The notes: generated by a model from the letters alone, not told the origin. Numbered from the stretch's first letter, positions 1 to 47,385 are shown. The stretch: 47,385 bases of DNA from Oscillospiraceae bacterium (GCA_015064945.1 SVRF01000009.1:1-47385), one strand, 5' to 3'. Program-made: numbers and translations.

Positions 1-1
1 C

Positions 2-619
2 CTTACAGCAACCACGCTTCGTAACATCGTTGGCGAACTGGAGTTGGACGACACTCTCACTTCCAGAGATACGATAAACAATCGTATGACAGAAATACTG
101 GACAGCGCCACCGACCAATGGGGTATTAAAGTAAACCGTGTGGAACTTAAAAACATTATCCCTCCTGCCGAAATTCAAAACGCAATGGAAAAGCAAATGA
201 AGGCTGAACGTGACAGGCGCGAAACCTTGCTTGAGGCAGAAGGGCATAAGGTTGCTGTTATCACTCGTGCGGAAGGTGACAAGCAGGCTTTGATTCTTGC
301 CGCCGAAGGTGAGAGGGATGCCCGTATTGCAAGGGCAGAGGGCGAAGCCAAGGCAATATACCTTGCCAAGAAGGCAGAAGCAGACGGTCTTGCGGCACTT
401 AAAGCTGCCGGAGCCGATGACGCTGTTTTAGAACTTAAGAAGTTTGAAGCACTTGTTGCTCTCTCACGTGGAACTGCATCAAAGATAATTATACCCACAG
501 ATGCTGTAGAATTGACCAAGCGCAACGTTTTGTTTTCTGAGACATCCGGTGTTGGTGACACTACGCCTGAGGCGCCTAAGCCTCAGAAGGCTGTTAAAAA
601 GGACGTATGTTGTGACTAA
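2..619 (+). CDS. SPFH/band 7 domain protein, 3' part only
   Basis: The reading frame is already open at base 2, so the gene starts upstream of the window. The visible part begins in the conserved band-7 segment (LRNIVGELELDDTLTSRD). It continues through the end of the SPFH domain (VELKNIIPPAEIQ) into a long Ala/Glu/Lys-rich coiled coil (about 60-130 residues of repeated AEG, ARAEGEAKA and KKAEADG). This resembles the stomatin/prohibitin-like QmcA/YbbK group, which form membrane-anchored oligomeric rings in microdomains. The membrane anchor would be in the missing N-terminus. The protein ends in a short Lys/Pro-rich tail with two cysteines. A strong terminator follows directly, so this is the last gene of its transcript. 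Family membership is well supported; the specific role is not visible. Confidence 0.9.
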   Translation, partial: LTATTLRNIVGELELDDTLTSRDTINNRMTEILDSATDQWGIKVNRVELKNIIPPAEIQNAMEKQMKAERDRRETLLEAEGHKVAVITRAEGDKQALILAAEGERDARIARAEGEAKAIYLAKKAEADGLAALKAAGADDAVLELKKFEALVALSRGTASKIIIPTDAVELTKRNVLFSETSGVGDTTPEAPKPQKAVKKDVCCD

Positions 620-636
620 CCGGTAAAGGCTAAAAC

Positions 637-690
637 AAAAGCCCCTATAGCTATGCCGTAACGGTATGGCTGTAGGGGCTTTTCTTGCTT
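637..690 (+). terminator. Rho-independent terminator after the SPFH gene
   Basis: A long hairpin has outer arms AAAAGCCCCTATAGC and GCTGTAGGGGCTTTT plus an inner stem around a short TAA loop. The 3' arm runs into TTTTCTTGCTTTG. It lies 17 bases after the stop codon. The A-rich 5' flank could let it work in both directions. Confidence 0.9.
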
Positions 691-748
691 TGTTTGGTCG
701 AATTATGAGAGCTATTGGTGAATTTTTGAGCATTATTTACATAAACTA

Positions 749-777
749 TTGCAAATATTAAAAAAATAATGTATAAT
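749..777 (+). promoter_or_regulatory. Sigma-A-like promoter for the 812-6030 operon
   Basis: TTGCAA (749-754), a 17-base spacer, then a perfect TATAAT (772-777). It is 34 bases upstream of the lipoprotein start in an A/T-rich stretch and just after the terminator of the preceding gene. Confidence 0.75.
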
Positions 778-811
778 TTATCAAAAGTGTAGTGTGGTGG
801 GGTGTATATAA

Positions 812-3268
812 ATGCGCAAAAGCTATATATTGTTGATCTTTGCTGTGGTTTCTATCGTTGTGTTAGTCTCTTGCATAAATACGGATAAAGGTTATAATGA
901 AAGCAAGACTGCGGACGGGCAAATATATTCGGCTGAGGTTTCAGACGAGAGCGTAGAGGCTATGGCTAAGCCGAACACCAAGCTTATATATTACGAGGAT
1001 TTTGAAGATAAGAATTTACACAAATCCAACAAAACAGTTTTTAACGCATTGGGGTGGAGCGAAGAAGGCTTGTTGAGCGGCGCACCATCCAACAACACGA
1101 CAAGTTATAAAATAGTGGATTATAACAACAGCAGACGTTTGTATTTGGAAAACAACGCCTCGGGTTGTACGGATTCTTATGTTACCGTAGTTCCTGCGGC
1201 TGTTATGGGTAAATATCATGAAGATAATTATACCTATCAGTACGACTTAATATATCAAGATGCCTCTAATGCTTCCCGTTATGTGGCACTTGTAAGCGAC
1301 TATAACGGAAAATACTACAATAGTTTTTTTCTGCGCAACGGGGGAAGAGGCAGTAATCAGTGCTACAATGACCGTTATTGGTATACGTATGATGTGGCAG
1401 CATCTGCTACTGACGACAATGCTATAGTTAAAAAGTTGTTGGGCATCGAGTACGCTTCGGACGTTCAGGCTTTTTCGGGTATAGATATTTCGGTAAGATA
1501 TGCGGTCGACTGGGGAAAAGGCAACTCCGTGTACATAAGAGTCAACACCGAAGGCTATGAGTGCAGCGGTAAATGGGTTTTAGTTTCTGAGGCTGACATG
1601 AAGGCTGATGACACAAAACAATTCAAACCTGAAAACGGAGGCGGAGCAATAGCGTTAAAAACCGGCGGTAAACAAAACGCATATGTTGACAACATTATTG
1701 TTTGGATAGGCACAGGAGAAGAGCCCGAAGATAAGTCCGTAACGCTTGCAGATGTGTATGAAGATAAATGCGCAGGGCATTTGCTTATAGGTAGCGGTGA
1801 TAGTTGTACAAATCCCGAGTATTGCTTATACTGCGGAGAAATAACACGCTCATCTGACCACGATTACGAGAGCGTGGATAAAGGCGCCGATGAACGATGT
1901 AAGCTATGCGGCGTTCTCCGGGGGAACATAGACAGTGATACTTGGTTTTTAGCAAATGTTCCAATGTATGATGGCGGCAAGTATGCCAACGATGTATACG
2001 AATGCGGACGTGGTATTAAGGATAACGGTTTCACCTATGAAGATGAGTCTTTGATGATGCTTGTTTACGATACCGAAAAGAGCGAGTTTGAGGATTATTG
2101 CCAAAAGCTTGTGGAAGATTACGGTTATGAAAAAGTGTACTCCTTAGAGCGTGACGGTAATATATATGCGCAGTATACCTACGACGACAGTATGGTTTAC
2201 ACATATTATACAGCTGTCAACAATGAAGTGCGTATAATTGATGACAAGAACAGTGTTTGTGCTCCTGACGAATTCGGTTATACCTATGAGAAAACAGAAA
2301 CGGACACAACAGCTCTGTATCAGATTGGTCTTCCTATGAACTCTAAGGGGCAAAACATTAATGACAGTGCCGAGAAGAAGATAAATTGCGGTATGATGTA
2401 CGCTATAAAGCTTGCAGATAACTCCGTTATAATTATTGACGGCGGCGGTCAACAGCAATTTGATGAGGCACAGTGTGATTATATTATGAGCTTTTTAAGG
2501 GAGATTACCGAAACTCCCGAAGGAGAGCTGGTCAGAGTGTCTGCTTGGTACATAACTCACGGACATTCGGACCATATGGGTGGATTTTGTGTGTTTTCCG
2601 AAAAGTATCACAAAGAAATACGGTTAGAGCGCATTATGTTTAATTTTGCATCCGTCTATTCAGAAGACTCAACACAGGCGGCCGCAATAACCAATTACAA
2701 CAAACTTTTGGGGTATATTTCCAAATATTACAGTGATGACGATGTAAAGTATTTAAAAATGCATACAGGTCAAAGCGTTAACATTGCCGATGTAAGCATA
2801 AATGTTATATATACTCACGAGGATTTGGTTGCACCAAAAACCGCAAAGACGGAGGCTGCTGAGGACTATAACAACGGAAGCGCAGTTTCATATTTTGTTA
2901 TAGACGGCAAAAAATTCCTTCTACCCGGTGATATAAACAGGATAGGCATGAAGGTGATGCTTGAATTTAATTCCGCCGAAACGCTTAAATCTGATATTAT
3001 ACAGTGCGCCCATCACTGCCTTAACAATGTGTACGAGATGTACGATCTTGCGCAGGCCCCCGTGGTTTTAATGCCACAGTCGCCCGGTGGGTGTATGCTT
3101 AATACTACAAGAAAGACCATTTTTGAAAATATTACAAAATACATGGAAAATGATATGCTGTTCTACGCTTCCGAAGGTACATACGGATTTGCCGTGACAG
3201 ACGGAACGATTGAAGAGGTTTACTTTTCGGAATGCGTTGGTGGCGAATATGGTGATTGGGGCTGGTAA
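812..3268 (+). CDS. Lipoprotein with concanavalin-like N-terminus and metallo-beta-lactamase-fold C-terminus
   Basis: An 818-residue exported protein. It has a lipoprotein signal peptide with lipobox LVSC, so Cys21 would be lipidated. Residues about 50-300 contain aromatic/beta-rich segments (YYEDFEDKNL, YVDNIIVWIG) typical of laminin-G or concanavalin-like modules; this is inference. Residues about 310-370 hold paired CxxC motifs (CLYCGE, CKLCGV) suggesting a small zinc ribbon. The last third is a metallo-beta-lactamase fold: a strand ending IIIDGGG, the metal motif THGHSDHMGG (H583, H585, D587, H588), LLPGD, and a later CAHH. The overall order recalls the ComEC/hydrolase branch rather than true beta-lactamases. 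The next gene, a glycoside hydrolase, starts 19 bases downstream, so they are co-transcribed. The substrate is unknown. Extracytoplasmic hydrolysis of a phosphoester or ester is plausible. Confidence 0.8.
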   Translation: MRKSYILLIFAVVSIVVLVSCINTDKGYNESKTADGQIYSAEVSDESVEAMAKPNTKLIYYEDFEDKNLHKSNKTVFNALGWSEEGLLSGAPSNNTTSYKIVDYNNSRRLYLENNASGCTDSYVTVVPAAVMGKYHEDNYTYQYDLIYQDASNASRYVALVSDYNGKYYNSFFLRNGGRGSNQCYNDRYWYTYDVAASATDDNAIVKKLLGIEYASDVQAFSGIDISVRYAVDWGKGNSVYIRVNTEGYECSGKWVLVSEADMKADDTKQFKPENGGGAIALKTGGKQNAYVDNIIVWIGTGEEPEDKSVTLADVYEDKCAGHLLIGSGDSCTNPEYCLYCGEITRSSDHDYESVDKGADERCKLCGVLRGNIDSDTWFLANVPMYDGGKYANDVYECGRGIKDNGFTYEDESLMMLVYDTEKSEFEDYCQKLVEDYGYEKVYSLERDGNIYAQYTYDDSMVYTYYTAVNNEVRIIDDKNSVCAPDEFGYTYEKTETDTTALYQIGLPMNSKGQNINDSAEKKINCGMMYAIKLADNSVIIIDGGGQQQFDEAQCDYIMSFLREITETPEGELVRVSAWYITHGHSDHMGGFCVFSEKYHKEIRLERIMFNFASVYSEDSTQAAAITNYNKLLGYISKYYSDDDVKYLKMHTGQSVNIADVSINVIYTHEDLVAPKTAKTEAAEDYNNGSAVSYFVIDGKKFLLPGDINRIGMKVMLEFNSAETLKSDIIQCAHHCLNNVYEMYDLAQAPVVLMPQSPGGCMLNTTRKTIFENITKYMENDMLFYASEGTYGFAVTDGTIEEVYFSECVGGEYGDWGW

Positions 3269-3287
3269 GCAGCAGGAGGTTACTTAT

Positions 3288-4982
3288 ATGAACATACCCA
3301 GAAATGAATATCCGAGACCGCAATTCGTTAGAAACGATTGGAAGTGCCTTAACGGCGAGTGGGAATTTGAATTTGATAACGAACTGGTAGGTTTAGAAAA
3401 AGGATATCACCTGAAAGAAGCAAGGTTTTCAAGAAAGATAATTGTACCGTTTTGTCCTCAAAGTGTACTTTCGGGCATTGGCGAAAGAGACTTTATGTAT
3501 GGAGTGTGGTACAAAAGGAGCATAGAGCTTTCAAAAGAACAACTCAACGACTTGGTTTTCCTAAATTTTGGTGCCGTTGATTACCAGACCTTTGTGTATG
3601 TAAACGGAGAATTAGCTGGGGAGCATCTAGGCGGCTATTCCTCTTTTGGGTTTGAGATATCCAAGTTTTGTACAGCGGGTGAAAACATAATAACTTTGTT
3701 CGTTAAGGACGATGAGCGCTCTAAGGCAATTCCCACGGGTAAGCAATCAACTCGCTTTGAGTCCTATGAGTGCTCTTATACCCGAACAACGGGCGTTTGG
3801 CAAACCGTGTGGTTGGAGTTTGTGAAAAAAAGCTACATCAGCGGTGTTAAACATGTAACAAATTCCGGCAATGACGCAGTAACACTTTTTGCAACTGTCG
3901 TGGGAGAGGGATTGTTTTCTGCCAAGGTTTATTACCAAGGAAAAGAAATGGGTTGCGAAAGTGAGTATGTCAGCAACGGCAACGCTGTTTTGAAAATTAA
4001 ATTAGCTGAAAGCCATCTTTGGGAAATCGGTAATGGTAGGCTTTATGACGTAGAACTGAGCTTTTGTGATGACAAAGTTAAAAGCTATTTCGGGTTAAGG
4101 AGTATAGCACTTAAAGACGGAAAGTTTTTGCTTAACGGTAAAAGTGTTTTCCAAAGGTTGGTGCTTGACCAAGGCTTTTATCCCGACGGCATTTATACAG
4201 CCCCCACGGATAAAGCTTTAGAGAACGATATATTGCTATCTGTTAGAGCCGGCTTTAACGGAGCCAGACTTCATCAAAAGGTTTTTGAAGAGAGGTTTTT
4301 GTATTATTGCGATGTACACGGTTATATGGTTTGGGGAGAATATCCTGACTGGGGTATAGATACAAGTGATGCTCATATCATACCTATGTCTTCCGAGTGG
4401 ACAGAGGTTGTTAACCGTGACTTTAACCATCCTGCGATTATAGGCTGGTGCCCTCATAACGAATGCAGAGATTTGGCATTTAAACCATCTGTAAAACATT
4501 TCTATGACCTTACTAAAGCTTTGGACAGCACAAGACCTTGTATTGACACCTCAGGCTATGTACACGTGAAAACCGATATTTTCGACGAGCATTTGTATGA
4601 CCAAGACCCCGACGTTTTGGCTAAACGTTACAAAGAAATGAAGGTGTGTGACAATATTGAAGACCTTGTTGATAAAAACAGGAAATGGGAAGGCGAGCCT
4701 TTCTTTGTGAGCGAGTTTGGTGGAATTAAATGGGCTGACGAGACAGATTTAAAAGCTTGGGGGTACGGAAACGCACCTAAAAATATTGAAGAATTTTATG
4801 ATAGATTTAAAGGGCTTTGTGATGCTATAATGGACAGCCCTCATATACTCGGCTTTTGTTATACACAGCTCACAGATGTGGAGCAGGAGCAGAATGGTAT
4901 CTACAGATATGATCGAAGCGTGAAATTTGATATGGATAGGATATCAGCAACTGTGCGCAGAAAGGCAAAGATTGAGGAGTAG
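3288..4982 (+). CDS. Glycoside hydrolase family 2 (beta-galactosidase/beta-glucuronidase-like)
   Basis: A 564-residue enzyme without a signal peptide, so probably cytoplasmic. The frame is open from 3210, but ATG 3288 is preceded by GCAGGAGG at good spacing and begins a standard GH2 N-terminus (YPRPQFVRNDWKCLNGEWEF). Residues about 10-190 form the jelly-roll sugar-binding domain, 190-290 the immunoglobulin-like domain, and 290-564 the TIM barrel. The acid/base is E392 in GWCPHNE (the GH2 Asn-Glu pair). The nucleophile is E476 in FFVSEFGG. It is shorter than LacZ-type enzymes and resembles compact GH2 proteins from gut anaerobes. It cleaves a beta-linked sugar from an imported oligosaccharide, but galactose, glucuronate and mannose cannot be distinguished by eye. 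The downstream oxidoreductase starts only 7 bases after the stop. Confidence 0.92.
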   Translation: MNIPRNEYPRPQFVRNDWKCLNGEWEFEFDNELVGLEKGYHLKEARFSRKIIVPFCPQSVLSGIGERDFMYGVWYKRSIELSKEQLNDLVFLNFGAVDYQTFVYVNGELAGEHLGGYSSFGFEISKFCTAGENIITLFVKDDERSKAIPTGKQSTRFESYECSYTRTTGVWQTVWLEFVKKSYISGVKHVTNSGNDAVTLFATVVGEGLFSAKVYYQGKEMGCESEYVSNGNAVLKIKLAESHLWEIGNGRLYDVELSFCDDKVKSYFGLRSIALKDGKFLLNGKSVFQRLVLDQGFYPDGIYTAPTDKALENDILLSVRAGFNGARLHQKVFEERFLYYCDVHGYMVWGEYPDWGIDTSDAHIIPMSSEWTEVVNRDFNHPAIIGWCPHNECRDLAFKPSVKHFYDLTKALDSTRPCIDTSGYVHVKTDIFDEHLYDQDPDVLAKRYKEMKVCDNIEDLVDKNRKWEGEPFFVSEFGGIKWADETDLKAWGYGNAPKNIEEFYDRFKGLCDAIMDSPHILGFCYTQLTDVEQEQNGIYRYDRSVKFDMDRISATVRRKAKIEE

Positions 4983-4989
4983 ATACAAA

Positions 4990-6030
4990 ATGGAAAATAA
5001 CACGATGCGGACCATAACTTTGGGTAAAACCGATATAAAGGTTTTGCAAAATGCTTTCGGCGCTTTACCCATACAGCGTGTATCTGTGGAGTGTGCCGTT
5101 GATTTGTTGCGAAAAGCATACGATGGCGGTATTCGCTTCTTTGATACGGCGAGGATGTATACGGATAGCGAAGAAAAGCTTGGCAAGGCTTTTTTCGGTA
5201 TGCGTGAAAAGATTTATATAGCCACAAAGACCACCGCATTGACAGCGGAGGATTTTCAGAAAGATTTGGAAATAAGCCTTGAAACTTTGCAGACCGATTA
5301 CATAGACCTATATCAGTTCCACAACCCTCCGTTTTGTCCTAAGCCCTGTGACGGAAGCGGCTTGTATGAAGCGGCAGTGAAGGCGAAAGCGCAGGGGAAG
5401 ATAAGACATATAGGTATAACAAACCATAGACCTGCTGTAGCTAAGGAAGCTATACTTTCAGGTTTGTATGAAACCTTGCAATTTCCGTTTTGCTATTTAG
5501 CAGGAGAACTTGATTTGGAAATCGTAAAGCTTTGTAAGGAAAATGATGTAGGTTTTATTGCAATGAAAGCGTTGTCCGGTGGGCTGATAACCAACGCCTA
5601 TGCTGCGTGTGCGTGGCTTATGCAGTTTGATAATGTTTTACCCATATGGGGCATTCAAAAAGCGGAAGAGCTTGAAGAGATTTTATCTTTTAATTCGTGT
5701 GTTCCGAGTATGGATGAAAATACAGCAGCTGCAATAGAAAAAGACCGACGGGAGCTGTTTGGAAGTTTTTGCCGTGCTTGTGGATATTGTATGCCTTGTC
5801 CTGTGGGTATTAAAATAAATAATTGCGCAAGGATGTCTCAACTCATAAGGAGAAGTCCTTCTGCACAATGGCTTTCTGAAGAAAATCAAGCTATGATGCT
5901 GAATATTGAGAAATGCATAGGCTGTGGTGTTTGTGCCACCCGTTGTCCTTACGGTTTGAATCCGCCGAAGCTTTTGAAAAAGAATCTGGAGGATTATAAA
6001 CAAATTTTGGCAGGAAACATAAAATTGTAG
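4990..6030 (+). CDS. Aldo/keto reductase with C-terminal 4Fe-4S domain
   Basis: A 346-residue oxidoreductase. ATG 4990 is chosen because TTGAGGAG lies just upstream; the open frame continues back into the preceding gene. The N-terminal TIM barrel keeps the aldo/keto reductase tetrad: D52 and Y57 in FDTARMYTDSE, K80 in ATKTT, and H111 in LYQFHNPP. After about residue 255 comes an Fe-S part with CRACGYCMPCPVGIKINNC and CIGCGVCATRCPYGLNPP, matching the ferredoxin-containing aldo/keto reductases often annotated only as predicted oxidoreductases. It is the last gene of the operon with the GH2 enzyme and the MBL-fold lipoprotein, which suggests it reduces or oxidises a sugar or sugar-derived aldehyde released by them (inference). 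No terminator is evident before the next promoter. Confidence 0.92.
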   Translation: MENNTMRTITLGKTDIKVLQNAFGALPIQRVSVECAVDLLRKAYDGGIRFFDTARMYTDSEEKLGKAFFGMREKIYIATKTTALTAEDFQKDLEISLETLQTDYIDLYQFHNPPFCPKPCDGSGLYEAAVKAKAQGKIRHIGITNHRPAVAKEAILSGLYETLQFPFCYLAGELDLEIVKLCKENDVGFIAMKALSGGLITNAYAACAWLMQFDNVLPIWGIQKAEELEEILSFNSCVPSMDENTAAAIEKDRRELFGSFCRACGYCMPCPVGIKINNCARMSQLIRRSPSAQWLSEENQAMMLNIEKCIGCGVCATRCPYGLNPPKLLKKNLEDYKQILAGNIKL

Positions 6031-6039
6031 AGGTATTTA

Positions 6040-6067
6040 TTGTAAATAGTATAAAAGATGTTTACAA
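6040..6067. promoter_or_regulatory. Possible operator dyad overlapping the DRTGG-operon -35 box
   Basis: An inverted repeat TTGTAAA (6040-6046) / TTTACAA (6061-6067) with a 14-base gap. The right arm contains the -35 element of the promoter at 6061. This is a plausible repressor or activator site. It does not match the tighter Rex dyad spacing. Confidence 0.35.
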
Positions 6068-6089
6068 AGCGCAAATAAACACTTATAAT
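6061..6089 (+). promoter_or_regulatory. Sigma-A-like promoter for the hydrogenase-associated module
   Basis: TTTACA (6061-6066), 17-base spacer, TATAAT (6084-6089), followed 17 bases later by the AAGGAG ribosome site at 6104-6109. It should drive 6120-9236 as one transcript. Confidence 0.8.
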
Positions 6090-6119
6090 TTAACTATAAA
6101 ATTAAGGAGTTTGATTGTT

Positions 6120-6476
6120 ATGAGAATTAGAGATGTTGCATCCGTGTTGGATGCTGAAGTCCTTTGCAGATCTGATTTATTGGAGACTGAGGTGAAATCC
6201 GCTTGCGGTTCAGATATGATGAGTGACGTACTTGCATATGTAAAGGATCACGCAGTACTTCTTACAGGCCTTGTTAATCCTCAGGTGGTTAGAACAGCTG
6301 AGATGATGGATATGAAGTGTATTGTTTTCGTAAGGGGAAAAAACCCCAGCGAACAAATAATTACCTTGGCAGAAGAAGCAAATATTGTTATTTTGCGCTC
6401 CTCATACAGGATGTATACAAGTTGCGGACGCTTGTATGCTGCCGGCTTACAAAACGAAGGCAGCGATATGGTATGA
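6120..6476 (+). CDS. DRTGG domain protein (first of two)
   Basis: A 118-residue soluble protein. Start ATG 6120 lies 10 bases after AAGGAG; an in-frame TTG at 6111 would abut the ribosome site and is unlikely. The pattern (IRDVASVLDAEVLC, then SDMMSDVLAYVKDHAVLLTGL, VRTAEMMDMKCIVFVRGK, ANIVILRSSYRMYTSCGRL) is that of stand-alone DRTGG domains, small nucleotide- or ligand-binding-like modules also found in phosphotransacetylase and CBS proteins. Such proteins commonly sit beside [FeFe]-hydrogenase genes in Clostridia, with no established function. The stop codon overlaps the next start (ATGA), giving translational coupling to the ATPase. A regulatory partner role is inferred. Confidence 0.8.
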   Translation: MRIRDVASVLDAEVLCRSDLLETEVKSACGSDMMSDVLAYVKDHAVLLTGLVNPQVVRTAEMMDMKCIVFVRGKNPSEQIITLAEEANIVILRSSYRMYTSCGRLYAAGLQNEGSDMV

Positions 6477-6898
6477 ACGAAGTTTTAAAATACGTTTACG
6501 AGGTAGACGGTAACGATTTTATGTCCGCAGGTGTTGCTTCTGCCGATGTGAAGAAAAATTTAAAGCTTTTAGGTTTTCCCGGCGACGTAATCAAGCGTGT
6601 TTCAATCGCTATGTATGAGGGCGAAATTAATATGGTAATACACGCAAACGGAGGAACAGCAACCGTAGAGGTTTGTGACGATTGCATCACTATGGTACTT
6701 GCAGATACAGGTCCCGGCATTGCGGATGTGGAGCTTGCTATGTCCGAAGGGTATTCTACAGCGCCGGACAGAATAAGAGCTTTAGGCTTTGGTGCAGGTA
6801 TGGGACTTCCCAATATGAAAAAGTATTGTGACGAGTTTCGTATAGAAACAGAGCTTGGTGTCGGAACAACTGTGTTTATGAAGGTGTGTAATACCTGA
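6473..6898 (+). CDS. RsbT/RsbW-like HATPase (anti-sigma-factor-type kinase fold)
   Basis: A 141-residue single-domain GHKL ATPase. The start is the ATG overlapping the previous TGA. The N box appears as YEGEINMVIHANGG, the G1 box as ADTGPGI, and the G2 region as FGAGMGLPNMKKYCDE, with an F-rich end GVGTTVFMKV. This order and length match serine kinase/anti-sigma regulators of the SpoIIAB/RsbW/RsbT type rather than two-component kinases. In known systems these proteins phosphorylate STAS partners and are opposed by SpoIIE-type phosphatases, neither of which is in this window. The next gene encodes a hydrogenase-like Fe-S protein, so a redox-controlled switch is attractive but unproven. Confidence 0.88.
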   Translation: MNEVLKYVYEVDGNDFMSAGVASADVKKNLKLLGFPGDVIKRVSIAMYEGEINMVIHANGGTATVEVCDDCITMVLADTGPGIADVELAMSEGYSTAPDRIRALGFGAGMGLPNMKKYCDEFRIETELGVGTTVFMKVCNT

Positions 6899-6922
6899 GT
6901 TTTTCGAAAGGGTGTGTTATAA

Positions 6923-8182
6923 TTGGACAGAGTATTTCATTCCGTTACTCTTGATAAAGACAAGTGCAAGGGTTGTATAAACTGTATGAAGCACTGTCCC
7001 ACTGAAGCAATTCGAGTTAGAGACGGTAAAGCAAGAATAAAAACCGAACGCTGTATAGATTGCGGTGCTTGTATCAGAATATGCCAAAACAGAGCTAAAA
7101 AGGCTATCTGTGACGATTTTGAAATGATAAATGATTACGAGTGGAAGGTTGTTTTGGTGCCTCCTTCACTATACGGTCAGTTTATTGTTGATGATATAAA
7201 TTACATCCTGACAGCATTGAAGCATATGGGCTTTGACCAAGTGTTTGAGGTTTCAACTGCCGCAGAAAAGGTTTCTCAATTAACAAGAGAGAGTCTTGAC
7301 CAATTGCGGGCATGTACGGAAGGGCCTATTATAAGTTCTGCTTGCACTGCCGTTTTGAGATTAATAAAAGTGCGTTTTCCCGATTTGTGTAATAGTGTGC
7401 TACCAATAACAGAGCCGATACACATATCAGCACAAATGGCGAAGGAGGAGGCAATAAGAAGCACAGGTTTGCCACCCGAAAAGATCGGCATATTTTTTAT
7501 CTCCCCCTGTCCTGCCAAGGTTACCTCCTGCAAAAATCCGGTGGGAGGGATAAAATCAATGATAGATGGGGTTTTTTCCGTAAACGATGTTTATGTCAAG
7601 CTGCTTGCGGCTTTGAAGAAAGTGGACGTTCCCGAACAACTTATGCGCTCCGGTATTGTAGGTATAAATTGGGCTCAAAGCGGAGGAGAATGTGCGGGCC
7701 TTTTAACAGACAGCTACATTTATGCAGATGGTATTGAAAATGTTATAGCGGTGCTTGAGGAAATCGAGGACGGAAAGCTTCCCGATACTGCCTTTGTAGA
7801 GTTAAGTGCTTGTCCCGGCGGGTGCGTAGGCGGTGTGCTTAATGTTGCAAATCCTTTTGTTGCGCGTTCACGCATTACAGCTTTGCGCAGATATTTACCT
7901 TTGATGCTCAATCGCGGATTTAACGATGCGACTAATATGTTTTGGGAGCAGAATTTGCAGTTTGAAGCTACTTTTAGGCTTGACGAGGATAGGGCAGAGG
8001 CTATGAAGAAAATGCGTCGGCTTAAAGCTATCGAAGCGATGTTGCCGGGATTAGATTGCGGTGCTTGCGGGGCGCCGTCTTGCCGTGCCTTAGCGGAGGA
8101 TATAGTGTGTGGACACGCAACTATAGAGGAATGTGTTGTTAAGTACGTTCCGGAGAAAAGAGAGGATAAAGTACTTAAATGA
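6923..8182 (+). CDS. Hydrogenase-like Fe-S protein (HydS-like, FeFe-hydrogenase large-subunit domain)
   Basis: 419 residues, TTG start after GAAAGGGTGTG. The N-terminus has two ferredoxin motifs (C15-C18-C21-C25 and C44-C47-C50-C54). The middle is an FeFe-hydrogenase H-cluster domain with divergent loops: SSACTAV (C141), SPCPAK (C196) and ACPGGC (C297, C301). The C141-C196 spacing of 55 equals that between the H-cluster ligands C300 and C355 of the Clostridium pasteurianum enzyme. All four cubane ligands therefore seem present, but Ala140 replaces the proton-relay cysteine. The C-terminus carries an RnfB-type 4Fe-4S motif (C379-x2-C382-x4-C387-x16-C404). Sensory hydrogenases (HydS) usually add PAS and kinase or phosphatase domains after this point. 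Here the protein simply ends, and small ATPase and DRTGG genes flank it. It is probably a sensor or electron-transfer protein rather than the main hydrogenase. It overlaps the next gene by 4 bases. Confidence 0.85.
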   Translation: MDRVFHSVTLDKDKCKGCINCMKHCPTEAIRVRDGKARIKTERCIDCGACIRICQNRAKKAICDDFEMINDYEWKVVLVPPSLYGQFIVDDINYILTALKHMGFDQVFEVSTAAEKVSQLTRESLDQLRACTEGPIISSACTAVLRLIKVRFPDLCNSVLPITEPIHISAQMAKEEAIRSTGLPPEKIGIFFISPCPAKVTSCKNPVGGIKSMIDGVFSVNDVYVKLLAALKKVDVPEQLMRSGIVGINWAQSGGECAGLLTDSYIYADGIENVIAVLEEIEDGKLPDTAFVELSACPGGCVGGVLNVANPFVARSRITALRRYLPLMLNRGFNDATNMFWEQNLQFEATFRLDEDRAEAMKKMRRLKAIEAMLPGLDCGACGAPSCRALAEDIVCGHATIEECVVKYVPEKREDKVLK

Positions 8183-8517
8183 TAAGCAATAGAATTTTAG
8201 CACAAAAGTTAGACTTGGAGATGTTTAATGAAGGCGCCGAAAAGGACGTTGAAAGCGGGTATTGCGGTGATTTGTTAAGCTGGGTTATGGGCAAGGCCGA
8301 AAGCGGTTGCGCTTGGATGACGGTTATGAACAATGTTAATGTTGCCGCAGTCGCCGTGCTGCGAGATGTTTCCTGTGTTATATTGGTGGAGGGTGTAAAG
8401 CCCGATGAAAATTTGCTCTTGCGGGCACAAAGCGAAGAAATAGCACTGTACGGTAGCAATTCCGATAGCTATAATTTGGCTATAAAGATTAACGATTTGA
8501 TGAAGGCGAACATATAG
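8179..8517 (+). CDS. DRTGG domain protein (second)
   Basis: A 112-residue soluble protein starting in an ATGA overlap with the previous stop. It shares the DRTGG-like layout of the gene at 6120: an N-terminal helix, GYCGDLLSWVMGKAESGCAWMTV, then NVAAVAVLRDVSCVILVEG and a C-terminal helix. It carries several cysteines (GYCGD, SGCAW, VSCVI) that could be redox-active or bind metal, though this is speculative. The next start codon lies 2 bases after the stop. Two DRTGG proteins in one operon suggest a hetero- or homo-oligomeric ligand-sensing complex (inference). Confidence 0.78.
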   Translation: MISNRILAQKLDLEMFNEGAEKDVESGYCGDLLSWVMGKAESGCAWMTVMNNVNVAAVAVLRDVSCVILVEGVKPDENLLLRAQSEEIALYGSNSDSYNLAIKINDLMKANI

Positions 8518-8519
8518 TT

Positions 8520-9236
8520 ATGGCATTGCTTAATTGTGATTTTCATATTCACTCTTGCTTGTCTCCCTGCGGAGACGATGATATGACACCAAATAATATA
8601 GTCAACATGGCCTTGCTTAACGGTCTTGATGTTATTGCTTTGACCGACCATAACACCTGCGGTAACTGTAGGGCAACTATGGAGGTAGGGGCGGAGAACG
8701 GTCTTATTGTCCTTCCGGGGATGGAACTTACCACCTCTGAAGAAATACACGTAACCGTTATTTTTCCTGACATAGAAAAAGCGGAATCTTTTGGCAACTA
8801 TGTTGCTACTATGCGTATGCCTGTGAAAAACAGGGTGGATATCTACGGCAATCAGTTTATCATGGATAGGGAAGACAAGGTTGTGGGCGAAGAAGAAGAT
8901 TTACTAATTCTCGCAACGGGAATAGGTTTGTATGAAGTTGCGAGTTTGGCGAAAACATATGAAGGCGTTGCTACGTTAGCCCATATTGACAGGCACTCCA
9001 ATGGGGTTTTGGGTGTGCTTGGTAATATTGATGAGGATATGGGCTTTTTCAAGGCAGAGGTAACACCCAATGCTTCGGAAGAGGAGTATAAAAAACGCTT
9101 TCCGTTTTTAAACTTTGTAAAAAGCTCCGACGCTCACGATTTGTTGACTATTGCAGAGGCGTGGAAGTGCTCAGTCATCAATGTTAAGGAACGTAGCTGT
9201 AAAGCTGTCTTTGATTATCTTAATGAATATAATTAA
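8520..9236 (+). CDS. PHP-domain metal-dependent phosphoesterase
   Basis: 238 residues. The PHP-domain motifs are in order: FHIHSCLSPCGD near the N-terminus, IALTDHNTCGN, LPGMELTTSEE, ATLAHIDRHS and KSSDAHD, providing the His/Asp/Glu metal ligands. PHP proteins hydrolyse phosphoesters, such as nucleotide phosphates or histidinol phosphate. This stand-alone type is often placed next to hydrogenase genes without a known substrate. It is translationally coupled to the preceding gene and is the last gene of the first hydrogenase-locus transcript. A new promoter begins 68 bases downstream. Removal of a nucleotide signal sensed by the DRTGG or ATPase proteins is one possibility (inference). Confidence 0.9.
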   Translation: MALLNCDFHIHSCLSPCGDDDMTPNNIVNMALLNGLDVIALTDHNTCGNCRATMEVGAENGLIVLPGMELTTSEEIHVTVIFPDIEKAESFGNYVATMRMPVKNRVDIYGNQFIMDREDKVVGEEEDLLILATGIGLYEVASLAKTYEGVATLAHIDRHSNGVLGVLGNIDEDMGFFKAEVTPNASEEEYKKRFPFLNFVKSSDAHDLLTIAEAWKCSVINVKERSCKAVFDYLNEYN

Positions 9237-9303
9237 TTCAAATCGTTAGAAAAAAACACCTGTTATTTGCGCGAAAAATGTAAAAAATAGTTGTATTTGA
9301 ATA

Positions 9304-9332
9304 TTGACGATAGCGCATATATATGGTATAAT
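9304..9332 (+). promoter_or_regulatory. Strong sigma-A-like promoter for hydC-hydB-hydA
   Basis: TTGACG (9304-9309), 17-base spacer, TATAAT (9327-9332), followed by an approximately 50-base leader and TAAGGAGG at 9371. It makes the structural hydrogenase genes independently expressible from the sensory-like genes upstream. Confidence 0.85.
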
Positions 9333-9389
9333 AAATCGGTTAGAAAAAAGCAAATTCAATATAAACGCTTTAAGGAGGTTTTAACACCA

Positions 9390-9881
9390 ATGAAGAACAA
9401 GCTCGAGACATTGCCCTTCAAGGGTACACCTGAGCAGAAAGAACAGCTTTGCGCAGTAATTAAAGAGTACAAAGATGTTCCCGGCGCACTTGTTCAAGTG
9501 CTTAAAAAGGCACAAGAGATTTACGGATATCTGCCTCTTGAGGTTCAGATTGATGTAGCTGAAGGTCTTGACGTGCCGTTGGAAGAGGTTTATGGCGTTG
9601 TAACGTTCTATTCCTTCTTCTCTATCAATCCCAAGGGCGATTACAAAATATCTGTATGCCTTGGTACCGCTTGCTACGTTAAAGGCGCAGGCGATCTGTA
9701 CGACGCACTTCAGAAGAAGTTGGGTATCTCCGGCGGCGGCTGCACTCCCGACGGTAAATTCTCATTGGAAGCTTGTCGTTGCGTAGGTGCTTGCGGTTTG
9801 GCTCCCGTTATCACAATTAATGATGACGTTTACGGCAGACTTGTCGTTAAGGATTTGGACGATATTCTTGCTAAGTATTAA
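9390..9881 (+). CDS. hydC: Hydrogenase subunit C, NuoE-like [2Fe-2S] protein
   Basis: 163 residues. The start is ATG 9390, 9 bases after TAAGGAGG; upstream in-frame starts lie in the promoter. It has the NuoE thioredoxin-like fold: an N-terminal helical part (YKDVPGALVQVLKKAQEIYGYLP), then the [2Fe-2S] ligands in CLGTACYVKG (C-x4-C) and CRCVGACGLAP (second pair C-x3-C). The length is usual for the family. In HydABC complexes this subunit sits beside the flavin subunit and belongs to the electron-bifurcating or NAD-linked [FeFe]-hydrogenase. Genes for the other two subunits follow in the same transcript. Confidence 0.93.
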   Translation: MKNKLETLPFKGTPEQKEQLCAVIKEYKDVPGALVQVLKKAQEIYGYLPLEVQIDVAEGLDVPLEEVYGVVTFYSFFSINPKGDYKISVCLGTACYVKGAGDLYDALQKKLGISGGGCTPDGKFSLEACRCVGACGLAPVITINDDVYGRLVVKDLDDILAKY

Positions 9882-9884
9882 GCT

Positions 9885-10421
9885 ATGCACGAACTTTCTT
9901 TGAATGTTTTAGATGTTGCACAAAATTCTGTTTCTGCAGGAGCAAAGCTGATAGAGATATCGGTGCGTGAAAATACCTCTGACGCTTCTATGGTTATTTC
10001 CATAAGGGACGATGGCTGCGGTATGAGTGAAACTACTGTAAGAAATGTTTGTGATCCGTTTTACACTACCAGAACTACACGTAAGGTAGGTTTGGGACTG
10101 CCGTTTTTTAAACAAACCGCAGAGCAAACCGGTGGTAGCTTTTTAATAGAGTCTAAGGTAGGGAAAGGGACGTTGGTTCGTGCTGAGTACAAAACCGATA
10201 GTATTGACTGTATGCCTTTGGGCGATATATGCTCTACTATTGCCTGTCTTGTAACTCTTAATCCTCATATAGATTTTCGTTTTGTTTCCGAAAAAGATGG
10301 TAACGAATTTGTCTTTACAACTATGGAGATAAAGCAGATATTGGGTGAGGATATATCTCTTGGCGAACCTGAGGTTGCAGCATTTATCGAGGACTATCTC
10401 AAAGAAAATGCAAATCATTAA
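9885..10421 (+). CDS. GHKL ATPase lacking a histidine-kinase phosphoacceptor domain
   Basis: 178 residues beginning 3 bases after hydC, with no clear ribosome site of its own, so it probably depends on translational coupling. It has a complete histidine-kinase-like ATP pocket: N box LDVAQNSVSAGAK, G1 IRDDGCGMS, F box DPFYTT, G2 VGLGLPFFKQTAEQTGG, and a GKGT end. It has no H-box helix, transmembrane segment or PAS domain. About 60 extra residues follow the ATPase fold (DICSTIACLVTLNP onward) and resemble nothing I can name. Its position between HydC and the ferredoxin/HydB genes implies a hydrogenase-linked function, perhaps regulatory or assembly-related. That is inference. Confidence 0.85.
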   Translation: MHELSLNVLDVAQNSVSAGAKLIEISVRENTSDASMVISIRDDGCGMSETTVRNVCDPFYTTRTTRKVGLGLPFFKQTAEQTGGSFLIESKVGKGTLVRAEYKTDSIDCMPLGDICSTIACLVTLNPHIDFRFVSEKDGNEFVFTTMEIKQILGEDISLGEPEVAAFIEDYLKENANH

Positions 10422-10446
10422 ACAATTACTGAAAGGATTACTAATA

Positions 10447-10818
10447 ATGAAAAGCTTGGAAGAACTTAAGGCTCTTAAAGCCAAGATGCAAGAAAAAATG
10501 GGTATAAGAAACGACGATTCCGCTACTACCAGAGTTGTTATAGGTATGGCTACTTGCGGTATCGCAGCAGGTGCTAAACCCGTTTTGAAGGCTTTTAGCG
10601 ACGAGATTGCAAAGCGTGGGCTTACAAACGTAGCAGTTTCTCAAACCGGTTGTATCGGTATTTGCCAGTACGAACCTGTTGTAGAGGTTTATGTTGGTAA
10701 TGAAGAAAAGGTCACTTACGTTAAGATGACCCCTGAGAAGGTTGCAAAGGTTGTAAGCGATCACATTGTTAACGGCAACGTTGTTACCGAATACACAATC
10801 GGTGAGTCTAAATTATAA
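10447..10818 (+). CDS. Thioredoxin-like [2Fe-2S] ferredoxin-domain protein
   Basis: 123 residues. The start is ATG 10447 after GAAAGGATTA; earlier in-frame codons overlap the ATPase gene. It is homologous in pattern to the N-terminal thioredoxin-like domain of the NuoF/HydB subunit encoded next. Three likely ligand cysteines are visible in MATCGIAAG, QTGC and GICQYEP. The first cysteine of the canonical C-x4-C pair is replaced by Gly (VIGMATC against ICGGTGC in HydB). Proteins of this type often accompany [FeFe]-hydrogenase genes and are presumed electron-transfer subunits. Whether it still binds a [2Fe-2S] cluster is uncertain. Confidence 0.85.
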   Translation: MKSLEELKALKAKMQEKMGIRNDDSATTRVVIGMATCGIAAGAKPVLKAFSDEIAKRGLTNVAVSQTGCIGICQYEPVVEVYVGNEEKVTYVKMTPEKVAKVVSDHIVNGNVVTEYTIGESKL

Positions 10819-10832
10819 GGAGGAGCGAAAGA

Positions 10833-12620
10833 ATGTATCGTTCACATATACTTATCTGCGGCGGTACCGGTTGTACTGCTTCCGGCAGCGGCGCAGTTAT
10901 AGCAGCACTTGAAGAAGAGCTGAAAAAGAATTCTCTTGAAGAAGAGATAAAGATAATCAAAACAGGCTGTTTCGGTCTTTGCGCCGTTGGCCCTATTATG
11001 ATAGTTTATCCTGAAGGTTGCTTCTACTCTGCAGTAAAGCCTGAGGATATGGAAGAGATCGTTAACGAACACCTTATTAAGGGTAGACCTGTTAAGAGAT
11101 TGCTTTATAAGGAAACTGTAGCTGAAGATTCCATAAAATCTCTTAACCACACCGATTTCTATCGCAAACAGAAGAGAGTTGCTCTCCGTAATTGCGGTGT
11201 TATCAACCCTGAAGTTATTGACGAATACATAGCTTATGACGGTTATGCTGCTCTTGGTAAGTGCCTTGACGAGTATACTCCCGAACAGGTTATTGATATC
11301 ATTTTGGCAAGTGGTCTTCGCGGCAGAGGCGGCGCAGGCTTCCCCACAGGTCTTAAGTGGAAATTTGCTGCTGCTAATAAGGCAGACCAGAAATATGTTT
11401 GCTGTAATGCAGACGAAGGCGACCCCGGTGCGTTTATGGACCGTTCCATTTTGGAAGGTGACCCTCATGCAGTGCTTGAAGCAATGGCTATCGCAGGTTA
11501 CGCAATCGGCGCAAGCCAAGGTTATATTTATATAAGAGCTGAATATCCTATTGCTGTTGAAAGACTTGAAATTGCTATAAAACAGGCAAGAGAATATGGC
11601 CTTCTCGGTAAGAATATCTTTGGCAAGGGCTTTGATTTCGATATAGAAATCAGACTTGGCGCAGGTGCATTTGTTTGCGGTGAAGAAACCGCACTTATGA
11701 CATCTATAGAAGGTAAGCGTGGCGAGCCCAGACCTCGTCCTCCTTTCCCTGCACTTAAGGGCCTTTTCCAGAAGCCTACTATTCTCAATAACGTTGAAAC
11801 CTATGCAAACATCGCTCAGATTATCAACAACGGTCCCGAATGGTTTGCATCTATGGGTACTGAAAAGAGCAAGGGTACCAAGGTATTTGCTCTTGGTGGT
11901 AAGATCAACAATACAGGTCTTGTAGAAGTTCCCATCGGTACTCCTCTCCGTACAGTTATTGAAGAAATCGGCGGCGGTATACCCAACGGTAAAAAGTTTA
12001 AGGCAGCTCAGACCGGCGGTCCTTCCGGCGGTTGTATCCCTGCAGAGTATCTTGATGTTCCGATCGATTACGAAAGTCTTATAGAACTTGGCGCGATGAT
12101 GGGTTCCGGTGGTCTTATCGTTATGGATGAAGACAACTGTATGGTTGACATTGCAAAATTCTTCCTCGAATTCACAGTTGACGAATCTTGCGGTAAGTGT
12201 ACTCCTTGCCGTATCGGTACAAAGCGTCTTTATGAAATGCTTGAAAAGATTACTTCCGGCAACGGCACCCTTGAAGATTTGGACGAGATGGAAAAGCTTT
12301 GCTACTACATCAAGAACAACTCTCTCTGCGGTCTCGGTCAGACGGCTCCCAACCCTGTGCTTTCCACTCTTCGTCATTTCCGCGACGAGTATATTGCACA
12401 CGTTGTTGATAAGAAGTGCCCCTCCGGCGTATGTAAGGATCTTCTTTCCTTCTTCATTATTGAAGATAAGTGTAAGGGTTGTACCGCCTGTGCAAGAAAG
12501 TGCCCTGTTGGTGCTATTTCCGGTGCAGTTAAGCAGCCTCACGTTATAGATACCGCTAAGTGTATCAAGTGCGGCGCTTGTATCGAAACTTGTAAGTTTG
12601 GCGCAATAATTAAGAAATAG
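10833..12620 (+). CDS. hydB: Hydrogenase subunit B, NuoF-like NAD(H)/FMN subunit
   Basis: 595 residues after AAGGAGG. Domain order: a thioredoxin-like [2Fe-2S] N-terminus (ICGGTGCTASG; later GCFGLCAVGP); the FMN/NADH fold with GLRGRGGAGFPTGLKW near residue 160 and NADEGDPGAFMD; an SLBB-like linker; the N3-type 4Fe-4S site C453-C456-C459...C499 (ESCGKCTPCRIGT); and a C-terminal two-cluster ferredoxin (C547-C550-C553-C557 and C577-C580-C583-C587). This is the standard layout of HydB from trimeric, electron-bifurcating [FeFe]-hydrogenases, where it handles NAD(H). Codon use is strongly biased (GGT, CTT, AAG), as in hydA and the PFOR gene, suggesting high expression. HydA starts 14 bases downstream. 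Confidence 0.96.
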   Translation: MYRSHILICGGTGCTASGSGAVIAALEEELKKNSLEEEIKIIKTGCFGLCAVGPIMIVYPEGCFYSAVKPEDMEEIVNEHLIKGRPVKRLLYKETVAEDSIKSLNHTDFYRKQKRVALRNCGVINPEVIDEYIAYDGYAALGKCLDEYTPEQVIDIILASGLRGRGGAGFPTGLKWKFAAANKADQKYVCCNADEGDPGAFMDRSILEGDPHAVLEAMAIAGYAIGASQGYIYIRAEYPIAVERLEIAIKQAREYGLLGKNIFGKGFDFDIEIRLGAGAFVCGEETALMTSIEGKRGEPRPRPPFPALKGLFQKPTILNNVETYANIAQIINNGPEWFASMGTEKSKGTKVFALGGKINNTGLVEVPIGTPLRTVIEEIGGGIPNGKKFKAAQTGGPSGGCIPAEYLDVPIDYESLIELGAMMGSGGLIVMDEDNCMVDIAKFFLEFTVDESCGKCTPCRIGTKRLYEMLEKITSGNGTLEDLDEMEKLCYYIKNNSLCGLGQTAPNPVLSTLRHFRDEYIAHVVDKKCPSGVCKDLLSFFIIEDKCKGCTACARKCPVGAISGAVKQPHVIDTAKCIKCGACIETCKFGAIIKK

Positions 12621-12634
12621 GAGGATACGGATAA

Positions 12635-14389
12635 ATGGAAATGAAAAATTTAATCATTAACGGTAAAGAATATTCCGTTCCCAACGATATGACCATTCTT
12701 GAAGCATGCCGTACAGTTGGTGTTTATATACCCACTCTCTGCTGGCTTAAGGATGTCAACGAAATCGGCGCATGCCGTATCTGTGTTGTAGAAGTTAAGG
12801 GCGCAAGATCTCTTGTTGCTTCCTGTGTTTATCCTGTAGCTGATTTAAGACCCGGCTCTGAGATATTCACAAACTCTCCCGCTGTTATTGAAGCAAGAAA
12901 GACTACTCTTGAGCTTATACTCTCCACTCATGACAAAAAGTGTTTGTCTTGTGTTCGCTCCGGCAACTGTGAGCTTCAGACCCTTTGTAACGAATACGGT
13001 ATAGAAAATGAAGGCAGATTTGACGGTGCTGTTGAAGCATACGACATCGATACTTCCGCTACTCATATGATAAGAAACAACAACAAGTGCATCCTTTGCC
13101 GTCGTTGTTCTGCAGTTTGCTCTAAGATTCAGTCTGTCGCTGTAATCGGTGCAAACGAAAGAGGTTTCAAGACTCACATTGGTTGTGCGTTCGAGGCAGA
13201 TCTCGGTGATGTTGCCTGCGTTTCTTGCGGTCAGTGTATTAACGTTTGTCCTACAGGTGCACTTACAGAAAGAGATGATACTGATAAGGTGTTTGCTGCT
13301 CTCAGCGATCCTTCCAAGCACGTAATCGTTCAGACCGCTCCTTCCGTAAGAGTTGGTCTTGGCGAAGAATTCGGTCTTCCCATTGGTACTATTGTTACAG
13401 GTAAGATGGTCTCTGCTTTGAAGCGTCTTGGTTTTGACGGTGTGTTTGACACCAACTTTACCGCCGACCTTACAATAATGGAAGAAGCCACAGAATTCCT
13501 TGACAGATACACCAAAAAGGAAAATCTTCCTCTCATCACCTCTTGCTCTCCCGGTTGGATTAAGTATTGCGAACATTATCATCCTGATATGATTCCCAAC
13601 CTTTCCAGCTGTAAGTCTCCTCAGGGCATGTTTGGTGCTGTTGCTAAGACTTATTATGCGGAAAAGATGGGTCTTGATCCTAAAGATATCTTCGTAGTTA
13701 GCGTTATGCCTTGTACCGCTAAGAAGTTCGAAGCTGAACGTGTTGATCACAGCGCTGTTAAGGGTATTCCTGATATCGACGTTGCTATCACCACAAGAGA
13801 GCTTGCACGCATGATTAAGAAGTGCGGTATTATGTTCAACATGCTTCCTGATGAAGAGTTTGATAAGCCCTTCGGTCTTGGCAGTGGTGCAGGTACAATA
13901 TTCGGTGCTACCGGCGGCGTTATGGAAGCAGCTCTCAGAACTGCTGCTATTAAGCTTCTCGGCGTAGAACTTCCCGATGTTGAACTTAAGGAAGTAAGAG
14001 GTATTGAAGGTATCAAGGAAGCTACCTATAATTTGGCAGGTAACGAGATCAAGGTTGCTGTAGCAAGCGGTCTCGCTAACGCAAAGGCTCTTCTTGACGC
14101 AGTTAAGAGCGGCGAAAAGCGTTACGACTTTATTGAGATCATGGCTTGTCCCGGCGGCTGTGTAAACGGTGGCGGTCAGCCCATCCAGCCTGCGTCTGTG
14201 CGTAACTTCGTTGATCTTAGAGCTGTTCGCGGCGCTGCGCTTTATGAAGATGACAGGCAGCTCCCCGTTAGACTTTCTCACGAAAATGAAGACGTAAAGG
14301 CTGTTTACGATGAATACTTTAAGGAGCCCGGTAGCCATCGTGCGCATGAAGTGCTTCACACAGGCTATATAGCACGTCCTAAGTATTAA
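12635..14389 (+). CDS. hydA: [FeFe]-hydrogenase catalytic subunit HydA
   Basis: 584 residues after GGAGGA. The N-terminal [2Fe-2S] has C36, C47, C50 and C64. The His-Cys 4Fe-4S site has H99, C103, C106 and C112. Two ferredoxin clusters follow (C152-C155-C158-C162 and C195-C198-C201-C205). The H-cluster domain has L1 TSCSPGW (C304, S305), L2 MPCTAKKFE (C360) and L3 MACPGGCVNGGGQP (C505, C509), and the end matches the small-subunit domain (SHRAHEVLH). It reduces protons or oxidises hydrogen. With HydB and HydC it would couple NADH and reduced ferredoxin to hydrogen. L1 has Ser where the C. pasteurianum enzyme has the second Cys of TSCCP, and an extra Cys occurs in NLSSCKSP (C326). The maturases HydE, HydF and HydG are not in this window. 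Confidence 0.96.
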   Translation: MEMKNLIINGKEYSVPNDMTILEACRTVGVYIPTLCWLKDVNEIGACRICVVEVKGARSLVASCVYPVADLRPGSEIFTNSPAVIEARKTTLELILSTHDKKCLSCVRSGNCELQTLCNEYGIENEGRFDGAVEAYDIDTSATHMIRNNNKCILCRRCSAVCSKIQSVAVIGANERGFKTHIGCAFEADLGDVACVSCGQCINVCPTGALTERDDTDKVFAALSDPSKHVIVQTAPSVRVGLGEEFGLPIGTIVTGKMVSALKRLGFDGVFDTNFTADLTIMEEATEFLDRYTKKENLPLITSCSPGWIKYCEHYHPDMIPNLSSCKSPQGMFGAVAKTYYAEKMGLDPKDIFVVSVMPCTAKKFEAERVDHSAVKGIPDIDVAITTRELARMIKKCGIMFNMLPDEEFDKPFGLGSGAGTIFGATGGVMEAALRTAAIKLLGVELPDVELKEVRGIEGIKEATYNLAGNEIKVAVASGLANAKALLDAVKSGEKRYDFIEIMACPGGCVNGGGQPIQPASVRNFVDLRAVRGAALYEDDRQLPVRLSHENEDVKAVYDEYFKEPGSHRAHEVLHTGYIARPKY

Positions 14390-14409
14390 TAAGTTTTACA
14401 AACTTTATT

Positions 14410-14435
14410 GCGGCGGCAGATTTTTCTGCCGCCGC
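14410..14435 (+). terminator. Hairpin after hydA, probable transcript end
   Basis: A perfect 11-base-pair stem, GCGGCGGCAGA / TCTGCCGCCGC, with a TTTT loop, 20 bases after the hydA stop. The tail is ATAAAAAATAAAAAA rather than a T-run, so it is not a textbook intrinsic terminator. It may end or protect the mRNA. Confidence 0.55.
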
Positions 14436-14521
14436 ATAAAAAATAAAAAAATTAATTTAAGAGTATTTGAATTTGTTTTTTTGTTTTTTAAAAATTACTT
14501 GACTATAGGGAGAATATGCTT

Positions 14522-15592
14522 ATGGCAAAGAGAGAAATAAAAAGAATAGGTGTTCTTACATCAGGAGGAGATGCGCCCGGTATGAATGCCGCGGTGCGTG
14601 CAGTAACAAGAACAGCCCTTGCCAATAACATAGAAGTTATCGGTATTTTGAACGGTTATCAAGGTCTTCTTGACGATAATATGATCTCCTTGTCACAGCG
14701 TGATGTTTCTTACATTATAAATCGCGGCGGTACTATGCTTTACACTGCACGTTGTGAAGCTTTTATGACTAGTGAAGGTGTAAGGAAAGCAGCTGATATG
14801 TGCCGTTCCAAGAATATAGACGGCGTCGTTGCTATCGGTGGTGATGGCACTTTCAGAGGCGCACATGCGTTGTCCGAAGAGGGGATAGCATGTGTTGGCG
14901 TTCCCGGTACAATTGATAATGATATTGCTGCCACCGATATGACTATTGGTTTCGATACGGCTATGAATACGGTTGTAGATCTGATAGACAAAATCCGTGA
15001 TACAGGCGAAAGTCATTCCCGTTGTAACGTTATTGAAGTAATGGGTAGGGAAGCAGGCGACATCGCTTTGCAAACTGCCTTGTCTGTTGGTGCTGTTGCG
15101 GCAATAGTTAAAGAACACCCCTGCGACTTAGATGCTTTAATTTCAAAAATGAAAGTAGCACGTAAAAACGGTAAGCGCAATTTTATAATTATAATTTGCG
15201 AAGGCATGGGTAAAGACTACGGCCCCAATTTAGTTGCTCGCATCGAAAAAGACACGGGCATAGAAACAAGACTTTCCATATTGGGTTATATTCAACGTGG
15301 CGGTTCTCCTACGCTTCGTGACAGGGTGTTGGCGACGCAAATGGGCGCGGCGGCAGTCAACAGTCTTCTTATGGGCGACACTAACGACATTATTTGTGCC
15401 CGTGGTAACGATATTGTTTCTGTTGAGATGTCTTATTCCGTAACTTTGGATAACCTTTATAAAGGAAAATTAAGTTGCGAAGAAGTAAAGAAAATCCCTC
15501 CCAGTGTTTTATTTGAAATGAACAAGCATATTGCTTCCAAGAAAGGGTATAAGGAATATATCAGCCATTTGATTGAATTTGTAAGTCTTTAA
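14522..15592 (+). CDS. pfkA: ATP-dependent 6-phosphofructokinase
   Basis: 356 residues; phosphorylates fructose-6-phosphate in glycolysis. ATG 14522 is preferred over ATG 14516 because it lies 9 rather than 3 bases after AGGGAG. Motifs: TSGGDAPGMNAAVRA (residues 14-27), IGGDGTFRGA (105-114), and the catalytic PGTIDND (128-134). Gly109 and Gly129 are the residues typical of ATP-dependent enzymes, whereas pyrophosphate-dependent enzymes have Asp and Lys at these positions. VMGREAGD and GYIQRGGSPT complete the substrate site. It is somewhat longer than the 320-residue E. coli-type enzymes. It stands alone between a hairpin and a terminator. No convincing promoter was recognised in the AT-rich gap upstream. 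Confidence 0.95.
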   Translation: MAKREIKRIGVLTSGGDAPGMNAAVRAVTRTALANNIEVIGILNGYQGLLDDNMISLSQRDVSYIINRGGTMLYTARCEAFMTSEGVRKAADMCRSKNIDGVVAIGGDGTFRGAHALSEEGIACVGVPGTIDNDIAATDMTIGFDTAMNTVVDLIDKIRDTGESHSRCNVIEVMGREAGDIALQTALSVGAVAAIVKEHPCDLDALISKMKVARKNGKRNFIIIICEGMGKDYGPNLVARIEKDTGIETRLSILGYIQRGGSPTLRDRVLATQMGAAAVNSLLMGDTNDIICARGNDIVSVEMSYSVTLDNLYKGKLSCEEVKKIPPSVLFEMNKHIASKKGYKEYISHLIEFVSL

Positions 15593-15596
15593 TTTT

Positions 15597-15636
15597 AAAG
15601 GTGCTGTATCATAATGATGCAGCACCTTTTGTAATT
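15597..15636. terminator. Bidirectional terminator between pfkA and the histidine kinase gene
   Basis: Stem AAAGGTGCTG / CAGCACCTTT around ATCATAATGATG-type loop sequence, with TTTTGTAATTTT on the plus side and an AAAATT-rich flank on the other. It sits between two convergent genes whose stops are 47 bases apart. Confidence 0.88.
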
Positions 15637-15638
15637 TT

Positions 15639-16802
15639 CTAATTCTGTTTTATTAATTTAAATTTTGTGAAAAAATAAGTTCCGCTGTTGTCGCTTACAA
15701 CACCGATTTTAGTCGAATGTGCTTCAGCAATTCTCTTAGCAATTGACAGCCCTAATCCGGAACCTGTATTTGTGTTTCTTGCTTTATCTACTCTGTAGAA
15801 ACGCTCAAATATCCTGTGCAGTTCATTTGATGGAATAGGTGTGCCTGTGTTATAGAACACCAAGATCGCTTTGTCTTGATCTGATTTTAAGCTCACATTT
15901 ATCTTTGCACCGTCATCGGAGTGTTTACCCGCGTTATCAAGAAAGATTTTAATAAACTGCTTTAACTGGTTGGAGTTTCCATTTATAAAAATGTTATCTT
16001 CAGTGGAATATTCGAAGCTTTTTCCGGTTTCAAAAAAAAGCACCTCGTAATTCAAACATACCGAAACAACAAGTTCAGACAAATTCAGCGGCTCCATAAT
16101 CTGTTTCGAACGCTTGGCGTCGGTCCCTGCAAGGCTTAGCATATCGCTTACAAGAAAAGACATATCCTCAGCCGAAGTTTTTATTCCGCTAAGCCAATTA
16201 CGCTTATCTTCGCTTAATTCGTCTGATAAAAGAATATCCGACGAAGCCAAAATGGCCGTAATCGGTGTCTTTAACTCGTGCGAGGCATCTGCTATCAGTT
16301 GCTTCTGCTTTTTTATGGATTCTGACACTGGTTTTGTTGTTAAATATGCCAAAAATATAGATATGACCAAAAAGGCAAATGCACAACACGAAATTATTAC
16401 TGTTGAGAATCGTGTCATGTTGGTAAGTGTATCAAGTTCTTCCGAAATGCTTGTAAAAGCAATTAAGATGCCGCTTCGCACCTTGATTTTCATAAAACGA
16501 AGTTGCTTCGCTTTTATATCACCAATATCATTATCGCATTTTAATGCTGTCTCGACAAGTTCGTTTGCATCTACTCTTTCACGACCTTGCTCTTGTTGTA
16601 TACCGGAAAGATCCTTGATGATCAGAAAAGTTCTGTAGTCTCCCGTTTTTCCGGTGCGCAAAGCAGTTTCAAGCGTAGCAACGCTTTGGTCGTACATTGT
16701 AGATTTTATAATAGAATAATTGCTATAAAATGCCACTAACATAATGGACATAACAATTATCATTGTAATAACTACAAATTTACACCTTAGCCTGGCAATC
16801 AA
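15639..16802 (-). CDS. Two-component sensor histidine kinase
   Basis: 387 residues, membrane-bound. The TTG start overlaps the stop of the response regulator gene (TTGA), so the two are coupled. Transmembrane segments lie at about 9-27 and 133-154, enclosing an extracellular sensor of about 105 residues that matches no family I recognise. The cytoplasmic part starts right after the second membrane segment with little or no HAMP. H-box ASHELKTPI has phosphoacceptor H175. N box IFLDNAGKH, G1 FYNTGTPIP, F box IFERFYRVD and G2 GSGLGLSIAK are all present. It signals to the OmpR-type regulator encoded immediately upstream. The stimulus is unknown; the adjacent envelope-protein genes suggest an envelope or nutrient signal (inference). 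Confidence 0.93.
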   Translation of the reverse strand: MIARLRCKFVVITMIIVMSIMLVAFYSNYSIIKSTMYDQSVATLETALRTGKTGDYRTFLIIKDLSGIQQEQGRERVDANELVETALKCDNDIGDIKAKQLRFMKIKVRSGILIAFTSISEELDTLTNMTRFSTVIISCCAFAFLVISIFLAYLTTKPVSESIKKQKQLIADASHELKTPITAILASSDILLSDELSEDKRNWLSGIKTSAEDMSFLVSDMLSLAGTDAKRSKQIMEPLNLSELVVSVCLNYEVLFFETGKSFEYSTEDNIFINGNSNQLKQFIKIFLDNAGKHSDDGAKINVSLKSDQDKAILVFYNTGTPIPSNELHRIFERFYRVDKARNTNTGSGLGLSIAKRIAEAHSTKIGVVSDNSGTYFFTKFKLIKQN

Positions 16803-17473
16803 GGGGATACCTCCAAGTAATATCCGATTTTTCTAGCAGTGCTGATAACGACCTTTGAATTAAGAAAACTTAGTTTTTTTCTCAAAAACGAAATATAAAC
16901 TTCGACGTTGTTGTCTTCTGCATCGGAGTCATAGCCCCAAACTTTGATAATTAAATCTTCCTTTTGCGTCACCCTTTTGGGATTGGACATAAGAATTTTT
17001 AATATTTCAAACTCCTTTAGGCCTAGACGGACAGTCTTTTCGTCCTTACTCAAGGTATAGCTTGATAAATTAAGAACTAAATCATCATAACGCAGCTCGT
17101 CAAGGATCACCTCGCCTTTGCGCCTGGTTAATGCTCTGACGCGAGCCAAAAGTTCTTCCTTTGAAAAAGGCTTTGTCATATAGTCATCTGCACCGCTATC
17201 AAGTCCCTTGACTTTATCCTCTGTTTCGCTTTTTGCTGTTAACATTAATATGGGCGTTTTAATCTTTTTAGCTCTTAATTGTTTTGCAATTTCTATTCCG
17301 TCCATTCTTGGAAGCATAATGTCAAGAATAATCAGGTCGTATATGTCACTTTCTGCATAAAGATAGCCATCCAATCCGTCATATACGACGTCGCAAGCGT
17401 ATTTACAGCTTTCCATCATTCGGCATAAAGCGTTAGCGATGCGCTGTTCGTCTTCTACGATAAGTACTCGCAT
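16799..17473 (-). CDS. OmpR-family response regulator
   Basis: 224 residues. The start is the ATG at 17473, 7 bases after GGAGGTG, giving the normal MRVLIVEDE N-terminus; the frame extends upstream but without a ribosome site. The receiver domain has phosphoacceptor D51 (LIILDIMLPRMDG), with LTAKSE and TKPF carrying the switch Thr and Lys. The winged-helix DNA-binding domain occupies about 125-222 (LGLKEFEILKILMSNP, VWGYDSDAEDNNVEVYISFLRKKL). It resembles regulators of the VanR/PhoP branch. Twin TTTAAGTA repeats 36 bases upstream of the start look like its own binding site. Confidence 0.95.
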   Translation of the reverse strand: MRVLIVEDEQRIANALCRMMESCKYACDVVYDGLDGYLYAESDIYDLIILDIMLPRMDGIEIAKQLRAKKIKTPILMLTAKSETEDKVKGLDSGADDYMTKPFSKEELLARVRALTRRKGEVILDELRYDDLVLNLSSYTLSKDEKTVRLGLKEFEILKILMSNPKRVTQKEDLIIKVWGYDSDAEDNNVEVYISFLRKKLSFLNSKVVISTARKIGYYLEVSP

Positions 17474-17504
17474 AAAGCAACACCTCCAAAACATAAGCTA
17501 CCAA

Positions 17505-17533
17505 ATCATACTTAAACTTTACTTAAATGTACT
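17505..17533 (-). promoter_or_regulatory. Activator-type promoter with OmpR-family direct repeats
   Basis: On the minus strand, TTTAAGTA (complement of 17520-17527) and TTTAAGTA (complement of 17509-17516) are repeated with an 11-base period. They run into TATGAT (complement of 17505-17510), a good -10. There is no good -35, and the repeats occupy its place. This is the usual arrangement for PhoB/OmpR-type activators, so autoregulation of the two-component genes is likely. Confidence 0.6.
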
Positions 17534-17542
17534 GTTGGGCAT

Positions 17543-18556
17543 TTACACTTCGTTGTTGTTGCATAAAACATTTGCATCGAGTACTTGTAAAGAATTCTTG
17601 TCTTTTTCTTCAAATATAATTGAATAAACCAAGACAACAACAATTACAGCAACAAGTGAATAAAAAGTATAGGATAAATAGTCATATTTAAATCGGGGAT
17701 CTTTAAAGGGCGCAGCCAAAATGATACTAAATACCTTTTTTGCGTTGACAAATGTATCAATCCCCAATGTTTTTGCATAAATAATAGCAGTTGAAGCGTA
17801 GTCCGTCACAACGGTTATCAGTGCAGATACCGCAAGACAGGGAATGATACGCTCAAGCCCCTTTTTTCCCGTAAACATACGGTAAAAAAGGAAGGAAAGC
17901 ACGGTTATTAGTGCGGCAAACGGAATATTGATAATTAAACTGTTAAAACTTAAAATGCCATCGGAAGGAATAACAAGTAAAAAGCCAAGAACGGCCAGAA
18001 GTAAGCCTACAAATCCACCAAGCAGTGCATATAAAGTGCCTTGTATGGATTTTCCGGTTTTCTTTGTTACTCCGGCTTCTATTTCTTTAAGGTATTCATT
18101 GGCACAATCTTCGCATAACAAGTGTACTGAATTGTTTTTAATTACATATTTAGCCTTGTCGTTATTAGCATTTCCGCACTCAACACATACATCGATACCG
18201 GGAATGGCGTTTTTATGAAGCAAATTTAAAAGTTGAAGTAAAGATTCGTCAAAAGTTTTAAGGTCAGCGGATGTAGTAAATAATATAGAGTCACTAGTGA
18301 TTTCGTAATCCTTCAGTGCGGGATAATTTGAATCGATCAGTTTGGCAATTTCACCCTGAAATTCAAAAGTGCTTATTAATTCACTGTTTTGTTCGCGTTC
18401 TTCATTAGTTGGAAAACAGCAACTTATAAAAGCGGTTTTTTTAGCTCCGCTGTTATAAACGGTTATTAAAAAGTTTTCTATTATACCAAAGGCATAATTT
18501 TCTTTTATAACAAAGTTATAGGATTTTGCAAACGCAGTAAGGGCTGTACTTAACAT
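17543..18556 (-). CDS. Zinc-ribbon membrane protein of unknown function
   Basis: 337 residues; not recognised. The ATG at 18556 follows ACGGAG. Residues 1-115 form a soluble alpha/beta region. A zinc ribbon follows (C124-x2-C127 in CVECGN; C148-x2-C151 in CEDC). After it come several hydrophobic segments (about 175-196, 205-228, 237-255, 300-317) that likely span the membrane. The C-terminal tail is polar and Asn-rich. It is the last gene of a minus-strand run of five. The separation from the response regulator operon is 69 bases and contains the latter's promoter. The zinc site could bind protein or DNA, but nothing indicates which. Confidence 0.75.
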   Translation of the reverse strand: MLSTALTAFAKSYNFVIKENYAFGIIENFLITVYNSGAKKTAFISCCFPTNEEREQNSELISTFEFQGEIAKLIDSNYPALKDYEITSDSILFTTSADLKTFDESLLQLLNLLHKNAIPGIDVCVECGNANNDKAKYVIKNNSVHLLCEDCANEYLKEIEAGVTKKTGKSIQGTLYALLGGFVGLLLAVLGFLLVIPSDGILSFNSLIINIPFAALITVLSFLFYRMFTGKKGLERIIPCLAVSALITVVTDYASTAIIYAKTLGIDTFVNAKKVFSIILAAPFKDPRFKYDYLSYTFYSLVAVIVVVLVYSIIFEEKDKNSLQVLDANVLCNNNEV

Positions 18557-18573
18557 ATGTCACTCCGTAAATT

Positions 18574-19422
18574 TTATCTTCTGTCTATTATTTTTAAATT
18601 ATCAGGCAATTGACTTCTGCCATCGCTTACATCATCAGTAATTTCTATACCGATTATTTCGTAGTCGTAGTCATTAGTGTATATTTTTGCTTTTTTAAGC
18701 TCCCCGTCTATGAATAAATAATCGACGGGAATATTGTCAGTGTTTATATAACGCTCATATTCGTAATAAACAGAGCCGATAGAAGTAACACCTGTATTAA
18801 TATAAGTAATCCCTTCAAAGCTCGGTGTAGGGACGTTGACAGCGCTTTTATCAAGCAAGTCGGCGGTGTTGTCCTCTAGGTTAAGCATATACGCTTCGTT
18901 TGCGCTTATGAAAACCTCTGTTGAGATGTTATGCATTTCATTCTCGACAATAGACACATAGTTGTTTCCAAACCACACTGTTGTAACAACAGGAACGGAA
19001 AGACCGCCAATTTGCCGTTGCTTGGTAATTTTGTACTTGTAGATGCCTTTATCTGTTATTTCTACGTATTTTTTTAGTTTCAAACCTATGGAAATTTCGG
19101 GGGTAGCTTCCTCAAAACTGCCCGAAATAGGAGGCGTGTCGTTAAACTCGCTTGCGTGTTCTGCTGAACTGCTTTCAATAATATCGCTTTCGAGCTCATC
19201 GACATCTTCCGGCAAAGAGGTATCGTCTGCGCTATCTGAATAAAAAGATATTTCCTCATCATCCCAATTCGATGACAAGAATTCTTCGTGTGAATTCAGC
19301 GCATCTTGTTTTGCATCAATGCCTTTTGATTTGTCAGGTAAGGCTGAAATATTCCAAAATATAAAAATAGAAATAAAGATAAATGCAATTATTAACAAAA
19401 ATAAAAGGGAGTTATTCTTCAT
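18574..19422 (-). CDS. Membrane-anchored exported protein, unknown function
   Basis: 282 residues from the ATG at 19422, which gives a clean N-terminal membrane anchor (KNNSLLFLLIIAFIFISIFIF). The frame is open further upstream, but no ribosome site supports it. The gene overlaps the previous one by 11 bases, so coupling is likely. The anchor is followed by about 75 residues rich in Ser, Asp and Glu, typical of a flexible extracellular linker. A beta-rich domain of about 160 residues follows (KKYVEITDKGIYKYKIT, WFGNNYVSIVENE, VYYEYERYIN). No catalytic motif was seen. It probably acts outside the membrane with its operon partners. Confidence 0.75.
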   Translation of the reverse strand: MKNNSLLFLLIIAFIFISIFIFWNISALPDKSKGIDAKQDALNSHEEFLSSNWDDEEISFYSDSADDTSLPEDVDELESDIIESSSAEHASEFNDTPPISGSFEEATPEISIGLKLKKYVEITDKGIYKYKITKQRQIGGLSVPVVTTVWFGNNYVSIVENEMHNISTEVFISANEAYMLNLEDNTADLLDKSAVNVPTPSFEGITYINTGVTSIGSVYYEYERYINTDNIPVDYLFIDGELKKAKIYTNDYDYEIIGIEITDDVSDGRSQLPDNLKIIDRR

Positions 19423-20269
19423 TTGATTTAGACTTTGGGCTTTTCTTCTCAAATATGTGAGACAACAAATCATCAATATTTGTTATGTGCGGTTTTTCCG
19501 GTTCATAATCTATTGTTAAAGGAACATCGTCAATGGGCGATGTGCTATTATACATCTGTGGCTCGTTGTTATCATCTTGTAAAATTTCAAGAACTTCGTC
19601 ATTGTTTTGTAAGTCCAAAGTTGCGTTTTCGCTCGCGTTATCATCTTCCTCAAGCGTCGACGGAACGCTTATGACGTCTGCATCTTGTTCGTTTTTTGAG
19701 GGGGTGCCCTTTGTGTCCGGTTGGCCGAATACCTCAAGTAAAATCTTTAAAAGTTCTCGAATCGATATTTTAAGGTCACATTGTCTTAGTATAATTGCGG
19801 GCATTCCGGATTCAATATTATTCTGTATTTCTTGTCTTGCTTTTTTTGTTTTACCGAAAGCAGCTATATTGCTGTTGTCTAAACGGATACCAAGGAACTG
19901 TTTGGACTGCTTATTTTTATCACCAAATAATTTCAGCGATATTATGGCTTCTGCAGGAATGAAACCTACACCGCCATCTGCCATTGTGTAATCTGTAAAG
20001 CCTTTCTCGGTAATTGTAAAACCGGTTGTCGGAGATGTCATATTAAGGATGCAATAGCACAAAACAAAAGCAAAAAACGGTGTACATACGCCCCCTATTA
20101 TCATATACACGCTAAGCATAGTTTTAGGGAGTGTGTTTATAATTGGCAAGAAAGGCGCAAACAAACAAATTAATGCGAAAATAAGCATTACAAACGAAAC
20201 TATTGTGTACGCTTTGATATAAGGATGTTTTTTCTTAATTTTATATGGCAGTACGATTTTTTCGTCCAA
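19412..20269 (-). CDS. Two-helix membrane protein with PH-like (STM3941-type) domain
   Basis: 285 residues. TTG start at 20269, supported by AAAGGAGGTC immediately upstream. Two membrane segments (about 20-42 and 50-78) are followed by a small beta-rich domain (GFTITEKGFTDYTMADGGVGFIPAEAIISLKLF, then IRLDN and a helix) reminiscent of STM3941/PH-like membrane proteins. The last 110 residues are acidic and low-complexity. The function is unknown. It sits second from last in the minus-strand envelope gene run. Confidence 0.72.
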   Translation of the reverse strand: MDEKIVLPYKIKKKHPYIKAYTIVSFVMLIFALICLFAPFLPIINTLPKTMLSVYMIIGGVCTPFFAFVLCYCILNMTSPTTGFTITEKGFTDYTMADGGVGFIPAEAIISLKLFGDKNKQSKQFLGIRLDNSNIAAFGKTKKARQEIQNNIESGMPAIILRQCDLKISIRELLKILLEVFGQPDTKGTPSKNEQDADVISVPSTLEEDDNASENATLDLQNNDEVLEILQDDNNEPQMYNSTSPIDDVPLTIDYEPEKPHITNIDDLLSHIFEKKSPKSKSNEE

Positions 20270-20291
20270 GGTTAGACCTCCTTTTTTGAAA

Positions 20292-21227
20292 TCATTGGTT
20301 TATGGTATGAGTTCTTATGTAGTTCAAGTACAGCGCTTTGCAGGAATCAAGCCAATGTATGCCGTCGCTACCACAAAGATCCTGTCTGAAATTACCTGTA
20401 GAATCTCTGGTAACCTCATTAAAGTTTAGATAATATAAACCGCGTTCGTGTGCTGTTTCCAGCAACAGCATATTAAAGTTATCGACTTTTTGAGCATTAA
20501 ATGTTTCGGTGTTTCTAAAAGATGCCCAAGCGGGAATACCGACCAAAACAATTTTTGTATTAGGTAATATAGCGGTGATTCTGTCAAGCATTTTGTTATA
20601 CAGGCTAATGTGTAATTCGTTGGACCATACGGCGATACCGTTTGTCCCCATCATCATATAAATAACCTGAGGTTGCAACTCGCTAAGCCATTGAAGTGGG
20701 GATTTAAGCGCTTCTGATTTGTTGTATGTAGGGTTGCTTGTGTAGTCTAAATAATCGTATGCACCAAGACCTCCCCAAGCGATAACGTCTTGATTTCCCA
20801 GGTAGCGCGCATCAAGCCCTAAAGCGTAAGTTAAGCTATCGCCGCAGTATACAATGTTGTTGAGATAGTCTTCACCCGCATCGGCTGTTTCCTTTAGATA
20901 TGTTCTTGCAAATCTTGCAAATTCCACATCGGAATAATTCATGTTGATTGGCACGGAAGATGAACTGGGTGGGGGAGCGATGCTTGACGAGTCCTCCGGA
21001 GGAACGCTCTCAGGGGCGCTGTCAGGCATACTTTCTGTTTCCGCCTCCACATAAGGAAACAAATAATCCAGTGTTTGGTCATTTATATCTTCAACTTTTT
21101 GTGCGTGAACGTCGGCGTTGGCAACGTCTATTTCTGTGTTTGTATAAAAATAATAATTAGCCGTGTGCACTGCAAAGGACACAGCAAGGGCTGTTATACT
21201 CACCATCGCTTTTTTTAGATATACCAT
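20292..21227 (-). CDS. Exported SGNH/GDSL-type hydrolase
   Basis: 311 residues, ATG start after AGGAGGTGA. The N-terminal hydrophobic segment (about 6-27) is a signal anchor. A Pro/Ser/Glu-rich linker (about 60-95) leads to an SGNH esterase domain. Block I is YCGDSLTY with S131, block II GGLGA with the oxyanion Gly, block III MGTNG with N196, and block V SDGIHW with D288 and H291. All four catalytic elements are intact. Such enzymes remove acyl groups from polysaccharides, peptidoglycan or lipids at the cell surface. Given its surface location, an O-acetyl esterase for glycan or wall polymer is the best guess (inference). Confidence 0.92.
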   Translation of the reverse strand: MVYLKKAMVSITALAVSFAVHTANYYFYTNTEIDVANADVHAQKVEDINDQTLDYLFPYVEAETESMPDSAPESVPPEDSSSIAPPPSSSSVPINMNYSDVEFARFARTYLKETADAGEDYLNNIVYCGDSLTYALGLDARYLGNQDVIAWGGLGAYDYLDYTSNPTYNKSEALKSPLQWLSELQPQVIYMMMGTNGIAVWSNELHISLYNKMLDRITAILPNTKIVLVGIPAWASFRNTETFNAQKVDNFNMLLLETAHERGLYYLNFNEVTRDSTGNFRQDLCGSDGIHWLDSCKALYLNYIRTHTINQ

Positions 21228-21262
21228 AATTTGACGCTCACCTCCTATATAGTTGTATTGTA

Positions 21263-21925
21263 CTAATTGGGTTTAAAGGACATAGGTTCGATGGCTGTGT
21301 TGCTGTTAAATACATCAAGCTCCTCCGGCGCTTTACCATCGGCGTACTCTATTCTGAACGAAAACTTTAATGTATCAAACGCTTCGCCCTCGCCTTCAGC
21401 TTTAGAAGTATTGTCAGGGTTAATATAGATGTTATCCTCTAAATTAAGCTTAATATTTGTAAAAGAAATTCTGTAATATATATATCTTCCGCCGCGGTCT
21501 TCTTGCGTTGTGACCGAGGTGTACGTATTGCCGTTGGTATCAACCACAGTAAAACTTGGCTTTTTATCGCCATTGATAAGCTTTTTGTTGAATTTTACAC
21601 CGAACTCCATTTCATTAGCGGTAGGCGTATATGCAACCGTATCAAGTTGAACGCTTCCATCATAATTCATAAACGTTTTAGGAAAGACTCTGTAAACCTC
21701 AAATTTATCAGGAGCGCTATTATAGATTTTAATTGCTTCTTCTGTAAATGTAACCTCCTTATACATATCAGGCTCACAATTTGAAAATAAAACTATCATT
21801 GTGATGATATATACAACAGCAACAACACCGTAAAAGCTGTATTTCAATATCTTCTTTCTAATTTTTTTCCCCTTGCTTAGCTCAGCATCATCCTCATCGG
21901 GAAAATATTTGCCTTCGTAGTCCAT
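21263..21925 (-). CDS. Membrane-anchored exported protein, unknown function
   Basis: 220 residues. ATG 21925 (MDYEGKYFPDE) is chosen over ATG 21940 because GAAAGG lies just before it. A charged cytoplasmic N-tail of about 25 residues is followed by one membrane segment (SFYGVVAVVYIITMIVLFSN). A beta-rich extracellular domain follows, with immunoglobulin-like strands (EMEFGVKFNKKLING, RYIYYRISFTNIKLNLEDN). A cysteine follows the membrane segment (SNCEPD), but the N-terminus is too long for a normal lipoprotein signal. It is the first gene of the five-gene minus-strand run. Confidence 0.75.
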   Translation of the reverse strand: MDYEGKYFPDEDDAELSKGKKIRKKILKYSFYGVVAVVYIITMIVLFSNCEPDMYKEVTFTEEAIKIYNSAPDKFEVYRVFPKTFMNYDGSVQLDTVAYTPTANEMEFGVKFNKKLINGDKKPSFTVVDTNGNTYTSVTTQEDRGGRYIYYRISFTNIKLNLEDNIYINPDNTSKAEGEGEAFDTLKFSFRIEYADGKAPEELDVFNSNTAIEPMSFKPN

Positions 21926-21971
21926 AAATATACCTTTCATAATTTAGATAACATAATGCGGAGAAACCCTA

Positions 21972-22075
21972 TTTTCCCACCGCAAAATGTGGGAAACTCA
22001 AGGCTCAATCGCAAAAAAAACGGTGAAATAGGTGGATGTGCAAAAAACGCACGTGGCTTTTCCACATTTCCCACA
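21972..22075. repeat. Cluster of TGTGGAAA / DnaA-box-like dyads
   Basis: Within 104 bases there are TTTCCCAC-N8-GTGGGAAA (inverted repeat, 21973-21996), TGTGCAAAA (22037-22045), TTTTCCACA (22058-22066) and TTTCCCACA (22067-22075). The second, read on the minus strand as TTTTGCACA, and the third fit the DnaA box pattern TTWTNCACA. The other copies miss by one base. The cluster lies between the ComM gene and the exported-protein operon. The function is not shown; it could be a DnaA-binding cluster or an operator. Confidence 0.4.
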
Positions 22076-22121
22076 CAAAAATGCGCAAAACTTATGTAAA
22101 CAAACTATTCTTTTTTGATGC

Positions 22122-23672
22122 TTATTTTGACCAATAGCTTCTGTCTAAAGTCCTAAGTTGAATTGCCAACGATATGTGATCTTCGGTTAATAGCTCGCTC
22201 TTGTCGAAATCTGCAATAGTTCTTGCCAGTTTTAAGATTTTATCATATCCTCTTGCAGACAAGCCTAATGTATCGTATGCTCTTTTTAGTAACTCTATAC
22301 CTTTCGTTGTAGGATTGCAAAAACGTTTGATGTGTTCAGACTGCATTTGTGAGTTAAATACCAAGGGTTTTCCGCCTGCGGTTTCGAACTCAAAACGCTT
22401 TGCCGCAAATGCTCGAGCTTCGGATACGCGCTTGCGTATATCTGCGCTTTTTTCTGCTGCACGGTTTGAAGACAGAGTGGAAAATTCAAGCGACTGAACT
22501 TCAATCTGTATATCAATACGGTCAAGAAGCGGACCGGATATTTTATTCATATAAGACAGCCTCGATGCAGGCGAGCAAATACAGGGTTTAGTCAAATGTC
22601 CGTAATATCCGCATTTACAGGGGTTCATTGCGGCAACAAGCATAAAAGAACAGGGGTACGTAACTCTGCCGCTGACTCTGGTTATTGTAACCTTTCCGTC
22701 CTCCAATGGTTGGCGTAATATTTCCGTAGTGGATTTGTCAAATTCGGGAAATTCATCCAGAAACAGAACTCCGTTATGGGCCAAAGATATCTCGCCCGGC
22801 ATAGGATTTTTACCGCCGCCGGCCAAACCTGCGGCAGAAACGGTGTGATGCGGAGCACGAAACGGGCGGGATGTTATAAGCGGGGTGTTTGCAGGTAAAA
22901 TGCCCGCCACGGAATGCACGCGGGTGCTTTCTATAGCGTCATTTAAGGTCATTCTGGGCATAATAGACGGAAGTCGTTTTGCTAACATACTTTTTCCGGA
23001 ACCGGGAGGACCTATCATCAGTACGTTGTGGAAGCCTGCTGCAGCTATTTCTAAGGCGAATTTTGCGTCGTCTTGTCCCTTAACATCACAAAAATCCAAT
23101 GTATCTAAAGCGGCAATTTCTTGCAACTCTCTTATTGAAAGCTTCTTAGGCTCTATTGTTTTTACACCTTTGAGGTGTTGCATAAGCTCTTTTAGGTTAT
23201 TGATGGGAAAAACATCTATCCCTCTCGCTATAGATGCTTCTGCTGCATTTGCTGCAGGGACGTAAATTTCTTTAAATCCCGCTTCCTTAGCTGCGAGCGC
23301 CATGGATAAAACACCGTGAGTCGGTCGTATCTCGCCCGTTAAGGAAAGCTCACCAACAAAGCATTTGCCGCCAAGGAAAATGTTACCGGTTTTACTTGTA
23401 TCCAAAACAGAAAGCAGAATCGGCAAATCGAAGCCTGTGCCTTCTTTCTTTTGGCATGCCGGTGCTAAATTCACAGTAACCATACCGTGTATCAAAGGGA
23501 CTCCGCAGCTTGCCGCAGCGCCTCTGATTCTACCTTCAGCTTCGCGAATAGCCGTATCGGGCAGACCAATTATTTCTAACTTTTCTTTTATGTTGGAGGC
23601 GTGAACACTTTCAACGGAAACCAAAAAACCGTCAATCCCGTTTACAGCAGCAGAACATACTATACTTACCAC
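22122..23672 (-). CDS. comM: ComM/YifB-family Mg-chelatase-like AAA+ ATPase
   Basis: 516 residues, GTG start after GGAGGATTGAGTC. The N-terminal part (about 1-170) is a Lon-protease-like S5 fold (GFDLPILLSVL, FVGELSLTGEIRPTHGVL). The AAA+ chelatase core follows, with Walker A IGPPGSGKSMLAKRL, the FRAPHHTVSAAGLAGG signature, and Walker B NGVLFLDEFPEF. It contains a CxCGYYG...C cysteine group (CKCGYYGHLTKPCIC) and the C-terminal chelatase extension (RGYDKILKLARTIADF). In transformable bacteria ComM is a helicase that helps branch migration during natural transformation, but the family is widespread in Clostridia without known competence. It is a single-gene transcript from its own promoter, divergent to the PFOR gene. 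Confidence 0.94.
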   Translation of the reverse strand: MVSIVCSAAVNGIDGFLVSVESVHASNIKEKLEIIGLPDTAIREAEGRIRGAAASCGVPLIHGMVTVNLAPACQKKEGTGFDLPILLSVLDTSKTGNIFLGGKCFVGELSLTGEIRPTHGVLSMALAAKEAGFKEIYVPAANAAEASIARGIDVFPINNLKELMQHLKGVKTIEPKKLSIRELQEIAALDTLDFCDVKGQDDAKFALEIAAAGFHNVLMIGPPGSGKSMLAKRLPSIMPRMTLNDAIESTRVHSVAGILPANTPLITSRPFRAPHHTVSAAGLAGGGKNPMPGEISLAHNGVLFLDEFPEFDKSTTEILRQPLEDGKVTITRVSGRVTYPCSFMLVAAMNPCKCGYYGHLTKPCICSPASRLSYMNKISGPLLDRIDIQIEVQSLEFSTLSSNRAAEKSADIRKRVSEARAFAAKRFEFETAGGKPLVFNSQMQSEHIKRFCNPTTKGIELLKRAYDTLGLSARGYDKILKLARTIADFDKSELLTEDHISLAIQLRTLDRSYWSK

Positions 23673-23737
23673 GACTCAATCCTCCATTATATGCTTGCGG
23701 TTTATATGTATTGCTAAATCAGTATACATCATATGTT

Positions 23738-23765
23738 ATTATAGCACAAATTTTGGATTTTTCAA
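23738..23765 (-). promoter_or_regulatory. Sigma-A-like promoter for comM
   Basis: On the minus strand TTGAAA (complement of 23760-23765), 16-base spacer, TATAAT (complement of 23738-23743), 65 bases upstream of the GTG start. Confidence 0.7.
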
Positions 23766-23849
23766 GGGTTGTATGCTTTTTTGCTGGCAATATAAAAATA
23801 TATGGAAAAATTTTTTGTTGAAAAATGCTTAAAAAAAACAAAAAACATA

Positions 23850-23878
23850 TTTACACGGGGAGAAAAAGGTGATATAAT
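23850..23878 (+). promoter_or_regulatory. Sigma-A-like promoter for the PFOR gene
   Basis: TTTACA (23850-23855), 17-base spacer, TATAAT (23873-23878), with GGAGG 18 bases further on and the start codon at 23909. Confidence 0.82.
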
Positions 23879-23908
23879 ACTTGAGGAAAATTATACGGAG
23901 GTATTAAA

Positions 23909-26900
23909 ATGCTTAGAAAGAAAATTTCAATGGACGGCAACACCGCTGCTGCGCATGTCTCTTATGCGTTTACAGAAGTTGCTGCCATCTACCCCATCAC
24001 TCCTTCCAGCCCTATGGCTGAAGTTACAGACACTTGGTCTGCATCTAACAAGAATATTTTTGGCGAACCCGCTAAGAATATTTTTGGTGACAACGTTAAG
24101 ATAGTAGAAATGCAGTCTGAAGCTGGTGCAGCTGGTGCTGTTCACGGTTCTCTTGCTGCAGGTGCTTTAACAACTACTTACACCGCTTCACAGGGTCTTC
24201 TTTTGATGATCCCTAATATGTATAAAATCGCTGGCGAGCTCCTTCCTTGTGTTATCCACGTTTCTGCTCGTTGCGTAGCTTCCCATGCGCTTAACATTTT
24301 TGGCGACCATTCCGACGTTTATGCTTGTCGTCAGACCGGCTTTGCTATGATGGCTGAGTCTAATCCTCAGGAAATTATGGACCTTGGTGCTGTTGCTCAC
24401 CTTGCAACAATTAAGGGCAGAGTTCCCTTCCTCAACTTCTTTGACGGTTTCCGTACTTCTCACGAAATCCAGAAGATCGAAGCTTGGGATTATGCTGACC
24501 TTGCTGAAATGGTTGACTTTGACGCTGTAAAAGCTTTCCGTGAACGTGCAATTAATCCCGAACACCCTGTTCTTCGCGGCTCTGCTGAAAACGGTGACAT
24601 TTTCTTCCAGCACCGTGAAGCTTGCAATACCTACTATGATGCAATCCCCGGTATCGTTGAAGAATATATGGAAAAGGTTAATGCTAAGCTTGGCACTAAC
24701 TATCAGCTCTTTAACTATTACGGCGCTCCCGATGCTGAAAAGGTTATCATCGCTATGGGTTCTGTATGCGACGTAGCAGAAGAAGTTATAGATTATCTTA
24801 CCGCAAAGGGTGAAAAGGTTGGTCTTATTAAGGTTAGACTTTACCGTCCCTTCAGAGCCGACAAGCTTGTTGCAGCTCTTCCTAAGACTTGTAAGAAGAT
24901 AGCTGTTCTTGACAGAACTAAAGAACCCGGCTCCCTCGGCGAACCTCTTTATCTCGACGTTGTTACCGCTTGTGCTACCATGGGCGTTAACGCAAAGATA
25001 GTTGGCGGCCGTTACGGTCTCGGTTCCAAGGATACTCCTCCTTCCTCTATTTTTGCTGTATACGATAACCTTGACAAGGACGAACCCAAGAACGGCTTCA
25101 CTCTTGGCATCGTTGATGATGTTACAGGCCTTTCTCTTGAAGAAAAACCTGCTCCCGATACAAGCGCAGAAGGCACCATCTCTTGCAAGTTCTGGGGTCT
25201 TGGCGGCGACGGTACTGTTGGTGCTAACAAGAACTCTATTAAGATTATAGGTGACCACACCGATAAGTTCATCCAGGCATATTTCCAGTACGACTCTAAG
25301 AAGACCAGTGGTCTTACCATTTCTCACCTTCGTTTTGGTGACAAGCCCATTAAGTCTCCTTATTATATAAATAAGGCTAACTTTGTTGCTTGCCACAACA
25401 ACGCTTACCTTACTCAGTATGACATCGTTCAGGACGTTGTTCCCGGCGGCACCTTCCTTTTGGACTGCGCTTGGACTACCGAAGAACTTGATACAAAACT
25501 TCCCGCTGCAGTTAAGCAGTACATCGCAAAGAATGATATTAACTTCTATATAATTGACGGTACGGGTATCGCAATTAACAGAATAGGCAACGCTAAGGTT
25601 AAGAACACCGTTCTTCAGTCCGCGTTCTTCTCCCTCGCAGGTATCCTTCCTAAGGATGAAGCTATTGAATATATGAAGAAGATGGCTTATAAGTCCTACA
25701 TTAAGAAGGGTCAGGCCATCGTTGATCTCAACTACAATGCTATCGAAGCAGGTAGTGACGCATATGTAAAGGTTGATGTTCCTGCTGCGTGGGCAACCTG
25801 CGCTGATGACGCTCCTAAGGCTGCTGCTACAGGCGATAGAGCGGATCTCGTTGCTTTTGTTAACGATATCGTTAAGCCTGTTGGCGCAATGAGAGGTGAC
25901 TCTCTCCCTGTTTCTGCATTCCTTAAGCATGCAGATGGTACCTTCCCTCAGGGTTCTTCCGCTTACGAGAAGAGAGGCGTTGCAGTTTCCGTTCCTGTAT
26001 GGAATAATGATAAGTGTATTCAGTGTAACATGTGTTCGTTCGTATGTCCTCACGCTGCAATCCGCCCGTTCGCACTTAACGAAGATGAAGCTGCTAAGGC
26101 TCCCGCTTGCACAAAGTTTACCGCTAAGCCCGTTGTAAAAACTGACTATAAGTTTACAATGGCTATTTCTCCTCTTGACTGTATGGGTTGTACTCTCTGC
26201 GTTAAGGCTTGTAAAGTTGGTGCGCTTGAGATGACATCGAGAGTGTCTCAGCTTGACCAGCAGGAAGCTTTCGACTACGCGGTGTCTAAGGTATCAGAAA
26301 AGCCTGAGCTTATCAACAATACCGTTAAGGGTAGTCAGTTTAAGCAGCCTCTTCTTGAGTTCTCCGGCTCTTGCGCAGGCTGTGCTGAAACTTCTTATGC
26401 TCGTCTTATTACTCAGCTCTTCGGCGAAAGAATGTACATCTCCAACGCAACAGGCTGTTCTTCCATTTGGGGCGGTTCTGCGCCTGCAACTCCTTATACC
26501 GTTAATAAGGAAAGCGGTTGCGGTCCTGCTTGGGCAAACTCTCTCTTTGAAGACAATGCTGAACACGGTCTTGGTATGGCTATCGGCCAAAAGACCATCC
26601 GTAATAGACTTATCGGTTACGTAAAGGAACTTGCTGAAAAGATCGAAGATGCAGATAAGAAGGCTATCGTTGATAACTATCTTGCGACTGTTGATGATGG
26701 TAAGACTAACACGGCAGCTACCAAGGCACTTGTTGCAATGCTTGAGGCGTGCGATTGCGATTGCGAACTCAAGAATAAGATCCTTGCAGGCAAAGATTAC
26801 CTTTCCAAGAAGTCCGTTTGGATTTTCGGCGGAGACGGTTGGGCTTATGACATTGGCTTTGGCGGTCTTGACCACGTTATCGCTTCCGGTGAAGACGTAA

Positions 26901-27457
26901 ACATCATGGTATTCGATACCGAAGTTTACTCCAACACCGGCGGTCAGGCTTCTAAGGCTTCTAACATCGGTCAGGTTGCACAGTTTGCTGCTGCCGGTAA
27001 AGCAATCGGTAAGAAGGACCTTGCCGCTATTGCAATGTCCTATGGTTATGTTTACGTGGCACAGATAGCTATGGGTTCTGATATGAACCAGACCATCAAG
27101 GCTATTACAGAAGCAGAATCTTATCCCGGTCCTTCCTTGATAATCGGTTATGCACCTTGCGAAATGCACGGTATTACCGGTGGCGGTATGCAGAACTCTC
27201 AGCTTGAGATGAAGAAAGCTGTTGATTCCGGTTACTGGCACACATTCCGTTACGATCCTCGCCGTGTTGCAGAAGGCGCTAACCCCTTCGTTCTTGATTC
27301 CAAGGAACCTACCTTGTCCTATCAGGATTTCATTAAGAGCGAAAACCGTTACAACACTCTTACCAGAGCTTTCCCTGAAAGAGCAGCTGTTCTCTTCGCA
27401 CAGGCTGAAGAAAACGCTAAGGCTAAGTACGCAAAGCTTAAGAAGTTGGCGGAATAA
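23909..27457 (+). CDS. nifJ: Pyruvate:ferredoxin (flavodoxin) oxidoreductase
   Basis: 1182 residues, a normal length for the single-chain homodimeric enzyme. It oxidises pyruvate and CoA to acetyl-CoA and CO2, reducing ferredoxin or flavodoxin. It begins with the PFOR N-terminal signature AAIYPITPSSPMAE and the MQSEAGAAGAVHG segment. Two ferredoxin-type clusters lie at C703-C706-C709-C713 and C758-C761-C764-C768. The proximal cluster motif is FSGSCAGCAETSYARL. The thiamine diphosphate site is GGDGWAYDIG (about 974) through VYSNTGGQASK. Near residue 48 there is a tandem KNIFGEPA/KNIFGDNV, an 8-residue duplication at the DNA level. Codon use is highly biased towards CTT, AAG, GGT and GTT, consistent with very high expression. 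It probably supplies reduced ferredoxin to the hydrogenase encoded at 9390-14389. Confidence 0.97.
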   Translation: MLRKKISMDGNTAAAHVSYAFTEVAAIYPITPSSPMAEVTDTWSASNKNIFGEPAKNIFGDNVKIVEMQSEAGAAGAVHGSLAAGALTTTYTASQGLLLMIPNMYKIAGELLPCVIHVSARCVASHALNIFGDHSDVYACRQTGFAMMAESNPQEIMDLGAVAHLATIKGRVPFLNFFDGFRTSHEIQKIEAWDYADLAEMVDFDAVKAFRERAINPEHPVLRGSAENGDIFFQHREACNTYYDAIPGIVEEYMEKVNAKLGTNYQLFNYYGAPDAEKVIIAMGSVCDVAEEVIDYLTAKGEKVGLIKVRLYRPFRADKLVAALPKTCKKIAVLDRTKEPGSLGEPLYLDVVTACATMGVNAKIVGGRYGLGSKDTPPSSIFAVYDNLDKDEPKNGFTLGIVDDVTGLSLEEKPAPDTSAEGTISCKFWGLGGDGTVGANKNSIKIIGDHTDKFIQAYFQYDSKKTSGLTISHLRFGDKPIKSPYYINKANFVACHNNAYLTQYDIVQDVVPGGTFLLDCAWTTEELDTKLPAAVKQYIAKNDINFYIIDGTGIAINRIGNAKVKNTVLQSAFFSLAGILPKDEAIEYMKKMAYKSYIKKGQAIVDLNYNAIEAGSDAYVKVDVPAAWATCADDAPKAAATGDRADLVAFVNDIVKPVGAMRGDSLPVSAFLKHADGTFPQGSSAYEKRGVAVSVPVWNNDKCIQCNMCSFVCPHAAIRPFALNEDEAAKAPACTKFTAKPVVKTDYKFTMAISPLDCMGCTLCVKACKVGALEMTSRVSQLDQQEAFDYAVSKVSEKPELINNTVKGSQFKQPLLEFSGSCAGCAETSYARLITQLFGERMYISNATGCSSIWGGSAPATPYTVNKESGCGPAWANSLFEDNAEHGLGMAIGQKTIRNRLIGYVKELAEKIEDADKKAIVDNYLATVDDGKTNTAATKALVAMLEACDCDCELKNKILAGKDYLSKKSVWIFGGDGWAYDIGFGGLDHVIASGEDVNIMVFDTEVYSNTGGQASKASNIGQVAQFAAAGKAIGKKDLAAIAMSYGYVYVAQIAMGSDMNQTIKAITEAESYPGPSLIIGYAPCEMHGITGGGMQNSQLEMKKAVDSGYWHTFRYDPRRVAEGANPFVLDSKEPTLSYQDFIKSENRYNTLTRAFPERAAVLFAQAEENAKAKYAKLKKLAE

Positions 27458-27470
27458 TTTTAAAGTTTAT

Positions 27471-27500
27471 GGGGCGGGCTTGGTACAGTCCGCCCCTTAG
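27471..27500 (+). terminator. GC-rich hairpin after the PFOR gene
   Basis: GGGGCGGGCT (27471-27480) pairs with AGTCCGCCCC (27487-27496) around TGGTAC. The T-run is weak (TTAGAAATTG), so some read-through into the next gene is likely. Confidence 0.6.
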
Positions 27501-27534
27501 AAATTGTATATGTTGATTTGGAGGTGCCTATTTC

Positions 27535-28614
27535 GTGAACGTGGATAATAAAAATAAATTGTACGAGTTTGAAAAGATTGCAATTATTGTTGTATTGGTT
27601 CTTGTTGTTGTGATAGGGGCTATTGTTGTGTCTATAGCAACGTCAGGAAATGACTCCCGTAACGACAAAGGCACCGATAGTGAACTTGTTATACAAGGAA
27701 CATCCGATATTTCCGAAACGGATGATTATACAGGAGACTCCGAACAGGGGGGCGAACAGGAGAATTCCGATGGTTTTGACGAAAATCCTCTGCAAGGTGG
27801 AAATGCGAACATAAAGTTTGAAACAATAACTGTTGATAACACAATGCTCACTGAAGGTGAGCTAGTTCTTGTAAATCAAGATTATGAATTCAGAAAGAAT
27901 ATTGAAGACTCGCTTGTAAACGTATATGCTGAAAAAGTTAAAAGAAATCAATCTTTTGTTTTGAGCACCACCACCTTGATGCTACGCATGGAAACCATAG
28001 ATGCGTTGTGCGATATGTTGGCAGGCTTTAATAAAGATACAAACATTGGTACACAAAGCTTGATGATAACAAATACATATGTTGATATAGATAAGCAACA
28101 AAGCGATTACGAAACGGAAGCGTCAAAGCTTGACAGTTCTAAATTGCCGTATTTACAGGCCGGTGGCGAGAGCGAGCATCACACAGGGTTGGCTTTTCAT
28201 ATGGTGGTATATCCCAATTCCCAAGGAAAGATGGGGCAGGGGTCTTATGAATGGTTCGTTGATAATTGCTGGAAGTACGGTTTTGTGTTGAGATACCCCG
28301 AAGGCAAAGAAGATAGGACGCAGGCCTTTGCTGATATTACACATTTCAGATATGTTGGCATACCACACGCTGCGTGTATGAATATAAATCAATGGGTCCT
28401 TGAAGATTATTTGGATTTCCTGCAGGATAGAACTTCTTTCGAAAATCGGAAAACCATAAAAGACAGCGAAGGCGTAGGTTATGAAGTGTATGCGGTGAAG
28501 GCTGACGAAAGCGGCAAGACGAAGGTGCCTGTGCCTGCTGCGGATTCGAATTGGTCTTATACTATAACAGGCGCAAATAATGGGTATTTCGTTGTTACAA
28601 TTAAATTAAAATAA
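27535..28614 (+). CDS. VanY-like D-alanyl-D-alanine carboxypeptidase family protein with altered metal motif
   Basis: 359 residues, GTG start 8 bases after GGAGGTG. A membrane anchor (about 15-37) is followed by an acidic low-complexity linker (about 38-95). A peptidase domain of VanY/LAS type occupies about 115-300 (YEFRKNIEDSLVNVYAEKVKR, then SEHHTGLAFHM and ITHFRYVG). In canonical VanY enzymes the zinc ligands are His and Asp in SxHxxGxAxD plus a later His, with a catalytic Glu near that His. Here the Asp position is H222, the other ligands would be H215 and H270, and the Glu position is D267. It may use a three-His site or have lost activity. The last 55 residues form a small C-terminal module. 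A substrate in peptidoglycan stem peptides is expected from the family. No promoter of its own was found, so it may be read from the PFOR transcript. Confidence 0.8.
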   Translation: MNVDNKNKLYEFEKIAIIVVLVLVVVIGAIVVSIATSGNDSRNDKGTDSELVIQGTSDISETDDYTGDSEQGGEQENSDGFDENPLQGGNANIKFETITVDNTMLTEGELVLVNQDYEFRKNIEDSLVNVYAEKVKRNQSFVLSTTTLMLRMETIDALCDMLAGFNKDTNIGTQSLMITNTYVDIDKQQSDYETEASKLDSSKLPYLQAGGESEHHTGLAFHMVVYPNSQGKMGQGSYEWFVDNCWKYGFVLRYPEGKEDRTQAFADITHFRYVGIPHAACMNINQWVLEDYLDFLQDRTSFENRKTIKDSEGVGYEVYAVKADESGKTKVPVPAADSNWSYTITGANNGYFVVTIKLK

Positions 28615-28620
28615 CATCGC

Positions 28621-28661
28621 AAAGTGCACGAACGTATGTTTTGTGCACTTTTAATTCTTTT
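28621..28661 (+). terminator. Rho-independent terminator after the VanY-like gene
   Basis: Perfect 9-base stem AAAGTGCAC (28621-28629) / GTGCACTTT (28643-28651), 13-base loop, followed by TTAATTCTTTT. Confidence 0.82.
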
Positions 28662-29004
28662 GCCGGAAATTGCAATTTGTTTTGTTTGGGTTGCACAACG
28701 TACAGGGGGTGTATGAGTGCAATATGCACAACATGATGAATGTCGGCTTTTGGCGCTTAGTTCAAATTTGAAACAGGAGCGAGCGTTCCTTTATAAATTG
28801 GTTTTTGGCTCTTGCGAATTGTGGGCGCTATTAAGCAATTTTCTTTGATTAGGGCTGTAAATTTTAAATATCTCAAATTAAACACAAGGGTGTTTCTTTT
28901 GAAAGTTTTCGCTGCTTCCGGTGGAACAATATGAACAATTAATAAAACTTGCGGTAAGGCGAGGGGACGGATTCAATATATAGATTTTCTTTATAAGTGA
29001 ATGC

Positions 29005-29033
29005 TTGACAAAGACTGTTAAATCTGCTAATAT
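29005..29033 (+). promoter_or_regulatory. Sigma-A-like promoter for the transport/DUF5696 operon
   Basis: Perfect TTGACA (29005-29010), 17-base spacer, TAATAT (29028-29033), then an approximately 50-base leader and TTAGGAGG before ATG 29092. No internal promoter or terminator was seen for the seven genes that follow. Confidence 0.8.
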
Positions 29034-29091
29034 AAAGCTTGTATTTGTATGATGTAATATTATACAGTAATAGTTTTAGGAGGAATGTTGA

Positions 29092-32000
29092 ATGGCGAGA
29101 GTAACCTCTAAGCCCAAAAGAGTGTTTGTGTTTACGCTGATGCTTGTTATGCTTATGACAGGCTTTGGCTCTGTCGGTAACGCAAGCGCTACTGATTCTG
29201 CTAACATGGAACTTCCTGATTCCATGATCAGAACCGACTTGTCAGATATTAAGGATGAACTTTCATCTACTTCGTATTCTGACTATTTGACAGTGAATTC
29301 TTATTACACGGTAGATGAAAACGGCGAAACCGTAATTAATAAGGACATGCATGCAACTGCAAGACTTGACATTGACCTGTCTGCGTATGATAATGATCAT
29401 GAAGACTTGGCAACTGTTGATTTCTTCAAGGACGCATCTGAGATTGAAGGCATAGTTGGTGCCAATGGCAACTTTTCTGCTGTTGCAGTGGGTGATGACG
29501 GAAGTATTACATACACTTTTGTTGTTGAAAAAACCGCTTTTTACTGCTTAGAAGTTGGTTATTACACCGGCAATGTATATTTCTATCCTGAAGCTGAATG
29601 TAAGACTGATGCGGAAGGTAAGCACTATCACGACTATTACGCAACCGCAGTTAAGGATGAAGGCTATTCCAATTCTTCTGCAAAATGCGAGGAATGCGGA
29701 GCAGATCTTTCTGCAATCAGTGCGAAGAATTCTGCAATAGAGAGAAAAATCCTTATAGATGGTTCTATTCCGTATAAGGAATCTCGTTCCGTTAAGTTCC
29801 AGCGTTCTTGGGCAGACGTATACTATGTTGGTAAGGGCGACGATAGAAAAGAATTGCTTTCTAACTCCCCTGAATACATTGAAGCGTTGAAAAACGCCCA
29901 CAACAAAGGCGAAACACTTTTTGTTACGGACGCTAACAAGAACGAGAAGAAACCCGAAAAGGCACTCATAAATGAGTGGGTTGCTACTGAAGTTTATGAC
30001 TCTACGGGTTATGCTTCAGATCCTCTTATGTTTTACTTGGAAGCCGGCACTCATACAGTTACTATAGACGCAATAAGAGAGCCTGTTATATTTAATTCTT
30101 TGGCATTCGTCCCTGTAAAGGTGTCAAAGACATACGAACAGTATCTCGCTGAACATAAGGATGCTAAGGATGTTCCTGCAGGTATCTGCATAACTCTCCA
30201 GGGCGAGGATTCCTGCAAAACTTCTTCAAACACCATTTATCAGACAAGCGATAGGACTTCTGCTTATACAGAGCCTCAGGATGTTGCTTGCACACTTCTC
30301 AATGAGATAGGCGGCGATAAGTGGCAGTACGTTGGTCAATGGATCGAATGGCAGGTTTCTGTTCCCGAAACAGGTTTCTATAACATTGTACCCCGTTCTA
30401 TTCAGGACTTCTATTCCGGCGTGTTTGTTTCCAGAAAGTTTTATATCGACGGTGAGGTTCCTTTTGAAGAGGCAGGCGCACTTCGTTTCGATTATAGCGA
30501 CGTGTGGAAGACAGGCGGTCTTACCGACGGGAAGACTAACTTTAAGTTCTACTTGGAGAAGGGCACTCACGTTATAAGACTTGAAGTTGTTCTTGGCGAA
30601 ATGGCTCAAATCCTTAGCGATGTTGAAACCTCTCTTAACAACATTAACTCTTATTATAGAAAAATATTGATGATTACCGGTCCCGACCCCGATGAATATC
30701 GTGACTATAGCTTCGAAAGAACTCTTCCGGAAGTAGTAAGAGGTCTTAGAAACGAAGCTAAGATACTTGAAGGCATATACGATGCACTTGTTTCTGCAAT
30801 GGGCCCTGGTGACCACTCTGTAACGCTTGAGAAAGTTGCATATACCGTTAAGCAAATGGGTAATCAGCCTTCTAAAATAGCGGCATTGATGGACGACCTT
30901 AAGACACAGACAGGTTCTTTGGGTACATGGCTAACACAAACACAGAATCAGCCTCTCAATATAGACTATATAAAGTTTATGGCTCCTTCTGATGAACTGC
31001 CCGAGGCAGAGGCAGGCTTCTTCAGGGAACTTTGGCAAGAAATTCTCAAGTTCATTATGTCCTTCTTTACCGATTATACTTCTATAAGCAGTGCTGACGG
31101 CAAGGGGACGAGCGAAACCGACCAAGCTCACACCGTAGAGGTTTGGGTTACCACCGGTCGTGACCAGGCTTCTATTTTGAGAAACTTGGTAGACGATAAG
31201 TTCTCTATAATGTATCCCGGCATCAATATTAAAGTTAAGCTTGTTGCCGCAGGTACATTGTTGCCCTCCACTTTGGCAGGTACAGGCCCTGACGTAGCTT
31301 TGGGTAATGCACAGACTGAAGCTATAAACTACGCTATTCGTTCTGCCGTAATGGCGCTCAACGATACGACTGTGTATGGTAAAGATGATGATGTAAAGGG
31401 TTACGATTTCAACAATTTTGATATTTATAAAGACGATCCTGTATATAAGAACAATGGTTATTATACCGTGGCTGATGACGGTTCTTTAGATTGGAATGTA
31501 GATACAATTGACGAAGTTAGGACTCGCTTTGCAAATCAGGCAACTGTTCCTTTGACGCTTTACGGTAAGTTGTACGGTATTCCTGAAAATATGTCTTTCT
31601 ATATGATGTTCTACAGAAAGGACATACTTGCAGAACTCGACCTTACTGTTCCTAATACTTGGGATGATTTCTATCAAATGATTTATACCTTGCAGTCCAA
31701 CAAGTTGGAGATAGGTTTCCCCTCCGGTGTTACCGGTTCTACGATTTGGATGTACCAAAAGGGTATAACTATGTATGATGAAGGCAACTTTGATGCTTAT
31801 AAGAATAATAAGGATTATTGGAACAAGTTGCAGTCTTCCGGCAATACCTATACACACGTTTATTACGATGACGAATGGAACAAAATAGGGGAGGAAGAAC
31901 TGCCCAAGACAAACGGTATGACCATTAATTTGGATGACGAAGTTGCACTTGCGTGCTTCGAAGACGTTTGTCAGCTTTATACAATGTATGATTTCCCTGT

Positions 32001-32604
32001 AACCTATGACTTCGCTAACCGTTTCCGTTCCGGCGAAATGCCTATAGCAATCGCTGACTATACAGCTTATAACCAGTTGATAGTATTTGCTCCTGAAATT
32101 AACGGCATGTGGGAGTTTACTCCTCTTCCCGGTACCGTTGGTGATGATGGTAAGATCAACAATACTACTGTAGGTACCGTTACAACGATGATGATGCTTC
32201 GTTCTGTTGAAGAAAGAGGTAACGAATTTGCTTCCTATATATTTATGCAGTGGTGGTCCGGTGCAGATGCACAGAGCAGCTACGGTAACGAAATGGAAGC
32301 TCTTCTCGGTCCTTCTGCTAAGCAGAACACGGCAAATATGGAAGCGCTCTATTCCATGCCTTGGACTAAGAGCGAATACGACAACCTTTCCGCACAGTTT
32401 AACAGCGTAACTTGTACTCCTGAATATCCCGGTGGCTACATCATAGCACGTTATGCACAGTTTGCATTCTTGGCAGTTTACAACGAAGACGCTGAACCTG
32501 TTGAAAAGTTGCAGTCTTACATCACAACAATCAATGCAGAGCTTTCTCGTAAGAGACAAGAGTTCGGTTTGCCGATAGTTGAAGATTATCCGTTGGATAA
32601 ATAG
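29092..32604 (+). CDS. Extracellular solute-binding protein fused to duplicated beta-sandwich-like modules
   Basis: 1170 residues, almost three times a normal sugar-binding protein. The signal peptide ends at an ASA-type SPase I site near residue 34; there is no lipobox cysteine. Two similar modules follow. Module 1 (about 140-345) has KILIDGSIPYKES near 219 and MFYLEAGTHTVTI near 313. Module 2 (about 395-515) has KFYIDGEVPFEEA near 449 and KFYLEKGTHVIRL near 485. These look like carbohydrate-binding beta-sandwiches (inference). A helical linker (520-670) leads to a family 1-like solute-binding domain from about 680 (TVEVWVTTGRDQASIL, GTGPDVALGNAQTEAINYA, LYGIPENMSFYMMFYRKD, MPIAIADYTAYNQ). 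It is presumably the substrate receptor for one or both permease pairs in the operon. A glycan substrate is likely but unspecified. Confidence 0.88.
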   Translation: MARVTSKPKRVFVFTLMLVMLMTGFGSVGNASATDSANMELPDSMIRTDLSDIKDELSSTSYSDYLTVNSYYTVDENGETVINKDMHATARLDIDLSAYDNDHEDLATVDFFKDASEIEGIVGANGNFSAVAVGDDGSITYTFVVEKTAFYCLEVGYYTGNVYFYPEAECKTDAEGKHYHDYYATAVKDEGYSNSSAKCEECGADLSAISAKNSAIERKILIDGSIPYKESRSVKFQRSWADVYYVGKGDDRKELLSNSPEYIEALKNAHNKGETLFVTDANKNEKKPEKALINEWVATEVYDSTGYASDPLMFYLEAGTHTVTIDAIREPVIFNSLAFVPVKVSKTYEQYLAEHKDAKDVPAGICITLQGEDSCKTSSNTIYQTSDRTSAYTEPQDVACTLLNEIGGDKWQYVGQWIEWQVSVPETGFYNIVPRSIQDFYSGVFVSRKFYIDGEVPFEEAGALRFDYSDVWKTGGLTDGKTNFKFYLEKGTHVIRLEVVLGEMAQILSDVETSLNNINSYYRKILMITGPDPDEYRDYSFERTLPEVVRGLRNEAKILEGIYDALVSAMGPGDHSVTLEKVAYTVKQMGNQPSKIAALMDDLKTQTGSLGTWLTQTQNQPLNIDYIKFMAPSDELPEAEAGFFRELWQEILKFIMSFFTDYTSISSADGKGTSETDQAHTVEVWVTTGRDQASILRNLVDDKFSIMYPGINIKVKLVAAGTLLPSTLAGTGPDVALGNAQTEAINYAIRSAVMALNDTTVYGKDDDVKGYDFNNFDIYKDDPVYKNNGYYTVADDGSLDWNVDTIDEVRTRFANQATVPLTLYGKLYGIPENMSFYMMFYRKDILAELDLTVPNTWDDFYQMIYTLQSNKLEIGFPSGVTGSTIWMYQKGITMYDEGNFDAYKNNKDYWNKLQSSGNTYTHVYYDDEWNKIGEEELPKTNGMTINLDDEVALACFEDVCQLYTMYDFPVTYDFANRFRSGEMPIAIADYTAYNQLIVFAPEINGMWEFTPLPGTVGDDGKINNTTVGTVTTMMMLRSVEERGNEFASYIFMQWWSGADAQSSYGNEMEALLGPSAKQNTANMEALYSMPWTKSEYDNLSAQFNSVTCTPEYPGGYIIARYAQFAFLAVYNEDAEPVEKLQSYITTINAELSRKRQEFGLPIVEDYPLDK

Positions 32605-32643
32605 GCGATATACTTTTTATAAAAATATTCAAGGAGATGTAAT

Positions 32644-33597
32644 ATGGAACAAAAGACAATTTCTGAGCAGCAGCAACCTGTGCTTAGAAGAGACAAATCA
32701 AAGCTCCAGTGGACTTGGATAGAAATGAAAAAGTATAAAGTTGCGTATCTTATGATCGCGCCTTTCTTCCTTCTTTTCTTCACTTTCACTGTTGTGCCTG
32801 TGCTTTTATCTGTTGTACTAAGTTTTACAACATTTAATATGCTTGAATTCCCCGACTTTATTTGGTTTGACAACTATATCAGACTTTTCCTTGATGATGA
32901 TATATTCATTTTGTCAATCAAAAACACTTTTATCTTTGCGTGTATAACCGGTCCCGTTTCTTATCTGCTGTCATTGTTTATTGCGTGGTTTATTAACGAA
33001 CTTAAGCCTAAGCTTAGAGCTTTCGTTACCCTTATATTCTACGCACCTTCTATAGCAGGTAACGTATATCTTATTTGGACCTTGCTTTTCTCCGGTGACC
33101 AATACGGTCTTGTTAACTCCTGGCTTATGCGCTTGGGCTTTATCAGCTCTCCGGTACTGTGGTTCCAGGATACCGATTACATATTCCCTTTGGTAATAGT
33201 AGTTGCTTTGTGGACCAGTCTCGGCACATCCTTCTTGACCTTCATTGCAGGCTTCCAGGTTGTTGATAAATCCTTGTATGAAGCAGGTGCGGTTGACGGT
33301 ATTAAGCACCGTTTCCAGGAACTTTGGTACATAACATTGCCGACTATGAAGCCTCAGCTTATGCTTGGTGCTATCCTGGCAATAACAAACTCTTTCGGTT
33401 TCGGTGCAGTTATAACGGCGTTAGTTGGCTTCCCCAGCCCTGACTATTGCGTGCACACAATAATGCACCATCTGCAGGACTACGGCGGATCACGTTTTGA
33501 GATGGGGTACGCTTCTGCAATCGCTACCATTTTGTTCTTGATGATGGTAGGTGCTAATGCGCTTGTAACAAAAATGATGAGAAAGGTGGGTACGTAA
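32644..33597 (+). CDS. Sugar ABC permease, MalF/UgpA type (pair 1)
   Basis: 317 residues after AAGGAGATG. Six transmembrane segments are predicted by eye, starting at about 34-60 (AYLMIAPFFLLFFTFTVVPV). The cytoplasmic EAA loop is EAGAVDGIKHRFQELWYITLPTMKP, the site that docks on the shared ATPase. A hydrophilic N-tail of about 30 residues precedes the first helix. It is the first partner of the permease encoded 6 bases downstream. No ATPase gene is in the operon, as is usual for Clostridia that share one MsmX/UgpC-type ATPase among many sugar transporters. Confidence 0.93.
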   Translation: MEQKTISEQQQPVLRRDKSKLQWTWIEMKKYKVAYLMIAPFFLLFFTFTVVPVLLSVVLSFTTFNMLEFPDFIWFDNYIRLFLDDDIFILSIKNTFIFACITGPVSYLLSLFIAWFINELKPKLRAFVTLIFYAPSIAGNVYLIWTLLFSGDQYGLVNSWLMRLGFISSPVLWFQDTDYIFPLVIVVALWTSLGTSFLTFIAGFQVVDKSLYEAGAVDGIKHRFQELWYITLPTMKPQLMLGAILAITNSFGFGAVITALVGFPSPDYCVHTIMHHLQDYGGSRFEMGYASAIATILFLMMVGANALVTKMMRKVGT

Positions 33598-33603
33598 TAA
33601 GTT

Positions 33604-34491
33604 ATGGCAAAAAAATTGACCAGAGCTCAAAAGAAGGGCGACAAACCAAAGCGTCTGAACCGTTCAACGGGCGGCGATGCGGGTATATTTGTTTTCCTTG
33701 CTTTGTTTGGCGTAATTATGGTTTTCCCTATGGTATACGCTATTTCTCAGTCTCTCAAGCCTCTTGATGAATTGTGGCGTTTCCCTCCCAGAGTTTTTGT
33801 TGAGAACCCAACAGCTAAGAACTACAAAGATTTGTTCCGTATGTTGGGCGATGCATGGGTACCTTTCTCACGTTACATATTTAACACTGTGTTCATTTCC
33901 GTGTTAGGTACAGCAGGCAACGTATTGTTTTCTTCCTTGGCAGCTTATGCTCTTGCTAAGATTGCTTTCCCCGGCAGAAAATTCTTCTTTAAGATAGTTG
34001 TATATTCGTTGATGTTTAACTCAACGGTTACGGGTATAACAAACTTTATTACCATGTCTTTGTTTGGTATGATCGATACTTACTGGGCAATTATTGTTCC
34101 TGCATGGTGTACGACTTACGGCTTGTATTTGATGAAGCAGTTTATGGAGACTTCGGTTTCGGACCCTGTTTTGGAATCTGCAAGACTTGAAGGCGCTAGT
34201 GAAATGAAAATATTCTGGGTTATTGCAATGCCCATGGTTAAACCTGCTTGGGTAACCCTCATAATATTTGCGTTTAACGGTTTGTGGAATAGTGGTACAA
34301 GTACTTATATCTATAGCGAGCAGCTTAAGACCTTTAACTACGCTATAAGCCAAGTTGTTTCCGCTGGTATCGCAAGAGCCGGTGCTTCTGCAGCGTCTAC
34401 AGTTGTTACAATGATCGTTCCGATTATCGTGTTTATAATTACACAAAGCAACGTAATTCAGACGATGTCTACTTCCGGTATGAAAGACTAA
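33604..34491 (+). CDS. Sugar ABC permease, MalG/UgpE type (pair 1)
   Basis: 295 residues. The N-terminal basic tail (KKLTRAQKKGDKPKRLNRS) is followed by membrane segments from about 30 onwards (GIFVFLALFGVIMVFPMVYA). The EAA loop is ESARLEGASEMKIFWVIAMPMVKP. It forms a heterodimer with the permease encoded immediately upstream. It probably imports an oligosaccharide delivered by the fused binding protein. The next gene is 13 bases away with its own AAGGAGG site. Confidence 0.93.
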   Translation: MAKKLTRAQKKGDKPKRLNRSTGGDAGIFVFLALFGVIMVFPMVYAISQSLKPLDELWRFPPRVFVENPTAKNYKDLFRMLGDAWVPFSRYIFNTVFISVLGTAGNVLFSSLAAYALAKIAFPGRKFFFKIVVYSLMFNSTVTGITNFITMSLFGMIDTYWAIIVPAWCTTYGLYLMKQFMETSVSDPVLESARLEGASEMKIFWVIAMPMVKPAWVTLIIFAFNGLWNSGTSTYIYSEQLKTFNYAISQVVSAGIARAGASAASTVVTMIVPIIVFIITQSNVIQTMSTSGMKD

Positions 34492-34504
34492 TAAGGAGGA
34501 TAAC

Positions 34505-36841
34505 ATGAAAAAGCGATTAATTAAAATTTTAGTGTTGTCGTTTTGCATCGTTATGCTTCTTGGCAGCATTTCAGCAAGCGCAATAGTTCCTTATACCACT
34601 TATACGTATGACGTAAACGGTAAGATGGTTAAAAGCCCTCATGCATACGTTTCGTCTACACTTATTACAGCAAATTCTGTTTTGAAAAAATTCGAAGCAG
34701 GTGCTAATAAGAATGCAAGCGCTCTATATACAACCGACGACATAGCTTTCGGATCTATAGAGGACGTTTGTACCGATGAAGAAGAGAACGTGTATCTCTC
34801 TGACTCCATAAACAACAACGTAAAGGTTTTGGATAAAAACTATGCGTTGAAGTTTATCATCAGCGAGTTTATTAACGATGAAGGTGTTCATGACTCTTTG
34901 TCCGGCCCCACAGGCTTGTATGTATCCGACACTGAAATTTATGTTGCAGATACGAAAAACAAGCGTATAGTTATATTTGACAAGCTTGGTAATTTTGTGT
35001 GCATAGTTCCCGAACCTTCCAGCGATGTTATGCCTGCAAACAGCATTTATACTCCTATAGCTGTTGCCGCAGACCAAGCGGGGCGTGTTTATGTTGTTTC
35101 TCAGAGTACTAACTACGGCGTTATTTCTCTTAACAGAGATGGATCTTTTAATAACTTTATCGGTCCTCAAAAGGTTTCTTATAACGCATTTACTATCTTG
35201 TGGCGTTCTTTGTTCCTCAGCGATGAGCAGATTGCTGCAGGTGAAAAGTTTGTACCAACCGAGTATAACAACATCACAATTGACTCTGAAGGTTTCCTTT
35301 TTGTAACTACATCCTCTATCGACGCTGCTAAGCAGCAGGAAGCTATAACGGCGCGAGATAAGACCGCAGACTTCGCACCTGTTAAAAAGCTTAATCCCAA
35401 CGGAAGTGACGTTTTGCGACGCAACGGGTTTTATCCTCCTTCCGGTGAAGTTGATGTTAACACTATTGCGACGGCTGAAAATGCTATAACAGGCGCTTCT
35501 GTTATTGTTGACGTCGCTCTTGGGCCCTCCGGCATGTGGAGTATAATCGACCAAAAACGTAGCCGTATATTTACATATGACAATAACGGCAACCTATTAT
35601 TTGCTTTTGGTGACAAGGGTGAACAAATAGGGCAGGGCACAGCCTTTAACGCAATAGCATATCAGGGTACAAAAATGCTTGTTCTCAGCGACCTTAATAT
35701 CATAACCGTTTATGAAAGAACCGAGTATGGTGATTTGGTTGCTGCGGCTTTGCAGAATACTTTGGATCAAAACTATGATTTATCTGTAGAGTATTATAAG
35801 AGTATTCTCCAGCACAACAACAACTATGACAGTGCGTATATCGGCATTGCTCAGAGCTTGTATCGTGACGGTGAATATGAAGAGTCTATGAAGTATTGTA
35901 AGCTTGCTTACGATACCGAAAACTATTCTATTGCCTATGCTGCTTTGCGTAAACAATGGATAGAAAAGTATGTTTATTGGATTCCCGTTGTTATTGTTGC
36001 TTTCTTCTTTATCCTCAGCAAGTGTATGTCATACATTTCTAAGGTAAACAAGAAGGGTCTTGTTTACAAAGAAAAGCGCACCCTTAAGGAAGAAGTGTTT
36101 TATGCATTCCATATTTTGACACATCCTTTTGACGGCTTCTGGGATCTTAAGCATGAAAAGCGCGGCTCCATTAAGGGCGCGACAACAATCCTTATAATTA
36201 CAGTTATTGCTTTTGTTTACCAATCTATGGGTAGAGGGTATCTTTTTGATCCCTACAACGAAGGCGCAAACATAATGATGACGATTTTGTCAGTACTTTT
36301 GCCGGTTGTTCTTTGGGTTACAGCAAACTGGTGCTTGACAACATTGTTTGACGGCGAAGGTAGTTTGAAGGATGTATATGTTACCACATGTTATGCAATC
36401 CTTCCTCTTCCCCTAACGATTATTCCTTCTGTTTTTGCATCTAATTTCACTGTTTTAGATGAACAGGGCTTGGTAAATCTTCTTACAGGCATTGGTTTTG
36501 TTTGGGCATTTATGCTACTGTTCTTCGGCGTAATGGTTATTCATGACTACGGCTTGTTTAAGAATCTCATAACAATATTGGGTAGTATCATTGCAATGGC
36601 GTTTATCATGTTCATAGGCATATTGTTTACTAGCCTTGTACAAAAGATTGCATCTTTCATCTACACAATATTTATTGAGCTTAAGTTGAGAGGTAGTACC
36701 GACAGCATAGGCGAGTTCTTTGCTAAACCTCTTAATGTTATTATAACCGTTGTTGCTGTAATCGCTGTTATAGCTATATTCGTTCTTGCAAGTAAGGGAA
36801 TGAAGAAACTTAAAGAAAAATTCGGAAAGGTAGGTAGATAA
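34505..36841 (+). CDS. NHL-repeat, TPR-like and Yip1-like membrane protein
   Basis: 778 residues after TAAGGAGG. A signal peptide (KKRLIKILVLSFCIVMLLG...ASA) exports about 390 residues of NHL/beta-propeller-type repeats. Repeated units are visible: FGSIEDVCTDEEENVYLSDS, LSGPTGLYVSDTEIYVADT (followed by KNKRIVIFD), YTPIAVAADQAGRVYVVSQS and VALGPSGMWSIIDQKRSRIF. A TPR-like pair of helices (SVEYYKSILQHNNNYDSAYI, DGEYEESMKYCKLAY) precedes a membrane segment at about 497-513. The last 250 residues carry five or so membrane segments of Yip1 type (GATTILIITVIAFVYQSM; GSLKDVYVTTCYAILPLPLT). The propeller is therefore likely outside and the Yip1-like part in the membrane. Such proteins recur next to DUF5696 proteins and sugar permeases in Bacillota, as far as I recall, with no known function. 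A sensing or gating role is inference. Confidence 0.8.
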   Translation: MKKRLIKILVLSFCIVMLLGSISASAIVPYTTYTYDVNGKMVKSPHAYVSSTLITANSVLKKFEAGANKNASALYTTDDIAFGSIEDVCTDEEENVYLSDSINNNVKVLDKNYALKFIISEFINDEGVHDSLSGPTGLYVSDTEIYVADTKNKRIVIFDKLGNFVCIVPEPSSDVMPANSIYTPIAVAADQAGRVYVVSQSTNYGVISLNRDGSFNNFIGPQKVSYNAFTILWRSLFLSDEQIAAGEKFVPTEYNNITIDSEGFLFVTTSSIDAAKQQEAITARDKTADFAPVKKLNPNGSDVLRRNGFYPPSGEVDVNTIATAENAITGASVIVDVALGPSGMWSIIDQKRSRIFTYDNNGNLLFAFGDKGEQIGQGTAFNAIAYQGTKMLVLSDLNIITVYERTEYGDLVAAALQNTLDQNYDLSVEYYKSILQHNNNYDSAYIGIAQSLYRDGEYEESMKYCKLAYDTENYSIAYAALRKQWIEKYVYWIPVVIVAFFFILSKCMSYISKVNKKGLVYKEKRTLKEEVFYAFHILTHPFDGFWDLKHEKRGSIKGATTILIITVIAFVYQSMGRGYLFDPYNEGANIMMTILSVLLPVVLWVTANWCLTTLFDGEGSLKDVYVTTCYAILPLPLTIIPSVFASNFTVLDEQGLVNLLTGIGFVWAFMLLFFGVMVIHDYGLFKNLITILGSIIAMAFIMFIGILFTSLVQKIASFIYTIFIELKLRGSTDSIGEFFAKPLNVIITVVAVIAVIAIFVLASKGMKKLKEKFGKVGR

Positions 36842-36844
36842 TAT

Positions 36845-39748
36845 ATGAAAATGAATAAATTATTTACCGCCATTGCAATTGCTGTAATATTTGCATTGTG
36901 TGTTCCTTTCTGTTGCGTTCTTTCTGTTGCTGCCGCTGAAGAAGAACAAGCTAACAAGTGGGATAGTTTGCAAGCGGCTTATATGGCTGCACCTTTTGCT
37001 AATATCGCGGAGCGTATTTATGCGAATGGTCCTACTGTTGATCCTGTTACGGGTAGTATACCTTCTATGAAGCTAATATATCCTACTATTGAGGCTTTTG
37101 AAAAGGTAGAAGATAAGTTCGCTTTGAAAATTGAAAATGCTCAATACGCACTTTATGTTGACGATTTGACAGGCGAACTTGTGTGCCTTAAGTTGGTTGA
37201 TAGAGATGAAGACGGTTATGCCGATGTACATCCCGACTTCCTTTCTTCTACAGTTAAAGATATAGACAATAATGATGTCAGTGTTTTTGACTATTGTGGT
37301 AAATGGGCTACCAACCCTTACAGCATCGGTAGCTCTACTGCAGCAACTTCTGTTAAGGCACAGCTTTATTCTCAGCTTATTATTGAATACACCGATAACG
37401 GTGTTGCTGAGAAGTATTATAGCTTTGAAGAATCAGCACTTTATGACCAAATTAAAGTTTCCGGCATTAAAAACGGTGCCAGGGTTGAATACGCTGTAGG
37501 TGAACAAGCTGTTAAGTATCTTGTACCTTTCTTCATTACTGAAGAAAAATACAACGCTTTGATGGCACAGGTTGAAGAAGGCCTTCGTGCTGCTTATCCT
37601 AATGACAGTGACTTTAATTTTTATTTTGAAAAAGCTACGGTTCTTTATCGCGACTATTCAAAAGACGACCTTGCCGGCCAGCCTGAGTATATAATTAACG
37701 CAGTTGAGCGTTTGGGCACATGTTATTTGTACGACTATAAAACCGGCAAAGGTAAAAACCTTGACCTTTTGGAAAGTTACATTTCCGAGTATACCAACTA
37801 TACTTACGAGCAGTTGGATGAAGATCATGCTGAAACAGGTTACACAGTTGCTACCGAAGCTCCCGCTTCCTTTAAGTTAGCTATTGAGTATACCTTTGAC
37901 GAGTATGGTATGATGATTCGTTGTTCCGCTGGTAATATACGATTTGACTCTTCTTCTTTCCAGTTGGATGACGTATACTTGCTTCCATATGCAGGTGCTG
38001 GTGACATTAACAATGAAGGCTTTGCGCTTTATCCTGATGGTTCCGGTGCTATAATTGATTTTAAGGATGCACGCTCTCAAACCTTTACATTGGTTACAAC
38101 CGCTTACGGTCAGGACTATGCATTTTCAACGATTTCCGGTGCAAACAACGAAGATGCAAGATTACCTGTATTTGGTATGGCTGAAGTAACAACGGATGAT
38201 GAAGGAAATAAAAACTCTTCAGGTTTCTTGGCCTACGTTGAAGAGGGTGAGTCTTTGGCAGATATATCCGTGAATTGTATTGCCAATTCCCATCCTTATC
38301 TCCAGGCATATACCAAATTTAATCCCCGTCCTTCTGACCAATACAGTCTTAGCGGCGGTATTTCCAGTGGTTCCACTATGTGGACTGTTGAAGCTAAGCG
38401 TAAGTATACCCGTAACTATAGAGTGAGAATTTTCATTTTGGAGGAGCAGGATACAAGCTATTCCGAAATGGCTAACACCTTGCGTAGTTACTTGATTGAC
38501 AAAGGCGTTATTTCTTTGATGGACGAAAAAGAAGACAAAGACATACCTTTGGTAATCGAAACATTGGGCGCTATAGAAACCACTGCCCGTATTTTGGGTG
38601 TTCCTTATGCTAAGATGCAAGCACTTACTTCTTTTGAGGATGTTCAAAAGAACATAGTAGGGAAGTTGCGCGGCGAAGACGTTGCCGAACCTATTAATAA
38701 CATAGTTGTTAAGCTTAACGGCTGGTTGGACGGCGGTCTTGACTATAATGTTCCCAGTGGTGTAGAAATTGAAGATGCTCTTGGTGGTGAAGACGGCTTT
38801 AAGAGCTTGGTTGATTTCTGTAAGAAGAATAATGTAACACTTTATCCTGATTTTGATTTCTCTTATTCAAGAGTGGATGAAATGTTCGATGGCTTTGATG
38901 CAGATAAGGATTTGGCTCGTACAATAGACGACAGAAAGTCTTATAAGAAGACCTATAATCCTATTTATCAAACATACGATTATAGCGGCCAAGGCGTTAT
39001 TTCTTCTAACAGAATGATGCATTTTTATGATTCTACTTATGCTGAGTATAAGAATTACAAAATCGGCAACATTTCTGTTTCTACATTGGGCGGCAACTTG
39101 AATTCCGACTTCAATGAAGACGATCCTTTAAATAGAGAGGACTCTAAAGTTTTAGTTGACAGACTCCTTAAGAAAGTCAGCGAGCAGAACGAAAATGTAA
39201 TGCTTTCCGGTGGTAATATTTTCACTGTTAAGTATGCAGATATAATCCTCGACGTTCCTCTTGAAGATTCTCTGCTTAGATACACTTCTACCGAGATACC
39301 TTTCTACAGCATGGTTCTTCACGGCTCTGTTGAATATGCGGGTTCAGCTTTGAACCTTGCAGGTGATTATCAGGCTTCTGTTTTGAAGACGATCGAAAGC
39401 GGTGCAGTTCCTTACTTTATTGTTGCTGCACAAAACACTTCTGACCTTAAGAATAGTGGCGTTTATTCCATGTATTACTCTGTAAGATACAGCATTTGGC
39501 TTGAAGATATCTATTATACGTATCACAAAATTAACGATGTTCTTAAAAACGTTAAATATAGCCAAATAATTAAGCATGAATTCCTTGACGACTATTATAA
39601 CGTTGTTCGTGTAACTTACGATAACGGTTATTCTATTGTTGTTAACTACAATGATGAAGAATTTACTTATCGTGATAACGGAATTTATACTGTTGACGCA
39701 TCCGGTATTTTGATATTCAAAGACGGTGCGCTTGTAACAAATGAGTAA
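36845..39748 (+). CDS. Large exported DUF5696-like protein
   Basis: 967 residues. ATG 36845 lies 3 bases after the previous stop and uses AAAGGTAGG at the end of that gene. An N-terminal signal peptide (KMNKLFTAIAIAVIFALCVPFCCVLSVAAA) is followed by a long extracellular protein without an obvious membrane anchor. The middle contains beta-rich stretches (EYTFDEYGMMIRCSAGNI; LYPDGSGAIIDFKD; AEVTTDDEGNKNSSGFLAYVEEGES). The last third has alpha/beta segments with NIVVKLNGWLDGGLDYNVPS, VTLYPDFDFSYSRVDEMFDG and FYSMVLHGSVEYAGSALNLA, which look like a TIM-barrel-like enzyme core. Candidate acidic residues occur in DFDFSY. I match it to the DUF5696 type only by memory of layout and context. Extracellular glycan recognition or hydrolysis is a reasonable hypothesis, not established. 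Confidence 0.72.
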   Translation: MKMNKLFTAIAIAVIFALCVPFCCVLSVAAAEEEQANKWDSLQAAYMAAPFANIAERIYANGPTVDPVTGSIPSMKLIYPTIEAFEKVEDKFALKIENAQYALYVDDLTGELVCLKLVDRDEDGYADVHPDFLSSTVKDIDNNDVSVFDYCGKWATNPYSIGSSTAATSVKAQLYSQLIIEYTDNGVAEKYYSFEESALYDQIKVSGIKNGARVEYAVGEQAVKYLVPFFITEEKYNALMAQVEEGLRAAYPNDSDFNFYFEKATVLYRDYSKDDLAGQPEYIINAVERLGTCYLYDYKTGKGKNLDLLESYISEYTNYTYEQLDEDHAETGYTVATEAPASFKLAIEYTFDEYGMMIRCSAGNIRFDSSSFQLDDVYLLPYAGAGDINNEGFALYPDGSGAIIDFKDARSQTFTLVTTAYGQDYAFSTISGANNEDARLPVFGMAEVTTDDEGNKNSSGFLAYVEEGESLADISVNCIANSHPYLQAYTKFNPRPSDQYSLSGGISSGSTMWTVEAKRKYTRNYRVRIFILEEQDTSYSEMANTLRSYLIDKGVISLMDEKEDKDIPLVIETLGAIETTARILGVPYAKMQALTSFEDVQKNIVGKLRGEDVAEPINNIVVKLNGWLDGGLDYNVPSGVEIEDALGGEDGFKSLVDFCKKNNVTLYPDFDFSYSRVDEMFDGFDADKDLARTIDDRKSYKKTYNPIYQTYDYSGQGVISSNRMMHFYDSTYAEYKNYKIGNISVSTLGGNLNSDFNEDDPLNREDSKVLVDRLLKKVSEQNENVMLSGGNIFTVKYADIILDVPLEDSLLRYTSTEIPFYSMVLHGSVEYAGSALNLAGDYQASVLKTIESGAVPYFIVAAQNTSDLKNSGVYSMYYSVRYSIWLEDIYYTYHKINDVLKNVKYSQIIKHEFLDDYYNVVRVTYDNGYSIVVNYNDEEFTYRDNGIYTVDASGILIFKDGALVTNE

Positions 39749-39764
39749 GGGGGCCGGAGATAAT

Positions 39765-40748
39765 ATGAAAAACAAAATAACAGTTTCTTCTTTGAGTTGT
39801 CCGGCAAAAAGGCGTAAGTCTAAATCGTTGGAAAAGCGCAGAGCAAGGATGGGGTATGTATTTGTACTGCCTTTTATATTGGGCTTTGCTTTTATATACC
39901 TTCCTATGATTATTGAGTCCTTGAGAATAAGCTTCAGCCAAATAGATGCAACCGTCCAGCCCGTTGCGTATAACTATGTCGGTTTTCAAAACTATATAGA
40001 AGCGTTTAAGGGTGAAGATGTAAGGTTTTTGCAGGAGTTAGGTACAAATCTATTGGATTTGCTTTTGGATGTTCCCGCAATAGTAATATTCTCCTTATTC
40101 CTTGCAATTATTCTTAATCAAAAAATGCGTGGTAGAGCGGTGTTTAGAGCTATATTCTTTATCCCTGTTATAGTTTCTACAGGTATAATCGAATATATCG
40201 ATATTGCTGCAAATACTATGACAGAAAGCATGGGCGCTGTTAACTCCGGTGGTGAGGCCGGTCAGGCGGCATCTGCAGGTGCAGAAATCATTAATCAGAT
40301 TGACGTACAAAAATTCTTTGCAAACATGGCTGTTGGTGAAGGGTTAGTAAACTACGTTACCGGTCTTGTTAATGACGTTTACGGCATAATTAACCGTTCC
40401 GGTGTACAGTTGCTGATATTCCTTGCAGGTTTGCAGTCTATTTCTCCTGCGATTTATGAATCTGCTTACATTGAAGGTTCGTCTTCTTGGGAAACGTTTT
40501 GGAAGATAACCTTCCCCATGATAAGCCCTATGATCCTTGTTAATGCAATATACACCATAATCGATGCATTTACGACCGAATCTAATAACGTTATGAAGTA
40601 TATTACAGAAATTAACGAAACTTCCGGTACAACCAATCTGTCTTTGGCAATGTCCATGTCTTGGATGTATTTCTTGGTAATTTTGGTGATTATAGGTGCG
40701 GTTGCGGGTATTATATCTGCTTACGTATTCTATCAACGTAGAGACTAA
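39765..40748 (+). CDS. Sugar ABC permease, MalF/UgpA type (pair 2)
   Basis: 327 residues. ATG 39765 is preferred: GGGGGCCGGAG lies 5 bases upstream, whereas ATG 39741 is inside the preceding gene. The basic N-tail leads to membrane segments from about 35 (GYVFVLPFILGFAFIYLPMI). The EAA loop is ESAYIEGSSSWETFWKITFPMISP. An unusual hydrophilic insertion of about 60 residues (TMTESMGAVNSGGEAGQAAS to about GEGLVNYVTGL) lies between membrane segments, probably outside the cell. It could contact the large exported proteins of the operon (inference). Confidence 0.93.
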   Translation: MKNKITVSSLSCPAKRRKSKSLEKRRARMGYVFVLPFILGFAFIYLPMIIESLRISFSQIDATVQPVAYNYVGFQNYIEAFKGEDVRFLQELGTNLLDLLLDVPAIVIFSLFLAIILNQKMRGRAVFRAIFFIPVIVSTGIIEYIDIAANTMTESMGAVNSGGEAGQAASAGAEIINQIDVQKFFANMAVGEGLVNYVTGLVNDVYGIINRSGVQLLIFLAGLQSISPAIYESAYIEGSSSWETFWKITFPMISPMILVNAIYTIIDAFTTESNNVMKYITEINETSGTTNLSLAMSMSWMYFLVILVIIGAVAGIISAYVFYQRRD

Positions 40749-40766
40749 GAAAGGGGGAAATGATAT

Positions 40767-41801
40767 ATGGATTCTTTCGACAGACCTAATTATTCAAAAA
40801 AGAACATAAAGTTTGATGAAAATGTATCCCGTTGGACTCGTTTTAAGTATAAGTATCTGACCCTTTTCGCTTTAAAAAAGTTCTTTTGGGCGTTGTTTAG
40901 ATACGCATTGCTTGTAGGTATTTCTTACGTTATTCTTTTCCCTTATTATTCAAAGATTTCTACATCTTTGATGTCGGGTGAGGATTTCGTTGACATTACA
41001 GTAAAACTCGTACCTAAGTATCCTACACTTGATACTTACAAGATGATTCTAAATGAAACTTCGTTTTGGCAGGCAACTTTGAACACGGGGCTTGTATCCT
41101 TGTTCTGTGGCGTCGTTCAGATGCTGATGTGCTCTTTGGTTGGTTATGGTTTCTCCAAGTTCAATTTCAAAGGAAAGTCTTTGTTATTCTTGTTTGTGAT
41201 TATAACCCTAGTAATTCCCCACAAGACGATGCAGTCTACCATGAGATTTTTCTTCCAAGACTTTAAGATTTGGGGCATTCCCTTGGGTATTAACCTTCTT
41301 AATCCCGAATCTAATTCCGTAATCGCTTCTAACTGGCCTATCGCAATGCTGTCCTTCGGTGCTATTGGTTACAGAAACGGCTTGTACATATTTATGATGC
41401 GTCAGTTCTACAAAGGCGTTCCCGATGAACTTGAAGAAGCGGCTTACGTTGACGGTGCCGGTACAATGCGTACGTTTTGGCGTATAATCATTCCTATGTC
41501 CGTGCCTATGATGGTAACCATATTCATCTTTACCTTCTCTTGGCAGTGGACTGATAGATTCTATACCAAGATGCTGTATGCAAACTCCGATTACGTATTC
41601 TTTAACCAAATACTTGATGAGGTTCAAAAAACACCTACGACATTACGTTGGTTTAATGACTACGCACAGATCGCAAACAGTTATTCTCTTGCAATTCAGA
41701 ATGCTGTTGGTATACTTATTCTCATACCGCTTGTTATTATATTCCTCTTCGGTCAGAAGAAGCTTGTACAAGGTATCGAGCGTAGCGGCGTTACCGGTTA
41801 A
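40767..41801 (+). CDS. Sugar ABC permease, MalG/UgpE type (pair 2)
   Basis: 344 residues after AAAGGGGGA. A charged N-tail of about 45 residues is followed by membrane segments (FRYALLVGISYVILFPYYS and onward). The EAA loop is EAAYVDGAGTMRTFWRIIIPMSVP. It is the last gene of the operon, followed by a strong terminator. It is clearly paired with the previous permease. The long extracellular loop before the EAA helix (FFQDFKIWGIPLGINLLNPE) is longer than in MalG. Confidence 0.93.
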   Translation: MDSFDRPNYSKKNIKFDENVSRWTRFKYKYLTLFALKKFFWALFRYALLVGISYVILFPYYSKISTSLMSGEDFVDITVKLVPKYPTLDTYKMILNETSFWQATLNTGLVSLFCGVVQMLMCSLVGYGFSKFNFKGKSLLFLFVIITLVIPHKTMQSTMRFFFQDFKIWGIPLGINLLNPESNSVIASNWPIAMLSFGAIGYRNGLYIFMMRQFYKGVPDELEEAAYVDGAGTMRTFWRIIIPMSVPMMVTIFIFTFSWQWTDRFYTKMLYANSDYVFFNQILDEVQKTPTTLRWFNDYAQIANSYSLAIQNAVGILILIPLVIIFLFGQKKLVQGIERSGVTG

Positions 41802-41816
41802 TATTTATCAATTACA

Positions 41817-41855
41817 ATTTAAGGCGACTGCATTTGCGGTCGCCTTAATTGTTTG
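41817..41855 (+). terminator. Rho-independent terminator of the transport operon
   Basis: TTAAGGCGACTGC (41819-41831) pairs with GCGGTCGCCTTAA (41836-41848) around ATTT with one G-U pair. The 3' side continues TTGTTTGTTG. Confidence 0.9.
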
Positions 41856-41906
41856 TTGTGCGAAAAAGGTACTGCTATTTTTTTATAAAATTGTTTGTTT
41901 TATATG

Positions 41907-41935
41907 TTGACATAAAAGTATATATGTGATAACAT
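41907..41935 (+). promoter_or_regulatory. Promoter of the pyrimidine operon
   Basis: TTGACA (41907-41912), 17-base spacer, TAACAT (41930-41935). Transcription would start near 41942, giving a leader of about 120 bases before pyrC. Confidence 0.7.
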
Positions 41936-41941
41936 AAAACT

Positions 41942-42049
41942 ACAGAATATCTTTAAGTTCGATACAGTGATGTCGGCAAGGTAGAATATCAGTGGCGCAT
42001 TAATTGTGTCTGCTTTTTTGTGTCTTGCCGAAGAGGCAAGACTTTTTTT
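41942..42049 (+). promoter_or_regulatory. Transcription attenuator in the pyrC leader
   Basis: A terminator hairpin GTCTTGCC (42022-42029) / GGCAAGAC (42035-42042) with loop GAAGA and seven T residues ends 12 bases before the pyrC ATG. An upstream TCGGCAAG (41973-41980) is perfectly complementary to CTTGCCGA (42024-42031), so it can form an exclusive antiterminator by capturing the terminator's 5' arm. AGAATATC is repeated at 41944-41951 and 41983-41990. I did not find the PyrR recognition pattern seen in Bacillus pyr leaders. Confidence 0.8.
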
Positions 42050-42061
42050 GAGGTGGAATTT

Positions 42062-43270
42062 ATGAGCAATACGATACTGAAAAGTGATTTTATAAAAACT
42101 TATGACGCCTCAGATATTATTTCAAAGCTTACCGACGGCAAGCTTTTTGCCTCTTTTTCTAAATATTATGTTTTTCCCGGCTTTTGTGATGTGCACGTGC
42201 ATTTCCGTCAGCCGGGTTTTTCTTATAAAGAAACCATAAAAACAGGTAGTCTTGCAGCTGCGCGCGGTGGCTATACAGCAGTTTGTACAATGCCTAATCT
42301 TTCACCTGTGCCCGATTCGAAAGAGCATTTGATGCAACAGATCGAAATAATTAAGGCTGATTCCGTAATTAAGACCATTCCCTACGGTTCTATTACCGTT
42401 GGAGAAAAAGGCGAAGAGCTTAGTGATATGGTTGGGATGGCAAACGATGTTATAGCTTTTTCTGATGATGGCAGGGGAGTGCAATCCGAAAAACTGATGG
42501 AAAGCGCAATGCTGAAGGCTAAAGAACTGGGCAAAATTATCGTTGCGCATTGCGAAGAAAACTCCTTGCTTAAAGGCGGCTATATTCACGACGGTTTCTA
42601 CGCTAAGTCGAATGGTCATAAAGGAATATGTTCTGCAAGTGAGTACGTTCCAATTGAACGAGATATACGTCTTGCAGATAAAATTGGTTGTGCTTACCAC
42701 GTTTGTCATATCTCTACAAAAGAAAGTGTTGATCTGATAAGGAATGCAAAGAAACAAGGCGTTAACATAACTTGCGAAACAGCACCGCACTACTTAGTTT
42801 TGGATGATACTTGTTTGCAGGAACACGGTAGATTTAAAATGAATCCGCCTTTGCGTTCACCCGAGGACAGGGAAGCTTTAATAGAAGGTCTAATTGATGG
42901 CACTATCGATATGATAGCCACCGACCACGCACCGCATTCTGCTGACGAAAAAGCTAAAGGGCTTGAGGGGAGCGCTTTTGGAGTGGTTGGTCTCGAAACG
43001 GCTTTCCCCGTTCTTTATACTAAGTTAGTTAAGAACAATATTATAAGTTTAGAAAAGCTAATCGAATTGTTGGCTATTAATCCCCGCAAACGTTTCAATA
43101 TCCCTCTTTCTGATGAATGTACCGTATGGGATCTTGACAAGTGTTTCACCGTTGACCCTAAAGATTTTGTATCTATGGGAAAGGCTACACCATTTGAAGG
43201 TGAACAAGTTTTCGGTGAATGTGCGGCGACTGTTTATGGCGGAAAATATGTTTATGTGAATAACTGTTAA
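42062..43270 (+). CDS. pyrC: Dihydroorotase (class I)
   Basis: 402 residues; cyclises carbamoyl-aspartate to dihydroorotate in pyrimidine synthesis. ATG 42062 follows GAGGTGG and lies after the attenuator terminator; the frame open from 42020 would run through that hairpin. Metal ligands: H45 and H47 in DVHVHFRQPG, H163 in AHCEEN, H216 in YHVCHIS, and D288 in ATDHAPH. The length and LxxPGFCDVHVH start fit the class I branch. It is the first gene of pyrC-carB-pyrK-pyrD. Confidence 0.95.
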   Translation: MSNTILKSDFIKTYDASDIISKLTDGKLFASFSKYYVFPGFCDVHVHFRQPGFSYKETIKTGSLAAARGGYTAVCTMPNLSPVPDSKEHLMQQIEIIKADSVIKTIPYGSITVGEKGEELSDMVGMANDVIAFSDDGRGVQSEKLMESAMLKAKELGKIIVAHCEENSLLKGGYIHDGFYAKSNGHKGICSASEYVPIERDIRLADKIGCAYHVCHISTKESVDLIRNAKKQGVNITCETAPHYLVLDDTCLQEHGRFKMNPPLRSPEDREALIEGLIDGTIDMIATDHAPHSADEKAKGLEGSAFGVVGLETAFPVLYTKLVKNNIISLEKLIELLAINPRKRFNIPLSDECTVWDLDKCFTVDPKDFVSMGKATPFEGEQVFGECAATVYGGKYVYVNNC

Positions 43271-43284
43271 CGGGAGGAATAAAT

Positions 43285-46200
43285 ATGGCAAAAAGAACTG
43301 ATATCAAAAAAATCCTTATTATTGGCTCGGGTCCTATTGTAATTGGACAGGCTGCCGAGTTTGACTATGCAGGCACGCAGGCTTGTCTGGCTCTTAAGGA
43401 AGAGGGGTACGAAGTTGTTCTTTGTAACTCTAACCCTGCAACTATCATGACGGACACGACCATTGCGGATAAAGTGTATATGGAACCATTATCCCTTGAA
43501 TATATCGCAAAAATTTTACGTTACGAAAGACCTGATGCAATAGTTCCCGGTATAGGCGGACAAACAGGTCTTAACTTGGCTACGCAGCTTGAACGCAAAG
43601 GCGTTTTAAAAGAATGCGGTGTTGAACTGTTAGGTACAAGCAGCGCAAGCATCGAAAGAGCAGAAGACCGTGAGCTTTTCAAAGAACTTTGTGAATCTAT
43701 AGGCGAGCCCACTATTCCTTCTGAAATTACCTATAATTTGGAAGAAGCAAAGACTGCGGCAAAAAAGATAGGATATCCTGTTGTTTTGCGCCCTGCATTC
43801 ACCTTAGGCGGCACAGGCGGCGGATTTGCCAACAACGAAGCAGAACTTATAGAAATTGGTCTTAATGCTTTTAAACTTTCTCCCGTGCATCAGGTTCTTA
43901 TCGAGAAGAGCGTTAAAGGCTTTAAAGAAATAGAATTTGAGGTTATGCGTGACTCTAACGATACCGCAATAACAATTTGCGGTATGGAAAACGTTGACCC
44001 TGTTGGTGTTCACACCGGTGACTCTATAGTTGTAGCGCCCATCCTTACCCTTAATGACCACGATTTAAAGATGCTTAACGACAGCGCTATCAAAATAATA
44101 CGTGAGCTTAAAATCGAAGGTGGCTGTAATGTACAATTCGCGCTTAATCCAAACAGCAGTGAGTATTATTTGATAGAAGTTAACCCCAGAGTTTCCCGTT
44201 CTTCCGCCTTGGCTTCAAAGGCCAGCGGATATCCCATTGCAAGGGTTACAGCAAAAATTGCCGTGGGTATGGCTTTGGAGGAGATCGCTGTTGCTAACAC
44301 GACCGCTGCCTTTGAGCCTAAGCTTGATTATATCGTTGCAAAGCTTCCCAGGTTTCCATTCGATAAGTTTGCGTCTGCTTCCAATGCCTTGGGCACACAA
44401 ATGAAAGCAACTGGCGAAGTTATGGGCATTGGCACAACTTTGGAAGAATGTCTTTTAAAGTCGGTTCGCTCCTTGGAAATCGGTGCGTCGCACTTTCATC
44501 TACCTAAGTTTGATGCTTATACAACCGAAGCTTTAAAGAGCTACATCACCGAATTTAAGGATGATAATATTTTCGCTATATCAGAGCTGTTCCGCAGGGG
44601 TGAGACAGTCTCTGCTATCGCTGATATTACAAAAATCACTCCTTATTTCTTGGAGTCTGTCAAGAGTATCATAGACACAGAAGCTATGATCAAAGCTAAT
44701 CCTTTTGATAAAGAATGTATGTTAAAGGCAAAGAAGATTGGCTTTAGCGACAAGTTTATATCAAGACTTTGGGATACTGACGAAATAGATGTTTGGAATT
44801 TCCGTAAGACAAACAATATTTTCCCTGTTTACAAAATGGTTGACACTTGTCATACCAACGCTTATATTCCTTATTTTTATTCATCTTATACAGGTGAAAA
44901 CGCATCTAAGCTGACAGACAAGAAAAAACTTATCGTTCTTGGTGCGGGTCCCATAAGAATAGGCCAAGGTGTTGAGTTTGACTATTCTACTGTACACGCT
45001 GTCACCACCATTAAAAATTCGGGATATGAGGCAATAATTATAAATAATAATCCTGAAACGGTTTCAACCGATTATACAACTGCGGACAAGCTGTATTTCG
45101 AGCCTCTTACTCCTGAAGATGTCATGAATATTATAGAGTTTGAGAAGCCTGAAGGGGTTATAGCCTCGTTGGGCGGTCAGACCGCTATAAATCTTGCAGA
45201 GCCTTTGATGAAGCGCGGTGTGAAAATAGTTGGTACCGATTGTGAAGCTATAGAAAGAGCAGAAAACAGGGATAGCTTTGAGAAAATATTAAAGGAGCTT
45301 AATATCCCTCAGCCTAAGGGCAAGGCGGTAACAAAAATACAGGACGGTATCGATGCAGCGGCAGAAATAGGGTATCCCGTTCTTGTTCGTCCCAGCTTTG
45401 TTTTGGGTGGCAGAGCTATGCAAATTGTCGGCAATGAAGAGCAGCTGCGTCATTACTTAAAAACAGCTGTTGAGATTGATGAAGATAAGCCTGTTTTGGT
45501 TGATAAATACCTTGAAGGCAAAGAAGTAGAAGTTGATGCTATTTGTGACGGTACAGATGTGTTTGTGCCCGGTATAATGGAACTTGTAGAGCGTACAGGC
45601 GTACACAGCGGCGACTCTATAAGTGTTTATCCTACATTCAGTATTTCCGACAAGGTTAAGGGCATTATCCTTCAATATGCCAAAAAATTAGGTCTTGGAA
45701 TTGGCATAATCGGCCTGTATAACATTCAGTTTATAGTCGATAAAGAAGAAAATGTATATATAATTGAAGTAAACCCCCGTTCTTCAAGAACCGTACCTTT
45801 TCTTTCTAAGTCTACGGGATATAACCTTGCGGATATTGCTACCGAGGTAATAATGGGTAAGAGCCTTAAGGAACAGGGGATATTCGGCATTTATCCGGAC
45901 GAAAAACAGCGTTGGTATGTAAAAGTTCCGGTTTTCTCTTTTAATAAGATTCGCGGCTTGGACGCATACCTTTCTCCTGAAATGAAGTCTACCGGTGAAG
46001 CTATAGGTTATGATAACAAGCTTAACAGAGCTTTGTATAAGGCACTACAGGCATCGGGTATGCATTTGCAGAACTACGGAACCGTATTTGCAACTATAAG
46101 CGATAAGGATAAAGAAGAAGCTTTGCCTTTGATACGCAGATTTTATAACCTTGGTTTTAACATACAGGCAACCGAGGGCACCGCAAAGTATCTTAAAGCA

Positions 46201-46458
46201 AATGGAATAAGGACTCATGTGCTTAAAAAAATCGGAGACGGCAGCAACGAAATTCCTGAAGCTTTGCGCCAAGGCCATATAGCGTACGTTATAAATACAC
46301 GCGATTTAGGCACTACCGGTAACATCAGTGACGGTTACGAAATAAGATGTGCTGCCATTGAAAACAACGTTACAATTTTTACTGCGCTTGATACTGTACG
46401 TGTGTTATTGGATGTTTTGGAAGAAACTACACTTTGTATTTCTACCATAGATTCTTAA
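43285..46458 (+). CDS. carB: Carbamoyl-phosphate synthase large subunit
   Basis: 1057 residues after GGGAGG. It makes carbamoyl phosphate from bicarbonate, ammonia (glutamine) and two ATP. The two homologous halves are evident: KILIIGSGPIVIGQAAEFDY at the start and KLIVLGAGPIRIGQGVEFDY near 550. Each half has its ATP-grasp domain (VVLRPAFTLGGTGGGF; VLVRPSFVLGGRAM; EVNPRVSRSSALASKASGYP; EVNPRSSRTVPFLSKSTGYN). The C-terminal MGS-like allosteric domain starts near 930 (FATISDKDKEEALPLIRRFY). The small subunit gene carA is not adjacent in this operon, and the start and end both lie in the pyrimidine context. Confidence 0.97.
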   Translation: MAKRTDIKKILIIGSGPIVIGQAAEFDYAGTQACLALKEEGYEVVLCNSNPATIMTDTTIADKVYMEPLSLEYIAKILRYERPDAIVPGIGGQTGLNLATQLERKGVLKECGVELLGTSSASIERAEDRELFKELCESIGEPTIPSEITYNLEEAKTAAKKIGYPVVLRPAFTLGGTGGGFANNEAELIEIGLNAFKLSPVHQVLIEKSVKGFKEIEFEVMRDSNDTAITICGMENVDPVGVHTGDSIVVAPILTLNDHDLKMLNDSAIKIIRELKIEGGCNVQFALNPNSSEYYLIEVNPRVSRSSALASKASGYPIARVTAKIAVGMALEEIAVANTTAAFEPKLDYIVAKLPRFPFDKFASASNALGTQMKATGEVMGIGTTLEECLLKSVRSLEIGASHFHLPKFDAYTTEALKSYITEFKDDNIFAISELFRRGETVSAIADITKITPYFLESVKSIIDTEAMIKANPFDKECMLKAKKIGFSDKFISRLWDTDEIDVWNFRKTNNIFPVYKMVDTCHTNAYIPYFYSSYTGENASKLTDKKKLIVLGAGPIRIGQGVEFDYSTVHAVTTIKNSGYEAIIINNNPETVSTDYTTADKLYFEPLTPEDVMNIIEFEKPEGVIASLGGQTAINLAEPLMKRGVKIVGTDCEAIERAENRDSFEKILKELNIPQPKGKAVTKIQDGIDAAAEIGYPVLVRPSFVLGGRAMQIVGNEEQLRHYLKTAVEIDEDKPVLVDKYLEGKEVEVDAICDGTDVFVPGIMELVERTGVHSGDSISVYPTFSISDKVKGIILQYAKKLGLGIGIIGLYNIQFIVDKEENVYIIEVNPRSSRTVPFLSKSTGYNLADIATEVIMGKSLKEQGIFGIYPDEKQRWYVKVPVFSFNKIRGLDAYLSPEMKSTGEAIGYDNKLNRALYKALQASGMHLQNYGTVFATISDKDKEEALPLIRRFYNLGFNIQATEGTAKYLKANGIRTHVLKKIGDGSNEIPEALRQGHIAYVINTRDLGTTGNISDGYEIRCAAIENNVTIFTALDTVRVLLDVLEETTLCISTIDS

Positions 46459-46468
46459 GGAGATTACC

Positions 46469-47385
<917 letters not shown>

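Follow-up and report, generated by a model that had tools for sequence, protein, structure and literature searches.

The seven-gene operon on the plus strand at 29092-41801 of a DNA stretch from an Oscillospiraceae bacterium (the window, i.e. the whole analysed stretch of 47,385 nucleotides) is rather likely to encode a membrane-tethered glycan-capture platform that feeds two type I (CUT1) importers, both served by one shared UgpC/MsmX-type ATPase. Glycan import by the operon is well supported, and the glycan nature of the substrate is what we infer. The reading is built on computed gene content and order, conservation in Bacillota, a division into two modules, protein folds, coupling loops and ATPase co-occurrence, to which interpretation adds the glycan substrate, a scaffold role for one protein, a physical complex and substrate hand-over. 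An earlier sequence-only reading of this DNA had proposed a surface glycan-capture system, and this proposal gains partial support from the presence of a conserved glycan-type system with CBM35-like modules, an MBP-like domain, a glycosidase fold and neighbouring glycoside hydrolases (GHs).

All seven open reading frames were found at the position and strand given in that reading. They are tightly packed, with gaps of 3 to 39 nt and one 8-nt stop/start overlap, and therefore likely form one transcription unit. The features of the locus are as follows:

29005-29033, + strand: candidate sigma-70 promoter, TTGACA-17-TAATAT with TG ahead of the second hexamer (consensus scan, 10/12)
29092-32604, + strand: fused solute-binding protein (SBP), 1170 aa (AlphaFold2, fold comparison, profile searches, hydropathy)
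32644-33597, + strand: permease P1a, UgpA/MalF-type, 317 aa, coupling loop EAGAVDGIKHRFQELWYITLP (PF00528, 1.4e-10)
33604-34491, + strand: permease P1b, UgpE/MalG-type, 295 aa, coupling loop ESARLEGASEMKIFWVIAMP (NCBIfam UgpE, 4e-20)
34505-36841, + strand: NHL/TPR/Yip1 membrane protein, 778 aa (PF04893, 5.8e-15; PF01436, 6e-9)
36845-39748, + strand: DUF5696 protein, 967 aa (PF18952, E=8e-151)
39741-40748, + strand: permease P2a, UgpA/MalF-type, 335 aa, coupling loop ESAYIEGSSSWETFWKITFP (PF00528, 7e-10)
40767-41801, + strand: permease P2b, UgpE/MalG-type, 344 aa, coupling loop EAAYVDGAGTMRTFWRIIIP (PF00528, 9e-16)
41819-41848, + strand: intrinsic terminator, 13-pair stem with 7 GC (hairpin scan)

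The terminator, previously placed at 41817, agrees with this hairpin, the strongest in the scan. The promoter motif claimed at 29005 exists, but promoter-like sites are no more frequent in the region than in shuffles (31 versus 36), so that it can be regarded as a candidate only. The start of P2a may be an internal ATG. The flanking genes are unrelated housekeeping genes, with a pyruvate:ferredoxin oxidoreductase and a VanY-like peptidase upstream and pyrimidine biosynthesis downstream. No Rfam element was found in the window, and the region upstream of the operon contains no operator-like inverted repeats besides the terminator of the preceding gene. In the window, the genes next to the operon include no glycoside hydrolase, no regulator and no gene of sugar catabolism, which counts against the capture-platform reading.

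In the proposed mechanism, the CBM35-like modules of the fused SBP and the DUF5696 protein would hold a polymer or long oligosaccharide outside the membrane, where DUF5696 would bind and perhaps trim the glycan. The MBP-like domain of the fused SBP would then pass oligosaccharides to P1, and lipoprotein SBPs, which are present beside the second module in many relatives, would deliver to P2, with a single UgpC/MsmX-type ATPase from elsewhere in the genome energizing both pairs. A more far-reaching version, which we consider unlikely, is that all seven products assemble into a single complex across the envelope, with two pores, a glycosidase-fold DUF5696 protein that has lost catalysis and acts as glycan receptor, and an NHL-TPR-Yip1 scaffold, into which exchangeable lipoprotein SBPs plug; this would be a functional, non-homologous Gram-positive counterpart of Sus-type machines. 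If the capture-platform reading is correct, a standard importer for glycan capture is common to Bacillota, its defining parts being still annotated as of unknown function, and a testable role becomes available for DUF5696, the NHL/Yip1 protein and the CBM-fused receptors. Orphan UgpC/MsmX ATPases in small gut genomes would be easier to account for, and uncultured gut Clostridia without Sus proteins could be screened for glycan uptake with the operon as a marker.

The sequence-only reading mentioned similar DUF5696/Yip1 neighbourhoods in other Bacillota and suggested a neighbourhood comparison. This comparison showed that the genes for DUF5696, NHL/Yip1 and the two permease pairs occur together in a conserved order: of 158 loci sampled across Bacillota, 135 contain the complete seven-gene set in the same order, which is more than chance. 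By set, complete loci number 34/38 (family), 18/20 (order), 12/20 (phylum, with 3 further loci that carry both modules in swapped order) and 71/80 (named genomes, gathered by a search with the SBP alone); some genomes fall in more than one of the four sets. Most incomplete loci stop at contig ends. Among the carriers are Paenibacillus, Cohnella, Neobacillus, Lederbergia and Butyrivibrio, together with numerous metagenome-assembled genomes of gut Clostridia, and several Clostridia have multiple paralogous copies per genome. In the window's own family, sampled with 63 genomes from 13 genera, DUF5696 scored above cut-off in 51/63 genomes and the fused SBP was found in 46/63, almost always as a single copy, the operon being absent from some relatives of reasonable completeness (G036, G021). 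In the open literature, with subscription journals mostly outside the scope of the search, the function of this operon was found nowhere described, and no paper was found that mentions DUF5696 or NHL/Yip1 with ABC genes.

The operon consists of two modules, fused SBP-P1a-P1b (module 1) and NHL/Yip1-DUF5696-P2a-P2b (module 2), which can separate but almost always occur jointly. Among the 120 complete operons that remained after removal of duplicates, pairwise divergence is correlated over all seven genes (r 0.85-0.95), with the highest values within NHL/DUF5696/P2a/P2b (0.93-0.95) and for P1a versus P1b (0.94), and lower values between the groups (0.85-0.90). Even for SBP versus P2a r is 0.85, and permuted labels reach at most 0.13 (999 permutations). 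The order of the modules is swapped in L104, L107 and L109; L096, L097 and L102 have module 2 without module 1, L251 and L257 have module 1 without module 2, and L090 has a solitary DUF5696 gene. Separated modules were found only in one group of Clostridia genomes. A single system with two permease pairs, as originally claimed, is thus supported by conserved order and by mostly joint inheritance, but the pairs sit in two modules that can separate. Free separation of the permease pairs, which together with unrelated DUF5696 neighbours had been named as an argument against a single system, can be rejected as a rule, since the split was found only in the five loci with isolated modules.

The persistence of each module on its own does favour a different explanation, to which we assign a real but rather small chance: two independent oligosaccharide importers and a conventional secreted GH129-like glycosidase would be merely co-transcribed, with NHL/Yip1 as an accessory, DUF5696 cutting the glycan and each permease pair importing a different product. 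The linkage in most sampled loci and the correlated divergence, however, exceed what is expected for unrelated importers. The properties of DUF5696 bear on this alternative as well and are discussed below.

With respect to the permeases, Pfam BPD_transp_1 scored above cut-off in P1a, P2a and P2b, and just under it in P1b (22.9 versus 26.4 bits). P2a resembles P1a (24.5% identity over 277 aa, E=8e-18) and P2b resembles P1b (24.7% over 247 aa, E=5e-14), and this similarity at about 25% identity indicates that P1 and P2 are two paralogous CUT1 importers. Matches to PF00528, UgpA and UgpE and the EAA loops are those of heterodimeric MalF/MalG-type permeases, and the E, G and P of the coupling loops are kept nearly without exception in P1a, P1b, P2a and P2b (144-146 orthologues each), those of P1a being invariant in its 144 orthologues. 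This conservation also bears on the idea that one pair alone imports, and that NHL/Yip1-DUF5696-P2 is a sensor reporting occupancy. Such a role would fit the lack of a known transport function of NHL/TPR/Yip1 and of a dedicated SBP gene for P2 in the window operon, but it is highly improbable in view of P2 coupling loops that are intact in all lineages and the lipoprotein SBPs encoded next to the operon in many relatives.

For CUT1 importers in several Bacillota, it is usual that the ATPase is encoded apart and shared. The absence of an ATPase noted in the sequence-only reading is true of the operon but not of the genome, which has one OB_MalK ATPase, encoded on another contig (G000:C60). This protein scores 485 bits against NCBIfam UgpC (cut-off 432), and its closest solved structures include MsmX (6yir). 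In the family, an OB_MalK ATPase is present in 46/50 genomes with the operon and in 2/13 without it (Fisher p=1.5e-7), and in genomes that are at least 80% complete in 41/45 versus 1/5 (p=0.0014), p values that are indicative only, as the genomes are related and incomplete and shared ancestry may contribute. Four operon-bearing family genomes gave no OB_MalK match, which counts against a shared ATPase. On a Paenibacillus cellulosilyticus plasmid, ugpC lies immediately upstream of the same operon. Since the only OB_MalK ATPase is of the UgpC type and co-occurs with the operon, the 'missing' ATPase is probably this one, shared by both pairs. A plain transporter without ATPase, or a decayed operon, was rejected in view of the four intact coupling loops and the co-occurring UgpC-type ATPase.

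An ATPase of the MalK/UgpC/MsmX type is thus available to the importers, and with none in the operon and a shared one in the genome the permeases have the properties of clients of a multitask ATPase. MsmX is such an enzyme and powers several sugar importers (PMC7658222), and CUT1 oligosaccharide importers that depend on a shared MsmX, MsmK or UgpC ATPase are represented by those using B. subtilis MsmX and A. bescii MsmK (PMC7658222, PMC5730181, PMC8579813). The present system resembles them in its MalF/MalG-type pairs, intact coupling loops, MBP-like receptor and an ATPase outside the operon. It differs in having two permease pairs per operon, obligate NHL/Yip1 and DUF5696 partners, and a receptor without a lipobox that carries a helical bundle and a pair of CBM35-like modules as fusion partners.

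For this fused SBP, the AlphaFold2 model (pLDDT 87.0) predicts two beta modules, a helical bundle and an MBP-like domain. A hydrophobic helix at 11-29 is followed by CBM35-like beta modules at about 100-345 and 360-505, the bundle at 504-657 and the MBP-like domain at 680-1160, which matches MBP-type SBPs of CUT1 importers with Z 29.5 (rmsd 2.8, 372 aligned). The duplication of modules noticed earlier is borne out by an hhalign probability of 99.6% (E=9e-24) between modules 1 and 2 of the protein. A profile built for the second beta module has a match in cycloisomaltooligosaccharide glucanotransferase, namely to its CBM35 (5x7g, E=1.8e-10), and individual members match CBM_6 (1.2e-5) and CBM_35 (2.9e-4), so the beta modules can be classified as CBM35/CBM6-like, with putative carbohydrate binding. 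In CBM35/CBM6 modules such as that of this glucanotransferase (PDB 5x7g, 3wnp) the module is joined to a glycoside hydrolase, whereas here it is fused to an SBP. A lipobox is absent from most orthologues, and hydropathy suggests that several Bacilli proteins begin with an apparently uncleaved membrane helix. The helical bundle is highly conserved; its profile also hits designed coiled coils, which reflects composition and was given no weight.

The NHL/TPR/Yip1 protein has a signal peptide, an NHL propeller, a weak TPR region and a C-terminal multi-pass Yip1 domain, with hydropathy peaks at 493-511 and 554-763. In Bacilli there are two separate genes, one for an NHL protein with a single C-terminal transmembrane segment and one for Yip1 (L159, L091, L174), whereas NHL and Yip1 are fused in one gene in the window's lineage. 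The NHL/TPR part would be located outside the membrane, anchored by the Yip1 domain, and may well serve as a scaffold.

The DUF5696 protein (967 aa) starts with a signal or anchor helix. Structure prediction of this protein, encoded from 36845, gave a GH129/GH101-like glycosidase fold: in the AlphaFold2 model (pLDDT 89.8) a beta-sandwich, a (beta/alpha)8 barrel and a C-terminal beta domain appear to be arranged as in NagBb and DagB, in agreement with a GH129 fold. NagBb is a GH129 alpha-N-acetylgalactosaminidase and DagB a GH129-like 3,6-anhydro-D-galactosidase (PMC5698469). The best matches are DagB (5opq_D, Z 31.4, rmsd 3.9, 597 aligned) and NagBb (5wzn_A, Z 29.5, 579 aligned), with GH101 and GH36 far lower (Z about 17-19). 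A profile of 69 sequences matched PDB 5opq with E=6.8e-11. The Pfam GH129 model PF11308 gave no match to the protein (hmmscan up to E=1 yields PF18952 only). With a view to GH129 itself as the origin within Bacillota, PF11308 had matches in 0 of 249 genomes, a count that does not show absence, as control genomes were likewise without a match. Matches of the barrel profile to designed repeat proteins are compositional and were disregarded.

Of the two catalytic residues of NagBb, only Asp435 is reported to be shared with DagB, where it corresponds to Asp486; further acids in DagB are Glu517 and Glu531 (PMC5698469). An alignment of 146 DUF5696 sequences shows conservation in the barrel at Asp755 (93%), Arg764 (100%), Asn791 (96%) and Asn837 (100%), with equivalence to GH129 residues assigned from the order of strands and similar motifs. 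At position 747, where beta-4 ends, 94% of Bacilli sequences carry Asp, and members of the window's family carry Thr/Ser; no conserved acid is present at the end of beta-5 (Gly790-Asn791), and Asp755 lies further along the loop. Comparison with GH101 by hhalign and inspection aligns TENAY with GGNAY, which implies that the acid/base Glu is missing; the hhalign alignment with GH101-type proteins anchors beta-1 to beta-2 only, at low probability. Plasmid searches with PDB fragments as query yielded GH101-type proteins only. Thus, a catalytic pair is not recognisable in the sequence, and the Thr/Ser at the beta-4 end and the missing Glu hint that DUF5696 could bind glycan as a pseudo-enzyme, in the lineage of the window if not in the whole family.

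The profile match to GH129-type enzymes and the beta-4 Asp of Bacilli are what independent importers with a secreted glycosidase would lead one to expect, but the beta-5 end without an acid and the Thr/Ser of the window's family argue against that explanation. As compared to NagBb and DagB, DUF5696 shares the overall fold (Z 29-31) and significant profile similarity, but it lacks a PF11308 match and a recognisable catalytic pair, is 300 residues longer and is partnered with ABC permeases, apart from the solitary copy. If the capture-platform reading is right, the possibly inactive glycosidase fold would exemplify how a family of enzymes came to serve as a receptor in transport.

The surroundings of the operon in relatives show the pattern of nutrient-glycan importers of varied specificity. 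The next gene after P2b on the same strand encodes a GH26 in 8/54 cases, and other neighbours at this position encode GH30, GH10, GH5, GH113, GH2 and further SBPs. Lipoprotein SBPs adjoin the operon in Bacilli and Lachnospiraceae. Their genes immediately precede that of the fused SBP in most Bacilli and in some Clostridia, or else they precede NHL, and two of them lie downstream of the operon in Butyrivibrio and P. cellulosilyticus. A housekeeping role in the window's gut family, such as the recovery of fragments of the organism's own surface polymers, would instead account for the single copy in nearly all family genomes that carry the operon, its constant location after the genes for pyruvate:ferredoxin oxidoreductase and the VanY-like peptidase, and the lack of adjacent degradative enzymes in the window. 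We nevertheless consider such a role, in place of foraging for dietary glycan, very unlikely, because the operon is missing from the reasonably complete genomes G036 and G021, and elsewhere in Bacillota occurs in several copies per genome and adjoins hemicellulases.

A gpPUL comprises a polysaccharide-degrading enzyme, a transport system and a transcriptional regulator (Sheridan et al. 2016, PMC5320581). Some relatives have all of these, for example a Butyrivibrio plasmid, where GH43 and a two-component system are encoded at the operon. At the window locus there are transport genes and no regulator beside the operon, so that it does not qualify as a gpPUL. The likeness to gpPULs (PMC5320581) lies in ABC transport combined with surface glycan-binding parts, with GHs and regulators adjoining some relatives, whereas the window copy is without a proven degradative enzyme or regulator, and its core of seven genes is constant, unlike the variable gpPUL loci. 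The C. bescii AviABCD system (Athe_0595-0598) was set aside as a described relative, as it is reported to be an ordinary four-gene transporter with two SBPs. As partner of P2 in the window genome, the orphan lipoprotein SBP G000:C68 is no more than a lead, since its orthologue is kept in the operon-less G036 and similar SBPs are common in genomes that lack the operon. The stand-alone module 2 of L097 adjoins genes for an apiosidase-like hydrolase and a PdxA/DUF1537-type/DHDPS pathway. In P. cellulosilyticus the operon adjoins flavin-dependent oxidoreductases, so that not every copy need handle plain sugars.

Two members of the family of the window genome (G036 and G021, about 91% complete) have neither the operon nor the UgpC/MsmX-type OB_MalK ATPase, and the absence of both from the same genomes suggests that they were lost jointly. 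The module of NHL/Yip1 protein, DUF5696 protein and second permease pair (P2) was also found by itself:

L097:948-5499, NHL-DUF5696-P2 module standing alone

Its neighbours are SBD_N/NBD_C (DUF1537-type), PdxA, DHDPS and apiosidase-like genes.

Short, divergent DUF5696 paralogues of about 565 aa (profile 190-604) are located outside any ABC operon (loci L069 and L070; family contigs G048:C9, G033:C81 and G050:C106), and are possibly free-standing enzymes or lectins. An apparently extended or fused version of DUF5696 was also detected:

L255:1-4625, minus strand, 1554-residue open frame containing DUF5696, reaching the end of the fetched stretch

The operon copy on the Paenibacillus cellulosilyticus plasmid NZ_CP054609.1 (L210) is preceded by ugpC and followed by two solute-binding proteins (SBPs) and several LLM-class flavin-dependent oxidoreductases, neighbours which hint that the substrate of this copy is non-standard.

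The window genome (G000) also carries a lone lipoprotein SBP gene:

G000:C68:16826-18283 (L205:6826-8283, minus strand), lipoprotein SBP

No permease lies close to this gene, whose neighbours are an RNB-domain gene and pgk/tpi. Similar SBPs reach 23 copies per genome in the family (maximum in G026) and are frequently solitary or tandem (relatives in L211-L250); of the approximately 25 inspected, not one lay within several kb of a CUT1-type permease.

Upstream of the operon, the window encodes:

10833-15592 and 23909-28614, NADH-dependent [FeFe] hydrogenase genes, phosphofructokinase, pyruvate:ferredoxin oxidoreductase and a VanY-like D,D-carboxypeptidase

Other members of the family likewise have the pyruvate:ferredoxin oxidoreductase and the VanY-like carboxypeptidase upstream of their operon.
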